Shown here piece by piece: positions 1 through 64,000 of a DNA stretch of 64,000 bases. The stretch comes from Balneola sp. (GTDB taxonomy: Bacteria; Bacteroidota; Rhodothermia; Balneolales; Balneolaceae), in NCBI GenBank assembly GCA_017640785.1, contig JAEPPZ010000003.1:14932-78931 (forward strand), given 5' to 3'. Each line of letters begins with the position of its first letter. Position 1 is the first letter of the stretch. The notes below the pieces were generated by a model, which did not search any database, was not told the origin of the DNA, and saw nothing but the letters and a program-made list of their open reading frames with translations. The position numbers were made by a program, and so were the translations under genes.

Positions 1-1
1 C

Positions 2-1189
2 TTAGTCTAAAATTTTAGTTACCACACCAGCACCTACTGTACGTCCACCTTCGCGGATCGCAAAACGCAGGCCTTCTTCCATTGCTACCGGTTGGATCAA
101 TGTTACTGAGAGCTTTACATTATCTCCCGGCATCACCATCTCAACTCCACTCGGAAGCTCACATGAGCCCGTTACATCCGTTGTACGGAAGTAAAACTGT
201 GGACGGTATCCTTTGAAGAATGGCGTGTGTCTTCCACCTTCATCTTTGCTTAGTACGTATACCTCACAATCAAACTGCTTGTGTGGGTTAATCGTACCCG
301 GCTTACACAGCACCATTCCGCGCTGTAAGTCTTCTTTGTTAATTCCTCGAAGTAGAATACCCGCGTTGTCACCAGCTTGTCCCTGATCTAACAATCTACG
401 GAACATCTCAATACCGGTTACTACACTCTTCATCGGAGCTTCTACAATTCCTACAATCTCGATCTCATCGTTCAGCTTCAATACACCACGCTCGATACGA
501 CCTGTTGCTACGGTTCCACGACCGGTAATACTGAATACATCTTCCACCGGCATCAAGAACGGCTTGTCTACATCGCGCTCCGGAGTTGGGATCGTTTCGT
601 CAACAGCTTTCATCAGCTCTACTACTTTCTCTTCCCACTGAGCTTCGCCGTTAAGAGCGCCTAGGGCTGATCCCTGGATCACAGGAATTTCATCGCCATC
701 AAATTCGTAGCTGGAAAGTAATTCGCGTACTTCCAATTCTACCAACTCTAATAATTCTTCGTCGTCTACAAGATCAACTTTGTTCATGAACACTACTACC
801 TGAGGTACACCTACCTGACGTGCAAGAAGGATGTGCTCACGTGTTTGAGGCATAGGACCATCAGTGGCTGCTACTACCAAAATAGCTCCGTCCATCTGCG
901 CCGCACCCGTTACCATGTTCTTTACGTAATCCGCGTGACCCGGGCAGTCTACGTGTGCGTAGTGGCGCTCTTCTGATTCGTACTCTACGTGCGCCGTTGC
1001 AATCGTAATTCCACGCTCTCTTTCTTCCGGAGCGTTGTCAATTTGATCAAATGCTTGCGCTACACCACCATATGTCTTCGCCATTACGGTCGTAATTGCC
1101 GCCGTTAGCGTAGTTTTACCGTGATCTACGTGTCCAATCGTTCCCACATTTACATGCGGCTTGGTGCGTTGAAAGGTCTCTTTTGCCAT
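2..1189 (-). CDS. tuf: Elongation factor Tu
   Basis: GTPase that delivers aminoacyl-tRNA to the ribosomal A site in the cytoplasm. At 395 residues it is the family's normal length. All nucleotide-binding motifs are visible: GHVDHGKT at residues 19-26, RGITI at 59-63, DCPGH at 81-85 and NKVD at 136-139, followed by the two beta-barrel domains, ending [10 protein letters not shown]. It is the last visible gene of a canonical str operon (rpsL-rpsG-fusA-tuf), 28 nt behind fusA. The stop codon is one base from the window edge, so any further operon genes (rpsJ is typical) lie outside. Nothing unusual is seen. Confidence 0.99.
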
Positions 1190-1217
1190 GTCTTTGTCTT
1201 GTTTTTATTAAATTTCT

Positions 1218-3356
1218 TTATGATTGACTTTCGATAATTTCCTGAGCAATCTTTTCAGGAACAGCAGTGTACTCTTCGAATTCCATTGAGTAAACAGCAC
1301 GACCTTGAGTCAAAGATCTAACGTCAGTTGAGTATCCGAACATCTCTGAAAGTGGAACATGTGCTTTCACAACAGAACCGTCATTTCGATTGTCCATACT
1401 CTGAATGATACCACGACGACTGTTAAGGTCACCAATAACATCACCCATATATTCTTCCGGAGTAGTTACTTCTACTTTCATAACCGGCTCAAGTAGTTGA
1501 GGCTTCGCTTTTTTAGCAGAATTTCTAAATCCTAGCTTAGCTGCAAGCTCAAAACTCAATTGATCAGAATCCACATCGTGATAAGAACCATCAAAAAGTC
1601 TTACACCAACGTTTTGCACAGCGTAGTTAGCTTGAATACCATTTTCTAACGCTGCTTTGAATCCTTTTTGAACTGAAGGGATAAATTCTCTAGGAATATT
1701 ACCACCTACAATCTCATTGATGAACATAAATCCATCTTCTTCTGAAATACGATCCTTTTTACCATCGTAATCAGCAAAATATTCGATCGGAGCAATTTCA
1801 AACTGGATATCAGCGAATTTACCACGTCCACCAGATTGCTTTTTGTAAAGTTCTCTGTGCTCAACTGCTTTAGAGATAGTTTCTCTGTAAGATACCTGAG
1901 GAGCACCAACATTTGCTTCAACTTTAAATTCACGCTTAAGACGATCAACAATGATCTCCAAGTGTAACTCACCCATTCCGGCAATAGTAGTCTGACCAGT
2001 TTCGTCGTCAGTTCTAACCTGGAATGTTGGATCTTCTTCCGCAAGTTTTTGAAGTCCGGCAGAAAGTTTCTCACTGTCAGCTTTAGTTTTTGGCTCAACA
2101 GCAAGCTTGATCACCGGCTCAGGGAATGTAATCTGCTCAAGAATAACAGGATCGTCAAGATCACAAAGTGTATCACCAGTATAAACTTCTTTTACACCAA
2201 CTACAGCAACAATATCACCAGCTTGAGCTACTTCAATATCTTTCTTAGAGTTTGCGTGCATTTCAAGCAGACGCCCAACTCTTTCTTTATTTCCTGTTGA
2301 AGAATTCAATACATATGATCCTTTTTCCAATGTACCTGAGTACACTCTGGCAAAAGTTAACTTACCAACGTAAGGATCAGTCATAATTTTGAATGCAAGT
2401 GCAGAAAAAGGAGCGGTAACATCAGCTTCTCTCACTACTTCTTCTTCAGTATGCGGCTTAACACCTTTTACTGCCTGAACATCTAGCGGAGATGGCATAA
2501 ATGAAATAACTCTATCCAACATTGCCTGCACACCTTTATTCTTCAGTGCAGTTCCACACATTACCGGAGTAATATCTTTTGCAATAGTTGCTTTTCTGAT
2601 AGCTGCAAGAATTTCATCTTCTGAAATTTCTTCTTCCATCAGATACTTTTCCATCAATGATTCATCATGATCAGCAATAGCCTCGATCAATTGAACTCTA
2701 TACTCTGCAGCTTTGGTTGCAAGATCTTCTGGAATATCAATTTCGTCGTATTTTGCGCCAAGAGATGCATCATCCCAAACAATTCCTCTCATGTTGATCA
2801 AATCAACAACGCCTTTGAAGTTCTCTTCAGAACCAATAGGAATTTGAATTGGAATCGGGTTAGCATTTAATTTCTCGTCTAGTTGACCAACTACATTATA
2901 GAAGTCAGCTCCGGTACGGTCCATTTTATTAACAAATGCCATACAAGGAACTTTGTACTTGTTAGCCTGACGCCATACAGTCTCAGACTGAGGCTGAACA
3001 GCACCTACAGAACAAAGCACAAAAACAGCTCCATCAAGAACACGCAATGAACGCTCTACTTCTACAGTAAAGTCAACGTGACCAGGAGTGTCAATAATAT
3101 TAATACGGTGATCTTTCCAGATACAGTGAGTTGCAGCAGAAGTAATGGTAATACCACGCTCTTGCTCTTGCTCCATCCAGTCCATAGTAGCAGCACCATC
3201 GTGCACTTCACCAATACGGTGACTACGACCGGTGTAAAAAAGAATACGCTCAGTAACTGTGGTTTTTCCGGCATCGATATGAGCCATAATACCAATGTTA
3301 CGCGTTCTGCGCATCTTGTCGATAACTTTTGGGTCTTGTTGTTTTACTTCTGCCAT
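1218..3356 (-). CDS. fusA: Elongation factor G
   Basis: Translocase GTPase that moves tRNA and mRNA after peptide transfer. The 712-residue length fits the family. The G domain shows AHIDAGKT at residues 25-32, DTPGH at 89-93 and NKMD at 143-146; domain IV/V sequences such as [14 protein letters not shown] lie near the C-terminus. It is third in the str operon, 18 nt behind rpsG, and is almost certainly co-transcribed with it. The housekeeping context makes this the main EF-G, not a resistance or recycling paralogue. Confidence 0.98.
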
Positions 3357-3374
3357 GATAATCTTGAAATACTA

Positions 3375-3842
3375 TTAAAATCTAAAGTGAGCGAATGCTT
3401 TGTTTGCTTCTGCCATACGGTGGACCTCGTCTTTCTTACGAACTGCTCCACCTTCATTGTTTGAAGCATCCATCAATTCACGAGACAATCTCAATGACAT
3501 TGACTTATCGTTTCTAGAACGAGCAGATCTTATCAACCACCTCATCCCTAATGCAGTACCACGCTCTTGGCGAACTTCCATAGGAACCTGATACGTCGCT
3601 CCACCAACTCTGCGAGATTTAACTTCTACAACCGGAGTTGCATTCTGCATTGCTGACTTAAAAATGTCTATACCGGTTTCGCCGGTTTTCTCTTCAATAA
3701 TTTCAAATGCCTGATAAACAATTTTTCGAGCAACGTTCTTTTTACCGTCTCTCATCAAGTTGTTTACAAAACGTGTAATTAGCTTATCCTCAAAAATTGG
3801 ATCCGGCTGTACATCTCGTTTTTCTGCTGTCTTTCTACGCAT
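3375..3842 (-). CDS. rpsG: Small ribosomal subunit protein S7
   Basis: Primary 16S rRNA-binding protein that nucleates the head of the 30S subunit. The 155 residues start MRRKTAEKRDVQPDPIF and end AEANKAFAHFRF, both typical of S7; the conserved GGATYQVPMEVR segment lies in the middle. It lies 25 nt after rpsL and 18 nt before fusA in the str operon. In E. coli S7 represses its own operon; I see no clear operator here and make no claim of that regulation. Confidence 0.98.
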   Translation of the reverse strand: MRRKTAEKRDVQPDPIFEDKLITRFVNNLMRDGKKNVARKIVYQAFEIIEEKTGETGIDIFKSAMQNATPVVEVKSRRVGGATYQVPMEVRQERGTALGMRWLIRSARSRNDKSMSLRLSRELMDASNNEGGAVRKKDEVHRMAEANKAFAHFRF

Positions 3843-3867
3843 CGTCGGTCAATCTAAAATTCTAGTT

Positions 3868-4242
3868 TTACCCTCTTGGGCGTTTAGTTCCGTACAAACT
3901 ACGGCTTTGAGTTCTTCCATCTACACCTGCAGTATCAAGTGTACCACGGATTATATGGTATCGCACACCAGGTAAATCCTTCACACGCCCACCACGAATA
4001 AGCACAATACTGTGCTCCTGCAGGTTGTGACCTTCACCCGGAATGTATGCTGAAACTTCAATTCCATTAGTTAAGCGAACACGAGCTACTTTACGAAGAG
4101 CTGAGTTCGGCTTTTTAGGGGTAGTTGTGTAAACTCGAGTACAAACGCCACGCTTTTGAGGGCACCCCTGCATTGCAGGAGCAGTTGTCTTTCGAGTCTT
4201 GCTTTTTCTACCTTTTCGAATAAGTTGTTGTATAGTTGGCAC
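3868..4242 (-). CDS. rpsL: Small ribosomal subunit protein S12
   Basis: Decoding-centre protein of the 30S subunit, 124 residues, normal length. The conserved [11 protein letters not shown] and [14 protein letters not shown] loops are intact, with lysine at both positions where streptomycin-resistance substitutions usually fall, so the sequence is of the sensitive type. First gene of the str operon. A likely -7 promoter element lies about 40 nt upstream of the start codon (minus strand 4291-4284). The gene diverges from recG across a 191-bp gap. Confidence 0.98.
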
Positions 4243-4283
4243 GGTTCAAATTGTTTGGTTATTGCCATCAAATCTAGAGCTTG

Positions 4284-4291
4284 CAAATATA
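4284..4291 (-). promoter_or_regulatory. Putative Bacteroidota-type -7 element of the str operon
   Basis: The minus strand reads TATATTTG here, matching the TAnnTTTG -7 consensus of Bacteroidota sigma-A promoters, and the same octamer precedes tRNA-Ser at 24.5 kb. Transcription would start about 35 nt before the rpsL start codon. The -33 side reads TTTT instead of TTTG, so the match is partial. Confidence 0.45.
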
Positions 4292-4433
4292 TAGCTTTTT
4301 TCTGTACTTCTAAAAATAATTCTAAACATTATTTCTTAAATATTTCAGAATACCTCGTGAAACATCAAATTAAAGGATTTTCTTTTCTATGTTGCTTCAT
4401 TAATTTATTAACTGATACATAACATTATATCAA

Positions 4434-6503
4434 TTGAGTATTGCAACACTACCTGGTTTAAGCACTAAACGGTTGGACGCTCTCGCTACTGAAGGCATCC
4501 GTACTGAAAGGGATCTGCTCGACTTTTTCCCCCGCCGTTATCTGGACAGAAGTAATGTCCAAAAGATAAACCACCTGATGGGATCGGGTGAAGAAGTTAC
4601 TGTAGTTGGTAAAGTAGTAAATCTTCAGGAAGTAGGATTTAAAAGAAGTAAAAGACTGGAAGTTGCCATCAATGATGGAACCGGAATTGTTAAGGGAGTT
4701 TGGTTTCGCGGGGCTACCTATTTCAAGAAGATATTTAAGGAAGGCGATCTGGTTGCTTTTTTCGGTCCGGCTAAACGATACGGTAAGTCCATCACCATTG
4801 CTCACCCTGAAGTTGACAAACTTTCTGAAGAGGGTGATGTCAGCAATTTCTCCAAAATTGTTCCAATTTATCCCGGCAATAAAGAGTTCAGCAAAACCCG
4901 TCTTACCAATAAAATTGTAGCAGGTTGGATTGAGACACTTCTGAATCAGATTACTATTACTGAATTTTTACCGGAAGATCTTGTAAAGGAAATGAAATTT
5001 CCATCCAGAGCTGAAGCTTACAGAATGATCCACTTTCCGGAAGATCATTCTGAGCACAAAAGAGCCTTGAACCGATTTAAGTTTGAAGAACTCTTTCTTT
5101 TTGAAATGAGTATGGAAAAAATTCATCACACCGTAGAAGAAAGAAAATCAGGTCATATTTTCTCAGAAACCGGAAACTACACATCCAAATACTTTAATGA
5201 GCTCCTACCCTTTCAGCTTACAGAAGGACAAGTGTCTTGCCTAACCGATATTAAAAAGGATGTCCGCTCCGGAAAACAAATGAATCGACTTATTCAAGGC
5301 GATGTGGGTGCCGGAAAAACCATTGTGGCAATCGGTGCTTTATTGATGGCATTGGATAACGGATTCCAAACTGCATTTTTGGCTCCTACTGAAATTCTGG
5401 CTGAACAGCATTACAGAACTTTAGCTGACCATTTAAAAGGATTGGATATAAATGTTCGCCTTTTAGTGGGTGGACAAAAATCAAAACTACGAATGGATGT
5501 ACTCACAGACCTTGAAGGTGGTGGATGTCAGATCGTGGTTGGAACGCATGCTATCATTCAGGAAGATGTAAGATTTCACAAACTCGGACTTGCCGTTATT
5601 GACGAACAACATCGTTTTGGAGTGAAGCAAAGAGCCGAACTTCTGAATAAAGGATCACATCCTCATATATTAGTAATGAGTGCAACTCCTATTCCTCGCT
5701 CTTTGGCGATGACGGTTTATGCTGATCTGGATATTTCCATCATCAAAGGATTACCTGCCGGAAGAAAGCCGATCAAAACCGCTATCCGCGGAAACAAAAA
5801 AAGAGAAGGTGTCTGGGATTTTGTTCGAACCGAAGTTAATGATGGCGGTCAGGTTTATGTGATCTATCCATTGGTGGAAGAATCTGAAGCTTTAGATCTT
5901 AAAGATGCTACCGCGGGCTATGAAAATATCAAAAAGCGATTCCCAAATTTTAATGTTGGGCTATTGCATGGCAGAATGAAAAGCGATGAAAAAGATGCCG
6001 TTATGAAAGCATTCATTGCTAATGAAATTCAGATTTTGGTTTCTACAACTGTAATTGAAGTGGGTGTGGATGTACCAAACGCTTCAGTGATGATCATTGA
6101 ACATGCTGAACGATTCGGATTATCACAACTTCACCAGCTTAGAGGGAGAATTGGTCGTGGCGAGCGACAAAGTTATTGCATTCTTATGCCTGACGTTAAA
6201 GTGAGCAAAGCCGGAGCATTTCGTCTTAAAACTATGGAAGAAACAAACGATGGATTTAAGATTGCCGAAGCCGACCTCAAACTTCGTGGTCCCGGTGACT
6301 TTCTCGGAACCAAACAAAGCGGGCTACCTGATTTTAAAGTAGCTGATATAGTAGAAGATCAATTCATTTTAGCACAAGCAAAAGAAAAGGCTAAAGTATT
6401 GATCCAAAAAGATGCTGATCTTGACTTACCGGAGCATCAATCACTCAAAAAGATCTTTGAACCTTATCACAAAGAGAAGGCTGAGTTTTACGGGATGGGG
6501 TGA
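4434..6503 (+). CDS. recG: ATP-dependent DNA helicase RecG
   Basis: Superfamily 2 helicase that reverses stalled replication forks and migrates branched DNA. The 689 residues show an N-terminal OB-fold wedge region (about 1-150), Walker A GDVGAGKT, a DEQH box in place of DEAD/DEAH, ATPIPRS (motif III) and the QLRGRIGRGE motif VI. The start used is TTG at 4434: an in-frame TGA lies at 4413 and no ATG or GTG occurs between, while the predicted N-terminus (LPGLSTKRLDAL) aligns with RecG starts. No Shine-Dalgarno sequence is seen. Monocistronic and divergent from the str operon. Confidence 0.96.
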   Translation: MSIATLPGLSTKRLDALATEGIRTERDLLDFFPRRYLDRSNVQKINHLMGSGEEVTVVGKVVNLQEVGFKRSKRLEVAINDGTGIVKGVWFRGATYFKKIFKEGDLVAFFGPAKRYGKSITIAHPEVDKLSEEGDVSNFSKIVPIYPGNKEFSKTRLTNKIVAGWIETLLNQITITEFLPEDLVKEMKFPSRAEAYRMIHFPEDHSEHKRALNRFKFEELFLFEMSMEKIHHTVEERKSGHIFSETGNYTSKYFNELLPFQLTEGQVSCLTDIKKDVRSGKQMNRLIQGDVGAGKTIVAIGALLMALDNGFQTAFLAPTEILAEQHYRTLADHLKGLDINVRLLVGGQKSKLRMDVLTDLEGGGCQIVVGTHAIIQEDVRFHKLGLAVIDEQHRFGVKQRAELLNKGSHPHILVMSATPIPRSLAMTVYADLDISIIKGLPAGRKPIKTAIRGNKKREGVWDFVRTEVNDGGQVYVIYPLVEESEALDLKDATAGYENIKKRFPNFNVGLLHGRMKSDEKDAVMKAFIANEIQILVSTTVIEVGVDVPNASVMIIEHAERFGLSQLHQLRGRIGRGERQSYCILMPDVKVSKAGAFRLKTMEETNDGFKIAEADLKLRGPGDFLGTKQSGLPDFKVADIVEDQFILAQAKEKAKVLIQKDADLDLPEHQSLKKIFEPYHKEKAEFYGMG

Positions 6504-6814
6504 TTATCTATCAAATAATATTTAGCGGGTTTATTCTTTACTTCAGACGATGAATACCTGAATTCTTTCTTGAAACTAGCGAAAGAATAACCGATAAATG
6601 TTTTAAAGATGATTTTTTTCGGGCTTCGTATACCAACTCCAACCTATATGAAGCATAAACCCGCCTCACCTTTGACCTAATAATCTCTATTTCAATGATT
6701 TCTTGTAACACAATTATTTACAGTATTTATTAATCTATATTTTACATTTGATTATTATATTAACTTTAGTTTTCACTTTAGATACCACTTTATTTTAAAT
6801 TCAAAACCTTTGTT
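6504..6814. other. Intergenic region between recG and the GLUG protein
   Basis: A 311-bp AT-rich gap with no convincing gene. It holds a perfect 10-bp inverted repeat, GCGGGTTTAT at 6525-6534 and ATAAACCCGC at 6655-6664, 120 nt apart. The last 100 bases are very AT-rich and probably carry the promoter of the downstream secreted protein, but I cannot place a consensus with confidence. Confidence 0.5.
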
Positions 6815-9800
6815 ATGAACGAAAAATCACCCACTTTACTCCCTATAACTATAAAAAAGTGGGTGGCTTTCGCTTCACTTTTTATTTTTGTTCTATTCCC
6901 ATCCATCTCCTTTGCTCAGTTTGCCGGTGGAAGCGGAACTCAAGGTGATCCTTTTCAAATCAGTACTTTGGAGCACCTTCAAAATATGAAAAATAATCTG
7001 GGTGCTAATTTTATTCTTATTAATGATATAAATGCAGCCCGCACCGATACAATGAACAACGGTGATGGTTTCGAACCAATTGGAAATATTTCCAACAAAT
7101 TTACCGGCAGCTTTAATGGTCAATTTTATACAATTGACAGCCTTTTTATTGATCGTTCATCGTATGTAGGTTTGTTCGGATATATAGAAAATGCCACTAT
7201 CTCAAATGTTCTTTTAACCAATGTGAATATTTCGGGGTTTTCAAATACAGGTACTATTGTAGGGGAAGATCGCTTTGGAGTACTATCTAATATTTCAGTA
7301 ACAGGTAGAGTATCAGGAAATTCAGCAACCGGGGGATTGATTGGTCGATCTTTAGGTGCTATTAATAATTGCTTTACAGATGTATCTGTTTCTGGAAGTA
7401 CTTACTCAGGTGGAATTGTAGGAAGAGGATCGACAAATATTTCAAATAGTTTTGCTTTAGGTAATGTTCACGCTTCAAACAGAGATGCGGGTGGTTTAAT
7501 AGCTTTGAGTGGAGGAGTTATCACTAATTCGTATTCCAAAGGGTCTGTAACGAGTGCCGGAACAAAAGGTGGTTTAGTAGGTCGTATTTCCGGAGAAAAC
7601 GCAAATGTAGTTAACAGCTTTTGGGATGTTCAAACATCCGGACTAACAAGTTCTAACGGTGGGGAAGGCAAAACCACAGCTGAAATGAACGATCCTTTTA
7701 CCTATCAACATGCAGATTGGGACATTTACTCAGTTTGGGCAACACTTCCCGACTCAAATTCCGGATATCCAATTTTACGCATTTTCCAAGATTTTCAAGT
7801 TTCAGCTAATGCTCCTGTTGCTTCTAATCTATATATATCAGGAGCTATTGAAGTAGATAGTATGTTGGCATTAGCATACGATTATTCTGATGCTGACAGC
7901 GACCCTGAATACATTCCGGAAATCCAATGGTATCGTTCATCGGATGTTGCAGGTACCAATCGAACACTTATTGAAGGCGCCAACGACACAACTTACACCA
8001 TAACCGGAGCTGATAGAGCCCACTATATCGGCGTTGAAGTTATTCCTCATGATCTTACTGCTGCAGGCTCTCCTGTTATGAAGTTTACTCCACAAAGTGT
8101 GGCTTCTATTTTTGCGGGAGGTTTAGGAACCGAAAATGATCCATTTCAAATTGAAACTATCGATCAATTACAAAACATCAACACAGGTTTAGAATCGTTT
8201 TATATCCTGAATAACGATATCAATGCTGCTGTTACTTCAACATGGAACAGTGGAGCCGGTTTTGTTCCTATCGGAAATAACAGCACTTCTTTTTCGGGTA
8301 AATTTGATGGAGCCGGCTTTACAATTGACAGCCTTTTTATAGACCGTATTTCAGAAGACTTGATCGGGTTATTTGGTGTTACTTCAGCATCTTCAATGGT
8401 AACAAATACTCAATTAACAAATGCGGATGTGAAAGGTCAGCTTAGAACGGGTGCTCTTGTTGGAAAAAATAACGGGACTGTTATGAAAAGTTATTCCGAG
8501 AATACTACAATCCAATCCAATGATTACGCAGGAGTTTTAATTGGAGAAAATACCGGTTCTGTTTCGCAATGTTATGCAACAGGTGATATTCAAGCTAATT
8601 CTGCAATTGGCGGATTAGTAGGACACAATAATCAAGGACACATTGCCCTTTGCTATGCAAATGTCCATGTAATGGGTAACACTCAGTCCGGAGGTCTGGT
8701 AGGTTTAAAGGATGATGGTTCTATCGATCAAAGTTACTCCATTGGTTTGGTTGACAACGGAACAAGCGCTATTGGTGGTTTAGTTGGTGAAGCAACTGGA
8801 AGTTCCTTTGTAGACAGCTACTGGGATTCTCAAACAAGTGGCCAAAGTACTTCTGCTGTAGGCGCTGCAAAAACCACTTCAGAAATGAACACTGTTGCTA
8901 CTTTTGCTACATGGCAACTAAAAAGTGTTTGGGGATTACATCCTGATTATAACTCTGGCTATCCTTTTTTAAGAATTTTTGAAACACCAACACCAAACGC
9001 TCCTGTCGCAAATAACGTAACGATTTCGGGGACAATAGAAGTTGGAAATTCCCTTTCGGTTTCCTACTCCTACTCTGATGCCGATAACGACCCCGAATAT
9101 CTTTCAAGCATTCAGTGGTTTCGTTCAAAAGATACTTTGGGTACCGACAGGCAACTTATTGAAAACGCTGATTCAATTTCTTACACCGTTCAGGAATCTG
9201 ACAAAGCATTTTTCCTGAGTGTAGTAGTTACTCCAAGCGATGTTTTTAACCAAGGAGATCCGGTTGAAGTATTTGCTTCTCAATCCGTCCCCTCTGATAT
9301 ATATGCAGGAGGATTTGGTACCGAAGATTTTCCTTTTCAAATTGCTGATGTTAACCAGCTTCAAGCTATGAATATGAATTTGGAATCTCATTTCGTCCTC
9401 ATCAATGATATTGATGCTACCGATACCGAAAATTGGAATAACGGAGCGGGGTTCGTTCCAATAGCATTTCCTAGCAGCAGATTTACGGGGAGTTTAAATG
9501 GAAATAATTTCAAAATTGACGGCCTGTTTATAAATAGACCTGAAGCTGATAATGTCGGGCTTTTCAGTACTATTCGTGAAGGTTATGTATCTAATCTTGG
9601 TATTACTAATGTTAATATTACAGCAGACAGATCTGTAGGTGGGCTTACCGGAGATCTTGACGGAAACTCTGTTACGAATGTGTATGTAACCGGAACTGTA
9701 AGCGGTGATTCTGATGTGGGTGGTTTAATAGGATCATCATTTACAGAAACAATAGTGCGTGATAGTTATTCTACTGCAACTGTATCCGGACGAAGCGATG

Positions 9801-11761
9801 TCGGTGGACTTGTCGGTGGCAGTTATCTTACAATTATCAATTGTTACGCAACAGGAAACGTAACATCCACAAGTCTTTATGCCGGGGGTTTAGTAGGAAG
9901 CAACCGTGGTTCTATATCAAAAAGTTACGCAACCGGAAATGTAAATGGAAATAATACCTCCGGTGGATTAGTAGGATACAATCGTGGTGATATCATCAAT
10001 AGTTATTCTAATGGAAATGTCCACTCAACCTTTAGTGCCGCTGGTTTTACCGGAACAAATGACAGTACGATTGTTAACTCTTACTCTACCGGAGCCGTTA
10101 CAAGTAACTTCACTCCTGCCGGTTTTATTTCAAGAGTCCAAAGTGGAAGCACGGTGATAAGTAGTTACTGGGATAAAGAAGCAAGTGGTGTAAACATAGG
10201 TGTTGAAAGTGGCAGTTCTGCCGGCGTAACGGGAGCTACTACCGAACAAATGAAACAACGAGCTACTTTCATTAACTGGGACTTTGCTACCATTTGGACT
10301 ATTGATGAAGGCACCGGATATCCCTTCCATCAAAGATCTGATTTCAATACACTGGCAATTACAGGAAATGAAGGCTGGAGAATGCTCGCAAGTCCGGTAG
10401 AAGGCGCTACCTTAGACAGCTTACTCGGAAATATTCGTACCCAAGGGTTTCCCGGAGCAAGTGTAACCGCCGATTCTTCGAATGTATTTTTATGGAACGG
10501 CACTACTCAGGAATGGGATATTCCTTCTTCTATTGATCAGCCTTTGGTAAACGGACAAGGTGTGATGGTTTATGTTTTTGCTGATGACGACAACAATGGA
10601 ACTCCGGAAACATTCCCCAAACAACTCAGTACTAATCTGCCACAACATACCGGAAGAACAGCTGCGAATCTGGCTTTTTCAACCTCAGGCTCAAATTGGA
10701 ATTTCGTAGGAAATCCTTATGCTGAATCTATTGACTGGAACGCTCCAGTTGGATGGACTAAAAAAGGTATCAGCAATTCTTTTTACGTGTGGAGTGATTC
10801 AGCCGGTGGCGGACAAGGTGCATATTTGACCTGGAATGGAATTACAGGAACTCTTCCTGATGGCAAAATTGCTCCCTGGCAAGGATTTTGGGTACAAGCT
10901 ACAAACGAAGACCCCGAATTAGTTTTTACTGATTCTGTTAAAACTTCCGGCGGTGTTTACAGAAAAACTGAAGCTCCTTCTAAAATTGAGTTTACTCTTT
11001 CTGATGGAAAATACTATTCCAAAGCAAGTATTCTTATTCTTAATGAAAGCATGGCTAGTATGTCGTTTGATAAATATGACGCTCTTGCATTGTCTTCTCT
11101 CAACGATACAACACTTTCATTAGCAACCACTTTACAGGATCAACCTGCAATGAGTATTCAAGCTATTCCTGAAGCACTTGGAACTTTTGGAATCGATGTA
11201 AACATAGAAGCCAAAAATGTTAATTCTTCCCTTACACTATCCTGGGATGCCAGCAATTTAAGTGGAAATACTAGTTTCGAACTTTTTGATAGCGAAACCA
11301 GCTCGAATTTTGATCTGAATATAGATGGCAGCGTTAGTTTTGATGCTTCTATTGATTCGAATACTCCTTCAAGTGTGTTAAATAAACCAACAACTCCCTT
11401 TAGTTATGTTGGGGAAAATAGTTCATCTGCATCCCGTTTTATAATCAATGTTGATGGGCTTGCTTTATCTACAGATGATGAACTTGGAATTCCAACAACT
11501 GTAGAACTTGGTCAAAACTATCCAAATCCATTTAATCCTAATACTACAATAGCATTCGGTGTTCCAATCTCAGGCAAAGTAACTCTGGAAGTGTTTGATA
11601 TTTTGGGTAGAAAAGTGGCAACACTTTTGAATGGAGAAAACAAAAATGCGGGGAGACATACCGTTAACTTTGATGCACGAAATCTGTCTTCAGGAATGTA
11701 TATCTATCGCCTGCAAGCCGGGAACACCATCATCAGCAAAAAGCTAACATTAATCAAGTAG
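6815..11761 (+). CDS. Secreted GLUG-repeat protein with T9SS type A sorting domain
   Basis: Large exported protein of 1648 residues. A Sec signal peptide ends near SISFA-QF (about residue 35). Then come three similar modules, each opening with an AGGxGTxxxPFQI strand (about residues 36, 432 and 830) and followed by beta-solenoid repeats rich in GGLVG (GLUG motifs). The first two modules are each followed by an Ig-like unit opening NAPVASN or NAPVANN. A long unassigned beta-rich region precedes the C-terminal sorting domain (about 1560-1648), which contains QNYPNPFNPNTTI and LSSGMYIYRLQAG. GLUG proteins are typically adhesins or surface proteins; the ligand cannot be told from sequence. Expected outside the cell or at the outer membrane after T9SS export. 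Confidence 0.9.
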   Translation: MNEKSPTLLPITIKKWVAFASLFIFVLFPSISFAQFAGGSGTQGDPFQISTLEHLQNMKNNLGANFILINDINAARTDTMNNGDGFEPIGNISNKFTGSFNGQFYTIDSLFIDRSSYVGLFGYIENATISNVLLTNVNISGFSNTGTIVGEDRFGVLSNISVTGRVSGNSATGGLIGRSLGAINNCFTDVSVSGSTYSGGIVGRGSTNISNSFALGNVHASNRDAGGLIALSGGVITNSYSKGSVTSAGTKGGLVGRISGENANVVNSFWDVQTSGLTSSNGGEGKTTAEMNDPFTYQHADWDIYSVWATLPDSNSGYPILRIFQDFQVSANAPVASNLYISGAIEVDSMLALAYDYSDADSDPEYIPEIQWYRSSDVAGTNRTLIEGANDTTYTITGADRAHYIGVEVIPHDLTAAGSPVMKFTPQSVASIFAGGLGTENDPFQIETIDQLQNINTGLESFYILNNDINAAVTSTWNSGAGFVPIGNNSTSFSGKFDGAGFTIDSLFIDRISEDLIGLFGVTSASSMVTNTQLTNADVKGQLRTGALVGKNNGTVMKSYSENTTIQSNDYAGVLIGENTGSVSQCYATGDIQANSAIGGLVGHNNQGHIALCYANVHVMGNTQSGGLVGLKDDGSIDQSYSIGLVDNGTSAIGGLVGEATGSSFVDSYWDSQTSGQSTSAVGAAKTTSEMNTVATFATWQLKSVWGLHPDYNSGYPFLRIFETPTPNAPVANNVTISGTIEVGNSLSVSYSYSDADNDPEYLSSIQWFRSKDTLGTDRQLIENADSISYTVQESDKAFFLSVVVTPSDVFNQGDPVEVFASQSVPSDIYAGGFGTEDFPFQIADVNQLQAMNMNLESHFVLINDIDATDTENWNNGAGFVPIAFPSSRFTGSLNGNNFKIDGLFINRPEADNVGLFSTIREGYVSNLGITNVNITADRSVGGLTGDLDGNSVTNVYVTGTVSGDSDVGGLIGSSFTETIVRDSYSTATVSGRSDVGGLVGGSYLTIINCYATGNVTSTSLYAGGLVGSNRGSISKSYATGNVNGNNTSGGLVGYNRGDIINSYSNGNVHSTFSAAGFTGTNDSTIVNSYSTGAVTSNFTPAGFISRVQSGSTVISSYWDKEASGVNIGVESGSSAGVTGATTEQMKQRATFINWDFATIWTIDEGTGYPFHQRSDFNTLAITGNEGWRMLASPVEGATLDSLLGNIRTQGFPGASVTADSSNVFLWNGTTQEWDIPSSIDQPLVNGQGVMVYVFADDDNNGTPETFPKQLSTNLPQHTGRTAANLAFSTSGSNWNFVGNPYAESIDWNAPVGWTKKGISNSFYVWSDSAGGGQGAYLTWNGITGTLPDGKIAPWQGFWVQATNEDPELVFTDSVKTSGGVYRKTEAPSKIEFTLSDGKYYSKASILILNESMASMSFDKYDALALSSLNDTTLSLATTLQDQPAMSIQAIPEALGTFGIDVNIEAKNVNSSLTLSWDASNLSGNTSFELFDSETSSNFDLNIDGSVSFDASIDSNTPSSVLNKPTTPFSYVGENSSSASRFIINVDGLALSTDDELGIPTTVELGQNYPNPFNPNTTIAFGVPISGKVTLEVFDILGRKVATLLNGENKNAGRHTVNFDARNLSSGMYIYRLQAGNTIISKKLTLIK

Positions 11762-11783
11762 TTAGCTTTTAGAAATTTACAAT

Positions 11784-11832
11784 GAAGAATGAAGAATTAG
11801 GCAAATGATCTATTTGTCATTCTTCATTCTTC
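11784..11832. repeat. 14-bp perfect inverted repeat after the GLUG gene
   Basis: GAAGAATGAAGAAT at 11784-11797 is exactly mirrored at 11819-11832, and a second short stem (GCAAAT with ATTTGT) lies in the loop. It sits 23 nt after the stop of the large secreted protein, where a transcription terminator is expected, but no T-run follows. It may act as an mRNA 3' end stabiliser. Confidence 0.6.
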
Positions 11833-11977
11833 AAATCCCAGATAATATCTCTACAAATAATCTGCATTTAGTACATATTTGATTTTTTTCTTGAGATTAA
11901 GCGTTCAATTAATAAATTTTAATGTTATAATTAGCATCGATGCTCTTACACGCTAATAATCTAAAGAAGGACAAATA

Positions 11978-12247
11978 GTGGAATTTCGGGAAACTAAAGA
12001 GAAATCAGCTCAGTACTGTGGTATGTGTGGGACCAAGAACGGCGAAGAGCGACCTGTTGGTAAAATTATTGTTCAACTAAAACCTACTATTTACAAAGGC
12101 AAACAAGATTTACTTTGCCAAACTTGTTTCGTATTGAACAACAGTGAAATAACACGTAGAGAAGGACATTTAGCTGAAAAAAAGCAATTGAAATGGTATC
12201 AAAGGCTACTGAAGATTGGATTTATATCCAAAAAATCTAATGAATGA
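11978..12247 (+). CDS. Small zinc-ribbon-like protein
   Basis: 89-residue protein of unknown function. Two CxxC pairs (CGMC near residue 13, CQTC near 48) suggest one structural zinc site; the tail is basic. The start is GTG at 11978, supported by a good Shine-Dalgarno AAGAAGG at 11964-11970 with 7-nt spacing, which is unusual in this window. It stands alone and converges on typA, with a strong terminator hairpin overlapping its stop codon. It could be a nucleic-acid or ribosome-associated factor, but that is only inference. Confidence 0.7.
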   Translation: MEFRETKEKSAQYCGMCGTKNGEERPVGKIIVQLKPTIYKGKQDLLCQTCFVLNNSEITRREGHLAEKKQLKWYQRLLKIGFISKKSNE

Positions 12248-12265
12248 CAATTCATTAGATTTTTA
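12233..12265. terminator. Bidirectional intrinsic terminator between the zinc-ribbon gene and typA
   Basis: A perfect 13-bp stem, AAATCTAATGAAT at 12233-12245 with ATTCATTAGATTT at 12250-12262, closes a GACA loop. T-rich sequence follows on the plus strand, and an A-run precedes it so that the minus strand also has a T-tract. The stem covers the stop codon of the zinc-ribbon gene. Placement between convergent genes fits a shared terminator. Confidence 0.85.
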
Positions 12266-12284
12266 TTCATTAAGTAAAGCCTTC

Positions 12285-14105
12285 TTAAACACCCGCTTTC
12301 TTCTTCTCTTCTCTCTTACGTTCGTTGTGATCTAAATATTTTTTGCGAATTCTCAGGCTTTCCGGCGTTACTTCAAGTAATTCATCGTTTGCAATAAACT
12401 CTATACACTCTTCCAAGCTCATTTTTTTAGCCTGTGATATTTTGACTGAGTCTGCAGTTTGTGTAGCACGGTGGTTTGTTAAGTTCTTTTTCTTTACCAC
12501 ATTTACCACCATATCATCAGTACGATTATTTAAACCCACAACCATTCCCATATAGGCTTTATCACCCGGTTCTACAAAAAAGTTACCTCTGTCCTGAATT
12601 CCTTCAAGAGCATAACCAGTCACATCACCTTTTTCAAGAGCAATTAAAGCTCCGCGATTTCTTCCCGGAATCTCACCTGCATACGGCTCATAAGCATCAA
12701 ATTGCTGATGCATAATTCCTGTTCCTCGTGTTTCCGTTAACATCTCCCCACGGAAACCAATTAAACCTCTGGATGGAACTCTGAATTCGATTCGGTTATT
12801 CTCGCCTTCCTGGCTCATACCCTGCATAATACCTTTACGCTGTTGAAGATTATCAATTACACGATTGCTGTAATCCGTGTGAACATCCACAACTACTTCT
12901 TCAACCGGCTCATGAATTACTCCATCAATTTCCTGCATCAATACTTCCGGGCGAGAAACTGAGAATTCAAATCCTTCTCTTCTCATTGTCTCAATAAGAA
13001 TTGCCATTTGTAGCTCTCCACGTCCGGAAACTTTGAACACATCAGGACTATCCGTTGCTTCCACTCTCATTGCAACATTGGTACGCACTTCTCTTTCAAG
13101 GCGGTCTTTAATTTGATTTGAAGTCACATACTTTCCTTCAAGACCTGCAAAAGGAGAATTGTTTACTCGGAAATACATTGCAATTGTTGGCTTATCTAAA
13201 TCAACATACTCGAGTGGAGTAGGATCAGAGGCTGCAGTTAAAGTGTCACCGATATTAACTGAATCATAACCTGCTAAAGCAACAATATCTCCTGCATATG
13301 CTTCTTCAACCGGCTCTCTGTTCAATCCATTAAAAGTAAAGAGCTTGGTTGCACGCCCTTTCATCTTTTGGTCACCTTTTCCACTTACAAGAGCAACTTC
13401 CTGATTAAGTTTTATAGTACCTTGCTCTACTCTTCCAACCGCTATTCGGCCAACATAATCATTCCAATCAATACTACTTACCAGCATTTTGAACGTTTCA
13501 TCAACAGGCTGGGCAGGTGAAGGCACATGCTCAACAATAGTATCCATAAGCGGTGCAAGACTATCACTATCTTCTTCTAACTCAAGCTTTGCAATCCCAT
13601 CTCTTGCTACTGCATAAAGCACTGGAAAATCTAATTGATCGTTCGTTGCATCTAACATCACAAAAAGATCAAAGATCTCATCTAAAACCGCATTAGGACG
13701 TGCATCTTTTCTATCGATCTTGTTGATCAATACGATAGGCTTATATCCCAGGCTTAATGATTTTCTAAGAACGAACTTTGTTTGTGGAAGCGGTCCTTCA
13801 GCAGCATCCACTAATAGAATAACTCCATTTACCATTTTCAGGATTCGCTCAACTTCTCCACCAAAATCTGCGTGACCAGGTGTGTCCACAATATTGATCT
13901 TAGTTCCTTTCCAATTAACCGCTGTATTTTTAGAGCTGATTGTGATCCCACGTTCCCTTTCAAGATCTCCTGAATCCATAACTCGATCTTCAACTTCTTG
14001 ATTCTCTCTGAACGTTCCACTCTGTTTTAAAATTTGATCTACGAGTGTGGTTTTGCCATGATCTACGTGAGCGATGATGGCGATATTTCTTAAATCTTGT
14101 GACAT
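12285..14105 (-). CDS. typA: Ribosome-associated GTPase TypA/BipA
   Basis: Translational GTPase of the EF-G family that assists ribosome assembly and stress adaptation. The 606-residue length is normal. AHVDHGKT lies at residues 12-19, with RGITI, DTPGH and NKIDR following; the C-terminal half has the BipA-specific RGLIGFRGE segment and ends in a basic tail (NERKREEKKKAGV). Monocistronic: a terminator-separated convergent gene lies downstream and a 386-bp gap upstream. Confidence 0.97.
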   Translation of the reverse strand: MSQDLRNIAIIAHVDHGKTTLVDQILKQSGTFRENQEVEDRVMDSGDLERERGITISSKNTAVNWKGTKINIVDTPGHADFGGEVERILKMVNGVILLVDAAEGPLPQTKFVLRKSLSLGYKPIVLINKIDRKDARPNAVLDEIFDLFVMLDATNDQLDFPVLYAVARDGIAKLELEEDSDSLAPLMDTIVEHVPSPAQPVDETFKMLVSSIDWNDYVGRIAVGRVEQGTIKLNQEVALVSGKGDQKMKGRATKLFTFNGLNREPVEEAYAGDIVALAGYDSVNIGDTLTAASDPTPLEYVDLDKPTIAMYFRVNNSPFAGLEGKYVTSNQIKDRLEREVRTNVAMRVEATDSPDVFKVSGRGELQMAILIETMRREGFEFSVSRPEVLMQEIDGVIHEPVEEVVVDVHTDYSNRVIDNLQQRKGIMQGMSQEGENNRIEFRVPSRGLIGFRGEMLTETRGTGIMHQQFDAYEPYAGEIPGRNRGALIALEKGDVTGYALEGIQDRGNFFVEPGDKAYMGMVVGLNNRTDDMVVNVVKKKNLTNHRATQTADSVKISQAKKMSLEECIEFIANDELLEVTPESLRIRKKYLDHNERKREEKKKAGV

Positions 14106-14491
14106 TATTCTTATTGAAATGAAATTTGCACTACCCGATTCCTACTTGCGAAGAATTCCTTAAAAGTAGCAAGCCTTAAATATACAGCTATTTTGAACAA
14201 ATAATGATTATGAAATATTTATTTATTCAGTTCACAAATAAATTGTTAGAAATACTATTTACCCCTTCCACCTAGCTCATTCAAAGAGTTCGAATGATCT
14301 GATTTTTGGAAATAGACGGATAATTCCATCATAATATACAGTTATAATTATTAATGATGGTTAATTACTACATTAAATTTTACATATTGCCTATCTACTA
14401 TTTTCACTTATTTTGAGTTTTAAAAATATTTTCCTAAATGAAATGCAACTTTGATGGAAAAAACATACATTAATATCATATAATTATATTA
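14106..14491. other. AT-rich control region between typA and the hip operon
   Basis: A 386-bp gap with no gene. It should hold divergent promoters for typA and the hip operon. Near the hip side the heptamer ATGATGG occurs at 14354-14360 and again over the hipB start at 14492-14498, with an inverted copy CCATCAT at 14326-14332. The final 24 bases form the left part of a 9+9+9 dyad described separately. Confidence 0.55.
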
Positions 14492-14494
14492 ATG
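14468..14494. promoter_or_regulatory. Candidate HipB autoregulatory operator
   Basis: CATTAATAT at 14468-14476 and ATATTAATG at 14486-14494 form a perfect 9-bp dyad with a 9-nt spacer. The right arm ends on the ATG of the HTH gene. A dimeric HipB-type repressor bound here would block initiation of its own operon, as HipB does in E. coli. The sequence differs from the E. coli TATCC-N8-GGATA operator, so specificity is inferred from position only. Confidence 0.5.
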
Positions 14495-14842
14495 ATGGAT
14501 ATATACAACAACGAATGGCAAAATTTAAGCGACGCTGCTATTATAGAGTCTCTTGGCTCGTTCATTAAACATCATCGTTTAGAGCAAAATATTACTCAAT
14601 CAGATCTGGCTCATAAAGCGAATATCAATCGATCCACATTAAGTGAGTTTGAAAGAGGCACCCGGGTAAACATGATCACATTCATTCAGTTGCTTAGAGC
14701 TTTGGATCTTCTTCATACTCTGGAAGCCTTTACGGTACAAAAACAGATAAGTCCTTTGGAGCTTGCAAAGAAAAGTAAAGACCGAAGGCAACGAGCATCA
14801 AAATCTTCAGATCAAGTTGAGGAACCCGGAGTAGATTGGTAA
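14492..14842 (+). CDS. hipB: HipB-like HTH antitoxin/repressor
   Basis: 116-residue DNA-binding protein with a Cro/C1-type helix-turn-helix at about residues 22-75 (LEQNITQSDLAHKANINRST, then EFERG). The C-terminal tail is basic, then acidic, and ends in tryptophan, as does E. coli HipB, where the last Trp contacts HipA. Its stop overlaps the next start codon (TAATG), so it is translationally coupled to the hipA-like gene. Role: neutralise the kinase partner and repress the operon. ATG at 14495 is an equally possible start. Confidence 0.85.
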   Translation: MMDIYNNEWQNLSDAAIIESLGSFIKHHRLEQNITQSDLAHKANINRSTLSEFERGTRVNMITFIQLLRALDLLHTLEAFTVQKQISPLELAKKSKDRRQRASKSSDQVEEPGVDW

Positions 14843-16134
14843 TGATTACGACTGCTTATATAAATATTTGGGGTAAAAGAATAGGAGCTGTCGCATGGGA
14901 TACAACCACCGGGCTTGGTTCTTTCGAATACGAGCCATCTTTTCTTTCTGAAGATATAGACTTGTCTCCAATCAAATTACCCATTAAGAATGCAAAGAAA
15001 AGAATTTTTAGTTTTCCGGAATTAAGAGACAATGAAACCTTTAAAGGACTACCCGGTTTATTGGCTGACATCCTACCTGACCACTATGGAAATGCGTTGA
15101 TCAATACTTGGTTGACTACCCGAGGCAGACCAACTGATAGTCTAAATCCTGTTGAGACACTTTGCTTTATCGGCAAAAGAGGTATGGGCGCTCTGGAAAT
15201 AGAACCTGCTCAGGGAGGATCCGGTAGTGTTTCTAAAAACCTTGACATTAATTCTCTTATTGAAGTTGCTGAAAAGATCCTGAGTAAAAGGAAAAACTTT
15301 AATCTTTCTACTAATCGGGAAGAACAACGTGCGTTTTATGACATTCTTAAAATAGGAACATCTGCAGGTGGAGCAAGAGCTAAAGCGGTAATTGCTTTCA
15401 ATGAGGATACGGAAGAGATTCGAAGTGGACAATATTTTGCTCCTGAAGGCTTCGAACATTGGCTGATCAAGTTCGACGGAGTGATTGATAAACAATTTGG
15501 CACCTCGAACGGTTATGGCCGGGTTGAAATGGCTTACTATGAAATGGCTAAAGATGCCGGAATTGAAATGATGGAGTCCCGTTTACTTGAAGAAAATGAC
15601 AGAGCTCACTTTATGACCAAACGCTTTGACAGAACAACGAAAGGAGACAAAGTTCATGTTCAATCATTCTGTGCGCTTCGCCATTTCGATTTCAATAATG
15701 TGCTTCAATACAGTTATGAGCAATTATTTGAGACGATGAGAATGCTTCGCCTATCTTACTCTCAGGCAGAACAAATGTACAGACGAATGGCGTTTAACGT
15801 AATGAGCCGAAATTGTGACGACCATACCAAGAACTTTGCTTTTATGATGGAGAAAGGTGGAGGATGGAAGCTGGCACCTGCTTATGATATTTGTCATGCT
15901 TATCGTCCGGGGAGCCAATGGGTAAGCCAACATTCATTGAGTGTAAATGGAAAACGGTCTGATATTACCAGACAAGATCTTCTGGATGTTGCCTATCAAA
16001 TGAATGTGAAAAAAGCGCCGAAAATCTTGGATGAGATTAACAATATTGTTTCTGAATGGAATAGTTATGCTGAAAAGTTCTCGGTTCATTCTGATTTAAA
16101 AGAAGCGATAAATAAAACTTTAGTCCTGATTTAG
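14842..16134 (+). CDS. hipA: HipA-like serine/threonine kinase toxin
   Basis: Homologue of HipA, the kinase that in E. coli phosphorylates glutamyl-tRNA synthetase and causes persistence. About 430 residues. The N-terminal subdomain (about 1-110) precedes a glycine-rich GTSAGGARAK segment (about 172-181), whose Ser aligns with the E. coli autophosphorylation loop. The catalytic NCDDHTKNFAF (about 324-334) and the metal-binding APAYDICHA segment (about 345-353) are intact, so the kinase should be active. I use ATG at 14842, which overlaps the hipB stop; a TTG two codons earlier is less likely. A GyrI-like gene follows after 6 nt. Confidence 0.88.
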   Translation: MITTAYINIWGKRIGAVAWDTTTGLGSFEYEPSFLSEDIDLSPIKLPIKNAKKRIFSFPELRDNETFKGLPGLLADILPDHYGNALINTWLTTRGRPTDSLNPVETLCFIGKRGMGALEIEPAQGGSGSVSKNLDINSLIEVAEKILSKRKNFNLSTNREEQRAFYDILKIGTSAGGARAKAVIAFNEDTEEIRSGQYFAPEGFEHWLIKFDGVIDKQFGTSNGYGRVEMAYYEMAKDAGIEMMESRLLEENDRAHFMTKRFDRTTKGDKVHVQSFCALRHFDFNNVLQYSYEQLFETMRMLRLSYSQAEQMYRRMAFNVMSRNCDDHTKNFAFMMEKGGGWKLAPAYDICHAYRPGSQWVSQHSLSVNGKRSDITRQDLLDVAYQMNVKKAPKILDEINNIVSEWNSYAEKFSVHSDLKEAINKTLVLI

Positions 16135-16140
16135 AAAACT

Positions 16141-16620
16141 ATGAGTCCACACATCAAATTACTACCTCCAAAAAAGCTGATCGGTATGAGTATTGATACT
16201 TCAATAGCAGATTATGGAGCTCCTGGACTTTGGCAGAGATTTATGCCCCAGGTAAAATCCATCGAAAACAAAATTGGCGGTGAGAAATACTCGATTCAGA
16301 TATATGATAAGCTGTTCAGCTATTCTGATTTTCATCCCAAACTGGTTTTTAAATACTGGGCTGCAACCGAAGTACAAAGCTTTGAATCTGTCCCGAAAGA
16401 AATGGAAACACTGGAATTGCCTGGTGGAAAATATGCTGTGTTTATTCACAAAGGTACCATGGCTAACTTCCAGAAGACTTTAAATTTTATTCATCTGAAA
16501 TGGCTTCCTGATTCAGAATTTGAATTGGATCACCGACCTCATTTTGAAGTGCTTGACTACAGATATCTTGGTCCTCAAAATCCTGAGTCGCAGGAAGAAG
16601 TTTGGGTGCCAATAAAATGA
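16141..16620 (+). CDS. GyrI-like small-molecule-binding domain protein
   Basis: 159-residue stand-alone effector-binding domain of the GyrI/AraC-C/SOUL type: two similar halves, with the typical ELPGGKYAVFIHKGTMAN segment about two-thirds in and VWVPIK at the end. No DNA-binding domain is present. Such domains bind hydrophobic small molecules, and GyrI itself inhibits DNA gyrase. It starts 6 nt after the hipA-like gene, so it is probably in the same transcript. A link to toxin control is inference only. Confidence 0.75.
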   Translation: MSPHIKLLPPKKLIGMSIDTSIADYGAPGLWQRFMPQVKSIENKIGGEKYSIQIYDKLFSYSDFHPKLVFKYWAATEVQSFESVPKEMETLELPGGKYAVFIHKGTMANFQKTLNFIHLKWLPDSEFELDHRPHFEVLDYRYLGPQNPESQEEVWVPIK

Positions 16621-17499
16621 TCAACCGTTTTCGCTTTCTAATTCTGCGTTTTCTGAGGTGTTAATTCCTCCTTCTATTTCTTTAGAATATACAGCGGTGT
16701 ATTGAGCTCCAAATAAAACGATCATGGAGGAATAAAATATCCAAGTAAGCAGGATTACCAAAGACCCCGCTGCACCATATACACTCCCGAACGAGCTAAC
16801 ACCTAAATAAAAGCCCATCATATATTTCCCGACTCCAAACAGAACCGTTGTGATAACTGCACCCATCCATACATTCTTCCATTTTACTTCTGCATCAGGA
16901 ATAATTTTGAATAAACAGGCAAATACTGATGTTGTTACAATCACAGAAAAACTAAAGCTAATAATATTGGCTATGTAGAATTCTGACTCAGAGAAAATTT
17001 CTATCACTTTTGAATCAAAGAAATTCAATGAAGCTTCTATCACCAATGAAACCAGAAGTAAGAACCCAACACTTACAGCCATTGCTAAGGAAAGTAGTCT
17101 GTTCTTTAACACTCTGTACAGATTGCTGTCCGGTTTTGCGACGATTCCCCACACTTTATTGATTCCATCCTGTAATGACACAAAGACTGTGGTAGCACTA
17201 ACTATCAGTGTTAAAAAACCAATAATTTGATTTATCACTGAGTCGCTAGCTTCATTCACATTTCTAAGGATCTTGTCGATCGCCTCTGCGCTCTGTTGTC
17301 CAAAAAAGTTATTAAACTGTTCAAGAAGACTATCTCTCACAACTTGATCTTCATATACAGAACCCGCAATGTAAATGGTGATGATAAGAATTGCGGGTAA
17401 TGAAAAGATAAGATAGAATGCTATTGAGGAGCTGTAATTCATAGCATCCTGAACACCATATTCTGATAACGTCTTCTTGAATATTTTCCAGTACTTCAT
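16621..17499 (-). CDS. YihY/BrkB family inner-membrane protein
   Basis: 292-residue polytopic membrane protein with about six hydrophobic helices. Near the N-terminus is the family hallmark with NYSSSIAFYLIFSLPAIL; VYGAAGSLVILLTWIFYSS is the conserved late helix. Molecular function in the family is unsettled; the old labels RNase BN and serum resistance are not supported for most members. Its stop abuts the end of the convergent GyrI-like gene. The C-terminus is acidic and cytoplasmic-looking. Confidence 0.88.
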   Translation of the reverse strand: MKYWKIFKKTLSEYGVQDAMNYSSSIAFYLIFSLPAILIITIYIAGSVYEDQVVRDSLLEQFNNFFGQQSAEAIDKILRNVNEASDSVINQIIGFLTLIVSATTVFVSLQDGINKVWGIVAKPDSNLYRVLKNRLLSLAMAVSVGFLLLVSLVIEASLNFFDSKVIEIFSESEFYIANIISFSFSVIVTTSVFACLFKIIPDAEVKWKNVWMGAVITTVLFGVGKYMMGFYLGVSSFGSVYGAAGSLVILLTWIFYSSMIVLFGAQYTAVYSKEIEGGINTSENAELESENG

Positions 17500-17549
17500 T
17501 ACTTAATATACAAATGAAGTGCTTTAATCATTCAAAACATTGACTATAA

Positions 17550-19085
17550 TTAAATCTTATCTACAGCCAGTTTGTACTTCGGATCTTCCAGAACATTCAC
17601 ATCGATAATGGCTTCTGCATTTTCAAGTAGTTTGATGCAATCTTTGCTCAAATGCTGGAGGTGCACTTTCTTTCCGACTTTAGAGTAACGTTCTGTGATC
17701 TTGTTCAAAGCTTCTATTGCTGACATATCCACAACCCTGCTTTCAGCAAAGTCTATGATAATTTCTTCCGGATCATTCAACACATCGAATTTTTCGTTAA
17801 ATACTGTAACCGAACCGAAGAAAAGAGGGCCGTATATCTCGTAATGCTTCACTCCGTCTTCATCGATTCGTTTTCTGGCACGAATTCTTTTCGCGTTATC
17901 CCAAGCAAATACAAGCGCTGCAATAATTACACCTACAATTACAGCCAAAGCTAAATTATGAAGGAATACGGTAACCAGAGTCACTAAAACCATTACAAAA
18001 ATATCAGAATTTGGCATTCTGTTTATCGTACTGAAACTAGCCCATTCAAAAGTACCTATCGAAACCATGATCATTAAACCTGTAAGTGCTGCCATCGGTA
18101 ACTTTTCGATCAAACCTGATCCAAACATTATGAATACCAAAAGCATCACCGCAGCTACAATTCCCGATAAACGAGCTCTTGCCCCTGCCGAAGTGTTGAT
18201 CAAACTTTGACCAATCATTGCACAACCACCCATTCCTGAGAAAAATCCAGACAAAATATTTGCTGCACCCTGAGCTACAGCTTCTTTGTTTCCATGACCT
18301 CTGGTTTCTGTGATCTCATCTACAATATTTAGTGTTAATAAACTTTCGATCAAACCAACGCCCGCCATAATTAAAGCATATGGAAAAATCAGCTTTAGAG
18401 TTTCCAGCGTAAACGGGATTTCCGGAATGTGAAATGGAGGAAAACCACCTTTTATGGATGCAATATCACCCACTGTTTTTGTGTCGATATTAAAAGTTAC
18501 TACCACAGCAAAAATCACCAAAATTGCAATTAAAGAAGCCGGTAGTGCTTTACTTAATTTGGGTAATCCCCAAATGATCAGCATAGTTAACGCCACTAAA
18601 CCAAGTAACATATATAAAGAATCTCCAGTCATCCATTCACCGGTTGGAGTCTTAAACTGAGCTAATTGAGACATAAATATGATCACAGCCAATCCATTTA
18701 CAAAACCGAAGATCACAGGATGCGGAACCAACCTCATTAATTTACCGAGCTTTAACATTCCTGCGGTTACCTGAATTAACCCAGCCAGAACTACTGTCGC
18801 AAAGATATATTCTACTCCATGCGATTGAGCTAAAGTAACCAACACAACTGCAACAGCTCCGGTAGCACCGGAGATCATTCCCGGACGTCCACCAAAGATC
18901 GAAGTCACAAGCCCCATCACAAACGCTGCGTATAATCCTGTAAGCGGAGACAATCCTGCTATTAAAGCAAATGCCACTGCTTCCGGAACCAGTGCCAGTG
19001 ATACTGTTACACCTGATAAAATTTCTGTTTTATAATTTACCGGCTCCGAGAAATCGAACCGATAGAGGTTAAGTAGTCTTTTCAT
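17550..19085 (-). CDS. SulP family anion transporter with STAS domain
   Basis: 511-residue inner-membrane transporter of the SulP (SLC26) family. The hydrophobic core spans roughly residues 20-395 and contains the signature SGVTVSLALVPEAVAFAL and, near the middle, GGCAMIGQSLIN. The cytoplasmic STAS domain follows (about 400-511), with VDMSAIEALNKI. Substrate could be sulfate, bicarbonate or another anion; sequence alone does not decide. It lies 50 nt upstream of the YihY gene on the same strand, so co-transcription is possible. A bulged hairpin (19102-19146) lies in its upstream region. Confidence 0.92.
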   Translation of the reverse strand: MKRLLNLYRFDFSEPVNYKTEILSGVTVSLALVPEAVAFALIAGLSPLTGLYAAFVMGLVTSIFGGRPGMISGATGAVAVVLVTLAQSHGVEYIFATVVLAGLIQVTAGMLKLGKLMRLVPHPVIFGFVNGLAVIIFMSQLAQFKTPTGEWMTGDSLYMLLGLVALTMLIIWGLPKLSKALPASLIAILVIFAVVVTFNIDTKTVGDIASIKGGFPPFHIPEIPFTLETLKLIFPYALIMAGVGLIESLLTLNIVDEITETRGHGNKEAVAQGAANILSGFFSGMGGCAMIGQSLINTSAGARARLSGIVAAVMLLVFIMFGSGLIEKLPMAALTGLMIMVSIGTFEWASFSTINRMPNSDIFVMVLVTLVTVFLHNLALAVIVGVIIAALVFAWDNAKRIRARKRIDEDGVKHYEIYGPLFFGSVTVFNEKFDVLNDPEEIIIDFAESRVVDMSAIEALNKITERYSKVGKKVHLQHLSKDCIKLLENAEAIIDVNVLEDPKYKLAVDKI

Positions 19086-19477
19086 TCCTGATGTTAATAG
19101 GCGAGAAATTCCACAACTTTATTTTAGATTCGTACCGGAATTCTCGTTGATGAATCGTTTCTTTTTGAGCTTTATAAGTTAAGGACTTTACAAATCAGGT
19201 ATGAGAAATAAGTAATAATTAATACTTAAATGAATTTCAGTGTTGGAAGCGGTTTTGTGCACAGATAGCCGAGAAATCAATTATAAAAGCCAAAGCTGTT
19301 TAATCAATTTCAGCTGATAAATCCCTTAGTTTTATAAATTTTTGTGCGGGTTTCTTTTTTCATTTCTTTTAAAAAATTTTTGAGATAAAAATCTGATTGA
19401 TCCGGATTAAAGACAAATGGCTCGATGTTTCATCACATAGCAAAACCATTCTACATCTGTTATCTTACCAACAAAAA
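19086..19477. other. Intergenic region between sulP and the YjbQ-like gene
   Basis: About 390 bp without a supported gene. It should contain divergent promoters. CGAGAAATTCC at 19102-19112 pairs with GGAATTCTCG at 19137-19146 with one bulged base, placing a hairpin just upstream of the SulP start on the minus strand. In-frame sequence upstream of 19478 is open but does not look like part of the YjbQ family. Confidence 0.5.
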
Positions 19478-19900
19478 ATGACTGTATTTCAAAAAGAATT
19501 TTCTTTGAAGCCCAGAAACCGTGGCTTTCATCTTATTACCCGGGAGATTCTGCAACAAGTACCGGAAGTCGCAAAGATGAACGCCGGAATTATGCAGGTT
19601 TTTATTCAACACACGAGCACCGGTTTAACGATTAATGAAAATGCCGACCCTACCGTCCGTACAGACTTTGAGACATTTTTCAACAGAACCGTTCCGGAAG
19701 ATACTAGCCTTTACGAACATACTTTAGAAGGCACCGATGACATGACTTCTCACATAAAAAGTTCACTGCTGGGATCTTCTGTAAGTATTCCCATCACTAA
19801 TGGTCAATTGAACCTTGGAACATGGCAAGGTATTTATCTTTGTGAACATCGTAATCGTGGAGGCTCACGTAAAATTGTGGTAACTCTGATAGGAACTTAG
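19478..19900 (+). CDS. YjbQ/UPF0047 family protein
   Basis: 140-residue protein of the YjbQ (UPF0047) family, which has weak thiamine-phosphate synthase activity in vitro and unknown main role. The family signature lies in HTSTGLTINENADPTVRTD (about residues 47-65), with the late GTWQGIYLCEHRNRG motif. I start at ATG 19478 because family members begin near FQKE.SLKPR; the frame is open for another 27 codons upstream from ATT at 19397 but that part has no family match. Convergent with the baeRF-like gene. Confidence 0.88.
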   Translation: MTVFQKEFSLKPRNRGFHLITREILQQVPEVAKMNAGIMQVFIQHTSTGLTINENADPTVRTDFETFFNRTVPEDTSLYEHTLEGTDDMTSHIKSSLLGSSVSIPITNGQLNLGTWQGIYLCEHRNRGGSRKIVVTLIGT

Positions 19901-19905
19901 ATCTT

Positions 19906-19928
19906 CTGACCTTTAAAAATCAGGTCAG
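19906..19928. terminator. Hairpin between convergent genes
   Basis: CTGACCT at 19906-19912 pairs perfectly with AGGTCAG at 19922-19928 around an A/T-rich 9-nt loop. It lies just after the YjbQ-like stop and overlaps the end of the convergent baeRF-like gene. No clear T-run follows, so terminator function is likely but not certain. Confidence 0.5.
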
Positions 19929-21061
19929 GCATACCTGAAAATAGCTGCCATACCGGACGTTGCCGGCACTTCGGTCTCATTTAGTGAATATACATTTCCG
20001 CCTTTTTTCAGCGTATATATTGCCGCCGCATTCAGCAGGTCCCTTTTATATCCACCGTTCTCAGAATCCATCATACTGAATTGATTTTCTTCTGCTTTAT
20101 AATTGCCCCATACAGCTTTACCTGTAGGAATAAAGAGTGTATCTACTTTTCCGAAGTAAGACGCTTCAATAATTTCATGTAAATCACCGGAATATCTATC
20201 AGTTTCTGACGCGTTTCCTAACCTTTCCAAGTCATCATACATGCCTTTCAAAAAGTACGATTGTATCAATTCCCAACCTTTATCTTTGAGTTCCTTATTG
20301 TTCAGGAGATCAGGGTTTTCAATAATTGCTTCATCCATTAGTCTGTGATAATGATTTCCTTTTCGATAATGAGCCACAGCCTTATCCACTCCCGCAAGAA
20401 TCAGAGGGTCTTCTTTTTTGCGCAGAATTGATGTGACTTCATTTTCGATATTTCGTAAATATTCCTCAACCACTTTAGTATCATCATCTCCACCACCATG
20501 GCCATGAAAAATTGCTCCACCTCTGTTTTCACCGGAATGTTGCTGAACACTTTTTTGGTAAACATCGAATTTTCTAAACTCTTCCATGTTAGAAGGTGCT
20601 TCTTCTAATTCTATTTCTTCTACGGTTTCACTAGTGCATTTTAATAGACGAACATTTTTCTGACTCACTGATAAAATGCAAAAAGTACCTTCCAGAGTCA
20701 TCATTCGAATCAATGGAGTAACCAAAAAGTGATTATCAATCAGTATTCTCTCATCCGTTTTAAAAGGCAAGCGATAATATCTAAAAAAGTCCTCTGTGAT
20801 GAATAAAGCCAGACCTTCATCATTATATCGCCAGAATTCTGACTCGTTTAGCAAAGAATCTGCTTCTGATAACAACTCATCAATGTTCTTATCATCTACG
20901 CCCTTTTCGGATAGTTCATTTCTCAGATCCTTTAAAATGTTTTTAAATCGTAAAGAGTCCTGCCCGGCTTCCGGCTCTGATCTATTGGTACTCATATATA
21001 TTGAAATACTAATTTTTCCCGCAATCTCATTTAGTTCCAGTATGGTGTCTCTGTTAATCAT
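19925..21061 (-). CDS. baeRF-type protein (bacterial archaeo-eukaryotic release-factor-like)
   Basis: 378-residue cytoplasmic protein resembling the bacterial families related to archaeal/eukaryotic peptide-release factor 1. The N-terminal part (about 1-120) has SIYMSTNRSEPEAGQD followed by an alpha/beta region; a glycine/histidine stretch (GGAIFHGHGGGDDD, about 183-196) precedes the Pelota-like middle domain; the C-terminal domain ends in GMAAIFRYA. These families are proposed to act in ribosome rescue or stress, without firm biochemistry. The gene stands alone, divergent from the aminotransferase gene. Confidence 0.75.
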   Translation of the reverse strand: MINRDTILELNEIAGKISISIYMSTNRSEPEAGQDSLRFKNILKDLRNELSEKGVDDKNIDELLSEADSLLNESEFWRYNDEGLALFITEDFFRYYRLPFKTDERILIDNHFLVTPLIRMMTLEGTFCILSVSQKNVRLLKCTSETVEEIELEEAPSNMEEFRKFDVYQKSVQQHSGENRGGAIFHGHGGGDDDTKVVEEYLRNIENEVTSILRKKEDPLILAGVDKAVAHYRKGNHYHRLMDEAIIENPDLLNNKELKDKGWELIQSYFLKGMYDDLERLGNASETDRYSGDLHEIIEASYFGKVDTLFIPTGKAVWGNYKAEENQFSMMDSENGGYKRDLLNAAAIYTLKKGGNVYSLNETEVPATSGMAAIFRYA

Positions 21062-21266
21062 TACTATCCCTTTTTTTCTTGAAATTTATATTACTAACAC
21101 CAATTTATTTCGTTTAATTCAATGTTATCAAATACCTTTGATGGAGTTGTGATCACTTCCTCTATTTCTGATTTTTGAGTTCTAAAAAAAAACGATCGGC
21201 ATGAGTAAAATTAAAAATGAAGTACTCAATAAATCCTACTACATTCTTAAGAAAATAAGTTAGAAT

Positions 21267-22190
21267 ATGGTACACGGAACTCACAATGCGGTAAATGATG
21301 ATAGAAACGATCATATAAAGATTTCTATAAACGGCGAACTATTTGACAGAAAAGACGCGAAGATATCCGTTTTTGATAGTGGATACCTTGTGGGAGATGG
21401 CATATGGGAAGCATTTCGATTGCATCAAGGTGTACTGGTATTTCTGGATGAGCATTTGACCAGGCTTTGGGAAGCTGCTGCTACAGTCGGAATGAAGTTA
21501 CCTTTTACTAAAGCAGATCTAGTAGCAGATATACGAAAGGTTCTGAATGCTAATGAAATGAGTGACCATGTTCATGTCAGGGTAATGGTTACAAGAGGTA
21601 TCAAAAAAACACCTTCTCAAGACCCACGACTTACTATATCAGGACCTAATGTTGTAATTATTGCCGAACACAAACAAGCCTCTTCTGAAACTAAAGAGCA
21701 AGGTATCACTCTTTTTACAAGCACTATCCGCAGAGGATCTCCTGATTATTTAGATCCCAGATTAAACTGCCACAGTAAACTTCACGAAGTACAAGCCTTG
21801 GTACAAGCCATTGAAGCGGGCGCTGATGAAGCCTTAATGCTCGACATCCATGGATTTGTCTCCACTTGTAATGCCACTAACTTTTTTATTGTTAAAGGTG
21901 ATGAAGTCTGGACCTCTACAGGACAGTATTGCATGAACGGCATAACAAGAGGAAAAGTAATAGAAGCCTGTGAAAGATTTGGTATAACGTGTCGCCAAAA
22001 AGAGTTTTCTTTATATGATGTTTATGGAGCAGATGAAGCTTTCGTAACCGGTACTTTTGGTGGATTGACTCCGGTTACTAAAATAGATGGAAGAGTAATC
22101 GGAGATGGTACATCTGGTGCTTCAACTAAAAAACTGAGCTCGTTATACAATCAGCTTATTGAAGAAGAAGTTAAAGGAAATAAAGCATGA
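21267..22190 (+). CDS. Class IV PLP aminotransferase (BCAT/D-amino-acid transaminase fold)
   Basis: 307-residue PLP enzyme of the branched-chain/D-amino-acid aminotransferase fold. The Schiff-base lysine is Lys171 in NCHSKLHEVQA; EALMLDIHGFVSTCNATNFF and the FVTGTFGGLTPV segment contact cofactor and substrate in the family. Substrate is not decided: BCAT, D-amino-acid transaminase and aminodeoxychorismate lyase share these motifs. The stop codon overlaps the next start as ATGA, a strong coupling signal with the sulfotransferase-like gene. The N-terminus (about 15 residues) is a non-conserved extension. Confidence 0.88.
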   Translation: MVHGTHNAVNDDRNDHIKISINGELFDRKDAKISVFDSGYLVGDGIWEAFRLHQGVLVFLDEHLTRLWEAAATVGMKLPFTKADLVADIRKVLNANEMSDHVHVRVMVTRGIKKTPSQDPRLTISGPNVVIIAEHKQASSETKEQGITLFTSTIRRGSPDYLDPRLNCHSKLHEVQALVQAIEAGADEALMLDIHGFVSTCNATNFFIVKGDEVWTSTGQYCMNGITRGKVIEACERFGITCRQKEFSLYDVYGADEAFVTGTFGGLTPVTKIDGRVIGDGTSGASTKKLSSLYNQLIEEEVKGNKA

Positions 22191-22921
22191 AAAGTAAAGA
22201 CGGTATTACGAGGATCTGCTTGTGGTCAGGACCAAGAAATATATCTACGGCATTAATGTATTCATTTGCTCAAAGATCAGATACAAGAGTTTTTGACGAA
22301 CCGCTTTATGGATATTATCTGTCACAAACTGATGCCGACGAATATCATCCCGGTGCAAAGGAAATAATGGATGACATGGAAACGGACGGGAATAAAGTTA
22401 TTGAAATGATGATGGGAAATCATGACAAACCTATTGTCTTTTTTAAAAACATGACACATCATCTACTGAAGCTGAATAAAGATTTTATGCACGATGTTGT
22501 TAATGTGATCCTGACCAGAAACCCCAAAAAAATGCTCCCATCTTTTGATAAAGTCATTGAAAATCCTTCTATGAAAGATGTAGGTTATCAGGATCACACC
22601 GAACTTTTGGAGCATTTTGAAAAGGAAAACATTACTCCTGCAGTTATAGATGCTACAATTTTTCTTAAAAATCCGGAGCGGATCCTTAAGAAACTTTGTG
22701 AAAAAATATCTATCCCTTATCAAGAAAATATGCTCAGTTGGGAAAAAGGTGCAAGGCCTGAAGATGGAGTTTGGGCCAAATATTGGTATGGTAATATTCA
22801 TAAATCAACCGGGTTTATGAAATATCAACCAAAAACAGAACCATTCCCGGAAAATCTTACCGCTTTGCTAAATGAATCTCTGCCACATTACCAACGCTTA
22901 GAAAAAATTGCTTTGAAATAG
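22187..22921 (+). CDS. Sulfotransferase-like P-loop protein coupled to the aminotransferase
   Basis: 244-residue protein with a P-loop like that of sulfotransferases: LWSGPRNISTALM (residues 12-24) matches the phosphate-binding loop for PAPS, and LTRNPKKMLPSF resembles the 3'-phosphate binding segment. It overlaps the aminotransferase gene by 4 nt, so the two are made together. From memory, plants have a fusion of this kind of domain with a class IV aminotransferase (annotated BCAT-like), which would support a shared pathway. Substrate and even PAPS use are inference. Confidence 0.75.
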   Translation: MKSKDGITRICLWSGPRNISTALMYSFAQRSDTRVFDEPLYGYYLSQTDADEYHPGAKEIMDDMETDGNKVIEMMMGNHDKPIVFFKNMTHHLLKLNKDFMHDVVNVILTRNPKKMLPSFDKVIENPSMKDVGYQDHTELLEHFEKENITPAVIDATIFLKNPERILKKLCEKISIPYQENMLSWEKGARPEDGVWAKYWYGNIHKSTGFMKYQPKTEPFPENLTALLNESLPHYQRLEKIALK

Positions 22922-22950
22922 AAAAGCCCTTCCGAACCGGAAAGGCTTTT
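22922..22950. terminator. Bidirectional terminator between convergent genes
   Basis: AAAAGCC at 22922-22928 pairs with GGCTTTT at 22944-22950, and after one mismatch TTCCG pairs with CGGAA around a 3-nt loop. The A-rich left and T-rich right flanks suit termination on both strands, between the sulfotransferase-like gene and the convergent channel-like gene. Confidence 0.8.
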
Positions 22951-22976
22951 AGGTTATTTTATATACTAACTATTCA

Positions 22977-23648
22977 TTAATCTCTGTTGCTCATTTTTTC
23001 TATCATTTTTGCGGCCCATTCTTTTCCTCCTAAACCGAAGGCTAAACCAAGAGCAAGACAAACCGATCCAAATAGTAAAAGGAATGCATTTGAAACTAGT
23101 TCATCTCCAATATTAAGTTGAGATAGAGAAAGAGACACTACGAAAAATATGATAGCATATTTAGCGACTGCGCCCACGACAGATGCATTCTCTACACCCA
23201 CATTGGACAGATATGTGGTTACGATCTGAGCAATAAAACCGGCCAGGAATACTCCAAAAATAAGTGCTAAAACCGCTACAATAACATTAGGAATGTACAG
23301 TATTATCTGATTTACAAGTTCAGATGCTACACCTAAGCCTAAAGTATTTAGCCCTGCCAATATCACGATCAGCATAATTAACCAGTAAATAATACCTCCT
23401 AAAATATCTATGGCTGATTTATCACTTCCACCATCTTTCAAAAATTGATCGATCTTGGCCTTTTCAGTCACAACATCCAAGCGAATTAATTTTAATAATC
23501 TTACTGCAGCTGTTTTTACCAGTTTTGCTATTATCCAACCAATTATCAGAATCAACAATGCCCCAATAATATTGGGTAGAAAGGAAGCTAATTCATTGAA
23601 AAAAGTCTCATAGGATTGTACCAAGACCTCTTTGATTTCATCAAACAT
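22977..23648 (-). CDS. Small mechanosensitive-channel-like TM-helix protein
   Basis: 223-residue membrane protein with about five hydrophobic helices and two copies of the conserved TM-helix repeat seen in small MscS-like proteins: PNIIGALLILIIGWIIAKLV (about 25-44) and PNVIVAVLALIFGVFLAGFI (about 119-138). It ends LALAFGLGGKEWAAKMIE, typical of this family, and lacks the cytoplasmic MscS beta and cage domains. Likely an ion-channel or osmotic-stress protein; direct gating evidence exists only for distant relatives. Monocistronic between a terminator and UPF0316. Confidence 0.8.
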   Translation of the reverse strand: MFDEIKEVLVQSYETFFNELASFLPNIIGALLILIIGWIIAKLVKTAAVRLLKLIRLDVVTEKAKIDQFLKDGGSDKSAIDILGGIIYWLIMLIVILAGLNTLGLGVASELVNQIILYIPNVIVAVLALIFGVFLAGFIAQIVTTYLSNVGVENASVVGAVAKYAIIFFVVSLSLSQLNIGDELVSNAFLLLFGSVCLALGLAFGLGGKEWAAKMIEKMSNRD

Positions 23649-23796
23649 GTTCTGTACCTCGTAAGTGTTAGTTTTTGGTTACCCGTTATTAAACAATAAC
23701 TATGTAAAAAACTAATTAGAAGAACTTCTGAGATCTTCTACTCTTTAGGTATATGAGCTATTAGAACACAACCAAAATTCAAGGCAAAACCATGAT

Positions 23797-24375
23797 TTAG
23801 ATTCCTTTTCGCAGACCCAATAGCCTATTGGTAGACCCACGGTCTGAATCAAGCTTACTCAAGTCTAAGGATGAGTTTGCGTATGTAACATCTTCAGATG
23901 AATAAAAAGCGGCAGGGTCATTCTTTTCTATAATAGAAACAACTTCATTCCAGCGTCTCCTTTTGAGCACAGTAAAAATGATATTTACCGGTCCAAACCC
24001 ACCTTCTCCAGCGATGCTCGTTATTGTAAAACCTGCCTCTTTCAAACTTTCTATCAATTCTTCTCTTTTATTCTGAGTAATAATGCGAACGATAATAGTC
24101 CCTACTTTCACTTTACTTTCAATGTACATACCTACAAAAGTGCCCACAGAAAATCCTCCGGCATAAGCTACATAATTAACCCAATTGTTAAGATTCTTCA
24201 GCAATTCTGCGACAACAAAAGCCCAGATCAGTACCTCAAAAAACCCTAATAATGCGGCTTTATATTTATACCCTCGTGATACCATTACAATACGAAGAGT
24301 ACCCAGGCTCACATCCATAATGCGAGCAAAAAATATAATTACAGGTATAAGAATTGGAGGGATCAGGCTGAACAT
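23797..24375 (-). CDS. UPF0316 family membrane protein (DUF2179-type)
   Basis: 192 residues: three transmembrane helices, the conserved ARIMDVSLGTLRIVMVSRG near residues 17-35, then a soluble DUF2179-like domain (about 95-165) and a variable tail. Function unknown; DUF2179 is thought to bind a small ligand. The start is ATG 24375: the frame is open further upstream, but that part simply translates tRNA-Ser DNA. The tRNA's terminator T-tract ends about 5 nt before this ATG, so the gene is either transcribed by read-through or from a promoter inside the tRNA region. Confidence 0.85.
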   Translation of the reverse strand: MFSLIPPILIPVIIFFARIMDVSLGTLRIVMVSRGYKYKAALLGFFEVLIWAFVVAELLKNLNNWVNYVAYAGGFSVGTFVGMYIESKVKVGTIIVRIITQNKREELIESLKEAGFTITSIAGEGGFGPVNIIFTVLKRRRWNEVVSIIEKNDPAAFYSSEDVTYANSSLDLSKLDSDRGSTNRLLGLRKGI

Positions 24376-24380
24376 AATAG

Positions 24381-24416
24381 ATAAATAAAAACCCCACACA
24401 TAAATTATGTGCGGGG
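24381..24416 (-). terminator. Intrinsic terminator of tRNA-Ser
   Basis: On the minus strand a GC-rich stem (24416-24407 with 24401-24392, one mismatch) is followed by TTTTTATTTAT at 24391-24381. This is a textbook Rho-independent terminator 18 nt after the tRNA 3' end. It leaves only 5 nt before the UPF0316 start codon. Confidence 0.88.
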
Positions 24417-24434
24417 CTACTTTACATTGGCTTG

Positions 24435-24523
24435 CGGAGAGGGAGGGATTCGAACCCTCGTTACATGTTTCCATATAAACTCCCTTAGCAGGGGAGCGCT
24501 TTCAGCCACTCAGCCACCTCTCC
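24435..24523 (-). tRNA. tRNA-Ser (anticodon GCT)
   Basis: 89-nt tRNA with a full cloverleaf. The acceptor GGAGAGG pairs with CCTCTCC, discriminator G; the anticodon stem CTCCC/GGGAG encloses CTGCTAA, giving anticodon GCT (24489-24487) for AGC/AGU codons. The long variable arm typical of serine tRNAs (ATATG-GAAA-CATGT) is present, and the T-arm reads GAGGG-TTCGAAT-CCCTC. The CCA end is not encoded (CAA follows). Confidence 0.97.
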
Positions 24524-24536
24524 TTTACAAGGGCAA

Positions 24537-24568
24537 CAAATATACGTTAGTTAATACCTCTAATCAAT
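24537..24568 (-). promoter_or_regulatory. Bacteroidota-type promoter of tRNA-Ser
   Basis: The minus strand reads ATTG at 24568-24565, a 20-nt spacer, and TATATTTG at 24544-24537. This fits the TTTG-N19-21-TAnnTTTG consensus of Bacteroidota sigma-A, and the predicted start falls a few bases before the tRNA 5' end. Confidence 0.7.
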
Positions 24569-24575
24569 CTAAGAT

Positions 24576-25142
24576 TTAACTTTCCTTCTCAGGATCTAAG
24601 ACATAAATCTGAGCGAGATTTCTTCCTTCCTGTGCGAAGTCCAAACCATAGCCCAAAACAAATTTTGTTGGGATCTCAAATCCCACATAATCTATCTGTA
24701 CTTCGTGTTTTGTAGCATCTTTCTTATGTAGTAAAGTTACTACCGAAACAGAAGCGGGATCGTAACTATTCATTCTTTCAACGATGTATTTCATAGAAAG
24801 CCCTGTATCAACTATATCCTCAACCAGAACCACATGTCTTCCCTTCACTTTCGCGTCAATCTCTTTGAGCTCTGTTACCTGACCGGAAGAAACTTTTTCA
24901 TCTCCGTAACTCGAAAGTTTCATAAAATCGACCTCACAAGGGATGGAAACGCTGCGCATGATATCCGCAAGAAAGATAAAAGCGCCGTTCAAAATCCCAA
25001 TAAAGATCGGGCGCTTGCCTTCAAAATCTTTGTCTAATTTTTTTCCTAACAGAGAGACTCTTGCTTCAATCTCCTCTTTGGTAATAAAAACTTTAAATGT
25101 ATCGCCGTTGCAATCAACGGTTTCCGGTAAGTAATAACTCAT
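24576..25142 (-). CDS. hpt: Hypoxanthine phosphoribosyltransferase
   Basis: Purine salvage enzyme that joins hypoxanthine or guanine to PRPP. 188 residues. The PRPP-binding motif VVLVEDIVDTGLSM lies near residues 99-112, and the flexible loop LSSYGDEKVSSG upstream. Last gene of the ptsH-to-hpt run; its ATG overlaps the tilS stop as ATGA. The tilS-hpt pairing is conserved in many bacteria, which supports both calls. Confidence 0.95.
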   Translation of the reverse strand: MSYYLPETVDCNGDTFKVFITKEEIEARVSLLGKKLDKDFEGKRPIFIGILNGAFIFLADIMRSVSIPCEVDFMKLSSYGDEKVSSGQVTELKEIDAKVKGRHVVLVEDIVDTGLSMKYIVERMNSYDPASVSVVTLLHKKDATKHEVQIDYVGFEIPTKFVLGYGLDFAQEGRNLAQIYVLDPEKES

Positions 25143-26467
25143 GCCTGCTTTTTTGATGTTATCGAAAGATAACGTTTTGTTGAATCGGTTGCTTTACAAA
25201 GCTCGGAAATTGTTCCCAAGCTCGGATCGTCTCCTTTAAAAATAATTGCGTAAATAGTACCATCTGAATCGCTCAATACCAAAGATTTTTCTCTGTTTGC
25301 TGTTGAAACTTTCCGATTTGTTAAGTGATCAGATATTTTTTGAGTTCCTGTCATCCCTAGTGGCTGGATCTTATCACCGGCTTTCCACCTTCTCAGAGTT
25401 AATGGAAATGATAGTTTATCAACATCTAAATATAACTCTGATTCAACCTGTTCAGATACTCGAAATTCTGTTCCCTGCACAGAAAACACGTTCTCAATAT
25501 CTTCCTTTTTGATTATGACCTCAGTAAACTCTGCTTTTTTTTGTAGGACAATATAATCTCTGTCTTTTACAAGAATAACAGAATCTGAAACTTTTAACTC
25601 TGATCCAGTCTGCGCTGAAAATAGACTAAATGTTTCACTGATAATTCCCTTCGAAGCTACTGGAATAAATTGCTCTAAAAATCTTTTTATCAAAGACAGA
25701 GCTAAAAATTCGTCCATTTTTTCTAATGGAGCCAACTTTAGTCTTTCTTTTTCCAGATACACTTCTGAGAGTTGATCCAGCATTTTTTCATTTAACATTC
25801 CAAAGTCGGAAAGCCCCAGTACATTTTGTTGCCAACCGGGAAACAGTTTATTCATTTTTTCGGAAAACTCACCCCGTAAAAAATTCCTTGAATATTTCGG
25901 GTCTTTATTACTCTCATCATCTCTGTAAGGAATGGATTTTTCATCGCAGTAAGCCAAAATAGCTTCTTTGCTGAATTCTAACATCGGACGAAATATGGGA
26001 GCATCCCATTCCTTCATTCCTGTCCAGGATTCCGGGCTACTCCCTCTGAATAACTTCTGAACAATAGTTTCTATTTGATCATCCTGGTGATGAGCTACGG
26101 CAATAGCATCTGCTTTTAGCTCCTCTGCTAAATCTTCAAATATCATATAGCGCTCGTTCCTTGCCCAATTTTGAAAGTTTCCGGACTGCATCTCTTCTGT
26201 ATTTAACCTCACAGAACAGCACTCAAACCCCCACTGAAAGGACATTTGCTCAACTAATTCCTGATCTTTATCAGACTCAACTCCCCTTAAACCATAGTTG
26301 ATATGTACTACAAAGCAGGAAATCTCTAATTGCTTGAACGCGTACAACAACGCCATAGAATCAGCACCACCGCTTACCCCAATAACGAAGTTTGGTGTTC
26401 CGGGAAAATGCCTGTCTACTTTATTTGAAATTACTTGTTCAATCAACAAGTACTCTGATTTGCTCAT
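25139..26467 (-). CDS. tilS: tRNA(Ile)-lysidine synthase
   Basis: ATP-dependent enzyme that changes C34 of tRNA-Ile(CAU) to lysidine, switching it from Met to Ile decoding. 442 residues. The PP-loop SGGADS is at 32-37; GSSPESWTGM lies where the family has its substrate loop; the C-terminal TilS domain (about 350-430) has LRRWKAGDKIQPLGM. The start overlaps the end of birA by 29 nt and the stop overlaps hpt by 4 nt, so all three are probably translationally linked. Confidence 0.94.
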   Translation of the reverse strand: MSKSEYLLIEQVISNKVDRHFPGTPNFVIGVSGGADSMALLYAFKQLEISCFVVHINYGLRGVESDKDQELVEQMSFQWGFECCSVRLNTEEMQSGNFQNWARNERYMIFEDLAEELKADAIAVAHHQDDQIETIVQKLFRGSSPESWTGMKEWDAPIFRPMLEFSKEAILAYCDEKSIPYRDDESNKDPKYSRNFLRGEFSEKMNKLFPGWQQNVLGLSDFGMLNEKMLDQLSEVYLEKERLKLAPLEKMDEFLALSLIKRFLEQFIPVASKGIISETFSLFSAQTGSELKVSDSVILVKDRDYIVLQKKAEFTEVIIKKEDIENVFSVQGTEFRVSEQVESELYLDVDKLSFPLTLRRWKAGDKIQPLGMTGTQKISDHLTNRKVSTANREKSLVLSDSDGTIYAIIFKGDDPSLGTISELCKATDSTKRYLSITSKKQA

Positions 26468-27218
26468 AGGAGAAGGTATCTACTCCAAGTTCTTTATTCA
26501 ACACCTGAAGAGAACCAAGTTCATTCATCCCTAAAAACTTCGTTTTGTCCGGTAATATTTCTTTGTCAATTTCTAAAGTAACCCAATTACCATAGCCTTG
26601 TAACTTTGGATTTATCTCTTTGACAAGCTCTATGCTATTATTTACCCATCTTTGATAATTGTACTCTATGCGGACAAGCAGATCACATAGCAGCTGCTCC
26701 CGGGATTCTTCCTTTCCGGAAATAACTTTCATAGATGTAGCTGTTTTGTTCAACTCTCCTTCGAATCTTTCTTGATTAACATTCAGGCCAATCCCTACTA
26801 TCACTCTGTCTACCTTATTTCCGTTATGAATAACTTCTGTTAGTAATCCTGATATTTTTTTCCCATCACAAATTACATCGTTGGGCCACTTCAGGTCTAT
26901 TGAGCAATTCTCAAAATGCTTACATACTACATCTTCAATTGCAGAAGCACATGCCAACGTCAAAAGTGATATTCTGTCAGCTTGTGTTGGTGTAAAGATT
27001 ATACTAAAAGTAAGATTTTTTTCGGGCTCTGAATCCCAAGCCTTTTTGTGTTGCCCTTTCCCTGCAGTTTGATCCTCAGCTAAGATGATTGTACCGGGAA
27101 CGGCTCTTGCAATTTGCTTTGCATAATTATTGGTTGAATCAATTTCTTCGAGAAGTATTAATTCGTGACCTACCCAACTAGTGTCAAGCAGTTGTTGAAA
27201 TAATTTGTTATCAAACAA
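26439..27218 (-). CDS. birA: Biotin--[acetyl-CoA-carboxylase] ligase
   Basis: Activates biotin with ATP and attaches it to the biotin carboxyl carrier protein. 259 residues. The adenylation motif appears as TAGKGQHKKAW (residues about 51-61), a variant of GRGRxGR; LKWPNDVICDGKKISGLL holds the catalytic lysine region. No N-terminal HTH is present, so it is a class I enzyme without the repressor function. The 3' end overlaps tilS by 29 nt. Confidence 0.93.
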   Translation of the reverse strand: MFDNKLFQQLLDTSWVGHELILLEEIDSTNNYAKQIARAVPGTIILAEDQTAGKGQHKKAWDSEPEKNLTFSIIFTPTQADRISLLTLACASAIEDVVCKHFENCSIDLKWPNDVICDGKKISGLLTEVIHNGNKVDRVIVGIGLNVNQERFEGELNKTATSMKVISGKEESREQLLCDLLVRIEYNYQRWVNNSIELVKEINPKLQGYGNWVTLEIDKEILPDKTKFLGMNELGSLQVLNKELGVDTFSYEQIRVLVD

Positions 27219-27238
27219 AGCTGAGGTTTTAAATATTA

Positions 27239-28288
27239 CTAAACTTCTGCAAGTTTACTTTTCAGGATGTCTATTTTTGCAATTGGAGTTGGATCTATTT
27301 CATTTAACAACGCTAAATACATACTTACCCAATCTGCAAGTTGCACTAACGAAAACATTCTTTCCAATCTGCTGTTTCCTATGGTTGAGATCTCAATAAC
27401 AGATAAAGCCTGATCCATAACTAACTCTTTTACTATTTCCATCCTTTTAGTAACCCTCGGATTATCGTCTCGATCCTTCAGCATTACTACTGTAAGTCTA
27501 CCTGCCAGATGAGCAATATGTTCCCAACCCACAATTTCATTATGGTTCATTTCCGGGATAAGATTTCCATACACTAACATTTTGGAATTCTCTTCAATCT
27601 GTCCTCTCCAACGCAAATTAACCGGTTCCATTAATAATGCATCGCTATAAATAATTGGAAGAGATTCATTTAGTTCGCGAGCCAAAGCTAAAGCATCGTT
27701 ATCATCGATATCATTAAATTTTGATACACCGTCTCTCAATAAATTATAAGTATCATCTAAAACACTGTCTGGCTCATCCAGATATTCCAATGTTTGAAAT
27801 ATTCTGAAAAGAGGAACGAAACTATATGCTAAAGCTGCTCTAGGAGGCATACCGCCCGGAATTTGTATATAGTCAAATTCATGTTCTATGGCTTGCTTCT
27901 TTAATTCTCCGCCGGAAGTAACCCCAATGATCTGAGCACCTTTTGCCATCGCAGAGTACAGGGCAGTTAAAGTTTCTTCTGTATTTCCCGAAAAACTGCA
28001 GGCTATAAAAAGGGTGTTTTCATCTATGTAATTTGGAATTTCATAATGTCTGTTTACCTGAACCGGATAAGGACAAGACTTTAAGGAATATGCCCGAATA
28101 AGATCCGCGCCAATTGCAGAACCGCCCATGCCTGCAAAACAAATATTTTTGATCCTCGATCTATCAATATTTAGCTCAACGTCTTCTGTGAGTTTCATCA
28201 CCTCTTTCCAATGCTTTGGAAAGTCAGACATTAATCCCCACATATTTCCCGAGTCTACTTTGTTTATTAGTTCTTTACTGATCTTCAT
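27239..28288 (-). CDS. Bifunctional phosphoglucose/phosphomannose isomerase
   Basis: SIS-domain sugar isomerase of the PGI/PMI family, which interconverts glucose-6-P, mannose-6-P and fructose-6-P. 349 residues. CFAGMGGSAIGADL opens the first SIS domain (about 50-63); GGMPPRAALAYSF and RWRGQIEENSK carry conserved active-site positions, and EMNHNEIVGWE is a family hallmark. It follows ptsI with no gap (stop and start adjacent) and precedes birA by 20 nt. Confidence 0.92.
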   Translation of the reverse strand: MKISKELINKVDSGNMWGLMSDFPKHWKEVMKLTEDVELNIDRSRIKNICFAGMGGSAIGADLIRAYSLKSCPYPVQVNRHYEIPNYIDENTLFIACSFSGNTEETLTALYSAMAKGAQIIGVTSGGELKKQAIEHEFDYIQIPGGMPPRAALAYSFVPLFRIFQTLEYLDEPDSVLDDTYNLLRDGVSKFNDIDDNDALALARELNESLPIIYSDALLMEPVNLRWRGQIEENSKMLVYGNLIPEMNHNEIVGWEHIAHLAGRLTVVMLKDRDDNPRVTKRMEIVKELVMDQALSVIEISTIGNSRLERMFSLVQLADWVSMYLALLNEIDPTPIAKIDILKSKLAEV

Positions 28289-30004
28289 TTAGTGAACTCT
28301 CCAGTCTTCGAATATTTTTTTTATTTGTGTTGTATTTGATGCTGCCAAAAAGGATTCCGCAAGTTCGTTAAACTCTGAATCATTATGACTTATAAGTTCT
28401 TCTTTTATTCTTGGTATCGCATTGGGGATCATGCTTAAATTTCTGATACCTAATCCAACCAAACCGCATGCGCCAAGTACATTTCCTGCCAGCTCTCCAC
28501 AAACTGCAATTTCTGTATTGGTTTTTACAGCTGCTTCAACTGTTATCTTAATAAGTTCCCAAATTGCTGGGTGTTGCTGTTGATACAGTGAACATATCTT
28601 TTCATTTCCCCTGTCCACAGCCATTGTATACTGAGTAAGGTCGTTAGTACCAATACTCATAAAATCTAAATGTTCTGCAAGGTTTTTGGCATTCAATGCA
28701 GCACTTGGAACTTCGATCATAGCTCCGAGAGCTACTTTTTCATCAATCTTAATCCCTTCATTTCTCAATTTATTTTGAAGTTCTTCAATTATGGCTTTTA
28801 ATGCTATGATTTCTTCCTCAACAGAGATCATTGGAACCAAAATTTTAACTCGACCTTTATTCTTTCCTGCACAAATCAATAATGCTTTCAGCTGGGTTTC
28901 CAACAGTTCTTTTTCATCCAAAAGCATTCTGATTCCTCTCCAACCTAAAAAGGGATTCGCTTCTTCCGGGATTTTAGCATTTAATTTATCACCACCAACA
29001 TCAAAAAGCCTAAATGTAACACTTCCTTCAGTTGCTGATAATACTGATTCGTAAAACCATACTTGTTCATCAAATGCAGTCTTATTACTGAAAAGCAACC
29101 CTTCCGTTCTTAGCAGACCAATATTTGTTGCATTATATTTCTTCAATTGATTCAGCTCTGACTCAAATTCTATATTTGCAGAAAGAAAAAATTCGGTTCC
29201 TGATTTAGTTTCAGATGGTTCATTAATATTATCAAGTAATCTTTTCTGGGCTCTCTTAAATTTTTTAAGCTTTGATTTATAACTATCAAGCAACTCTTTT
29301 TCAGGATCAAGTATCAAAACTCCTTCCCGGCCATCCAGTACTCCTTTTGTATTAAATGCTTTAGATGTTGCACTTTTAGCGCTCACAATACACGGAATTT
29401 CCAGAGATTGAGCTATTAATGCAGCATGCGATGTAATCCCACCTTTCTCCATCACCAACCCGGAAAGGCCTTCAGCATGGAGGGACACTAGTTCTGTAGG
29501 ACTTAGCTCTTTGGTTACAAGAATAGTCCCTTTTTTAACAGAAAAGCTATTATCGTCATCACATATTACATCGATGAACCGATCTCTTAAATTCTCAAGA
29601 TCCACTATTCGTTGCCGAAATAACTCTGACCCACTTTCCTTTAAGCGCTCTATGAAATCACAAAAGGTTTTATAAACAGCAAAATCACTAGAGAGCAACT
29701 CATTCTTTATCAAAGACTCTACCCTTTTTTCAACTTCAGAATCTAAAACAATTTGTTTTTGGGTATCAATAATTGATCCTGATTGTTCATCAAGATAATC
29801 CAACATACCTGACAATTCATCTAATAGAGCTGATCTTCCATCTTTAAATATTTTCAGATGAGTATCTACTTCCGTTTCAGATATTGATTTGGGAAGCACT
29901 TTTCTTCTGTTACTGTTGATACAAACAATATTTCCTATAGCAATACCGGAGTTTGCTGAAATCCCACTGATAACTTTATGATCAATACTCTCAACTTTAC
30001 TCAT
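28289..30004 (-). CDS. ptsI: Phosphoenolpyruvate-protein phosphotransferase (PTS enzyme I)
   Basis: Takes phosphate from PEP and passes it to HPr. About 571 residues. The phospho-histidine motif GGITSHAALIAQS, the PEP-site DVGGDKLNAKIPEEANPFLG and the C-terminal DFMSIGTNDLTQY are all intact. I start at ATG 30004, which overlaps the HPr stop by 8 nt; another in-frame start 24 nt upstream would add an unconserved stretch. No EII transporter gene is present in the window, so it may serve a regulatory PTS or permeases elsewhere. Confidence 0.93.
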   Translation of the reverse strand: MSKVESIDHKVISGISANSGIAIGNIVCINSNRRKVLPKSISETEVDTHLKIFKDGRSALLDELSGMLDYLDEQSGSIIDTQKQIVLDSEVEKRVESLIKNELLSSDFAVYKTFCDFIERLKESGSELFRQRIVDLENLRDRFIDVICDDDNSFSVKKGTILVTKELSPTELVSLHAEGLSGLVMEKGGITSHAALIAQSLEIPCIVSAKSATSKAFNTKGVLDGREGVLILDPEKELLDSYKSKLKKFKRAQKRLLDNINEPSETKSGTEFFLSANIEFESELNQLKKYNATNIGLLRTEGLLFSNKTAFDEQVWFYESVLSATEGSVTFRLFDVGGDKLNAKIPEEANPFLGWRGIRMLLDEKELLETQLKALLICAGKNKGRVKILVPMISVEEEIIALKAIIEELQNKLRNEGIKIDEKVALGAMIEVPSAALNAKNLAEHLDFMSIGTNDLTQYTMAVDRGNEKICSLYQQQHPAIWELIKITVEAAVKTNTEIAVCGELAGNVLGACGLVGLGIRNLSMIPNAIPRIKEELISHNDSEFNELAESFLAASNTTQIKKIFEDWRVH

Positions 30005-30269
30005 CCTTAAGGCCAAATTTATTATCAATTAGCTCAGTAATTGTTTTCATAGCCTCTTTCTCATCACTCCCATCAAATTCAAGTTCAAGTTCTGCACCAT
30101 GTTCAGCGGCTAAGGTCATCACTCCTAAAATGCTTTTGCCGTTAACTTTATATCCATAAAAATGAATAAAAAAATCCGATGAAAATTTGCTCGCAGTTTT
30201 CACCAATGCTGCCGATGGCCTGGCATGTAAACCTGATGAATTTTTAATCGTTATTTTCTTCTTTATCAT
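29997..30269 (-). CDS. ptsH: Phosphocarrier protein HPr
   Basis: Small phosphate carrier between enzyme I and EII proteins. 90 residues. His15 lies in GLHARPS and Ser46 in GKSILGVM, so both the catalytic site and the position used by HPr kinase in other phyla are present. First gene of the minus-strand run ptsH-ptsI-pgi/pmi-birA-tilS-hpt; overlaps ptsI by 8 nt. Confidence 0.94.
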   Translation of the reverse strand: MIKKKITIKNSSGLHARPSAALVKTASKFSSDFFIHFYGYKVNGKSILGVMTLAAEHGAELELEFDGSDEKEAMKTITELIDNKFGLKDE

Positions 30270-30407
30270 TCTTAATGAATTAGCTGTGCGAAAATGGGTA
30301 TAATTTCAATGATTTCCCAAGCATTAAGTCTTTTTTTGAATATAGAATTAACCTTTCACATAATCTTTCTTAAATTCACCTTCATTTAAATTAATAATAA
30401 ATACTAT

Positions 30408-30695
30408 ATGTCTGTATCAGAAAAAGATGTCCATTATATAGCTAACCTTGCAAGGCTTCAGGTAACTGATGAAGAAGCGAAGTCCTATGCTAAGGATATG
30501 AGCAGTATTTTAGATTATATGGAGCTTTTAAATGAAGTAGATACTTCAAATGTAGAGCCCTTAGAACACGTAATTGATTTGGACAGCAGATTCAGAAAAG
30601 ACGAAGCCAAGGAACCTATATCTCACGAAGACGCTCTCAAGAATGCCCCCGATGCCGACTCTGATTATTTCCGCGTACCTAAAGTAATTGAGTAA
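30408..30695 (+). CDS. gatC: Asp/Glu-tRNA amidotransferase subunit C
   Basis: Small structural subunit of GatCAB, which converts Glu-tRNA-Gln (and Asp-tRNA-Asn) to the amide form. 95 residues with the conserved VHYIANLARLQVTDEE start and DYFRVPKVIE end. GatA and GatB are not nearby. It lies 2 nt before the YfhO-like gene, so it is probably co-transcribed with it despite the unrelated role, and it diverges from ptsH. Confidence 0.93.
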   Translation: MSVSEKDVHYIANLARLQVTDEEAKSYAKDMSSILDYMELLNEVDTSNVEPLEHVIDLDSRFRKDEAKEPISHEDALKNAPDADSDYFRVPKVIE

Positions 30696-30697
30696 TT

Positions 30698-33175
30698 ATG
30701 TCCCAAGAAAACAATAGTACTTCTCAAGACGGCTTCTTTTATAATCTTTCGGAAGTTAAACAACACCTTATTGCACTGGCTGTACTTTTTTTAGTGCCAT
30801 TTATATTATTCACGGCAACAACCATTGGGGGAAAAGAATTTCAGCGGCATGATATTACCCAATGGAGAGCCGGTGCAGAATCCGTAATAGAATACAGAGA
30901 AACATTTGGAGAAGATCCGCTCTGGGTTGAAAATATGTATATGGGTATGCCTGCATATGTTGTCTCTGTAATAAAATCTGTACCACATCTGGATGAACTA
31001 TACAGAGTCTTCTATTCTATTTACCCAGCATTTCCATATTGGATTATGCTATCAGGAATGTACTTTTTACTGATATTAATGGGTTTCAGACCTCTTACTG
31101 CTGTTGTTGGAAGTTTACTCTACTCTCTAACTACTTATTTCCCAGTTATTATTGGTGCGGGGCATACTTCAAAATTTGCAGCACTTGCATTTGCACCATG
31201 GGTATTAGCTGGCTATTGGAAACTTACTCACTCAAAAAATAAATTAGCCGGTTTGCTTTTATTCTCTGTGGCAATGGCTTTAGAAGTTCGGGCAGGTCAT
31301 CCTCAGATCACTTACTACTTCATGTACTTAATTGGTTTTCTTTGGATTTCAGATTCTTGGAAACTCATAAAAGAAAAAGAACTTAAACAGTTTGGCATCA
31401 TAACTGCTTTATTATTTGTAGGTGGAATTATTGGGATATTAGGGCATGCAAGAAGTTTTCTAACTCTTCAAGAATACTCTCAATTTAGTATACGAGGTGG
31501 ATCGGCGCTTGATGGGTCTTCCGGTTTGTCAACAAGCTATGCATTTGCTTGGTCTCAAGGAATTAAAGAATCGTTGACTCTGCTTGTGCCTGAGTTTTTT
31601 GGTGGTGCTTCACCCACTTATTTTGGGCCAAAGTCAATAACATCAGGTCCTCATTATCTTGGAGCGATTACTCTTCCATTTCTTTTAATGGCCTTATTTA
31701 ATCAAAGGGGAAGAACCATGCTTGTCTTCTTTGGCACCGGCACTCTGGCTCTTATTTTTTCCTGGGGAGAAAATTTTGCCCTAATTAACGAACTGGCATT
31801 TGATATTATACCATTCTTTGACAAATTCAGAGCTCCGGAAACGTGGCTGGTTCTTACTGCATTTTGCTATTCAATTGTTGCACTGTATGGTCTCTCTTGG
31901 TTTTTCGAATTCCTTAAGAATAAATCCGCAACCCTAAAAGAATTATACTTACCACTTGGGGTTACTGTGTTGATTTTTGCTTTTGTATTGGTTCAGGTAA
32001 AAACCATGGACTATACCAAGCCTGGAGAGATCGAGAATATTGCTAACCAGATCGCTCAACAAAACAATGTCAGTCCGAATAATCCTCAGGTTAGACAAAG
32101 AGCTATCAGTTATGTCGACCAAAATTTTGTACCTGAAAGAGAAGAAGGAGCAAATAAAGACCTGTTCAGATTTGGCTTGTTTTTAGTCTTTTCTGGTGCA
32201 ATAATCTGGTTCGCCTTAAAACAAAAGATATCAGTTACTATTGCATCTATCGGGTTAATAATATTAACCGCTATAGACATGATAAGTGTAGGAAAGCGCT
32301 ATGTACCGGAGCGGGTTATCGTAAATGCAAATGTGAGTCCCGAACGCTATATAGAAACTCAGAAAAGAGATATTGACCAATATATAATGGATAATATTTA
32401 CTCTGATAATGGTGAATATGAATACAGAGTATTTCCATTGATGGACGGAGCCTTCACTAATGCAGTTCCTTCTTACTTTTACCCAACAATTGGAGGTTAT
32501 ACAGGTGCAAAACTTAGTATAGTTGCCGATCTTCAGGCAAATGGCGGACCATTGTTCAAAGGCAATGCGGGTTTAAACCTTGATCTTTTGGGTGCTTTAA
32601 ATATCAAATACATAACCTATCAACAGGGTTTAAGTATTCCTGGTCTTACACCTGTTTTCAATGGCTCTTCAGGTACTGTATATAGAAATGAAAAACTATT
32701 GCCGAAAGCGTTCTTTGTAGACTCATTAGTGACGGTCTCTACCCCAAACGAGGCTTTTGAATTTGTTGAACAACCAAATGTCGATTACTCTTCGATTGCA
32801 GTTGTCGAGACTACAGAAGCACTTTCAACTTCATCAGATAGTACATCGAAAGCAGAGATAACAGAATATACAGGTGCAGAAATGACACTGGCCTTAAATA
32901 GAAGCAAGCCCGGGTTTTTAGTTCTAAGCGAGATCTATTATCCGGCCGGTTGGGTTGCAACTTTAAACGGAAATGAGATCCCTATCTACAAAACTAACTT
33001 TGTACTACGTGGACTAGAAATACCCGCAGGAGAACATACATTAAAATTAGAGTTCAAGCCGAAATCTTACTCAATTGGTGTAACTTTATCTTGGGTTTCT
33101 CTGGGATTACAAACTTTAATCGCTCTATTATTTGGTCTTAATTATATTAAAAGAAAGAAATTAGGTGAGTCGTAA
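30698..33175 (+). CDS. YfhO-like polytopic membrane protein
   Basis: 825-residue membrane protein with about a dozen hydrophobic helices and a C-terminal periplasmic-looking domain (about 520-790). It has the layout of the YfhO/GT-C-like family, in which Gram-positive YfhO is needed for lipoteichoic acid glycosylation; the final helix is at about 795-815 and a basic tail follows. Likely transfers or exports a lipid-linked sugar. It overlaps the GT4 gene by 11 nt, which supports a role in surface glycan synthesis. The exact donor is unknown. Confidence 0.8.
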   Translation: MSQENNSTSQDGFFYNLSEVKQHLIALAVLFLVPFILFTATTIGGKEFQRHDITQWRAGAESVIEYRETFGEDPLWVENMYMGMPAYVVSVIKSVPHLDELYRVFYSIYPAFPYWIMLSGMYFLLILMGFRPLTAVVGSLLYSLTTYFPVIIGAGHTSKFAALAFAPWVLAGYWKLTHSKNKLAGLLLFSVAMALEVRAGHPQITYYFMYLIGFLWISDSWKLIKEKELKQFGIITALLFVGGIIGILGHARSFLTLQEYSQFSIRGGSALDGSSGLSTSYAFAWSQGIKESLTLLVPEFFGGASPTYFGPKSITSGPHYLGAITLPFLLMALFNQRGRTMLVFFGTGTLALIFSWGENFALINELAFDIIPFFDKFRAPETWLVLTAFCYSIVALYGLSWFFEFLKNKSATLKELYLPLGVTVLIFAFVLVQVKTMDYTKPGEIENIANQIAQQNNVSPNNPQVRQRAISYVDQNFVPEREEGANKDLFRFGLFLVFSGAIIWFALKQKISVTIASIGLIILTAIDMISVGKRYVPERVIVNANVSPERYIETQKRDIDQYIMDNIYSDNGEYEYRVFPLMDGAFTNAVPSYFYPTIGGYTGAKLSIVADLQANGGPLFKGNAGLNLDLLGALNIKYITYQQGLSIPGLTPVFNGSSGTVYRNEKLLPKAFFVDSLVTVSTPNEAFEFVEQPNVDYSSIAVVETTEALSTSSDSTSKAEITEYTGAEMTLALNRSKPGFLVLSEIYYPAGWVATLNGNEIPIYKTNFVLRGLEIPAGEHTLKLEFKPKSYSIGVTLSWVSLGLQTLIALLFGLNYIKRKKLGES

Positions 33176-34472
33176 AAAGATACTCATCATATCTTATTAC
33201 TGGTATCCCTTTGCAGGAGTAGGAGCTTACCGTATTTCCCGATTTGTAAAATACCTATTAAAAAATAATTGGGAAGTAGTGATACTTACGACTAAGAAAT
33301 CAGCTTCAGGAATAAACCAACAAGCTGATCACCCAATTTTTGAAAAATGTAAGGTATACCGATCAAATATTATAGAGCCCGTAGGGCTTCTTAGTTCTGG
33401 CGACAAGAAAAAAGAAAAAACGAGTAATCCATCAATATTTTACAGGAAAAACACTAACTGGAAATCAAAACTCGCTGTTTGGACCAGGCTCAATCTTATG
33501 GTTCCTGATGCCAAATTTACCTGGAAATGGTTCGCAGTACCATTAGGGAAAAAGATTATTAAGAAGGAAAATCCCGGCATTATTTTATCAACATCCCCGC
33601 CTCCTACTACAAACTTGATTGCGAAAAAATTAGCTGGATGGAGCAAACTTCCCTGGGTAGCAGACTTTCGTGACCCTTGGACGAACATATATTATTATGA
33701 TGATAACCCTCAGAGTAAAAGAGCAAAAAAGAAAAATCAGAAGCTTGAAGCAGCAGTTCTAGGTAAAGCAGATCACATTACTGTAGTTAATAATGGTTTT
33801 TTTCCTGAAAATAACATCGATGGTAAAGTTACGCGAATCACAAATGGCTTTGATCCTGATGATATTGTAGAAAATACAGAGCAAATAGTAACGAACTCAA
33901 AATTTACGATTAGATACTTCGGTAGTATGAAGATCAATCAGAAACCAGACTCTCTTATATCTGCTCTTAAAAATATTGAAGACTTGAATCCAAAAATAGC
34001 TGGTAATTTAGCGTTCGAATTTTATGGCAGCATTGATCCTGATATTCAAGCAGAATTAAAGAAAAGCTCTTCCAAAATTGAGTTTAGCTTTACCGATTAT
34101 ATTTCACATAAAGAGATGATGAGATTGACTCTTCAATCAGATTTATTATTGCTCACAATAGGTAAATCCAGGAACAGCAAATTTGCCTTATCTACCAAAG
34201 TATTTGAGTACATGATCTCAGGAAAGCCGGTACTTGGTATTGGACCTGTTGATGGTGCTGCATCAGAACTTGTCCAAAAAACTAATATTGGGGAGTTTTT
34301 TGAACACACCGATAGTGCCGGCGTTTTTAAATTTATTCTGAAGGTATTTGAAGCTTCCAAGAAAGAACAAACTCTTTTTGAAAGAGATCAAGATGAAGTA
34401 GATAAATATAGCTTTAAAAACTTGTCTTCCCAGCTTATTGAAATATTAGAACATCAAATCGAAAGGAAGTAA
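33165..34472 (+). CDS. Family 4-type glycosyltransferase
   Basis: 435-residue GT-B glycosyltransferase. The N-terminal domain shows SYYWYPFAGVGAYRISRFVK (about 10-29) and WVADFRDPW (about 163-171); the C-terminal half has the sugar-nucleotide region with KVFEYMISGKPVLGIG (about 345-360). Start GTG at 33165 inside the preceding gene gives an 11-nt overlap. It ends 11 nt before the convergent acyl-ligase gene. Likely cytoplasmic and acting on a lipid-linked glycan; donor and acceptor are not decided by sequence. Confidence 0.85.
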   Translation: MSRKKILIISYYWYPFAGVGAYRISRFVKYLLKNNWEVVILTTKKSASGINQQADHPIFEKCKVYRSNIIEPVGLLSSGDKKKEKTSNPSIFYRKNTNWKSKLAVWTRLNLMVPDAKFTWKWFAVPLGKKIIKKENPGIILSTSPPPTTNLIAKKLAGWSKLPWVADFRDPWTNIYYYDDNPQSKRAKKKNQKLEAAVLGKADHITVVNNGFFPENNIDGKVTRITNGFDPDDIVENTEQIVTNSKFTIRYFGSMKINQKPDSLISALKNIEDLNPKIAGNLAFEFYGSIDPDIQAELKKSSSKIEFSFTDYISHKEMMRLTLQSDLLLLTIGKSRNSKFALSTKVFEYMISGKPVLGIGPVDGAASELVQKTNIGEFFEHTDSAGVFKFILKVFEASKKEQTLFERDQDEVDKYSFKNLSSQLIEILEHQIERK

Positions 34473-34483
34473 CCTGTTGCCTC

Positions 34484-35938
34484 TTATTTCAACTTGTCTC
34501 TTTGTTTTTTCCCCGATGAAGTTCTAGGTATCCTAGAAATAAAAGTAATATCTCCCGGAATCTTATAAGGCTCTAGTTTTCCTCTTAAAAAAGTCACTAG
34601 CTCTTTTACATCAAATTCTTCTTTATTTACGGGTACAATAAATGCTTTGATCGACTCTCCTGTAATCGATCCGCTTTCTTTTACCGATATACAGGCTGAA
34701 TCTTTAACAAGATCATGCTGATCAATTATCATTTCTATTTCACCCGGAAATACCTTTTTCCCACCAATATTAATTACATCATCCTTCCTGCCACTTAAGA
34801 ATATGAATCCTTCTTCATCTGCATAACCTAGATCCCCGGTTTTGAACCAACCATTAATAAATGAGTCATTGGTAAGTTCAGGCATCTTCCAATAACCCGG
34901 AGTTTGAACCCCACCTTTTACAACAATCTCTCCTACTTCTTTTTCTGGTAGCATAACCCCACTTTCATCCATGATACTTACAAAAGTATTTGGACTCGGT
35001 TTTCCCAGTGCATTCAATTTTGATCTTGAATCATGAAACTCAATAAAAATATTTGCGGCCACTTCTGTTAAACCATAGTGCATACAAATCCTTGTATTTG
35101 GGAGCACTCCAGCCAGATCCTTTTTCTCAGAGTTTTCCATTGGTGAACTACCAAACTCTATATACTTTAATTTACTAAAGTGCTTAACGTAAGTATCTTT
35201 CATAAGCTTTTTCACGATTGAGAAACCAGCCGGAACCATACATATCCCATTTGCACCATAGTTTTCAATCGCATCAAAAAAAAGATTGGGACGAACAAAA
35301 CCGTCCACCAAAACTACTGTAGCTCCCAATAACATATTCGTCCTTAATCTCCGTAGACCAAATGCGTGGTGTAATGGTAAAGGTATGATCTCAGTATCAG
35401 AAGAATTGTTTCCGATAAATATGTTAGAGTTCTCTGCTCCCGCTAAAATATTTTCGTGTGTTAATTTAACTCCTTTAGAGTTACCGGTTGTTCCCGTAGT
35501 AAAAAGTATATCCGCTATCGTGTCTTTTTCAGGAAACTTAAAATTCTTAAGCGGTTGACCATCTAATAAATTTTTTCCGAATGGAAATTGTTTAAATGGA
35601 TGTTCAATTTCTTTTGGGTGAATCACTATATGTGGTTCCGTTTTCGAAATAAGATCAGCCAATCTGTTATCTGGAAGTTTAACGTCAACCGGAACCGCGA
35701 TAGCATTTACGAGATGTATGGCTAAGTATGTATACAGAAATAAGGGGCTTTTTTCTCCATAGAAAACGACTCTATCACCTTTAGAAACACCCTCTTTATC
35801 TAAAAAACCTGCAACTTTTAATATATTAACTGAGACTTCTGCATAGGAGACCTTTTCATCCCCCCAAATAATTGCGGTTTTATCAGGGTTATTCGCTGAA
35901 TTTTTAAAAAACCCTTCAACTATTGAGTTAACTTCCAT
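34484..35938 (-). CDS. AMP-forming acyl ligase (acyl-ACP synthetase-like)
   Basis: 484-residue ANL-superfamily enzyme that activates a carboxylate as acyl-AMP. The phosphate-binding loop FTTGTTGNSKG is at about 146-156, YGLTEVAAN near 293, GWFKTGDLGY near 370, and the catalytic lysine lies in the C-terminal PRTSSGKKQR. It ends the minus-strand cluster and sits 8 nt behind an acyl carrier protein gene, so the acyl group is most likely loaded onto that ACP. The identity of the acid is unknown; the enzyme is shorter than typical long-chain fatty acyl-CoA ligases. Confidence 0.85.
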   Translation of the reverse strand: MEVNSIVEGFFKNSANNPDKTAIIWGDEKVSYAEVSVNILKVAGFLDKEGVSKGDRVVFYGEKSPLFLYTYLAIHLVNAIAVPVDVKLPDNRLADLISKTEPHIVIHPKEIEHPFKQFPFGKNLLDGQPLKNFKFPEKDTIADILFTTGTTGNSKGVKLTHENILAGAENSNIFIGNNSSDTEIIPLPLHHAFGLRRLRTNMLLGATVVLVDGFVRPNLFFDAIENYGANGICMVPAGFSIVKKLMKDTYVKHFSKLKYIEFGSSPMENSEKKDLAGVLPNTRICMHYGLTEVAANIFIEFHDSRSKLNALGKPSPNTFVSIMDESGVMLPEKEVGEIVVKGGVQTPGYWKMPELTNDSFINGWFKTGDLGYADEEGFIFLSGRKDDVINIGGKKVFPGEIEMIIDQHDLVKDSACISVKESGSITGESIKAFIVPVNKEEFDVKELVTFLRGKLEPYKIPGDITFISRIPRTSSGKKQRDKLK

Positions 35939-35946
35939 TTCTAGAT

Positions 35947-36168
35947 TTAACTCCTTTTTTGTACGATACTTTTTAGTGCTGCTATTGAATTTATTTGACC
36001 AATTTCTTCAGGTGAAATTTCAATATCGTATTCATCTTCTATAGCTGTAATAATGTTTACATGGCCTAAAGAGTCCCAAGCTTCTAACTGTCCGGGGCCA
36101 ATCTCATCTGATAGCTCTGTTGTTTCGTCTAAGTAAAGAACTTCTCTGATAATGTCTTCTACTTTCAT
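35947..36168 (-). CDS. Acyl carrier protein (dedicated)
   Basis: 73-residue carrier with the phosphopantetheine site Ser33 in EAWDSLGHVNII. It is acidic and ends KSIVQKRS. Fatty-acid synthesis ACP usually sits with fabF/fabD; this one is between an acyl ligase (8 nt) and an LpxD-like acyltransferase (17 nt), so it is likely a private carrier for sugar N-acylation. Confidence 0.9.
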   Translation of the reverse strand: MKVEDIIREVLYLDETTELSDEIGPGQLEAWDSLGHVNIITAIEDEYDIEISPEEIGQINSIAALKSIVQKRS

Positions 36169-36185
36169 AAAATTGTCAATCTAAA

Positions 36186-37091
36186 TTACCTTTTTGGTAA
36201 AACTTTTCTACCTAATGCTTGAAAATTATCCTCTATATCCTGAGTTACGGTAGCTCCAACTGAAATAAAAACATTATTTCCTATTTTCAACTTGTTGAGC
36301 AATGTAGCATTAGGGCTAATCCAGACATTATTACCAATTGTTGTAGAACCTGCTATGGCAACGCAACCAGTTATCAAACAATCTTTACCAATTTGAACAT
36401 TATGCGAAATATGAACCGATTTGGATATCTTAGTACCGGCACCAATTACAGTGTTATCTAATGTTCCTCTGTCGATAGTGGTGGCAGCTCCAATTTCTAC
36501 GTGGTCATGGATTTCTAGACCTCCAATATGAGGTAGTCTCTCCCATTTTCCATCATCAGTTTTTGCCATTCCAAAACCCTCTGCTCCTAAAATCGCACCT
36601 GCCTCAATAATCACTTCATCTCCGATAGTAGTATTATCGTATACATAGTTATTACCTTGCAGAACCGTGTTTTTTCCAATCCTGCATTTTCCTATGTATG
36701 TATTCGGGCCAATGTATGCTGAAGATGCTATTTCAGCTTCAGGATGAACAGTTGCTGATTTATGAATACCTGATTCTGTTTTAGCTGGAAAAATTCTTCG
36801 CATCAATCTGGTAAACGCCAGCTTAGGATTTTCAACTATTATAAATCCTTTTTTTTCAAGTAAAGATTCGTTCAGCTGCACTGTACTATCACAAATAATT
36901 AACTTTGATGCAGTTTGGCTTATAAGTTCCAGCTTGTTTTCTTTATCAGGACTGCACCAAACAATTGAATGTTCTTCTGCATCAATAATACTCTTGAAAT
37001 TATCTACGTAATCAAGATTACTATTTCCTTTGAATTCGAAATCAACTGATAGTGCTTTTTTAATATTTTCCAGAGTAAGTTTTTCCATCAA
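36186..37091 (-). CDS. LpxD-like N-acyltransferase (left-handed beta-helix)
   Basis: 301-residue acyltransferase. An N-terminal nucleotide-sugar-binding-like domain (about 1-100) is followed by hexapeptide repeats. LpxD-type motifs GAEGFGMAK and ISHNVQIGKDCLITG are present; the His in ISHN corresponds to the catalytic His of LpxD. It is shorter than lipid A LpxD (about 340) and lies outside any lpx operon, next to its own ACP and acyl ligase. It probably acylates an amino sugar-nucleotide with an ACP-bound acid. A second lipid A enzyme cannot be excluded. Confidence 0.8.
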   Translation of the reverse strand: MMEKLTLENIKKALSVDFEFKGNSNLDYVDNFKSIIDAEEHSIVWCSPDKENKLELISQTASKLIICDSTVQLNESLLEKKGFIIVENPKLAFTRLMRRIFPAKTESGIHKSATVHPEAEIASSAYIGPNTYIGKCRIGKNTVLQGNNYVYDNTTIGDEVIIEAGAILGAEGFGMAKTDDGKWERLPHIGGLEIHDHVEIGAATTIDRGTLDNTVIGAGTKISKSVHISHNVQIGKDCLITGCVAIAGSTTIGNNVWISPNATLLNKLKIGNNVFISVGATVTQDIEDNFQALGRKVLPKR

Positions 37092-37099
37092 AATATATT

Positions 37100-37750
37100 T
37101 CAGACCTTCAACCTAACAACTTCAAATGCTTCAGCATAAGGTTCTCCAATTTGAACTCCTCTTACTCTTGCTAAGCCTTCCATAAATTCTTTGGTAAAGT
37201 ATGGTCGCTGTTTTATAAACTGAGACTCATACACCTGCATCATTTCCCATTTTTTATCTAAGTGTGGCTGGCTAAGTTTAACAAATGCTTGTGTTGAAAA
37301 GCTTACATGATTCCAAGGTAATTCATAACCCCAAATACTAGCATGTTTAAAAGCACGTAACCCTTCATTGTAGACAACTTCATGATCTTGATGAAGATCG
37401 CTTCCAGAAGGCACCAAAACCAGATCAGGTAATATTGAATTTTTCAATTTCACCATCTCTTCTAAAACTTCTTGTCTATGATATGAAAGCATACGAACCT
37501 GGTAGTCATAAACATGCAGGTTTGATGCAGGGAGTCCCAAAATCCGCATGGAAGCTAAAAATTCTTTTTTTAGCATATCTGGATCAGATCCTTCAGGCAA
37601 AGAGGCTCTGGCAGTAGAAAAAGCCGCTACATAAATATCGATTCCTTCTTCAAAAAAACGAGCCATAGTACCACCACACCCTAGCTCTGCATCATCAGTA
37701 TGTGGTGCTAAAACTAGTACTCTATTAATTCCTTTCAAACTCATAGCCAT
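37100..37750 (-). CDS. PIG-L/LmbE family deacetylase
   Basis: 216-residue zinc-dependent N-deacetylase. The hallmark metal site appears as APHTDDAELGCGG (about 15-27; usually PHPDDE), with the second site in SDLHQDHEVV near 120. Family members remove an acetyl group from GlcNAc-type substrates. It lies between the LpxD-like and WecD-like genes (gaps 8 and 19 nt), which suggests a deacetylate-then-reacylate step on the glycan's amino sugar. Substrate is inference. Confidence 0.85.
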   Translation of the reverse strand: MAMSLKGINRVLVLAPHTDDAELGCGGTMARFFEEGIDIYVAAFSTARASLPEGSDPDMLKKEFLASMRILGLPASNLHVYDYQVRMLSYHRQEVLEEMVKLKNSILPDLVLVPSGSDLHQDHEVVYNEGLRAFKHASIWGYELPWNHVSFSTQAFVKLSQPHLDKKWEMMQVYESQFIKQRPYFTKEFMEGLARVRGVQIGEPYAEAFEVVRLKV

Positions 37751-37769
37751 TTATTTATTTCTGAAATTC

Positions 37770-38450
37770 TTATACCCTTAAATAGAAGATATGATCTATT
37801 TTAGACAAAATACGATTTGCTCTGATATGACTTTTAATAGTGTTGAAGTTACTCAATTGCGTACTATTAATTACAGTAATTGTTTTCCCAATTGCGTTAA
37901 AACTCGCCTGTTGCATTTTGGCGTGTAGTCTTTTTCCTCTTGCTCTAGGTAATACCCCGGTCATTACACCTTTGTAGATATTCTCATCTACTTTTCTGAT
38001 CATATAATAAGCCGATATTCCTTCTTCATCTTTCGACACTACAGTTACTGTGCTTTGTTTAGAAAAATTATTTTTAATGGACGCTTCATAATATGACCTG
38101 CATTGTTCTCCGGTGAAAAACTCTTTGTTCTTGAATCTGGTATACAAGTCATTATTATCTAAAAAGCATTTTTGGGTAATATCAATTATCTGATCCAAAT
38201 GCTCCTCTTTCGCAAGCTCTATCTCTGAAGTATCCTTAGATATATCCGGAGACACTTGGCTTTCAAATTCTATTGCTGATTCTACAAGCTTGAATCCATT
38301 ACTTTCAGCTTTGTTTATAGAATCCGGATTTTGTGCACTAACCCTCCATTCAATCAATGCATTTTCAACACCTGGATTTAATTCATCTATAGATGTTATC
38401 TCAAACCAGTCTACTCCATAGAAATCTGTCATCCAGTCGTTTTTTTTCAT
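37770..38450 (-). CDS. WecD-like GNAT acetyltransferase
   Basis: 226-residue acetyltransferase of the GNAT superfamily. The N-terminal half (FEITSIDEL; RVSAQNPDSINKAESNGFKL) resembles WecD, which acetylates the 4-amino group of dTDP-Fuc4N; the acetyl-CoA loop is GVLPRARGKRLHAKM (about 164-178). Its start overlaps the hexapeptide gene stop as ATGA. Two genes further lies a WecE-like aminotransferase that would make its substrate. Assignment to Fuc4N is inference from this context. Confidence 0.7.
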   Translation of the reverse strand: MKKNDWMTDFYGVDWFEITSIDELNPGVENALIEWRVSAQNPDSINKAESNGFKLVESAIEFESQVSPDISKDTSEIELAKEEHLDQIIDITQKCFLDNNDLYTRFKNKEFFTGEQCRSYYEASIKNNFSKQSTVTVVSKDEEGISAYYMIRKVDENIYKGVMTGVLPRARGKRLHAKMQQASFNAIGKTITVINSTQLSNFNTIKSHIRANRILSKIDHIFYLRV

Positions 38451-38932
38451 CCCTTCTTTTTAAAGAATTTTGCCGGATTACCATACCATATTTCATCATC
38501 CGGAACATGAGCACGAACCTGAGAACAAGCTCCGATTATTGTGTTCTTTCCAATTGAAAACCCCGGCATTAAAGTTACATTGGCTCCGATTAAAGCTCCA
38601 TCACCTACACCGGCAACTACTTTTTTATCTCCTTTGGTAAGATCCGGAGTATCAGTTAAAACAAAACTATACTTGATTGTGACATTTTTGCCAATAGTTG
38701 CATTAGCTGAGATCGTACATCTGCTCCCAAAAGAAGTATTATCACCAATCACTACATTTTCTCTGATCTCGCAGTAGGCTGTGAATTTACAATTTGCACC
38801 AATTTTGGCACCTTTTCTAACAATACAAAATGGTCCGATTTTGGTATTATCTCCAATTTCTGCCCCTTCTTCTATATACGCTAAAGGATGGATATCTGTA
38901 TTTTTTCCGATTTTTGCTTTACTGGATAACAT
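38447..38932 (-). CDS. Hexapeptide-repeat acetyltransferase
   Basis: 161-residue left-handed beta-helix protein with hexapeptide repeats over nearly its whole length (IGDNTKIGPFCIVRKGAKIG), followed by the late PGFSIGKNTIIGACSQV and WYGNPAKFFKK. Typical of sugar O- or N-acetyltransferases in O-antigen clusters. It lies 11 nt after the WecE-like gene and overlaps the WecD-like gene by 4 nt. With WecD-like, LpxD-like and this enzyme, the cluster has three candidate acyltransferases. Confidence 0.85.
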   Translation of the reverse strand: MLSSKAKIGKNTDIHPLAYIEEGAEIGDNTKIGPFCIVRKGAKIGANCKFTAYCEIRENVVIGDNTSFGSRCTISANATIGKNVTIKYSFVLTDTPDLTKGDKKVVAGVGDGALIGANVTLMPGFSIGKNTIIGACSQVRAHVPDDEIWYGNPAKFFKKKG

Positions 38933-38943
38933 TTAAATAAGTA

Positions 38944-40074
38944 TTAATTATTTGTATAAAAATTAATCACTGACTCTATGATATGATCAACCGCTTCGTT
39001 TTCTAAACTATAGAACATCGGTAATCTAATCAATTGAGAAGAAAGTGTTTCTGTAATAGGAAGATTCAGCTCCCCAAAATTTTTCTTATAGTATTCACTT
39101 ATATGCAAAGGCACATAATGAAAAACAGAATAAACACCTGCATTTCTTAAATACTTTATCAAACTTGTTCGCTCTTCAAGGTTTTTAGTAATAACATAAA
39201 ACATATGTGCATTACCCGTACAATTCTCCGGAACGTTTGGCAATGCAATACTTCCTGATTTTTCAAGGTCTTTTAATCCTTTTCTATATCTTCCGTAAAT
39301 CTCATTTCTTCTATTTTGAATTACATCGAGATTCTCAAACTGTGCCTTTAAAACTGCTGCATTAATTTCTGAAGGAAGAAAACTCGATCCTACATCAACC
39401 CAGGTATATTTATCAATTTCTCCTCTAAAGAACTTACTCCTGTTTGTACCCTTCTCTCTTATTATTTCAGCTCGATCAATAAATCTTTCGTTGTTAATAA
39501 GGATTGCACCGCCTTCGCCCATACTGTAATTCTTTGTCTCATGAAAGCTATAGCAACCAATATCTCCTAATGTCCCTAAATATGAATTTCTATATTTTGC
39601 ATTTACTCCCTGTGCGGCATCTTCGATTACAAACAGATCATGCTTTTTTGCAATTCGCGATATTTCATCCATCTCACATGATACCCCAGCATAATGAACC
39701 GGAAATATAGCTTTGGTTCTGCCGGTTATTGCACCCTCAATCAAACTCTCATCTATATTCAAGGTGTCTTTTCTGATATCTACAAAAACAGGAACAGCTC
39801 CTCTTAGTATAATTGCATTGGCGGTAGACACAAAAGTATATGAAGGTAAAATAACTTCATCCCCTTCCTTCAGGTCTATCAACAGCATCGCCATTTCCAG
39901 AGCATGGGTACCAGAAGTGGTCAATAATGCTTTCTTTGTTTCAAATTTTGATTCTATAAAATCATTACACCATTTCGTAAATTTCCCATCACCGGATACT
40001 TTATTAGCAGCATACGCCTCTTTTATATATTCAAGTTCGTTGCCAAACAAATTTTGCTTGTTAAAAGGAATCAT
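38944..40074 (-). CDS. wecE: dTDP-4-amino-4,6-dideoxygalactose transaminase (WecE-like)
   Basis: 376-residue PLP aminotransferase of the DegT/DnrJ/EryC1/StrS family. SGTHALEMAM and PSYTFVSTANAI are conserved, and the PLP lysine lies in FHETKNYSMGEGGA (about 178-191). The overall sequence is closest to WecE/RffA, which makes dTDP-Fuc4N from the 4-keto sugar. Its start overlaps the wecF-like gene stop by 4 nt. The upstream enzymes (RmlA/RmlB) are not in the window. Confidence 0.85.
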   Translation of the reverse strand: MIPFNKQNLFGNELEYIKEAYAANKVSGDGKFTKWCNDFIESKFETKKALLTTSGTHALEMAMLLIDLKEGDEVILPSYTFVSTANAIILRGAVPVFVDIRKDTLNIDESLIEGAITGRTKAIFPVHYAGVSCEMDEISRIAKKHDLFVIEDAAQGVNAKYRNSYLGTLGDIGCYSFHETKNYSMGEGGAILINNERFIDRAEIIREKGTNRSKFFRGEIDKYTWVDVGSSFLPSEINAAVLKAQFENLDVIQNRRNEIYGRYRKGLKDLEKSGSIALPNVPENCTGNAHMFYVITKNLEERTSLIKYLRNAGVYSVFHYVPLHISEYYKKNFGELNLPITETLSSQLIRLPMFYSLENEAVDHIIESVINFYTNN

Positions 40075-41120
40075 GCTGTAAAGACCTGCTTTAAATCAGA
40101 TTGAAGTTTTTCTTTTGAAAAATAAGCCTTAACTATTTCCGAATTTTTATTTGCGATGTCTTCTGTTACTCGCTCAAGTTCCAGCTCAGATGTACAATAT
40201 ACTTTTATATTCAGTTGTTCGAAATAATCCCAAGTTGTCACTTCTTTTCTTATAAATACTTTCTTTCCCAAACCAATAAGGTTTATGATATTTCCCATTG
40301 CCTGCTGTCTTTGGTGATTGAATAAAGCTATATCAAGGCTTGAGAGCATTTTTTGATATTCATCCAAAGGTAAAAAATTTGTAAGCGGCATAAAGTTACT
40401 TCCAAACAATAATTCGCCTTCTTTTATCACCTTTTCTGCATGGTCATCACTACCATATGAAAGTGGGCAAACTATATTATAATTCTGTAAGCCTTTCTTA
40501 GCTAATTCTTCTTTTAAAGCCCTAAACATTTCAAGATGACAATTGCCTGGGTCAGAAGAATTACCAACTAATATATTAAGACTATCTTGATTTATACCTT
40601 CTGTAATAGTAGAAGTAAAAATATTACTAGGGTATTTAAAACTTTTAATCCTCTCTCCTCTGGGGTTGAAAAACTTATTTATATTTTCGTACTCACCATC
40701 AATTTCTACTACAATAAAGCCAAGATTTCTGACTACAAACTTCTTAAAAAAAGAAAGTAGTTTTAACTTTAAGCTATTCCTTAAGACCTCCTTATAAACA
40801 TCATCCCCCCAAGTAAACCAATAGCTTTTCTTTAAATTCCAGGGCATCAGAAAAAGAAGTAAAAATGTCATAGCCTCATTCAAGCCATGCAAAACAATAC
40901 GATCAGCTTTATTTATATCCCTTATTAAAGATATTAAGGAAGCAAATCCGATTTTAGTTAACGAATAATTTAGTTTTTGTACCTTTGAGTTCTCAGGAAG
41001 TCTTTTCTTCTGATCTTTTTGAAATATCACATATTTCATCTCCAGTTCAGAGAAAGATTTTTCTACGAAACCAATAAACTGGTGAATAAAAACGACATTT
41101 GGTGAAATATGGAGAATCAA
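40071..41120 (-). CDS. wecF: WecF-like Fuc4NAc transferase (GT56)
   Basis: 349-residue glycosyltransferase of the GT56/WecF type, which in enterobacteria adds Fuc4NAc to lipid III of enterobacterial common antigen. YWFTWGDDVYK (about 111-121) and the late NHQRQQAMGNIINLIGLGKK are family features. It is first in the minus-strand cluster and overlaps wecE by 4 nt. The WecD/E/F-like trio outside Enterobacteria is the main reason to assign this cluster to a Fuc4N-containing glycan. Confidence 0.8.
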   Translation of the reverse strand: MILHISPNVVFIHQFIGFVEKSFSELEMKYVIFQKDQKKRLPENSKVQKLNYSLTKIGFASLISLIRDINKADRIVLHGLNEAMTFLLLFLMPWNLKKSYWFTWGDDVYKEVLRNSLKLKLLSFFKKFVVRNLGFIVVEIDGEYENINKFFNPRGERIKSFKYPSNIFTSTITEGINQDSLNILVGNSSDPGNCHLEMFRALKEELAKKGLQNYNIVCPLSYGSDDHAEKVIKEGELLFGSNFMPLTNFLPLDEYQKMLSSLDIALFNHQRQQAMGNIINLIGLGKKVFIRKEVTTWDYFEQLNIKVYCTSELELERVTEDIANKNSEIVKAYFSKEKLQSDLKQVFTA

Positions 41121-41250
41121 AAACTGATATATTTTCAGTGAATTTTTTTGATGATATTAAATAAGCATCATAAAAACATGTAATACTTTAAGAAGAATCA
41201 ATCCGGCATTAAATACACTTAAATTTTTTGCTCAATTACTAAGGCATTTT

Positions 41251-42726
41251 TTGGGAATAATTATAAATCAAAGCATACGAAACGCGATAATATCCTATTC
41301 CGGTATTATAATCGGGTTCATTTCTACCATAATCCTTTTTCCGTTCATATTGGGTGCAGAACGTTTCGGTCTTACAAGAACACTTATTGCTATTATGACC
41401 ATTTGTGTTCAATTGGTAAACCTTGGAATTCCAAATTCCATAATTAAATTTTTTCCATTTCTGGCTGAAAAAACTAAAAACCCTCAAGGACTTTTTTGGC
41501 TTTTTATTATCCCTCCTTCTATTGGATTGTTAGTTTTTGTTCTAATTTTTTTAGGATTCAAAGACACCGTATTGGGGTTTTATTCTGATAGCTCTTTACT
41601 TACTGATTACTACTATTTTATAATCCCTTTGGTATTTTCTGTTGCGGCATTTGGACTTTTAAATTCGTTTATTAAAGCTTCATTTAATACTGTTTTTGCT
41701 TCTTTCCTTCAAGAGATTTTGCTCAGGCTAATTGTTATTGCGGACCTGATTCTATTCTATTTCGGTCTTGTTAGCTTTGATCAATTCATAATCATTTTTG
41801 TTTTAAACTACACCCTACAATACATTATCTTGTTTGCTTACGCTCTTCAGAAAGGGTATCTAAACTTTAGCCCATCAAAAAAGCCTTTCGATAAAACCGC
41901 CCGAAAAAACATCTCACAATATAGTTTTTTTGCTTTTTTTAGCGGATTTACAACCATCTTGGTTGGGAATATTGACCTGATTATGGTTGACATCTTTGAA
42001 GGTCTGGAAAAAACCGGTGTTTATGCTGTAGCTCTCTATGTAGGTGCTGTAATTTCAATTCCAAGAAGATCGATTTCTAAAATATCTTTCCCAGTAATTT
42101 CAAGATCTTTTAAAGAAAACGATCTCAATAATATTGACGATGTTTATAAAAAGTCTTCTTTAAACCAGCTTTTGATAGGGCTTCTTATCTACATTGGGGT
42201 CATTGCAAACACTGATAATTTATATGCACTTCTTCCTGAAGTTTTTGCCGAAGGGAGCATCGTTATTATTATCATAGGACTTGCAAATCTTTTTGATGTC
42301 GCAACAGGAGCAAATGGACAAATAATTATTTCTTCCAAATACTATAAATTTGATTTCATTTCTTCCTCTATACTTATGATCGTTTCCATAATACTGAATG
42401 CCATTTTGATTCCTGTTTACGGATTAACAGGAGCAGCAATTGCTACTGCTTCTTCTATTGGAATTTATAACATAATTAAAATGATCTATGTTTGGGCAAA
42501 ATTTGGCATGCAACCATTTGCTTGGAAGACACTTGGTGTAATTGCTTTGGGGATTTCTGTACTTTATATATCGACATTTTTACCCCAACTTTCTAATATA
42601 TATTTCGATGTAGTCATCAGATCATTACTGATGGCTGTTCTTTATATGGGGTCAGTTTGGGTTTTTAATCTTTCTGAAGAAATAAATAGCGTTATAAAAG
42701 GGGTCGTTAAAAGAAAAAAAAACTGA
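41251..42726 (+). CDS. Wzx-type oligosaccharide flippase
   Basis: 491-residue membrane protein of the MOP/polysaccharide-biosynthesis family with about 12-14 helices; a basic tail ends VVKRKKN. Such proteins flip lipid-linked repeat units to the periplasm. The start is TTG at 41251: the frame is closed by TAA at 41209 and has no ATG or GTG between. It diverges from wecF across 130 bp and is the transporter expected for the glycan built by the cluster. Confidence 0.85.
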   Translation: MGIIINQSIRNAIISYSGIIIGFISTIILFPFILGAERFGLTRTLIAIMTICVQLVNLGIPNSIIKFFPFLAEKTKNPQGLFWLFIIPPSIGLLVFVLIFLGFKDTVLGFYSDSSLLTDYYYFIIPLVFSVAAFGLLNSFIKASFNTVFASFLQEILLRLIVIADLILFYFGLVSFDQFIIIFVLNYTLQYIILFAYALQKGYLNFSPSKKPFDKTARKNISQYSFFAFFSGFTTILVGNIDLIMVDIFEGLEKTGVYAVALYVGAVISIPRRSISKISFPVISRSFKENDLNNIDDVYKKSSLNQLLIGLLIYIGVIANTDNLYALLPEVFAEGSIVIIIIGLANLFDVATGANGQIIISSKYYKFDFISSSILMIVSIILNAILIPVYGLTGAAIATASSIGIYNIIKMIYVWAKFGMQPFAWKTLGVIALGISVLYISTFLPQLSNIYFDVVIRSLLMAVLYMGSVWVFNLSEEINSVIKGVVKRKKN

Positions 42727-42800
42727 TGTAAGATTTTCATTAGTAAAGAAACTCTCCATATCTAGTCTTATCTTAAATCGAATTTTAAGAGAACTAATTA

Positions 42801-44060
42801 ATGGCCAAAGCAAAATACACAACACACCTCGGAATGGTAGATATACTCCCGGATGAATCCCCAAAATGGAGAGCGCTGGAAAATATCATTCACGAAGAAG
42901 CAGCAAAGTTTAATTTTGAAGAGATCAGAACTCCAATTATGGAGCAAACTGAACTAATTAAACGAGGCATCGGCCAACTTACCGATATTGTAACGAAAGA
43001 GATCTTTGCATTTACCAAAGGGGAAAGTAATTATGTACTTCGTCCTGAGTTGACAGCTCCTGTTGTAAGAGCATTTGTTCAACATCACCTGGACCAAAGA
43101 GGAGGTTCTCAAAAACTGTATTACATTGGGCCGATGTTCCGTGCTGAGCGACCTCAAAAAGGAAGACAGCGACAATTCCATCAATTTGGAGTTGAGGTTA
43201 TAGGTACTGATAATCCGGTTGCAGATGTAGAATGTATTGCTTTTATGATTCGCATTTATCAAAGAATTGGAATCAAAAATTTCGAATTGAAATTAAACTC
43301 AGTCGGTGATCCTGAAAGCAGAGAAAATTATAAGTCTGTTTTAAAAGAATACCTCAAACCTCATTTTGATAAGCTGAGTGAGCTCTCCCAAAAGAGATTT
43401 GAAAAAAATCCTATGAGAATTCTGGATTCAAAAGAACCCGAAGATCAGGAATTCATCAAGAACGCCCCTGTAATAAGTGATCATTTAAATGAAGAATCGA
43501 AAGCCCACTTTGAACAGGTTTGCGAAATGCTCTCTTCACTAAATATCGAATACACTCTTGATCCTCTTTTAGTTCGGGGTATGGATTATTACACAAGAAC
43601 CGCTTTTGAATTAACAAGCTCTGACCTTGGCTCTCAGGATGCGCTGGCAGGTGGTGGTCGATATGATTTGCTTGTAGAAGAAATTGGAGGCAAACCTACT
43701 CCTGCCGTTGGATTTGCAGCCGGAATGGAACGTCTTTTTATTGCATGCGAAGAACTTGGGATTTCTTTGGCAGATGAAAAAAAAGTTGATGTATTTATTG
43801 TTAGCCTTGGGGAAGATGCTCGAAAATGGGCATTAAAAACTTTGCCTTTATTCAGGGAAAATGGGGTTTCAGCTACAATGGATTATCTTGACCGCTCGAT
43901 GAGAGCTCAAATGAAAGATGCGAATAGAGAAAATGCTTCATTTACATTGATAGTTGGAGACAATGAACTGAAGGAGCAGAAATTCACTCTCAGAAACATG
44001 AAAGAAAGTGAAGAAGCTCAGTTAACGATCGATGAAATTTTATCCAAACTTTCTCAATAA
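42801..44060 (+). CDS. hisS: Histidyl-tRNA synthetase
   Basis: Class II synthetase that charges tRNA-His. 419 residues. Motif 2 appears as MFRAERPQKGRQRQFHQFGVE; VRGMDYYTRTAFEL and GGGRYDLLVEEIGG are HisRS-specific; the anticodon-binding domain follows (about 325-419). Monocistronic or with the downstream antiporter, 75 nt away. Confidence 0.96.
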   Translation: MAKAKYTTHLGMVDILPDESPKWRALENIIHEEAAKFNFEEIRTPIMEQTELIKRGIGQLTDIVTKEIFAFTKGESNYVLRPELTAPVVRAFVQHHLDQRGGSQKLYYIGPMFRAERPQKGRQRQFHQFGVEVIGTDNPVADVECIAFMIRIYQRIGIKNFELKLNSVGDPESRENYKSVLKEYLKPHFDKLSELSQKRFEKNPMRILDSKEPEDQEFIKNAPVISDHLNEESKAHFEQVCEMLSSLNIEYTLDPLLVRGMDYYTRTAFELTSSDLGSQDALAGGGRYDLLVEEIGGKPTPAVGFAAGMERLFIACEELGISLADEKKVDVFIVSLGEDARKWALKTLPLFRENGVSATMDYLDRSMRAQMKDANRENASFTLIVGDNELKEQKFTLRNMKESEEAQLTIDEILSKLSQ

Positions 44061-44135
44061 AAAACAAACGCCATACTGGTAAAAAGAGTTATTCCGACTT
44101 ATACTCCAAATGGATAATTAAACTAACTTTAATTT

Positions 44136-45989
44136 ATGTCTGAATATATAGCTGTTGGTCTTGCAAGTGTATTGGCATTGGGGATATCTGCTCAATGGCT
44201 TGCGTGGAGGACAAAGTTACCTGCAATTTTACTTTTATTAGGTTTCGGAATTATTGCCGGTCCAGTCACCGGCTTACTAGATCCCGATAAACTTATGGGT
44301 GATTTATTAAGCCCTTTTGTTTCTATCTCTGTGGCTATTATTCTTTTTGAAGGCGGACTCAGCTTGAAAATGTCTGAATTCCGAAAAATTGGCGGTACGG
44401 TAATCAAGCTCATTACTATTGGAGTTGTTGTTACCTGGACATTAGCTTCGTTGGCAGCGCTTTATATTTTGGATCTTGGGTTAGAGTTATCCGTTCTGTT
44501 TGGAGCAATACTTATTGTAACCGGACCAACCGTTATTGTGCCTTTGCTCAGGCAGGTACGACCTACGGAAACCGCCGGCTCTGTAGTAAAGTGGGAAGGA
44601 ATTGTAAACGACCCGATCGGAGCTATGATGGCCGTTCTTGTTTTTGAAGTCATCATTTCAGGTGGCTTTTCAAATATGGATGGTCACGCTGGTTTAGTAA
44701 TTATACAAACTCTGGCGTATGGAACGTTCTTTGGCGCAATTGGTGCAGGAATTATGTACTTCACTCTCAAGAAACACTGGATTCCTGATTACCTGCAAAA
44801 TCCCGTAACCCTGATGGTTGTTGTTGGAGTGTTTGTAATTTCAAATCATCTGCAGCATGAATCGGGTCTTTTAACCGTAACTGTGATGGGTATCATACTT
44901 GCTAATCAGAAATCTGCCCGTATTAAACACATCATAGAATTTAAGGAGAACCTACAGGTACTTTTGATTTCCGCTCTATTTATTCTTCTGGCATCAAGAC
45001 TAGAAGTATCAGCACTTGAATTCTTTAATTGGGGTGCTGCTTTATTTATACTAGCTCTTATTTTGGTAATACGTCCTGCTGCGATTTTCTTTTCAACACT
45101 TGGCTCTAACCTTAATTGGAGAGAAAAAGCCTTTGTAGCGTGGATGGCTCCCAGAGGTATTGTAGCTGCTGCAATATCTGCGGTATTTGCTCTCCGTTTA
45201 GAACAGGAAGGTTATGCTGAAGCCGAACAACTAGTTCCATACACCTTTATTGTAATTATTGCTACTGTAACTATTTATGGATTATCTGCAAGCCCGGTTG
45301 CAAAGCTCTTAGGTGTTGCCAAAGCTGCTCCTAAAGGTGTGGTTATTGTTGGTGCCCACAACTGGGCCAGAATGATCGCTCATGCTATCAAAGAGTTTGG
45401 ATTTAAAGTATTGGTTGCCGATTCTAACTGGGAAAATATAACTAAAGCCAGAAAGTCCGGTCTGGATACCTATTATGGAAATATCCTTTCAGAATATGCT
45501 ATGGACGAAATTGATCTGGATGGCATTGGAAAAACTTTGGCCTTGACTCCTAATGATGAAGTAAATTCATTAACGGCCATTCAATTTGCAGAGATCTTCG
45601 GTAATTCTTCGGTATTCCAGTTACCACCGCTTTCAACAGCAAGCAAAAAAGAGTTGGAATCAAATGATTCCCTTGGTGGACGAACACTATTCTCAAAAGA
45701 GATGAATTTTGATAGGATCTCAGAATTTTTAAGATCCGGGGCAGGTATTCGAAAAACCCCTATTACATCTGAATTTTCTTTTGAAAATTATGAAAAAAAA
45801 TATGGTGATAAAGCATTACCTTTATTTGTGGTCTCAAGTTCAAATACAATAGAACCTTTTTCACTTGATAATCCTCCTTCACCTCAGGCAGGAGATACAA
45901 TCATAGGTCTTGTCTCAGAAGATGCTGATTCAAAGAATCCATCAGATATTGAAACGGATCAAAAACTAGATCCAAATTTGCCGCACTGA
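44136..45989 (+). CDS. Cation:proton antiporter with TrkA-N-like domain
   Basis: 617 residues. The first about 400 residues are a CPA1-type antiporter with about 12 helices; GGLSLKMSEFRKIG and VTGPTVIVPLLRQVRPTE include the conserved transport core, and EGIVNDPIGAMMAVL holds the ND pair expected at the ion site. A cytoplasmic NAD-binding TrkA-N-like domain follows (VVIVGAHNWARMIAHAI, about 405-421). It overlaps the lysA start by one base. Na+ or K+ for H+ exchange is likely; the ion is not decided. Confidence 0.88.
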   Translation: MSEYIAVGLASVLALGISAQWLAWRTKLPAILLLLGFGIIAGPVTGLLDPDKLMGDLLSPFVSISVAIILFEGGLSLKMSEFRKIGGTVIKLITIGVVVTWTLASLAALYILDLGLELSVLFGAILIVTGPTVIVPLLRQVRPTETAGSVVKWEGIVNDPIGAMMAVLVFEVIISGGFSNMDGHAGLVIIQTLAYGTFFGAIGAGIMYFTLKKHWIPDYLQNPVTLMVVVGVFVISNHLQHESGLLTVTVMGIILANQKSARIKHIIEFKENLQVLLISALFILLASRLEVSALEFFNWGAALFILALILVIRPAAIFFSTLGSNLNWREKAFVAWMAPRGIVAAAISAVFALRLEQEGYAEAEQLVPYTFIVIIATVTIYGLSASPVAKLLGVAKAAPKGVVIVGAHNWARMIAHAIKEFGFKVLVADSNWENITKARKSGLDTYYGNILSEYAMDEIDLDGIGKTLALTPNDEVNSLTAIQFAEIFGNSSVFQLPPLSTASKKELESNDSLGGRTLFSKEMNFDRISEFLRSGAGIRKTPITSEFSFENYEKKYGDKALPLFVVSSSNTIEPFSLDNPPSPQAGDTIIGLVSEDADSKNPSDIETDQKLDPNLPH

Positions 45990-47152
45990 TGTTTTCTAAC
46001 TACCAACTCGACTCTTTCAAAGACCGAACCACTCCATTTTATTTTTATGATCTGAACTTGTTCAGAAAAACTCTTGACCAGATAAAGGAACATGGCGTTT
46101 CTAAAGGTTATCATGTTCACTACGCTTTGAAAGCAAATTCACATCCTCGGATTTTGGATGAAGTCATTAAAGCCGGCTTATCTGCTGATTGTGTAAGTGG
46201 AGGTGAGGTAGAAAGAGCCATCGAATGCGGTTTTTCCCCAAGTAAAATTGCTTTTGCTGGTGTTGGAAAACGAGATATAGAGATCGAAATTGGCTTAGAA
46301 AATAATATTCAATGCTTTAATGTAGAATCGGTTCAGGAACTGGAAGTAATCAACGAATTAGCTTCTCAGAACAATCAAGTTGCGAAGATTGCACTAAGAA
46401 TAAATCCTAATGTTGATGCCAACACCCACAAATATATCACTACCGGTTTAAAGGAAAATAAATTCGGTATCAACGAAAAAGATCTTCCTGATATTTTCGA
46501 ATTACTCCCATCTTTAAAGCATATAGAACTGATTGGAATTCATTTTCATATTGGTTCCCAAATTGAAGAACTCAAACCCTTTAAAGAACTTTGCCTGAGA
46601 GCAAATGAACTAAACGAAACTTTTGAAAATAAAGGATATAAACTTACGATTATTAATGTAGGTGGTGGATTCGGGATAAATTATTCCAGCCCGGATAGTA
46701 GTGGGATTCCTGATTTCAAAAAATTCTTCGAAACGTTTGAAAAGCACCTGAAGCTTAAATCTCATCAGCAATTACATTTTGAATTAGGCCGTTCTGTTGT
46801 TGGTCAATCAGGAAGCCTTATTACCCGTGTACTTTATACCAAAACAGGGATCGAGAAAAATTTTGCCATAATTGATGCAGGCATGACCGAGCTTATCCGC
46901 CCTGCTTTATATCAGGCAAAACATGAAATTCAGATCATTTCAGATCAATCCGGAAGAACCAACAAGCAATACGATATCGTTGGTCCGATTTGTGAGAGTT
47001 CAGACGTTTTCAGAACGGATTATGAGATTCCTGAATTGAAACGAGGTGATATTCTTGCCATCAGAAGTTGTGGTGCTTATGGTGAAGTAATGAAGAGCCG
47101 ATATAACTTACGTCATGAGATAGGAACTGCTTTTTCGGATGAGATTGAATGA
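45989..47152 (+). CDS. lysA: Diaminopimelate decarboxylase
   Basis: Last step of lysine synthesis: meso-diaminopimelate to lysine. 387 residues of the alanine-racemase-fold family. PLP lysine Lys48 is in HYALKANSHP; ELIGIHFHIGSQI and VGGGFGINY bind the cofactor phosphate; GPICESSDVF is near the substrate site. The start overlaps the antiporter stop by one base. Aspartate kinase (lysC) lies 1.35 kb downstream, after one gene on the other strand. Confidence 0.93.
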   Translation: MFSNYQLDSFKDRTTPFYFYDLNLFRKTLDQIKEHGVSKGYHVHYALKANSHPRILDEVIKAGLSADCVSGGEVERAIECGFSPSKIAFAGVGKRDIEIEIGLENNIQCFNVESVQELEVINELASQNNQVAKIALRINPNVDANTHKYITTGLKENKFGINEKDLPDIFELLPSLKHIELIGIHFHIGSQIEELKPFKELCLRANELNETFENKGYKLTIINVGGGFGINYSSPDSSGIPDFKKFFETFEKHLKLKSHQQLHFELGRSVVGQSGSLITRVLYTKTGIEKNFAIIDAGMTELIRPALYQAKHEIQIISDQSGRTNKQYDIVGPICESSDVFRTDYEIPELKRGDILAIRSCGAYGEVMKSRYNLRHEIGTAFSDEIE

Positions 47153-47175
47153 TTTTATATACCTCATAGGTATTC

Positions 47176-48384
47176 TTATCTCAGCTTCCCTGCTATAAAC
47201 CCCGTTGTCCATGCAGCCTGAAAGTTAAACCCTCCGGTTACTCCATCTATATCTAAAACCTCGCCCGCGAAATAGAGATTTGGCACTTTTTTGCTTTCCA
47301 TGGTCTTTATACCAATATCCTGAAGACAAACCCCACCACAAGTAACAAACTCTTCTTTAAAAGTAGTTTTTCCTCTAACTGAATATTCATCGTTCATCAG
47401 AATATGTACCATTCTGTTAATATTCTTCTTCCCCATATTTTGCCAGATCATGTTCTCACCCACTTCTACCTTTTCAATCAAAAATTCCCACAATCTTCCG
47501 GGTAACTCAAAAGGATTCACATTATGGATTCTCTTTTTACCATGCGCTTCCGCCACTCCCTTCAAAACCTCACGGATTTCTTGCTCTGATTGTTCCCCTG
47601 TCCAATTTATGAGAGCCTTAAATTCATAATTCATTTCATTCAGTTCTCTGGCTCCAAAAGAAGAAAGTTTTAAGATCGCCGGGCCGCTCATTCCCCAATG
47701 CGTAATCAACAAAGGTCCTTCACTTTTAAGTTTTGAACCCATGATCTTTACAGACAAAGGGGCAGCAACTACGCCCATCAATTTTGTAATGGATTCATCC
47801 GGCATATTGAATGTAAATAAAGAAGGAACCGGCTCTTCGATATTATGTCCCAGTTCACGAAGCCAGTTAAAGCCCTCGGGGCGGGGACTTCCTCCGGTAG
47901 CTACAACAACCCTTTCTACTTCTTTGGTTTCTCCATTTTTAAAACCAAGAATCAAACCGTTTTTGCTTTCTTTCAAAGTCTTGATTGCAGACTTCATTTT
48001 AATTCCAATTCCCAAATTATGCACTTCCTTCATTAAACAATCAATGATCGTTTGGGAAGAATCGCTTACCGGAAACATTCGACCGTCTTCCTCGGTTTTT
48101 AGCTCAACGCCTCGTTCATTAAACCAGGAAATAGTATCTGTTGGGGAAAATATCCCGAATGCTTTTTTAAGCGGCTTCTCTCCTCTTGGATAAAATTTTA
48201 CCAGTTCGTGGATCTTAAAACAATGATGTGTGACATTACATCTACCCCCGCCCGAAATACGAACTTTCGAAAGGAGTTTGTCAGACCTTTCATAGATCGT
48301 TACCTGCGCATCAGGATTATGTGTCTTAGCAGAAATAGCACTAAAAAAACCGGCAGCTCCACCACCAATAACAGCAACTTTCAT
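47176..48384 (-). CDS. FAD-dependent oxidoreductase, HI0933/BaiN family
   Basis: 402-residue flavoprotein. The dinucleotide-binding GGGAAGFFSAI begins at residue 7, and SKVRISGGGRCNVTHH is a hallmark of the HI0933-like family; DIDGVTGGFNFQAAW closes the FAD site. The reaction is not established for most members. I start at ATG 48384, as the next in-frame start upstream (48486) would add 34 residues before the Rossmann fold with no conservation. Divergent from lysC. Confidence 0.88.
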   Translation of the reverse strand: MKVAVIGGGAAGFFSAISAKTHNPDAQVTIYERSDKLLSKVRISGGGRCNVTHHCFKIHELVKFYPRGEKPLKKAFGIFSPTDTISWFNERGVELKTEEDGRMFPVSDSSQTIIDCLMKEVHNLGIGIKMKSAIKTLKESKNGLILGFKNGETKEVERVVVATGGSPRPEGFNWLRELGHNIEEPVPSLFTFNMPDESITKLMGVVAAPLSVKIMGSKLKSEGPLLITHWGMSGPAILKLSSFGARELNEMNYEFKALINWTGEQSEQEIREVLKGVAEAHGKKRIHNVNPFELPGRLWEFLIEKVEVGENMIWQNMGKKNINRMVHILMNDEYSVRGKTTFKEEFVTCGGVCLQDIGIKTMESKKVPNLYFAGEVLDIDGVTGGFNFQAAWTTGFIAGKLR

Positions 48385-48504
48385 GTTTTTAGATACAAGA
48401 TAACAGTTCTTTAAGTCATCATTTAATTTTATGGAACTTAATCCTGTTTTAAGAATGCAATCCGATTCAATAACCCTTATTTTCATCGCTTAATAAATAT
48501 CGGA

Positions 48505-49866
48505 ATGGATCTACACGTATTAAAATTTGGCGGCACCTCAATGAATGATCACAAAACCTGGAAGCAGGTTTTAGAGATCATCAAGAATTATGAATATCCC
48601 ATCGTTGTGGTTTCTGCAACAGCAAAAACTACTCGACAGCTTATAGAAGCAGGTAAACTTGCTGCGGATAATAAACTTGAAAAAGCTTTGGTAATGGGTG
48701 AGTCCATTAAGCTTCGCCATCTTGGAATTCTCCATAATTTCCTCCGAGAAAACCCTCATCCTAAAAAAGCACTCATTGAAGAAAGTTGCGAGAAAAAGCT
48801 GGATGAAAAAATCGGATTACTCCACAAATTCTTAACCTATACTCATAAGGTAGGAGAACTAACTCCTGCTATGAAAGATGCCATTGCATCCATTGGTGAG
48901 CAAATTTCTTCTTACTTACTCGCTCAATGTGGTTTGGCAACTGACCAGCTTACTCAATTTGTTGATGCTAAAAAGATCATCAAAACAGACAACAACTATG
49001 GAAATGCTTTTCCTAATTTTGGGTTGATAAATCAAAGGATCGGTTCCCTTGAGACTCTTCTTGATGGTGGTTTTACACCTGTCATAGGTGGTTTTTATGG
49101 AGAAGCTCCCGATGGAACTACTACAACACTTGGATTTGAAGGTTCTGATTATTCTGCCAGCCTGATTGGTGGAGCTCTACATGCAAAGAGTATAGAAATC
49201 TGGACAGATGTAAGCGGAGTATTCACAAGTGACCCAAGGTTCATAAAAGATGCGAAACCCATTCCTGAGCTCAGTTATTTTGATGCCACAGAAATGGCTT
49301 ATTTTGGTTCTAAAGTATTACACCCATCCACACTGAAACCCGCCCAAGAACGTAATATTCCTGTTCTTGTTAAAAACATGTTCACTCCCGAGGAAACCGG
49401 AACAAGAATCATCAGAGAAAGCGCACAGACTCAAAAAGCTTTGGCTGTTTCTTTCAAAGAAGATATAGCGCTTTTAACGGTGAGTGCTTACGAAACGGTT
49501 ATGGGATATAACTTTCTTACCCGGGTTTTTAAAGTCCTCGAGGATCATCGTTTAGCTGTTGATGCGGTCAATACAACTGAAGCTTCGGTTACCATTGCTC
49601 TTTCTGATTCAGAAAAACTGGATGAAATTGCCAAAAGCCTGATCGAGATCGGCACCGTTGACCTTGAAAGAGAAAAAGGATTGATCAGTATAATTGGCTA
49701 TCAATCTTTTGAGACAACAGAACTTTGCAATGATATTTTTGATGCAATACAACCTGCATCTTTAGACATGATCTCGTTCACAAAACAAAAAAGAATTCTG
49801 AATTTAGCGGTTGACCAAAAAATCATGGTTGATACAGCACAGAAAATTCACTCTTCTCTGTTTTGA
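48505..49866 (+). CDS. lysC: Aspartate kinase (monofunctional)
   Basis: First step of the Asp-derived amino acid pathway. 453 residues. KFGGTSM is at 7-13 (ATP/aspartate site), EGSDYSASLIGGALHA binds nucleotide, and two ACT-like segments occupy the last about 140 residues, so feedback control by lysine or threonine is expected. No homoserine dehydrogenase is fused. Its 3' end overlaps the convergent CNNM gene by 19 nt. Confidence 0.93.
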   Translation: MDLHVLKFGGTSMNDHKTWKQVLEIIKNYEYPIVVVSATAKTTRQLIEAGKLAADNKLEKALVMGESIKLRHLGILHNFLRENPHPKKALIEESCEKKLDEKIGLLHKFLTYTHKVGELTPAMKDAIASIGEQISSYLLAQCGLATDQLTQFVDAKKIIKTDNNYGNAFPNFGLINQRIGSLETLLDGGFTPVIGGFYGEAPDGTTTTLGFEGSDYSASLIGGALHAKSIEIWTDVSGVFTSDPRFIKDAKPIPELSYFDATEMAYFGSKVLHPSTLKPAQERNIPVLVKNMFTPEETGTRIIRESAQTQKALAVSFKEDIALLTVSAYETVMGYNFLTRVFKVLEDHRLAVDAVNTTEASVTIALSDSEKLDEIAKSLIEIGTVDLEREKGLISIIGYQSFETTELCNDIFDAIQPASLDMISFTKQKRILNLAVDQKIMVDTAQKIHSSLF

Positions 49867-50957
49867 GTATTTTCTTTATCTGATTTGACCGGCTGAATTT
49901 TTGCAGATGCTTTGGGCATAACAATACCAAGCGATTTGGCACGGGTTCTCCATTTTTCCCGGGCCAACTTCTGCATGTCTTCGATGGCATCTATCTCATC
50001 TACTATTTCCATTCCAAGCAGAGTTTCGACTACATCTTCCATAGTAACTACTCCAACCAGTCCTCCATATTCATCAACAACTACTGCAATATGTTCTTGG
50101 TTTTCCAATAGTTTTTCGAGCACATTTTTCAATGAAATCACTTCGGGAATGATCAAGACTTCTCTTCGAATTTCTTTTAATTTTTTTTCTCCCTTCCCTT
50201 CCGATTGATTCAGAAATAAATCATTCTTCAAAACATAACCGGTAATATCTTCCTCATTTTCTCCAAAAACCGGCATTCTGGAAACCCTGAGTTCCTCTTT
50301 ATTTTCAAGAACTTCATTGATGGTCATATCTTCCTGAAATTTAACCACCACAATTCTTGGAGTCATGATATCATGAACTTTAAGAGAACTAAACCGAATC
50401 AGGTTTTTAAAAATATTGGACTCTCCTTCCTCAAATACTCCTTCTTCAAATCCAAGCTCTGCCATTGCCCCGATCTCTTCCCGACTTACAGACGGTTGAT
50501 TTTCTTCTTTGGACAACCATCTTGTAATCCATCTCGATAATACTACAAGCGGATAAGTAATCACAATAAGCACACCAGTTACTCTTGCTGATGGAACGGC
50601 TAAAGTTTTCCAATAAGTAGCTCCTAAAGTCTTTGGGATAATTTCAGAAAGCACCAAAATCAGTAAAGTGAGTACTGCTGATGTGATGCTAACGTATGCA
50701 TTCCCAAATACAACCTGAGCCTGAGCACCAACTCCGGCAGCACCAACTGTATGAGCAACTGTATTCAAACTCAAAATTGCTGATAAAGGCTGGTCTATAT
50801 CTTGTTTGAGTTTGCGAAGCATTTTACCTGAACTCGCATTTTTATTCTCTAATACAGCAACATAAGACGGAGTAATTGACAATAAAACCGCCTCCAGAAT
50901 CGAACACATAAAAGAAACACCTATTGCCAGTATCAAATAAAATATCAGTAAAGTCAT
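49848..50957 (-). CDS. CNNM/CorC-type membrane protein with CBS pair
   Basis: 369 residues: DUF21 membrane domain with about four helices (about 1-150; SEIIPKTLGATYWK), then two CBS domains (HDIMTPRIVVVKFQ; VVDEYGGLVGVVTMEDVVE) and a short tail without the full CorC_HlyC domain. Such proteins are linked to Mg2+ or Co2+ efflux. The 3' end overlaps lysC by 19 nt in a convergent arrangement, so transcription of the two may interfere. Confidence 0.88.
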   Translation of the reverse strand: MTLLIFYLILAIGVSFMCSILEAVLLSITPSYVAVLENKNASSGKMLRKLKQDIDQPLSAILSLNTVAHTVGAAGVGAQAQVVFGNAYVSITSAVLTLLILVLSEIIPKTLGATYWKTLAVPSARVTGVLIVITYPLVVLSRWITRWLSKEENQPSVSREEIGAMAELGFEEGVFEEGESNIFKNLIRFSSLKVHDIMTPRIVVVKFQEDMTINEVLENKEELRVSRMPVFGENEEDITGYVLKNDLFLNQSEGKGEKKLKEIRREVLIIPEVISLKNVLEKLLENQEHIAVVVDEYGGLVGVVTMEDVVETLLGMEIVDEIDAIEDMQKLAREKWRTRAKSLGIVMPKASAKIQPVKSDKENTQNREE

Positions 50958-51272
50958 TGATTGGTTTTTAATTCAATTTTAAGCTGAGTTGAGAAAATAC
51001 AACTCTCATTACACAATGGTCATTCCACAGCATATGCCTGAAATCTTGATCTATGTTAGCCAAAGAAATTCAGTTTCAATGTACAATTCAGATTCCTACC
51101 CTGCCTATGCCGCAGGCAGGCTTCTCAAGAATGTCTATCAGACCTTTCTCTTCATCTCAAGAATACCAGAGTTAAACACTCATCCTAAAACAATGTATAA
51201 AAAATTATCAAGCTTTAGTGTTAAAGGCTTCATTTTATGGCTATTTTAGAAGTCTTTGAATAAAATGACTAA
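50958..51272. other. Intergenic region between the CNNM and ABC-F genes
   Basis: A 315-bp gap. An 86-codon open frame crosses it, but its composition and the palindrome inside it do not look coding. The region should hold the divergent promoters for both neighbours. The only marked feature is the 21-bp CCTGCC palindrome at 51100-51120. Confidence 0.5.
51100..51120. repeat. REP-like CCTGCC palindrome
   Basis: CCTGCC at 51100-51105 pairs with GGCAGG at 51115-51120 around TATGCCGCA. It is GC-rich against AT-rich flanks. CCTGCC/GGCAGG palindromes of this kind are, from memory, frequent interspersed repeats in Bacteroidota; I see only this copy here. Confidence 0.5.
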
Positions 51273-53240
51273 ATGCTCCAATTAGAAAAAATATCTCTTG
51301 CCCTTGGCGATAGGGATTTACTTGACGAAATTTCAACCTTGATAAATCCGGGTGAACGAATTGGTTTGGTTGGCCCTAACGGTGCCGGGAAATCGACTTT
51401 ACTCAAAATTATCATGGGTATTCAGGAAAAGGATGCGGGCACCATTGTTCTCTCCAACGAAGAAACTCTTGGCTATCTCCCTCAGGATGGTGTTGATCCT
51501 GATTTTGAGCTTACTGTGATCGAAGAAGTTGAAACAGCTTTTTCTGAGATCTTTGATCTCGAAGAAGAAGTAAATGAACTTCAACAAAAACTGGCAGAAA
51601 CAGATCCTGAATCTGACGAACATGAAAAGTTACTCGAAAGATACGGTCTCTTGCAAACCAAACTGGAAGCTTCCGGTCTCTATACTTTGCGTTCTGACGT
51701 TGAAAAGATCCTGATGGGTCTTGGATTTAAAGAATCAGATTTTTCCAGAAAGACCACCGAATTCAGTGGTGGTTGGTTAATGAGAATTGCTTTGGCTAAG
51801 CTTCTCCTGAAAAAACCTACCTACCTTCTTTTGGATGAGCCTACAAACCACTTGGATATCGAATCTCTTCAATGGATGGAAAATTTCCTGAATTCCTATG
51901 AAGGCGCTGTGATTGTAGTTTCACATGATAGGGCGTTTTTGGATACCATCACCAATAGAACACTTGCTCTTCGGAAAGGGAAAATGAGTGACTATTCCGG
52001 AAATTACTCCTTTTACGAAAGAAAATGGGAAGAAGAGCGTGAGCTTTTGATCAATGCACAGAAAAATCAGGCTAAAGAGCTCAAAGAAACAGAAGAATTT
52101 ATTGAGCGCTTCCGATATAAAGCATCTAAAGCCCGGCAGGTTCAAAGTCGTGTTAAACAACTTGAGAAAATAGATCGCATTGAAGTTGAAGATGAGCTGG
52201 CTAATGTTTCTTTCAGCTTCCCGGAACCTGAAAGAAGTGGTCAGGTTGTGATGAGATTGGAAAGCATCAAGAAAAGCTACGGTGATAATGTAGTTTTTGA
52301 TGGACTGGATTATGAAATCGAACGCGGTGATAAAATTGCTGTGGTTGGACCAAATGGCGCAGGAAAGTCGACAATGATCCGAATTCTTGCCGGGATAGAA
52401 TCTATTCAGGGCGGGGAAAGAAACGAAGGGCATAAAGTAACTACAAATTACTTTGCTCAGCATCAGGCAGAAGATCTGGATCTTAAAAAAGATGCACTTG
52501 AAGTAATGATGAGCGCGGGTTCTAACGAAAAAGAAAGCCGATTGCGTTCTATTTTGGGAAGTTTCCTTTTCCGTGGTGATGATGTCTTCAAAAAAGTTAA
52601 AGTTCTTTCCGGTGGAGAAAAAAGCCGGTTGGCACTGGCAAAGATGTTACTCTCTCCTGCCAACTTTCTCATATTTGATGAGCCTACAAACCACTTGGAT
52701 ATGAGTAGTAAAAACATCCTGCAACAAGCTCTTCAACAATATGAAGGAACTTGTGTAATTGTATCTCACGATCGTGCTTTTTTAGATCCTATTGTTGATA
52801 AGGTTTTGGAAGTTCAAAAAAACAGAGTTCGGACCTATCTCGGCAATGTTTCTTATTTCCTTGATAAGAAAAAGGAAGAAGCTGAAGCTCAAAAAAACTC
52901 GGGAGCATCAGAGCAATCTAAATCAGCATCTTCAGATGACAGCTCTCTTTCAAGAAAAGAACAACGCCGGATAGAAGCTGAACGCAGAAATAAGATCAGT
53001 AAAGAAGTAAATCCCATTAAAAAGAAGTTAGAAAAAGTTGAAAAGGAGATCGAGCAAGCCGAAAGCAGAAAAAATGAAATTGAAGCTTTAATGGCAGAAG
53101 TTGATTTCTACGATGATGCGGACAGGGTTAAGAAAACCTCATTAGAATATGAGAATATAAAAATGGATCTTACAGACAAGTATTCAAAATGGGAAGAATA
53201 TGCAAATAGAATTGAAGCCATAGAACAAGAAATTGCATGA
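51273..53240 (+). CDS. ABC-F family ATPase (Uup/YdiF-type)
   Basis: 655-residue soluble protein with two ABC domains and no membrane segment. Walker A GPNGAGKS is at 34-41 and again near 364; both halves have LSGG-type signatures (FSGGWLMRIALAK; LSGGEKSRLALAK) and Walker B LLLDEPTNHLD / LIFDEPTNHLD. A charged coiled-coil C-terminal domain (about 560-655) follows. ABC-F proteins act on the ribosome; most are housekeeping, some give antibiotic resistance, and sequence alone does not decide here. Coupled to a lipoprotein gene by a 4-nt ATGA overlap. Confidence 0.92.
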   Translation: MLQLEKISLALGDRDLLDEISTLINPGERIGLVGPNGAGKSTLLKIIMGIQEKDAGTIVLSNEETLGYLPQDGVDPDFELTVIEEVETAFSEIFDLEEEVNELQQKLAETDPESDEHEKLLERYGLLQTKLEASGLYTLRSDVEKILMGLGFKESDFSRKTTEFSGGWLMRIALAKLLLKKPTYLLLDEPTNHLDIESLQWMENFLNSYEGAVIVVSHDRAFLDTITNRTLALRKGKMSDYSGNYSFYERKWEEERELLINAQKNQAKELKETEEFIERFRYKASKARQVQSRVKQLEKIDRIEVEDELANVSFSFPEPERSGQVVMRLESIKKSYGDNVVFDGLDYEIERGDKIAVVGPNGAGKSTMIRILAGIESIQGGERNEGHKVTTNYFAQHQAEDLDLKKDALEVMMSAGSNEKESRLRSILGSFLFRGDDVFKKVKVLSGGEKSRLALAKMLLSPANFLIFDEPTNHLDMSSKNILQQALQQYEGTCVIVSHDRAFLDPIVDKVLEVQKNRVRTYLGNVSYFLDKKKEEAEAQKNSGASEQSKSASSDDSSLSRKEQRRIEAERRNKISKEVNPIKKKLEKVEKEIEQAESRKNEIEALMAEVDFYDDADRVKKTSLEYENIKMDLTDKYSKWEEYANRIEAIEQEIA

Positions 53241-53791
53241 AATTAATTACTAAGTATCTACTATTATCTCTTTGCATTGCAAGCATAAGTATTAGCTGTG
53301 GAACATCAGAACCTGCATTGCTAAAACCTGAGTTTTCTTCAGAGATGAATAACACTCAACAATCAGTTGACAAACCCGATACTACCAGTTCGGTTGCCGT
53401 AACCATCAATGATCGTGTTAAGTATGAGTTCACTAAAATTGATACTTCCTGGACAGGAGTTGTTCTGCAATACGACACAAACGACCCGCTAACAAGAAAG
53501 ATAGTCCGTGAAATTCCTTTAGTTCCTGCTTATGGTTGGTCTGACTTCGAAGATGTGGTTCAGTTTCTTATGATCTATACTATACCTGATCAAAAGGAAA
53601 TCGAAAATCACAAGCCGGCTCCGATCTCAAATCAATCCCGCTCATATAAAATTGCCGTTTTTGATGGTGAAAATTCCAGAACCTATCACTATTACAACCC
53701 TGAAGGTGAACTTAATGAATATTGGGAATCACAAAACGTAGTGACCTTTGGAGCATATCTGACTTCTGAAATGAAGGTGGTTGAAAAATAG
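53237..53791 (+). CDS. Predicted lipoprotein
   Basis: 184 residues with a lipoprotein signal peptide: basic KLITKY, hydrophobic core, and lipobox SISC (Cys21). The mature part has no family I recognise; the centre contains two Trp-rich strands. Overlaps the ABC-F stop by 4 nt, so it is co-translated with it, which is an odd pairing for a cell-envelope protein. Expected at the outer or inner membrane on a lipid anchor. Confidence 0.75.
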   Translation: MKLITKYLLLSLCIASISISCGTSEPALLKPEFSSEMNNTQQSVDKPDTTSSVAVTINDRVKYEFTKIDTSWTGVVLQYDTNDPLTRKIVREIPLVPAYGWSDFEDVVQFLMIYTIPDQKEIENHKPAPISNQSRSYKIAVFDGENSRTYHYYNPEGELNEYWESQNVVTFGAYLTSEMKVVEK

Positions 53792-53837
53792 ACTTTACTC
53801 CCGGCTGATTTCGAAATTCTTAATTTCGCAAAGTGAA

Positions 53838-54263
53838 CTACTTCGCAAAGATCTGTCTCTTATCTCCGAATGCCTTGAACTCTAGTGCATTTCCGCTGGG
53901 ATCCAGAAAGAACATGGTTGCCTGCTCTCCCGGTTCGCCTTTAAAGCGGATATAAGGCTCAATGATAAACTCTATTCCTGCTTCTTCCACTCTTTTTGAA
54001 AGTGCCTGCCATTCATCCATTTCCAGAATTACACCAAAATGTCGAACCGGAACGCCTTTTCCATCTACGGCTCCTTTCGCTGATTCCTTTGCTTCGTCAG
54101 GACTGAGATGTGCTACTACCTGATGTCCCCACATATTAAAATCGATCCAATGATCGGAGGAACGGCCTGTTGAACAACCTAAAATTTCAGTATAAAAAGT
54201 ATATGTTTCTTCGAGATCTTTAACCGGAAAAGCCAGATGAAATGGTGGAATGTTTTTACTCAT
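53838..54263 (-). CDS. VOC family (glyoxalase/dioxygenase-like) protein
   Basis: 141 residues with the paired beta-alpha-beta-beta-beta repeats of the vicinal-oxygen-chelate fold: [20 protein letters not shown] at the start, RHFGVILEM in the middle, [12 protein letters not shown] at the end. His and Glu ligands of a metal site (HLAF, HFGV, EFKA) are present. Substrate unknown. Single gene between two plus-strand genes. Confidence 0.88.
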
Positions 54264-54435
54264 ATCTTATGTTTTAAGAAGCCATGGAATCACGAAAGCA
54301 CTAACTAGTTACTTTGAAGATTTTGGCTTAGCGACGTTAATTTGATTGCCCTAACTTAAAAAATTTAGACTAATTATTTTTTGTGATTCTTTGTTTTAGT
54401 GGCATCTTTTAATTCATAATCCTTAATAAAAAAGC

Positions 54436-55191
54436 ATGGAATCCAAGAAAGTAGAGTTTACAGGATCAACAGGTGAAAGTTTATCAGCAAAAATTGATCT
54501 ACCTGATAGAGATACTAAAGCCTGTGCTTTATTTGCTCATTGTTTTACCTGTTCAAAAGACCTGAAAGCAGTGGGTAATATCACAAAAGCGTTGGCAGAC
54601 ATTGGGATTGCTACTTTTCGATTCGATTTTACAGGGCTTGGACAAAGTGAAGGGGATTTTGCTGATACTAATTTCTCAAGCAATGTTGATGATCTGGTTA
54701 AGGCTTATGAATACATGGATCAAGAGTTTTCAGCCCCTTCCATATTGATCGGACATTCCTTAGGCGGAGCTGCTGTACTTCAGGCTTCTCATAAAATGGA
54801 AGCAGTAAAAGCTGTTGCAACCATTGCTGCCCCTGCGGAACCGGCACATGTTAAAGAGAATTTTGAAATGAGCCTTGATGAGATCAACGAAAAAGGAGAA
54901 GCAAAAGTAAGCTTGGCCGGACGTCCGTTCACCATCAAGAAACAATTCATTGATGATCTTGAAGAAAACCGCATGAAAAAATTTATTCATAACCTTGGTA
55001 AAGCTTTGATCGTATTTCATTCTCCTATCGACAATACAGTAGGAATTGATAATGCCTCAAAAATTTTCGTTGCCGCTAAACACCCGAAGAGTTTTATATC
55101 TCTCGACAAAGCGGATCATCTGTTATCTGAAAAAGAAGACAGCCTGTATATAGGAAAAGTTTTAGGAACCTGGGCTGAGAAGTATATTTGA
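54436..55191 (+). CDS. Alpha/beta hydrolase lacking an OsmC partner domain
   Basis: 251 residues with the serine hydrolase fold: HCFTCSKD oxyanion region, nucleophile Ser108 in GHSLGG, and a C-terminal His in KADHLLS. The sequence resembles the hydrolase half of two-domain hydrolase-OsmC proteins, but the OsmC half is absent and no osmC gene follows; a terminator hairpin is only a few bases downstream. Substrate unknown. Confidence 0.85.
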   Translation: MESKKVEFTGSTGESLSAKIDLPDRDTKACALFAHCFTCSKDLKAVGNITKALADIGIATFRFDFTGLGQSEGDFADTNFSSNVDDLVKAYEYMDQEFSAPSILIGHSLGGAAVLQASHKMEAVKAVATIAAPAEPAHVKENFEMSLDEINEKGEAKVSLAGRPFTIKKQFIDDLEENRMKKFIHNLGKALIVFHSPIDNTVGIDNASKIFVAAKHPKSFISLDKADHLLSEKEDSLYIGKVLGTWAEKYI

Positions 55192-55194
55192 AAA

Positions 55195-55219
55195 AAATCT
55201 CCCTTCGAAGGAGGATTTT
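55195..55219. terminator. Terminator hairpin between convergent genes
   Basis: AAAATC and TCC on the left pair with GATTTT and GGA on the right around a TTCGAA loop region. A-rich and T-rich flanks suit termination in both directions, between the hydrolase and the small hypothetical gene. Confidence 0.65.
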
Positions 55220-55223
55220 CTAT

Positions 55224-55601
55224 TCACTCATCCAACTCTTTCAATTTCATTTCTGAAAGCTCGAGATTTACTTTGGAAGAAATATTAGCAGCGATATCTC
55301 TGTTCTTCTTTTTCACTTTCATTGTTCTTGATGTAAGCTCGTCTCCCGGAAGTTCAGAAAGCGCTCTTGCATTTTTTCCATGAATGATCAATTTAGTAGA
55401 AAAGAGCCCTTTCTTGTATTCCATCATATCAATTTCTGAAAATGGAATTTCTACGGTAGCTAAGTCTGATTTATAAGCTCCCATAATCGCATCTTTTTTC
55501 TGAAATTCGATGAACAATTTTTGGCCTTTCACGCTCAGGATTCCTTCCACTAACATAAATCCGCCGTTCAATTGATCGATCTCAAATGGTAAGCTTCGCA
55601 T
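55224..55601 (-). CDS. Conserved-looking hypothetical protein
   Basis: 125 residues, soluble, no signal peptide. The first about 85 residues look like a beta-rich PH-like or GRAM-like barrel (GGFMLVEGILSVKGQKLFIE; IDMMEYKKGLFSTKLIIHG), the end is a charged helix (KVNLELSEMKLKELDE). I do not recognise the family and give no function. Converges with the hydrolase gene; its upstream region is shared with the structured leader on the other strand. Confidence 0.7.
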   Translation of the reverse strand: MRSLPFEIDQLNGGFMLVEGILSVKGQKLFIEFQKKDAIMGAYKSDLATVEIPFSEIDMMEYKKGLFSTKLIIHGKNARALSELPGDELTSRTMKVKKKNRDIAANISSKVNLELSEMKLKELDE

Positions 55602-55619
55602 ATTTTTAACTGTTTTTTA

Positions 55620-55798
55620 TTGACTTAGCTGTCGAAATAATTATTTATAAAAAGGTACAAAAAATCTGTAAGGACTTCCTCATGAAACTGTCTAACTATA
55701 CGGTTGAGGGGAACATTACTAATCATACATTTGAGGGTCCAGCCCTCAATGTCCTTCCAGGGGTGAAAGATGGAATATTCTTTTACCCTCTTTTTTTT
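55620..55798 (+). ncRNA. Structured leader or small RNA with intrinsic terminator
   Basis: A candidate promoter (TTGACT at 55620-55625, TTTATA near 55644-55649) is followed by a compact fold. AAGGAC 55670-55675 pairs with GTCCTT 55751-55756 and encloses CCTCA/TGAGG (55678-55682 with 55705-55709) and TTGAGGG/CCCTCAA (55731-55737 with 55743-55749). A terminator follows: GGGTGAAAG 55761-55769 with CTTTTACCC 55780-55788, then a T-run 55791-55798. TTGAGGG also occurs at 55704-55710, so CCCTCAA has two possible partners. It ends 68 nt before the lamin-tail-protein ATG. I match it to no Rfam family from memory. Confidence 0.5.
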
Positions 55799-55865
55799 GA
55801 ACCTTCATAAAAGCATTTTTTTAGCTTTTGTTGATTAAGTGCTTACACTCTGCTATTCTCTGTGC

Positions 55866-58800
55866 ATGAGAGGTCTCATCATTGTAATTCTTATATTTAT
55901 CCCGTCTCTGATTATTGCTCAATCGGCAAATTTTCAGGATGACTTTTCCGATCAGGATATTTCTGACTGGACCGGAGATAATGCTGACTTCACTTTTGTA
56001 ACTGAATCCGGCAACGTATTACTTCAGCAGGATGCTGCTTCCGCCGGCTCTTCTCAGTTGAGCATTCCATCAACAAACGTAGTTGGATTTTGGGAGTTTT
56101 TTGTTCGTTTTGACTTCACCACTCTTTCAGATGGAAATAAAACCGAATTCTATTTGATGAGCGATACACAAGACTTAAATCAACCTTTGAATGGATATAT
56201 GTTGCAAGCAGGTGAGGACTTATCTGCAGATGTGTTTAGGTTGTTTCGAATTACAGCCGGAGCCAAAGACGGAGAAGTACTAACCGGAACAACCGATATT
56301 TCAGGTGGTGGCGATTTCAGAGTTCGTGTGAACAGAGACGCTTCCGGAAACTGGGCGCTTTCTGTGGCAAATTCTTATTCGGGTATAACTGTACAAGAAG
56401 CAACAGGCACGGATAACACCTACAGTTCCACTTCATTTTTTGGGTTTAAAAATACGTATACAGTAAGCAGAGCTGATAAATTTTTCTTCGATTTTAAAAT
56501 TGATATTCCTCCTATACAAATTGATGATGCAACAGTACTGAACGCAAACACTATTAATGTAACCTTCAGCAAAGATTATGATCCTGCGACCATACAAAAC
56601 TCCGATTTTACGATATCACCCGGAAACTTAAACCCGACATCTATTGATCAGCCTTCTTCTTCCTCTGTTGAATTGGTATTTGGCAGTGATTTACCAAGCG
56701 GTTCTTTTGATCTTGATATTACTTCCATAGAAGATTCCAACAACCAAACCACGCTGACTGATACTACCATTACTTTATTCAGATTTGATGAATATCAGAG
56801 CGGTGATATCATCATAAATGAATTTTTAAAGGATCCACCCGGAGCACTTGAAGAATATGTGGAATTGAAAAATACTTCGTCCCGTTTACTCAATTTAAAA
56901 GATTGGGAGTTAGGTGATAACGGTACTCTAAGCACAATATCCGATCAGGATCTTGCACTTTTACCCGATAGTTTTGTAGTTATTACTTCTGATACAGCCG
57001 CACTGAAAAGTGTTTTTGGAAATGTGTATGCTACACAGGTTTCTCTTCCGGCATTCAATAACACAACTGATCAGATTCGTCTTTACGATGAGAATGGTGC
57101 CACCATTGATTCCTTAGAATACACACCCGATTGGGGCGGCGATAATGTGGCGTTGGAGCGCAGAAGCCCGACGGCTCCATCTGTTTTTACGGAGAACTGG
57201 GGTGATTCACCGAATCCAAATTCAGGAACAGCCGGAGTGGAAAATGAAGTTGAACCGGATAATACACCACCAGATCTGAAAGCTTTGAGTATCGTTAATG
57301 ACTCTACATTTATCCTCACTTTCACAGAACGCATCAATCCCGATTCTGCCGCTAATCCGGATAACTACGACATCGCTCTGAACACCAAATCCGTTCAGGG
57401 AGAAAACGATTTTTTTGTGGCTACTTTTCTGGAGCCTGATTCTGTAAAGCTGGTTGTTAAAGGTGGAATCCCAAATACACCCGGTGGTGGAGAAATTGTC
57501 ATTTACAATCAGGCAGATATATTTGGTAACATAAATCCATCTATAAGCAGAAGTTTTCAATACATACAAACAGAAACAGCCGAACCGGGCGACATATTTA
57601 TCAATGAGTTTGTATATGATCCTCCGGGCTCGCTTACTGAATTTGTAGAGATTTATAATCCAACAGATAAAGCATTTAACCTGAAAGGGTGGACTTTAAG
57701 TGACAACTCCGGCAATGAAGTGGTTTTAACAAACGAAGATTTCTTTTTCAGAAAAACAGAACCCTCTTCAGGTTTTCCGGATAATCCGTATATAATTTTA
57801 ACTCCCGACAGTTCAATCAGCATAGGTCAACCAAATCGAAGAGTAGTAATGGGAAGCCGTTTTCCAACCTTGAATAATACTACTGATGCTATCGTCTTAA
57901 AAAATGCTGAGGGAGTTACTATCGACTCACTAACCTACAATCAAGACTGGGGAGGCGATGAAGTTTCTTTGGAGCGAAGATCTGTTTCTGTAACCGGTCA
58001 GTTTCAGGAAAACTGGGGTGATAGTCCTTCTGCTCAATTTGCCACGCCATCTGAGCCCAACCTTGTGAGCCGGGATAACGAAGCTCCCACATTAGAAAAT
58101 GCTTTTGCTCTTAATAACATTTCTATTGTGCTTATTTATGACGAACGGCTGGAGCAAAGTGCAGCTCAAAATGTCTCCAACTACTCATTTTCACCATCCT
58201 TGTCTGTCTCTTTGATCTCTCAGAATAGAAATCAAGTAACCCTGATCTTTAATGAGACTTTGCAAAATGAAACTACGTATTCCATAACGATAAACGATCA
58301 GCGGGATATTTTCGGAAACACGAATACACAAATTTCCACAACGGTACGATATCTGGAATTTTCTCCTCCCCAGCCTTCAGACATTGTCATCAATGAAATT
58401 CTCTATCAAAAGGAGAATGAAAACTCTCCGGAATTCATCGAGCTGTTTAACAATTCTGAAAACAATTTTGATCTGAGCAACTGGACCATTTCTGATGCTG
58501 CTAATAATTCTGCCACACTGCCTGAAGGAACTTCTCTTGAAGCCGGAAATTATGTGGTTTTAACAGATCGACAGAGTTTTGCAAACTCACTCTCCAACGG
58601 AATTTTCCTTTTAGGTTTTCCTTCGCTCAACGATTCCGGCGATGGCATTATCATTAAAAATGAATCCGGAGTTACCATAGATAGCTTGTTTTACACCGAA
58701 CGTTTTGGTGGAAATCAGAATGGAATTTCTGCTGAGAAAAAAGATCCTGATGGAGCTTCCAATGATCCCAACAATTGGAACAGCAACACTTCCGAATCCG

Positions 58801-60020
58801 GAAACAGTGCCGGTGTTGAAAATTCAGTTTTTCAGTTAGATACTATTTCTCCTGAGATCATTTTTGCAAAGCTTCAGGAAAACGGAAATGTGGTTATCGC
58901 TTTTTCGGAGTTTGTGGACCTTTCAGGAAGTACAATAAGTGCAGGCGGACAACAGCGTTCTGTACTTGATTTCTCCCCATCAGTAGCAAATAAAGTAACA
59001 GTGGATGGCTCGGGATTGTCGACGAATGAGCACATTGAAGTTTCAATTACGGATCTTGCGGATGTAGTCGGGAATGTAAATTCATCTGCTTCCGGACAGA
59101 TCTCTCAAAAAATTACTCCCGGCTCTGTGGTCATTAATGAGATCTTGTATGATCCGCTTTCTGACGACGAAGACAACCTGCCCGATCAAACCGAATACAT
59201 CGAACTGTACAACACTCAGGATTACGCTATTTCATTGGAAGAGATCTTTCTGAATGACGCTCCCGATGAGGACAATGAAGTCAATCGACTTGATCCGGTT
59301 TCATCTGAATTCAAGTGGATTCAGCCTAATGGATATTTTCTGATCTATGCTGAAGATCAAACTTTTGATTTTTCTGAAAGTCAACTTGCCGAATATTTTG
59401 GTCTAGAATCTCAATCGGATCAGTTTACCATGCAGATCGATCGTTCCAGTTTAAGCTTATCTGCTTCGGGAGATGCGATCTTCATTTCTGACAGTTCAGG
59501 AACTACTATCGATTCTGTTTTTTATGATGAGAGCTGGCAAAATCCGAATCGTGTAAGCGTTGATGGGGTAGCTCTGGAAAAGATCAATCCTGCCGGCCCA
59601 AGTAACGATGAAAGTAACTGGAGTTCCAGTACAGAAGTAAGCGGAGGAACTCCCGGTCAGCAAAATTCTATTTTTCAGGAACCCGGTTCTGCTCCGGATA
59701 ACTCAGGAATTACTTTTACTCCCAATCCTTTCTCACCCGATGATGATGGGTTTGAGGATTTCTTAACTATCAATTATACACTGGATGAAGCTGATTATTT
59801 GCTACGAGTCAGAATCTATGACCGGTATGGCCGAGAAGTCCGTGAATTAGCAGACGGCAAACCTGCAGGATTTTCCGGGAGCTTAATTTGGGATGGATTA
59901 ACAGATTCCGGAAACAAAAACAGAGTGGGAATTTATATCGTGTTATTTGAAGCTTACAACAGCGCCGCCGGAAGAGATCGAACGTTTAAAGAAACCGTGG
60001 TTATTGCGAGGAAGTTTTGA
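55866..60020 (+). CDS. Secreted multi-lamin-tail-domain protein with T9SS C-terminal domain
   Basis: About 1384 residues. Signal peptide with hydrophobic GLIIVILIFIPSLIIA (cleavage near SLIIA-QS). Four lamin-tail-like domains open with I.INE(F/I)L (GDIIINEFLKDPPG, GDIFINEFVYDPPG, SDIVINEILYQKE, GSVVINEILYDPL), separated by Ig-like units such as DNTPPDLKALSIVNDSTFIL. The C-terminal domain has FTPNPFSPDDDGFEDF and RVRIYDRYGREVREL and is a FlgD-like/T9SS sorting domain. The start is ATG 55866; a GTG 27 nt earlier would spoil the signal peptide. Lamin-tail domains often accompany secreted nucleases or adhesins; no enzyme domain is visible here. Confidence 0.88.
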   Translation: MRGLIIVILIFIPSLIIAQSANFQDDFSDQDISDWTGDNADFTFVTESGNVLLQQDAASAGSSQLSIPSTNVVGFWEFFVRFDFTTLSDGNKTEFYLMSDTQDLNQPLNGYMLQAGEDLSADVFRLFRITAGAKDGEVLTGTTDISGGGDFRVRVNRDASGNWALSVANSYSGITVQEATGTDNTYSSTSFFGFKNTYTVSRADKFFFDFKIDIPPIQIDDATVLNANTINVTFSKDYDPATIQNSDFTISPGNLNPTSIDQPSSSSVELVFGSDLPSGSFDLDITSIEDSNNQTTLTDTTITLFRFDEYQSGDIIINEFLKDPPGALEEYVELKNTSSRLLNLKDWELGDNGTLSTISDQDLALLPDSFVVITSDTAALKSVFGNVYATQVSLPAFNNTTDQIRLYDENGATIDSLEYTPDWGGDNVALERRSPTAPSVFTENWGDSPNPNSGTAGVENEVEPDNTPPDLKALSIVNDSTFILTFTERINPDSAANPDNYDIALNTKSVQGENDFFVATFLEPDSVKLVVKGGIPNTPGGGEIVIYNQADIFGNINPSISRSFQYIQTETAEPGDIFINEFVYDPPGSLTEFVEIYNPTDKAFNLKGWTLSDNSGNEVVLTNEDFFFRKTEPSSGFPDNPYIILTPDSSISIGQPNRRVVMGSRFPTLNNTTDAIVLKNAEGVTIDSLTYNQDWGGDEVSLERRSVSVTGQFQENWGDSPSAQFATPSEPNLVSRDNEAPTLENAFALNNISIVLIYDERLEQSAAQNVSNYSFSPSLSVSLISQNRNQVTLIFNETLQNETTYSITINDQRDIFGNTNTQISTTVRYLEFSPPQPSDIVINEILYQKENENSPEFIELFNNSENNFDLSNWTISDAANNSATLPEGTSLEAGNYVVLTDRQSFANSLSNGIFLLGFPSLNDSGDGIIIKNESGVTIDSLFYTERFGGNQNGISAEKKDPDGASNDPNNWNSNTSESGNSAGVENSVFQLDTISPEIIFAKLQENGNVVIAFSEFVDLSGSTISAGGQQRSVLDFSPSVANKVTVDGSGLSTNEHIEVSITDLADVVGNVNSSASGQISQKITPGSVVINEILYDPLSDDEDNLPDQTEYIELYNTQDYAISLEEIFLNDAPDEDNEVNRLDPVSSEFKWIQPNGYFLIYAEDQTFDFSESQLAEYFGLESQSDQFTMQIDRSSLSLSASGDAIFISDSSGTTIDSVFYDESWQNPNRVSVDGVALEKINPAGPSNDESNWSSSTEVSGGTPGQQNSIFQEPGSAPDNSGITFTPNPFSPDDDGFEDFLTINYTLDEADYLLRVRIYDRYGREVRELADGKPAGFSGSLIWDGLTDSGNKNRVGIYIVLFEAYNSAAGRDRTFKETVVIARKF

Positions 60021-60036
60021 GGGAATTAGGAATGCT

Positions 60037-60077
60037 TCAATTAACAATTAAGAATTAATTGTCGCATTGTTAATTGA
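60037..60077. repeat. 12-bp perfect inverted repeat after the lamin-tail gene
   Basis: TCAATTAACAAT at 60037-60048 is mirrored exactly by ATTGTTAATTGA at 60066-60077. It lies 17 nt after the stop of the large secreted protein and could end transcription or protect the mRNA 3' end; no long T-run follows. Placement parallels the inverted repeat after the other large secreted protein (11784-11832). Confidence 0.55.
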
Positions 60078-60090
60078 GTAATTGATCTTC

Positions 60091-60140
60091 ACTCCCCCAA
60101 ACCAATTAATTCGCAGATCAGGTTGGTAAAGCCCTTTATT
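60091..60140. repeat. Repeat C of the lipoprotein array (C/D family)
   Basis: 50-bp sequence, about 43 positions identical to repeat D at 62543-62591, with a short inner stem (CCAA with TTGG). Like D, it overlaps the stop codon of the lipoprotein gene whose 3' end it marks. Translated short frames (FTPPNQLIRRSGW on plus) do not give a convincing protein. Confidence 0.7.
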
Positions 60141-60528
60141 CATGCAGTGGCTCAGGATCATCTTTTAAGTAAAATTTAACTAATACAGAATCTCCTTTCC
60201 CTACTTCAAGAGCATCTAATGCTACTTCTTCTTTACCAATAAAACCGGCTTCGATTTGATAGAAACCTTTTTTAACTGGAACAATAAAATATTTTTTAAA
60301 ATCTGAATTTTGAAAAAGAATACCATTTATCCTGTAGTACGCCGGAAGCTCCTGTTCTTTAGATTCATAACTAAAGGTATTTATTTGGATATAGCTCGAA
60401 AAACCATTGTAGCTTTGTAATTTAGTAATTCCTATTTCTTCAATTCCTGAATCTTGTTTTCCCGAGGAAGCACAAGAAAGGATACATGTGATCATAAATA
60501 ACAGATAATATTTCTTAGCAGTTAGCAT
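60136..60528 (-). CDS. Small lipoprotein 1 of the 60-63 kb array
   Basis: 130 residues with a lipoprotein signal (LTAKKYY, then hydrophobic core, lipobox ILSC). ATG 60528 is preferred because it gives a normal signal peptide; an upstream ATG at 60555 would place the signal after nine extra residues and overlap the previous gene by 7 nt. The mature part has beta strands (YKIEAGFIGKEEVALDAL-like) but no family I recognise. Last gene of the array; repeat C overlaps its stop. Confidence 0.65.
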   Translation of the reverse strand: MLTAKKYYLLFMITCILSCASSGKQDSGIEEIGITKLQSYNGFSSYIQINTFSYESKEQELPAYYRINGILFQNSDFKKYFIVPVKKGFYQIEAGFIGKEEVALDALEVGKGDSVLVKFYLKDDPEPLHE

Positions 60529-60548
60529 GCATACTCTCTTTAGCATTA

Positions 60549-60992
60549 TCAACATCTTATTTGTGCATCTTTGAATACGCCTTCACAATTGTCAAAAAAT
60601 AGATCCTGCTCCGCCAAATAGGCTTTTAAATAAACATCTTTACCGTCAAGCAAAATCGGCTGTGTTTCAATTGAAAAATATCCAACAGATCTAATAATAA
60701 TTTGTATAGGATAATTTGATCTCTGGACTTTAGTTTTAATGACTTTCTTATCTGTTTTGAAAGTACGACACCCCACTTTAACATGAGAGAAAATATAAGC
60801 TGAATCAGAGTTTACATCTTCTATTTCAATTTTAATGGTAACACTGTCGGGTTGATTTGGTTCTTTTTCGCTGTTCAAATCAGCATATGTTAAGCTGTAA
60901 GCACTTTTGTTATAAGTTGAGAATAGGGCCTCATTATTCTTACAGCTCAAAGATACTAGCATTGATAAAATAAGTATATAATATAATTTCAT
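60549..60992 (-). CDS. Small lipoprotein 2 of the array
   Basis: 147 residues; signal peptide MKLYYILILSMLVSLSC with lipobox SLSC. The mature domain is beta-rich and has a PEGA-like look (NYPIQIIIRSVGYFSIETQP). Repeat A ends only 11 nt before its start codon. Function unknown; possible immunity-type or envelope protein. Confidence 0.65.
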   Translation of the reverse strand: MKLYYILILSMLVSLSCKNNEALFSTYNKSAYSLTYADLNSEKEPNQPDSVTIKIEIEDVNSDSAYIFSHVKVGCRTFKTDKKVIKTKVQRSNYPIQIIIRSVGYFSIETQPILLDGKDVYLKAYLAEQDLFFDNCEGVFKDAQIRC

Positions 60993-61002
60993 AGTTTTAG
61001 AA

Positions 61003-61054
61003 GTTTGATGGAGAACCTTATGCCGTTTTCTTAAGCGGTGTGAATGCTACTCCA
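61003..61054. repeat. Repeat A of the lipoprotein array (A/B family)
   Basis: 52-bp sequence with 51 of 52 bases identical to repeat B at 61679-61730; the sole change is T for A. GATGGAG near the left edge and CTCCATC near the right form a 7-bp stem here. It lies between two lipoprotein genes, 25 nt after one stop and 11 nt before the next start. Several frames read open for 15-20 codons, so an eroded gene fragment is possible. Confidence 0.8.
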
Positions 61055-61079
61055 TCTCCAATTTTAATCGATAACCGTG

Positions 61080-61640
61080 CTAAAACGTACTTCCAACCAT
61101 TACCCAATTTTTATTTTCCTTAATAAAAAAATTAATTCCAATTAGACCATCTCCGCTTTTATCAGACAATACAATTGCTCGATTTTTATATACTAATGGA
61201 GTCGATAAGTATAATACCGAGGTAAATTCTGCTTCCCAAATAGGTACTGGTCTTTGGTCACGTACATAGTCAGGTATTTGTTTATCATTAACCAATTCAA
61301 CAGAATTTATATTTAATGTCTGTAAATTTATTGATTTATAGTCCTTTAGCGTTTGATTAAGCTGCTTCAATGTTGACTCATCAAAAAGAGAGTCTATATC
61401 TACCTCTGTGGAAACCGGATTTCGTATCAATAATTCTTTTGAAAGAGGAGAACCAAGAACTTGATTAACAGTTTTTTTATCAAATGTATTCTGAAATAGC
61501 ACTTCTTTATCATCTATAAATAATTCGCTGGCAACTTTTAGTAATTGAAGTTGTTCCTCACTGGAATCTGTTAACCTTGAGCAAGATGAAAAAATGCTTA
61601 TAAGAATTAATATGAAAGATATTTGTTTTATCAATTTCAT
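61080..61640 (-). CDS. Small lipoprotein 3, paralogue of lipoprotein 4
   Basis: 186 residues; signal peptide with lipobox FSSC. The C-terminal half is clearly related to the gene at 61815-62426: IPDYVRDQRPVP against IPDFLKDSSNPPP, and VLYLSTPLVYKNRAIVL against VYFLSTPIISENRGIIF. No domain name recognised. The two genes are neighbours, separated by repeat B, which points to local duplication. Confidence 0.75.
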   Translation of the reverse strand: MKLIKQISFILILISIFSSCSRLTDSSEEQLQLLKVASELFIDDKEVLFQNTFDKKTVNQVLGSPLSKELLIRNPVSTEVDIDSLFDESTLKQLNQTLKDYKSINLQTLNINSVELVNDKQIPDYVRDQRPVPIWEAEFTSVLYLSTPLVYKNRAIVLSDKSGDGLIGINFFIKENKNWVMVGSTF

Positions 61641-61678
61641 TGAGTTAATTACAAGAAGAATTTGATGAATTTATCGCC

Positions 61679-61730
61679 GTTTGATGGAGAACCTTATGCC
61701 GTTTTCTTAAGCGGAGTGAATGCTACTCCA
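61679..61730. repeat. Repeat B of the lipoprotein array (A/B family)
   Basis: 52-bp near-identical copy of repeat A. It lies 38 nt before the start of lipoprotein 3 and 84 nt after the stop of lipoprotein 4. Next to it on the plus strand, after a one-base frameshift, a short frame reads KGNHIDLQKQLKSWYKSAEQ and then stops, like the tail of a lost gene. Confidence 0.8.
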
Positions 61731-61814
61731 ACAAAGGAAACCATATAGATTTGCAGAAGCAATTAAAATCATGGTATAAGAGTGCTGAACAATAACCATT
61801 ATCTCTTCAACCCC

Positions 61815-62426
61815 TTAATCATTGTAATAACTCACTTCATGAACACTACCTGTACCAATAACTTCCCATGGGGCATTTTTATTTCTTCTTATATAAAACC
61901 TAATGGTGATGCCTAATCCTTTTTCGCCATAGCTGTCTATAAAAATAATTCCCCTGTTTTCAGAAATAATTGGAGTGGATAAAAAATAGACATTATTAAA
62001 ACCTGAATAATTAAATGGCGGAGGATTTGATGAATCTTTTAAAAAATCTGGGATTTCTTTCTGTTCTACAACTTTGTGGCCGTCTGTCAACTCTTCGGTA
62101 ACAATTATTTTTTTGTAGTTCTTAATACTTTCCGAAAATCCAGATATAACCTCTTTGGAAAAATAAATCTCCAAGCTATCGGAGGGCTCGGATAGAAAAA
62201 ATACATTATCTAAAGAGAAGCCCTCATCCAAATAGTCTACGATCTTTTCTTTTGGTAAAGTTTCATAGTAGATCGGATTATCATTCTCATTTAGATTGGA
62301 TAAGAAGTATTCAAGTAACTCCTCTTTTTCTTCAATCTCAGACATTTGATTATTGCAACCAAAAAAGCCAACTATGATTATTAATAAGCTAATCAAAGAA
62401 TAGAATATAATTTTGGAGCTATTCAT
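61815..62426 (-). CDS. Small lipoprotein 4, paralogue of lipoprotein 3
   Basis: 203 residues; signal with hydrophobic core and lipobox GFFGC. Related to lipoprotein 3 over the last about 90 residues. Mature N-terminal part is acidic (SEIEEKEELLEYFL). Function unknown. It is bounded by repeat D upstream and repeat B downstream, as are array genes in general. Confidence 0.75.
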   Translation of the reverse strand: MNSSKIIFYSLISLLIIIVGFFGCNNQMSEIEEKEELLEYFLSNLNENDNPIYYETLPKEKIVDYLDEGFSLDNVFFLSEPSDSLEIYFSKEVISGFSESIKNYKKIIVTEELTDGHKVVEQKEIPDFLKDSSNPPPFNYSGFNNVYFLSTPIISENRGIIFIDSYGEKGLGITIRFYIRRNKNAPWEVIGTGSVHEVSYYND

Positions 62427-62542
62427 TTTATCTAATTGCTACAATATTGATTTGATGCTGCTAATATAGAACTTCAAATTTCATATCTCTTTCAGAGGAT
62501 CCAAAATGACAACTTTCTTACTTAATTAATTAATTCAACCTC

Positions 62543-62591
62543 ACTCCATCAAACCAATTAATTCCCGGAGCAGGTTGGTAATGCCCTTATT
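62543..62591. repeat. Repeat D of the lipoprotein array (C/D family)
   Basis: 49-bp sequence matching repeat C at about 43 positions. It overlaps the stop codon of the gene at 62587-63018. CTCCATCAAAC inside it also occurs in repeats A/B on the opposite strand, so the two repeat families share at least an 11-bp core. Confidence 0.7.
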
Positions 62592-63018
62592 CCTCAAAAA
62601 GAAGTTTCTTCCAGATTACCTCATAAATAGTAAACCTATTATTTTTCTGCTCTACAATATATACTTCTTCAAATATTGATTGAGGTTCTTTGAATGCAGC
62701 TTTATCGACCAATACTTTATTTAAATCATCAATTGAAGAAATTTTCAATTCACTGAATCTTTCCTCATCAATGTTCTCCTTGCGACCATATTTTTTGTCA
62801 TAAGTAAATTGATTTATCACACCGAGAGTCTCAAGGCCAATTGAGAACACAATTTTATTATCTGTAATGGTTTTTTCAGTATAGTTTTCATTAAGAACAA
62901 TCGTATCCGATATTTTAGCAAGGATGTAGACCGGTTCTCTACCTTGCCCTTCTAATGAAAAAGAATAGAGAGATAGCGAAATTAATATTATTGATTTAAT
63001 TACAATTTGTACTCGCAT
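62587..63018 (-). CDS. Secreted hypothetical protein
   Basis: 143 residues with a signal peptide (VQIVIKSIILISLSLYSFSLEG); no lipobox cysteine is present. The mature part has no family I recognise; VYIVEQKNNRFTIYEVIWK is a possible beta-hairpin. It overlaps the HExxH gene upstream by 23 nt, so the pair is probably co-translated; the order effector first, small exported partner second is the arrangement of a toxin with its inhibitor, but that is inference. Confidence 0.65.
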   Translation of the reverse strand: MRVQIVIKSIILISLSLYSFSLEGQGREPVYILAKISDTIVLNENYTEKTITDNKIVFSIGLETLGVINQFTYDKKYGRKENIDEERFSELKISSIDDLNKVLVDKAAFKEPQSIFEEVYIVEQKNNRFTIYEVIWKKLLFEE

Positions 63019-63841
63019 TATTTCTATAGTTTGTTAAAGCATTTGTATAATAAGTGCGCTGAGCCTGAGTCAAATTAGTAGTCCAAGATCTTGTATTTGT
63101 TAGCCCAACCCATGCAAGCGCTTCATATGTTTGGTTATTCAAACTAGAATCAAATTCTTTTATTGCATTCTCTATTATACCACGATAATGAGCCGCCATT
63201 GATTCATGCTGGAAACCGTTAACTCCAAACCTTGTATAGTAATCAAAGATACCTGGGTAATCACCATTTGATAACTTTTGTGTCCATTCTGATTTTTTAA
63301 GACCATCTAAGTTTGCGCCATTATCAAGTAGGGACATCACTTTTCTCCACATTTCCGCGTGTATCAATTCATGTATTAATGTTCTAGCGATTTCAAGTTT
63401 AGAGCGATTCAGCTTATTTGGATTAAACATAATCTCAATTATATAATCTTTAGGAGCTAAAGTAACTGCATTAGCTCCTGGATTTGTTTGACTTACTCCT
63501 GCACTTAGTTTCAAGTGCGCAACGGAAAATTCCTCATCAAAATTTTGAAGAATGTTTTTAAAAGTAATTGCTTGACCCGCCTGTTGATATACCGAATCTA
63601 AGCACGGGTTATTCTTAAAAGTGCTATCAATTAATATTAACCGTTTACCAACATACTCATCATAAGTAGAACCGGAACCACCACCTCCACCACCGCTTCC
63701 AGTGGGTGGGTCGTCATAACATACTTGTGTTTCGGTAGAGCCATTGTATTCTGTATAAATATACGCTACTGTGCCATCACTATATTCCTGATACCAGTCT
63801 GTATAATGATGTACAACTTCGGTATAACAATCTACACTCAT
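62996..63841 (-). CDS. HExxH zincin-like protein, 5' end possibly eroded
   Basis: 281 residues from ATG 63841. The zinc motif HELIHAEMW lies near residue 168-176, with HESMAAHYRGII downstream as the probable third-ligand region; a glycine linker (GGGGGG) separates it from an N-terminal strand region. The same frame continues upstream without a methionine as far as TAG at 63971-63973, reading protein-like sequence (FLHTTEHVFGLDKGKIKATG). No signal peptide is present although family neighbours are exported, so the 5' end may be lost. Protease activity is inference. Confidence 0.6.
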   Translation of the reverse strand: MSVDCYTEVVHHYTDWYQEYSDGTVAYIYTEYNGSTETQVCYDDPPTGSGGGGGGSGSTYDEYVGKRLILIDSTFKNNPCLDSVYQQAGQAITFKNILQNFDEEFSVAHLKLSAGVSQTNPGANAVTLAPKDYIIEIMFNPNKLNRSKLEIARTLIHELIHAEMWRKVMSLLDNGANLDGLKKSEWTQKLSNGDYPGIFDYYTRFGVNGFQHESMAAHYRGIIENAIKEFDSSLNNQTYEALAWVGLTNTRSWTTNLTQAQRTYYTNALTNYRNNASTNCN

Positions 63842-64000
63842 TTTTAGCTTCCCACTCTTAATCTCCTCATAAGATTCCTTGCTAATTTGGGAACCGGTTG
63901 CTTTTATCTTTCCTTTATCTAGTCCAAAAACATGTTCAGTCGTATGCAGGAAAATTATCTTTATGCTGTCCTATAATTAGTATCAATCAATAATTTGATC

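Follow-up and report, generated by a model that had tools for sequence, protein, structure and literature searches.

Which sugars would be modified by an operon of the marine bacterium Balneola sp. that joins genes resembling those of enterobacterial common antigen (ECA) synthesis to an LpxD-like acyltransferase, an acyl carrier protein (ACP), an acyl ligase and a deacetylase? Eight tightly packed genes lie on the minus strand at positions 34484 to 41120 of the window, the whole 64,000-nt stretch of contig JAEPPZ010000003.1 that was analysed. The WecF/WecE and LbH161/GNAT gene pairs overlap by 4 nt and the remaining gaps measure 8-19 nt, in agreement with the initial annotation, which had described overlaps and a spacing of 20 nt or less. 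The seven members that it named were all confirmed in position and strand, although its list was incomplete, as it omitted a left-handed beta-helix acyltransferase (LbH161; 161 aa, 38447-38932) encoded between the WecE-like and WecD-like proteins. Another Balneolaceae genus has its genes in this order as well, with protein identities of 33-77%, indicating that the arrangement is not due to chance. Our preferred reading, to which we assign a probability of about 0.5, is that a fixed site of glycan exchange holds a surface-glycan operon built from two parts, of which one would supply Fuc4NAc and the other would re-acylate a hexosamine.

The first half codes for a WecE-like dTDP-4-amino-4,6-dideoxygalactose (Fuc4N) transaminase (376 aa, 38944-40074) that exceeded the NCBIfam cut-offs of both NF008687 (575 vs 375 bits) and TIGR02379 (550.5 vs 434.85 bits), its closest solved structures being 4PIW and 6BLG. 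The WecF-like Fuc4NAc transferase (349 aa, 40071-41120) passed the Pfam cut-off for GT56 (Glyco_transf_56, 88 bits), with NF002756 as its top NCBIfam model (346 bits, cut-off 457). The WecD-like GNAT (226 aa, 37770-38450), a candidate dTDP-Fuc4N N-acetyltransferase, had no Pfam match and reached 49.7 bits with PRK10975, far under the cut-off of 219; the top PDB match of its AlphaFold model (pLDDT 85) was E. coli WecD (2FS5; E 1.5e-14, TM 0.79/0.80). In this exchangeable half, WecE would produce dTDP-Fuc4N, the WecD-fold GNAT would N-acetylate it and the WecF-like protein would transfer Fuc4NAc, while LbH161 (Hexapep, 125 bits), whose closest solved relatives are the WxcM-like 4MZU, the N-acetyltransferases 7S43/7S3U and QdtC, probably attaches another acetyl-type group. 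A complete ECA pathway was ruled out because WecA is missing: the single protein found by a whole-genome PF00953 search was MraY. In addition, two copies of WecB and one WecG/TagA-superfamily protein sit on other contigs, so the view that WecA, WecB and WecG lie outside the window and that this is not a full ECA locus was upheld.

Regarding the second half, the LpxD-like protein (a putative N-acyltransferase of 301 aa, 36186-37091) could in principle be an ordinary LpxD of lipid A synthesis that happens to lie beside an ECA-like cluster, and it does surpass the cut-off of the LpxD subfamily model NF002060 (237 vs 207 bits). However, this is extremely improbable, and we rejected a lipid A identity on several grounds. 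With the LpxD equivalog model TIGR01853 (cut-off 242.5) the protein scored 223.4 bits and its orthologues 219 and 206, while three full-length Bacteroidota LpxDs tested on the same model gave 346-359 bits. In the tree, the protein and its orthologues formed their own clade (100/100), separate from 17 Bacteroidota LpxDs, which settled one of the tests set out in advance by the initial annotation in favour of its claim. Only 71-72 residues follow the catalytic His, vs 93-113 in LpxD, and the C-terminal helical ACP-recognition domain described for LpxD (PMC6820557) is missing. Furthermore, all 12 LpxD-like rows of the alignment carried the changes D232 to S, H276 to K and F41 to W, whereas position 232 was Asp in all 24 other rows; in LpxD this residue recognizes the beta-hydroxyl group of the acyl chain (PMC6286764). 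The catalytic His (H239) and the oxyanion Gly (G257) were retained in 12 of 12 rows. At the uridine/pyrophosphate site of LpxD, the residues N44 and Y47 were not conserved, a point that weighs against our preferred reading. LpxC was found in none of 58 family genomes and LpxB in none of 39, the source genome being included and the positive controls having worked in both searches, and the genome also lacks WecA. At the level of fold, only LpxD structures matched the AlphaFold model of the protein at E < 0.001, and its N-terminal uridine-binding domain, with an aromatic residue (Trp) at F41, matched the N-domains of LpxD and MurE; this model is a monomer (pLDDT 74, pTM 0.53) and says nothing on the trimer active site.

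The dedicated ACP (73 aa, 35947-36168; Pfam PP-binding over cut-off) sits inside the glycan operon; the genome encodes just one further PP-binding protein, the AcpP of the fab cluster. The DSL motif with the phosphopantetheine serine is invariant among the ACPs of the block. The neighbouring ANL-superfamily ligase (484 aa, 34484-35938; Pfam AMP-binding, 216.9 bits, plus AMP-binding_C) is the proposed ACP loader, and its motifs TTGTTG, HHAFGL, YGLTE, GWFKTGDLG and GRKDD were kept across eight orthologues. Its best family models were acyl-CoA ligases, all under their cut-offs, with the greatest resemblance to long-chain acyl-CoA ligases. Amino-acid adenylation was considered and rejected (AA-adenyl-dom, 181 bits, below the 317 cut-off; pocket motif of the acyl-CoA-ligase type). 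Within the operon we found no acid-making gene. The long-chain resemblance of the ligase, together with the family-wide lack of LpxC and LpxB and a reaction logic that matches LpxC-LpxD, could also fit a substitute glycolipid route, in which PIG-L, the LpxD-like protein and a fatty-acid-type ligase would yield N-acylated UDP-GlcN as the membrane anchor of the glycan. We regard such a route as quite unlikely, since the unit is accessory (the acylation block was present in 13 of 92 family genomes), the operon contains neither an O-acylating LpxA-like gene nor a lipid-assembly gene, and an enzyme missing both the ACP-recognition tail and the Asp that reads the beta-hydroxyl is less likely to take a hydroxy fatty acid.

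The fourth member of this half is a putative PIG-L/LmbE-family N-deacetylase (216 aa, 37100-37750; Pfam PIG-L, 66.4 bits) with the metal motifs HTDD and HQDH. TT1542, the LmbE-related 2IXD, diacetylchitobiose deacetylases and BshB are its closest solved structures, and the bacillithiol deacetylase BshB itself was discarded as an identity (TIGR04001, 67.4 bits vs a cut-off of 182.5). Because Fuc4N carries a free amine after WecE and has its own WecD-fold acetyltransferase, it needs no deacetylase, which points to another sugar as the target of PIG-L. Judging from the relatives of the enzyme, this sugar is most likely an N-acetylhexosamine. The unit had originally been taken to act on Fuc4N, and this part of the interpretation was not supported.

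The alternative that ACP, ligase and LpxD-like protein attach an unusual acid to the 4-amine of dTDP-Fuc4N, or of dTDP-Qui4N in the sister loci, has a precedent in Pseudomonas syringae, where an aminotransferase, an ACP and a hexapeptide transferase act on a dTDP-4-amino sugar (PMC3927599). A 4-amino sugar acceptor would also fit the presence of WecE in seven loci and of another DegT aminotransferase in three of the four loci that lack Wec genes, the DesI model scoring best for these three proteins (221-267 bits vs a 650-bit cut-off). We nevertheless judge this alternative rather unlikely: besides the superfluous deacetylase and the acetyltransferase already present, the fold of the uridine-binding domain is kept in the modelled LpxD-like protein, and the unit stays in place when WecE, WecD and WecF are exchanged. 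It also stays in L106, the sole non-Wec locus without an aminotransferase in the locus.

The separability of both halves became evident from the sister loci. Four of them kept PIG-L, LpxD, ACP and ligase without orthologues of WecE, WecD or WecF, and Wec pairs were found without the acylation block at L034 and L035. The window and genome G096 share an unbroken 84% homology from 28689 to 37761, ending 11 nt upstream of PIG-L, and the homology between G345 and G347 breaks likewise, 19 nt upstream of PIG-L; the position of these ends in two close strain pairs indicates that only the Wec half was exchanged. A YfhO membrane protein and a GT4-type glycosyltransferase (30698-34472, plus strand) flank the operon on the left; almost every family locus read had them next to its variable genes. 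On the right are a Wzx-type flippase and HisS (41251-44060, plus strand; Pfam Polysacc_synt and tRNA-synt_His), with the flippase in the same position in sister loci. Hence the idea of a unit private to a Fuc4N cluster had to be abandoned, as the block survives the exchange of the Wec genes. On the other hand, every family locus seen was a glycan locus, and ACP/ligase pairs with lipid or polyketide genes but without sugar genes were not encountered, as had been anticipated.

In all 13 block-carrying family loci, spread over the Balneolaceae genera g1, g4, g5 and g149, the LpxD, ACP and ligase genes stood together directly after PIG-L. It could still be argued that PIG-L and the LpxD-like protein are merely co-located and serve different sugars, the latter acylating an amine made elsewhere, and PIG-L orthologues without LpxD, ACP and ligase do occur at three loci (G302, G258 and G308). 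This strict adjacency makes such an explanation improbable, as does the recurrence of the pairing with a second deacetylase family: outside Balneolaceae, a related LpxD-like gene directly follows a homologous CE4-like deacetylase (238-260 aa) in four loci (G009, two other Bacteroidota loci and one Euryarchaeota MAG), although the neighbourhoods of L118, L145, L146 and L147 had no directly adjacent deacetylase. This acyltransferase family thus has partners from two deacetylase families that are unrelated to each other, a pattern that, at the level of gene neighbourhoods, supports a deacetylate-then-re-acylate mechanism.

A dedicated ACP-based deacetylation and re-acylation unit, as first proposed, therefore remains the best reading, now in the form of the two-part operon. 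The exchange site would be bounded by YfhO-GT4 on one side and flippase-HisS on the other, with PIG-L, LpxD-like protein, ACP and ligase staying with the conserved flank. For this part we infer substrate, acid and order of steps: the ligase would charge the dedicated ACP with an acid, PIG-L would strip the N-acetyl group from an N-acetylhexosamine in the same glycan (GlcNAc, UDP-linked or lipid-linked, is the likeliest candidate), and the LpxD-like enzyme would move the ACP-borne acyl group to the freed amine. This chemistry would repeat the LpxC and LpxD steps with a different deacetylase, carrier and acid. There is a small chance that the pair is a rebuilt LpxC/LpxD-type module making N-acylated glucosamine as a membrane anchor or signature sugar of the glycans, and that its logic of a deacetylase with an LpxD-like protein has reached other lineages as well, an archaeon among them. 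A search of the open-access literature for lipid A genes of Balneola or Salinibacter, and for the combination of PIG-L and LpxD, yielded nothing relevant; it may be, as a weak conclusion, that this operon set is without prior description.

Among known systems, the ECA locus (wecA-G) shares WecE, WecD-fold and WecF-family proteins with the operon, but the Balneola genome lacks WecA, has its WecB and WecG-superfamily proteins on other contigs and adds the acylation unit. Deacetylation followed by acylation of an amino sugar, or its acylation by ACP and ligase, is known from the teicoplanin deacetylase and N-acyltransferase and from butirosin BtrI/BtrJ, which differ in belonging to antibiotic pathways and in using acyltransferases of other folds. 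The viosamine island of P. syringae (vioA, vioB, vioS, vioR and acp; PMC3927599) also combines a dedicated ACP, a hexapeptide acyltransferase and a sugar aminotransferase in one glycan locus to give an N-acyl amino sugar. In that island, a synthase and a reductase assemble the acid on the ACP, from which it goes to a dTDP-4-amino sugar (PMC3927599), whereas the Balneola genes point to a ligase that loads a ready-made acid, a deacetylase and an LpxD-like acyltransferase. The tetronate genes of Vibrio cholerae O1 (VC0248-VC0252) likewise form a dedicated set that N-acylates an amino sugar in a polysaccharide of the cell surface (PMC3441752). In that case the acylation target is perosamine. The set presumably includes ACP-like, ligase-like and hexapeptide members and is not known to contain a PIG-L or an LpxD-like protein. 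Finally, the LpxC-LpxD steps of the Raetz pathway comprise, as proposed here, deacetylation of an N-acetylhexosamine and N-acylation from acyl-ACP by an LpxD fold with the same catalytic His, but the Balneola operon encodes PIG-L instead of LpxC, a dedicated ACP and ligase, and an LpxD-like protein devoid of the ACP-recognition helices, the beta-hydroxyl-reading Asp and the LpxC/LpxB context. If confirmed, this would define a class of glycan N-acylation units with a deacetylase and a tail-less LpxD as hallmark, and automatic annotations naming such proteins lipid A enzymes would be corrected. Set beside the Raetz pathway, the second half of the operon looks like an altered, borrowed piece of it, a lipid A-type chemistry detached from lipid A in a diderm family without detected LpxC and LpxB.

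Eight minus-strand genes span 41120-34484, with 4-nt overlaps or 8-19 nt gaps, in a Balneolaceae genome of 3.39 Mb (99.7% complete). From 41120 they encode a GT56/WecF-like protein, a WecE-like protein, a 161-aa hexapeptide acyltransferase and a WecD-like GNAT (the Wec half), followed by PIG-L, an LpxD-like protein, an ACP and an acyl ligase (the acylation block). All the genes listed in the initial annotation were present, although it had omitted the 161-aa hexapeptide acyltransferase. The GNAT had no match in Pfam, and the first match of its predicted structure (pLDDT 85) was E. coli WecD (2FS5, TM 0.79). The window also encodes a secreted 1648-aa repeat protein (6815-11761, plus strand) carrying both GLUG motifs and a Por_Secre_tail domain.

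PIG-L orthologues (69-100% identity) were found in 16 of the 92 family genomes searched, and the loci read fall into three kinds; nearly all these loci share one site, YfhO-GT4 to flippase-HisS. The window's own genome (G000), its near relative G026, G346, G344, G341, G347 and G343 carry the Wec half plus the block, with the 161-aa gene missing in G344. G096 (another near relative), G073, G293 and G345 carry the same block with other sugar genes (sulfotransferases, GT2/GT4 and other DegT aminotransferases), without WecE, WecD or a close WecF, and G302, G258 and G308 carry PIG-L without the block. In G348 and G349 the block is present and contig ends cut off the upstream part. LpxD, ACP and ligase occurred together in all 13 block-bearing loci. 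Among the family loci read, the block was seen without Wec genes and Wec genes never without the block; outside the family, WecE-WecF pairs lacked it (L034, L035). In DNA alignments, homology between the window and G096 is unbroken from 28689 to 37761 (84%) and stops 11 nt upstream of PIG-L, and the 10.4 kb common to G347 and G345, which has no Wec genes, at 87% stop 19 nt upstream of PIG-L. Both pairs show a swapped sugar half and an acylation block kept with its flank. This breakpoint is our main result against the earlier proposal of a module private to Fuc4N, as the block is kept without the Wec half.

The YfhO-GT4/flippase-HisS interval is a site of glycan exchange whose contents are of at least three interchangeable kinds, some sulfotransferase-rich (window 28689-46000; sister loci L033, L043, L100-L115). 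In L109, L113 and L114, which lack the ACP/ligase block, a UDP-GlcNAc 2-epimerase gene lies near PIG-L, with a WbqC-family gene on its other side in L109. The G344 ligase (L104:4219-5667) has a divergent end at the lysine motif of its C terminus (SIPKTSWDVLG), which may stem from a frameshift or an error in assembly.

Whether the LpxD-like protein groups with lipid A LpxD, a point raised in the initial annotation, was answered by a tree of 36 rows, in which the twelve block proteins fall into one separate clade (100/100) whose sister is a Bacteroidota relative (G009), with the 17 lipid A LpxDs apart. The protein is the sole strong LpxD match in its genome and scores under the TIGR01853 cut-off. 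Block proteins have only 71-72 residues beyond the catalytic His where LpxD has 93-113. They therefore lack the helical ACP-recognition domain, most of which is formed in LpxD by C-terminal helices (PMC6820557). The catalytic His and oxyanion Gly are retained, and E. coli D232, H276 and F41 are replaced by Ser, Lys and Trp, respectively, in 12/12. In E. coli LpxD, D232 recognises the beta-hydroxyl of the acyl group, F41 is required to bind the acyl acceptor, H276 contacts pyrophosphate and Y47 is of little importance (review PMC6286764). The predicted model matches LpxD structures along its length, but the TM scores are low (0.36-0.42); the MurE N-domain is a further match for the model's N-domain. 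The residue changes, missing tail and model matches suggest an N-acyltransferase that would still use a nucleotide-linked sugar as acceptor, with a different carrier and an acyl group that is probably not a 3-hydroxy fatty acid. Lipid A LpxD identity was ruled out by the tree, the cut-off, the short tail, the changed residues and the family's lack of LpxC (0 of 58 genomes) and LpxB (0 of 39), for which positive controls, including a Bacteroides, worked. LpxD is mostly absent from the Balneolaceae genomes searched too, whereas most other genomes searched in the phylum have a match. Balneolaceae would seem to be a diderm family that lacks lipid A, for which we found no paper. Family f26 genomes (L093, L095, L097, L081) encode a second LpxD paralogue of about 309 aa (own clade, 100/100) in addition to an ordinary LpxD.

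GlcNAc groups are the main targets of PIG-L-family enzymes, and the LpxD substrate is a UDP-glucosamine. Together with the free 4-amine yielded by WecE, because of which PIG-L is not needed for Fuc4N, this favours an N-acetylhexosamine as the acylated sugar. We infer, for acid, exact sugar and step order alike, a route in which the ligase would load the ACP with an acid, PIG-L would remove acetyl from an N-acetylhexosamine, the LpxD-like enzyme would then N-acylate it, WecE/WecD/WecF would add Fuc4NAc to the same glycan, and the neighbouring flippase would export it. The only PF00953 protein in the genome is MraY, so initiation does not proceed via WecA; other contigs carry two sugar transferases of PF02397.

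Scanning 84,980 species genomes yielded 17 loci. In three of these that lie outside the family (L142, L143, L144), and in G009 (L117), a 238-260 aa protein is encoded directly upstream of the LpxD-like gene; the four are mutually homologous (23-35%), have RHD/RQD and LH motifs in common and in two cases weakly match Polysacc_deac_1. In G171, a 47% PIG-L is paired with a 33% LpxD-like protein. That one acyltransferase family is accompanied by two unrelated deacetylase families is the best evidence here for acetyl removal followed by re-acylation. L144 (7129-8825) belongs to a Euryarchaeota MAG, where the CE4-like deacetylase directly precedes an LpxD-like gene keeping most of the uridine domain, with an AMP-ligase upstream. 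Archaea are not known to have lipid A; the archaeal assignment comes from a single contig of a MAG and may reflect a binning error.

It is possible that the acceptor is a 4-amino sugar, as a DesI-like aminotransferase in three of the four loci with the block and other sugar genes would allow, and as in the viosamine island, a precedent for such an acceptor (PMC3927599). We favour the N-acetylhexosamine. In the open literature searched we found no description of this gene combination, its stability at the exchange site or its presence in a family without LpxC/LpxB; its separate parts and chemistry already have precedents.
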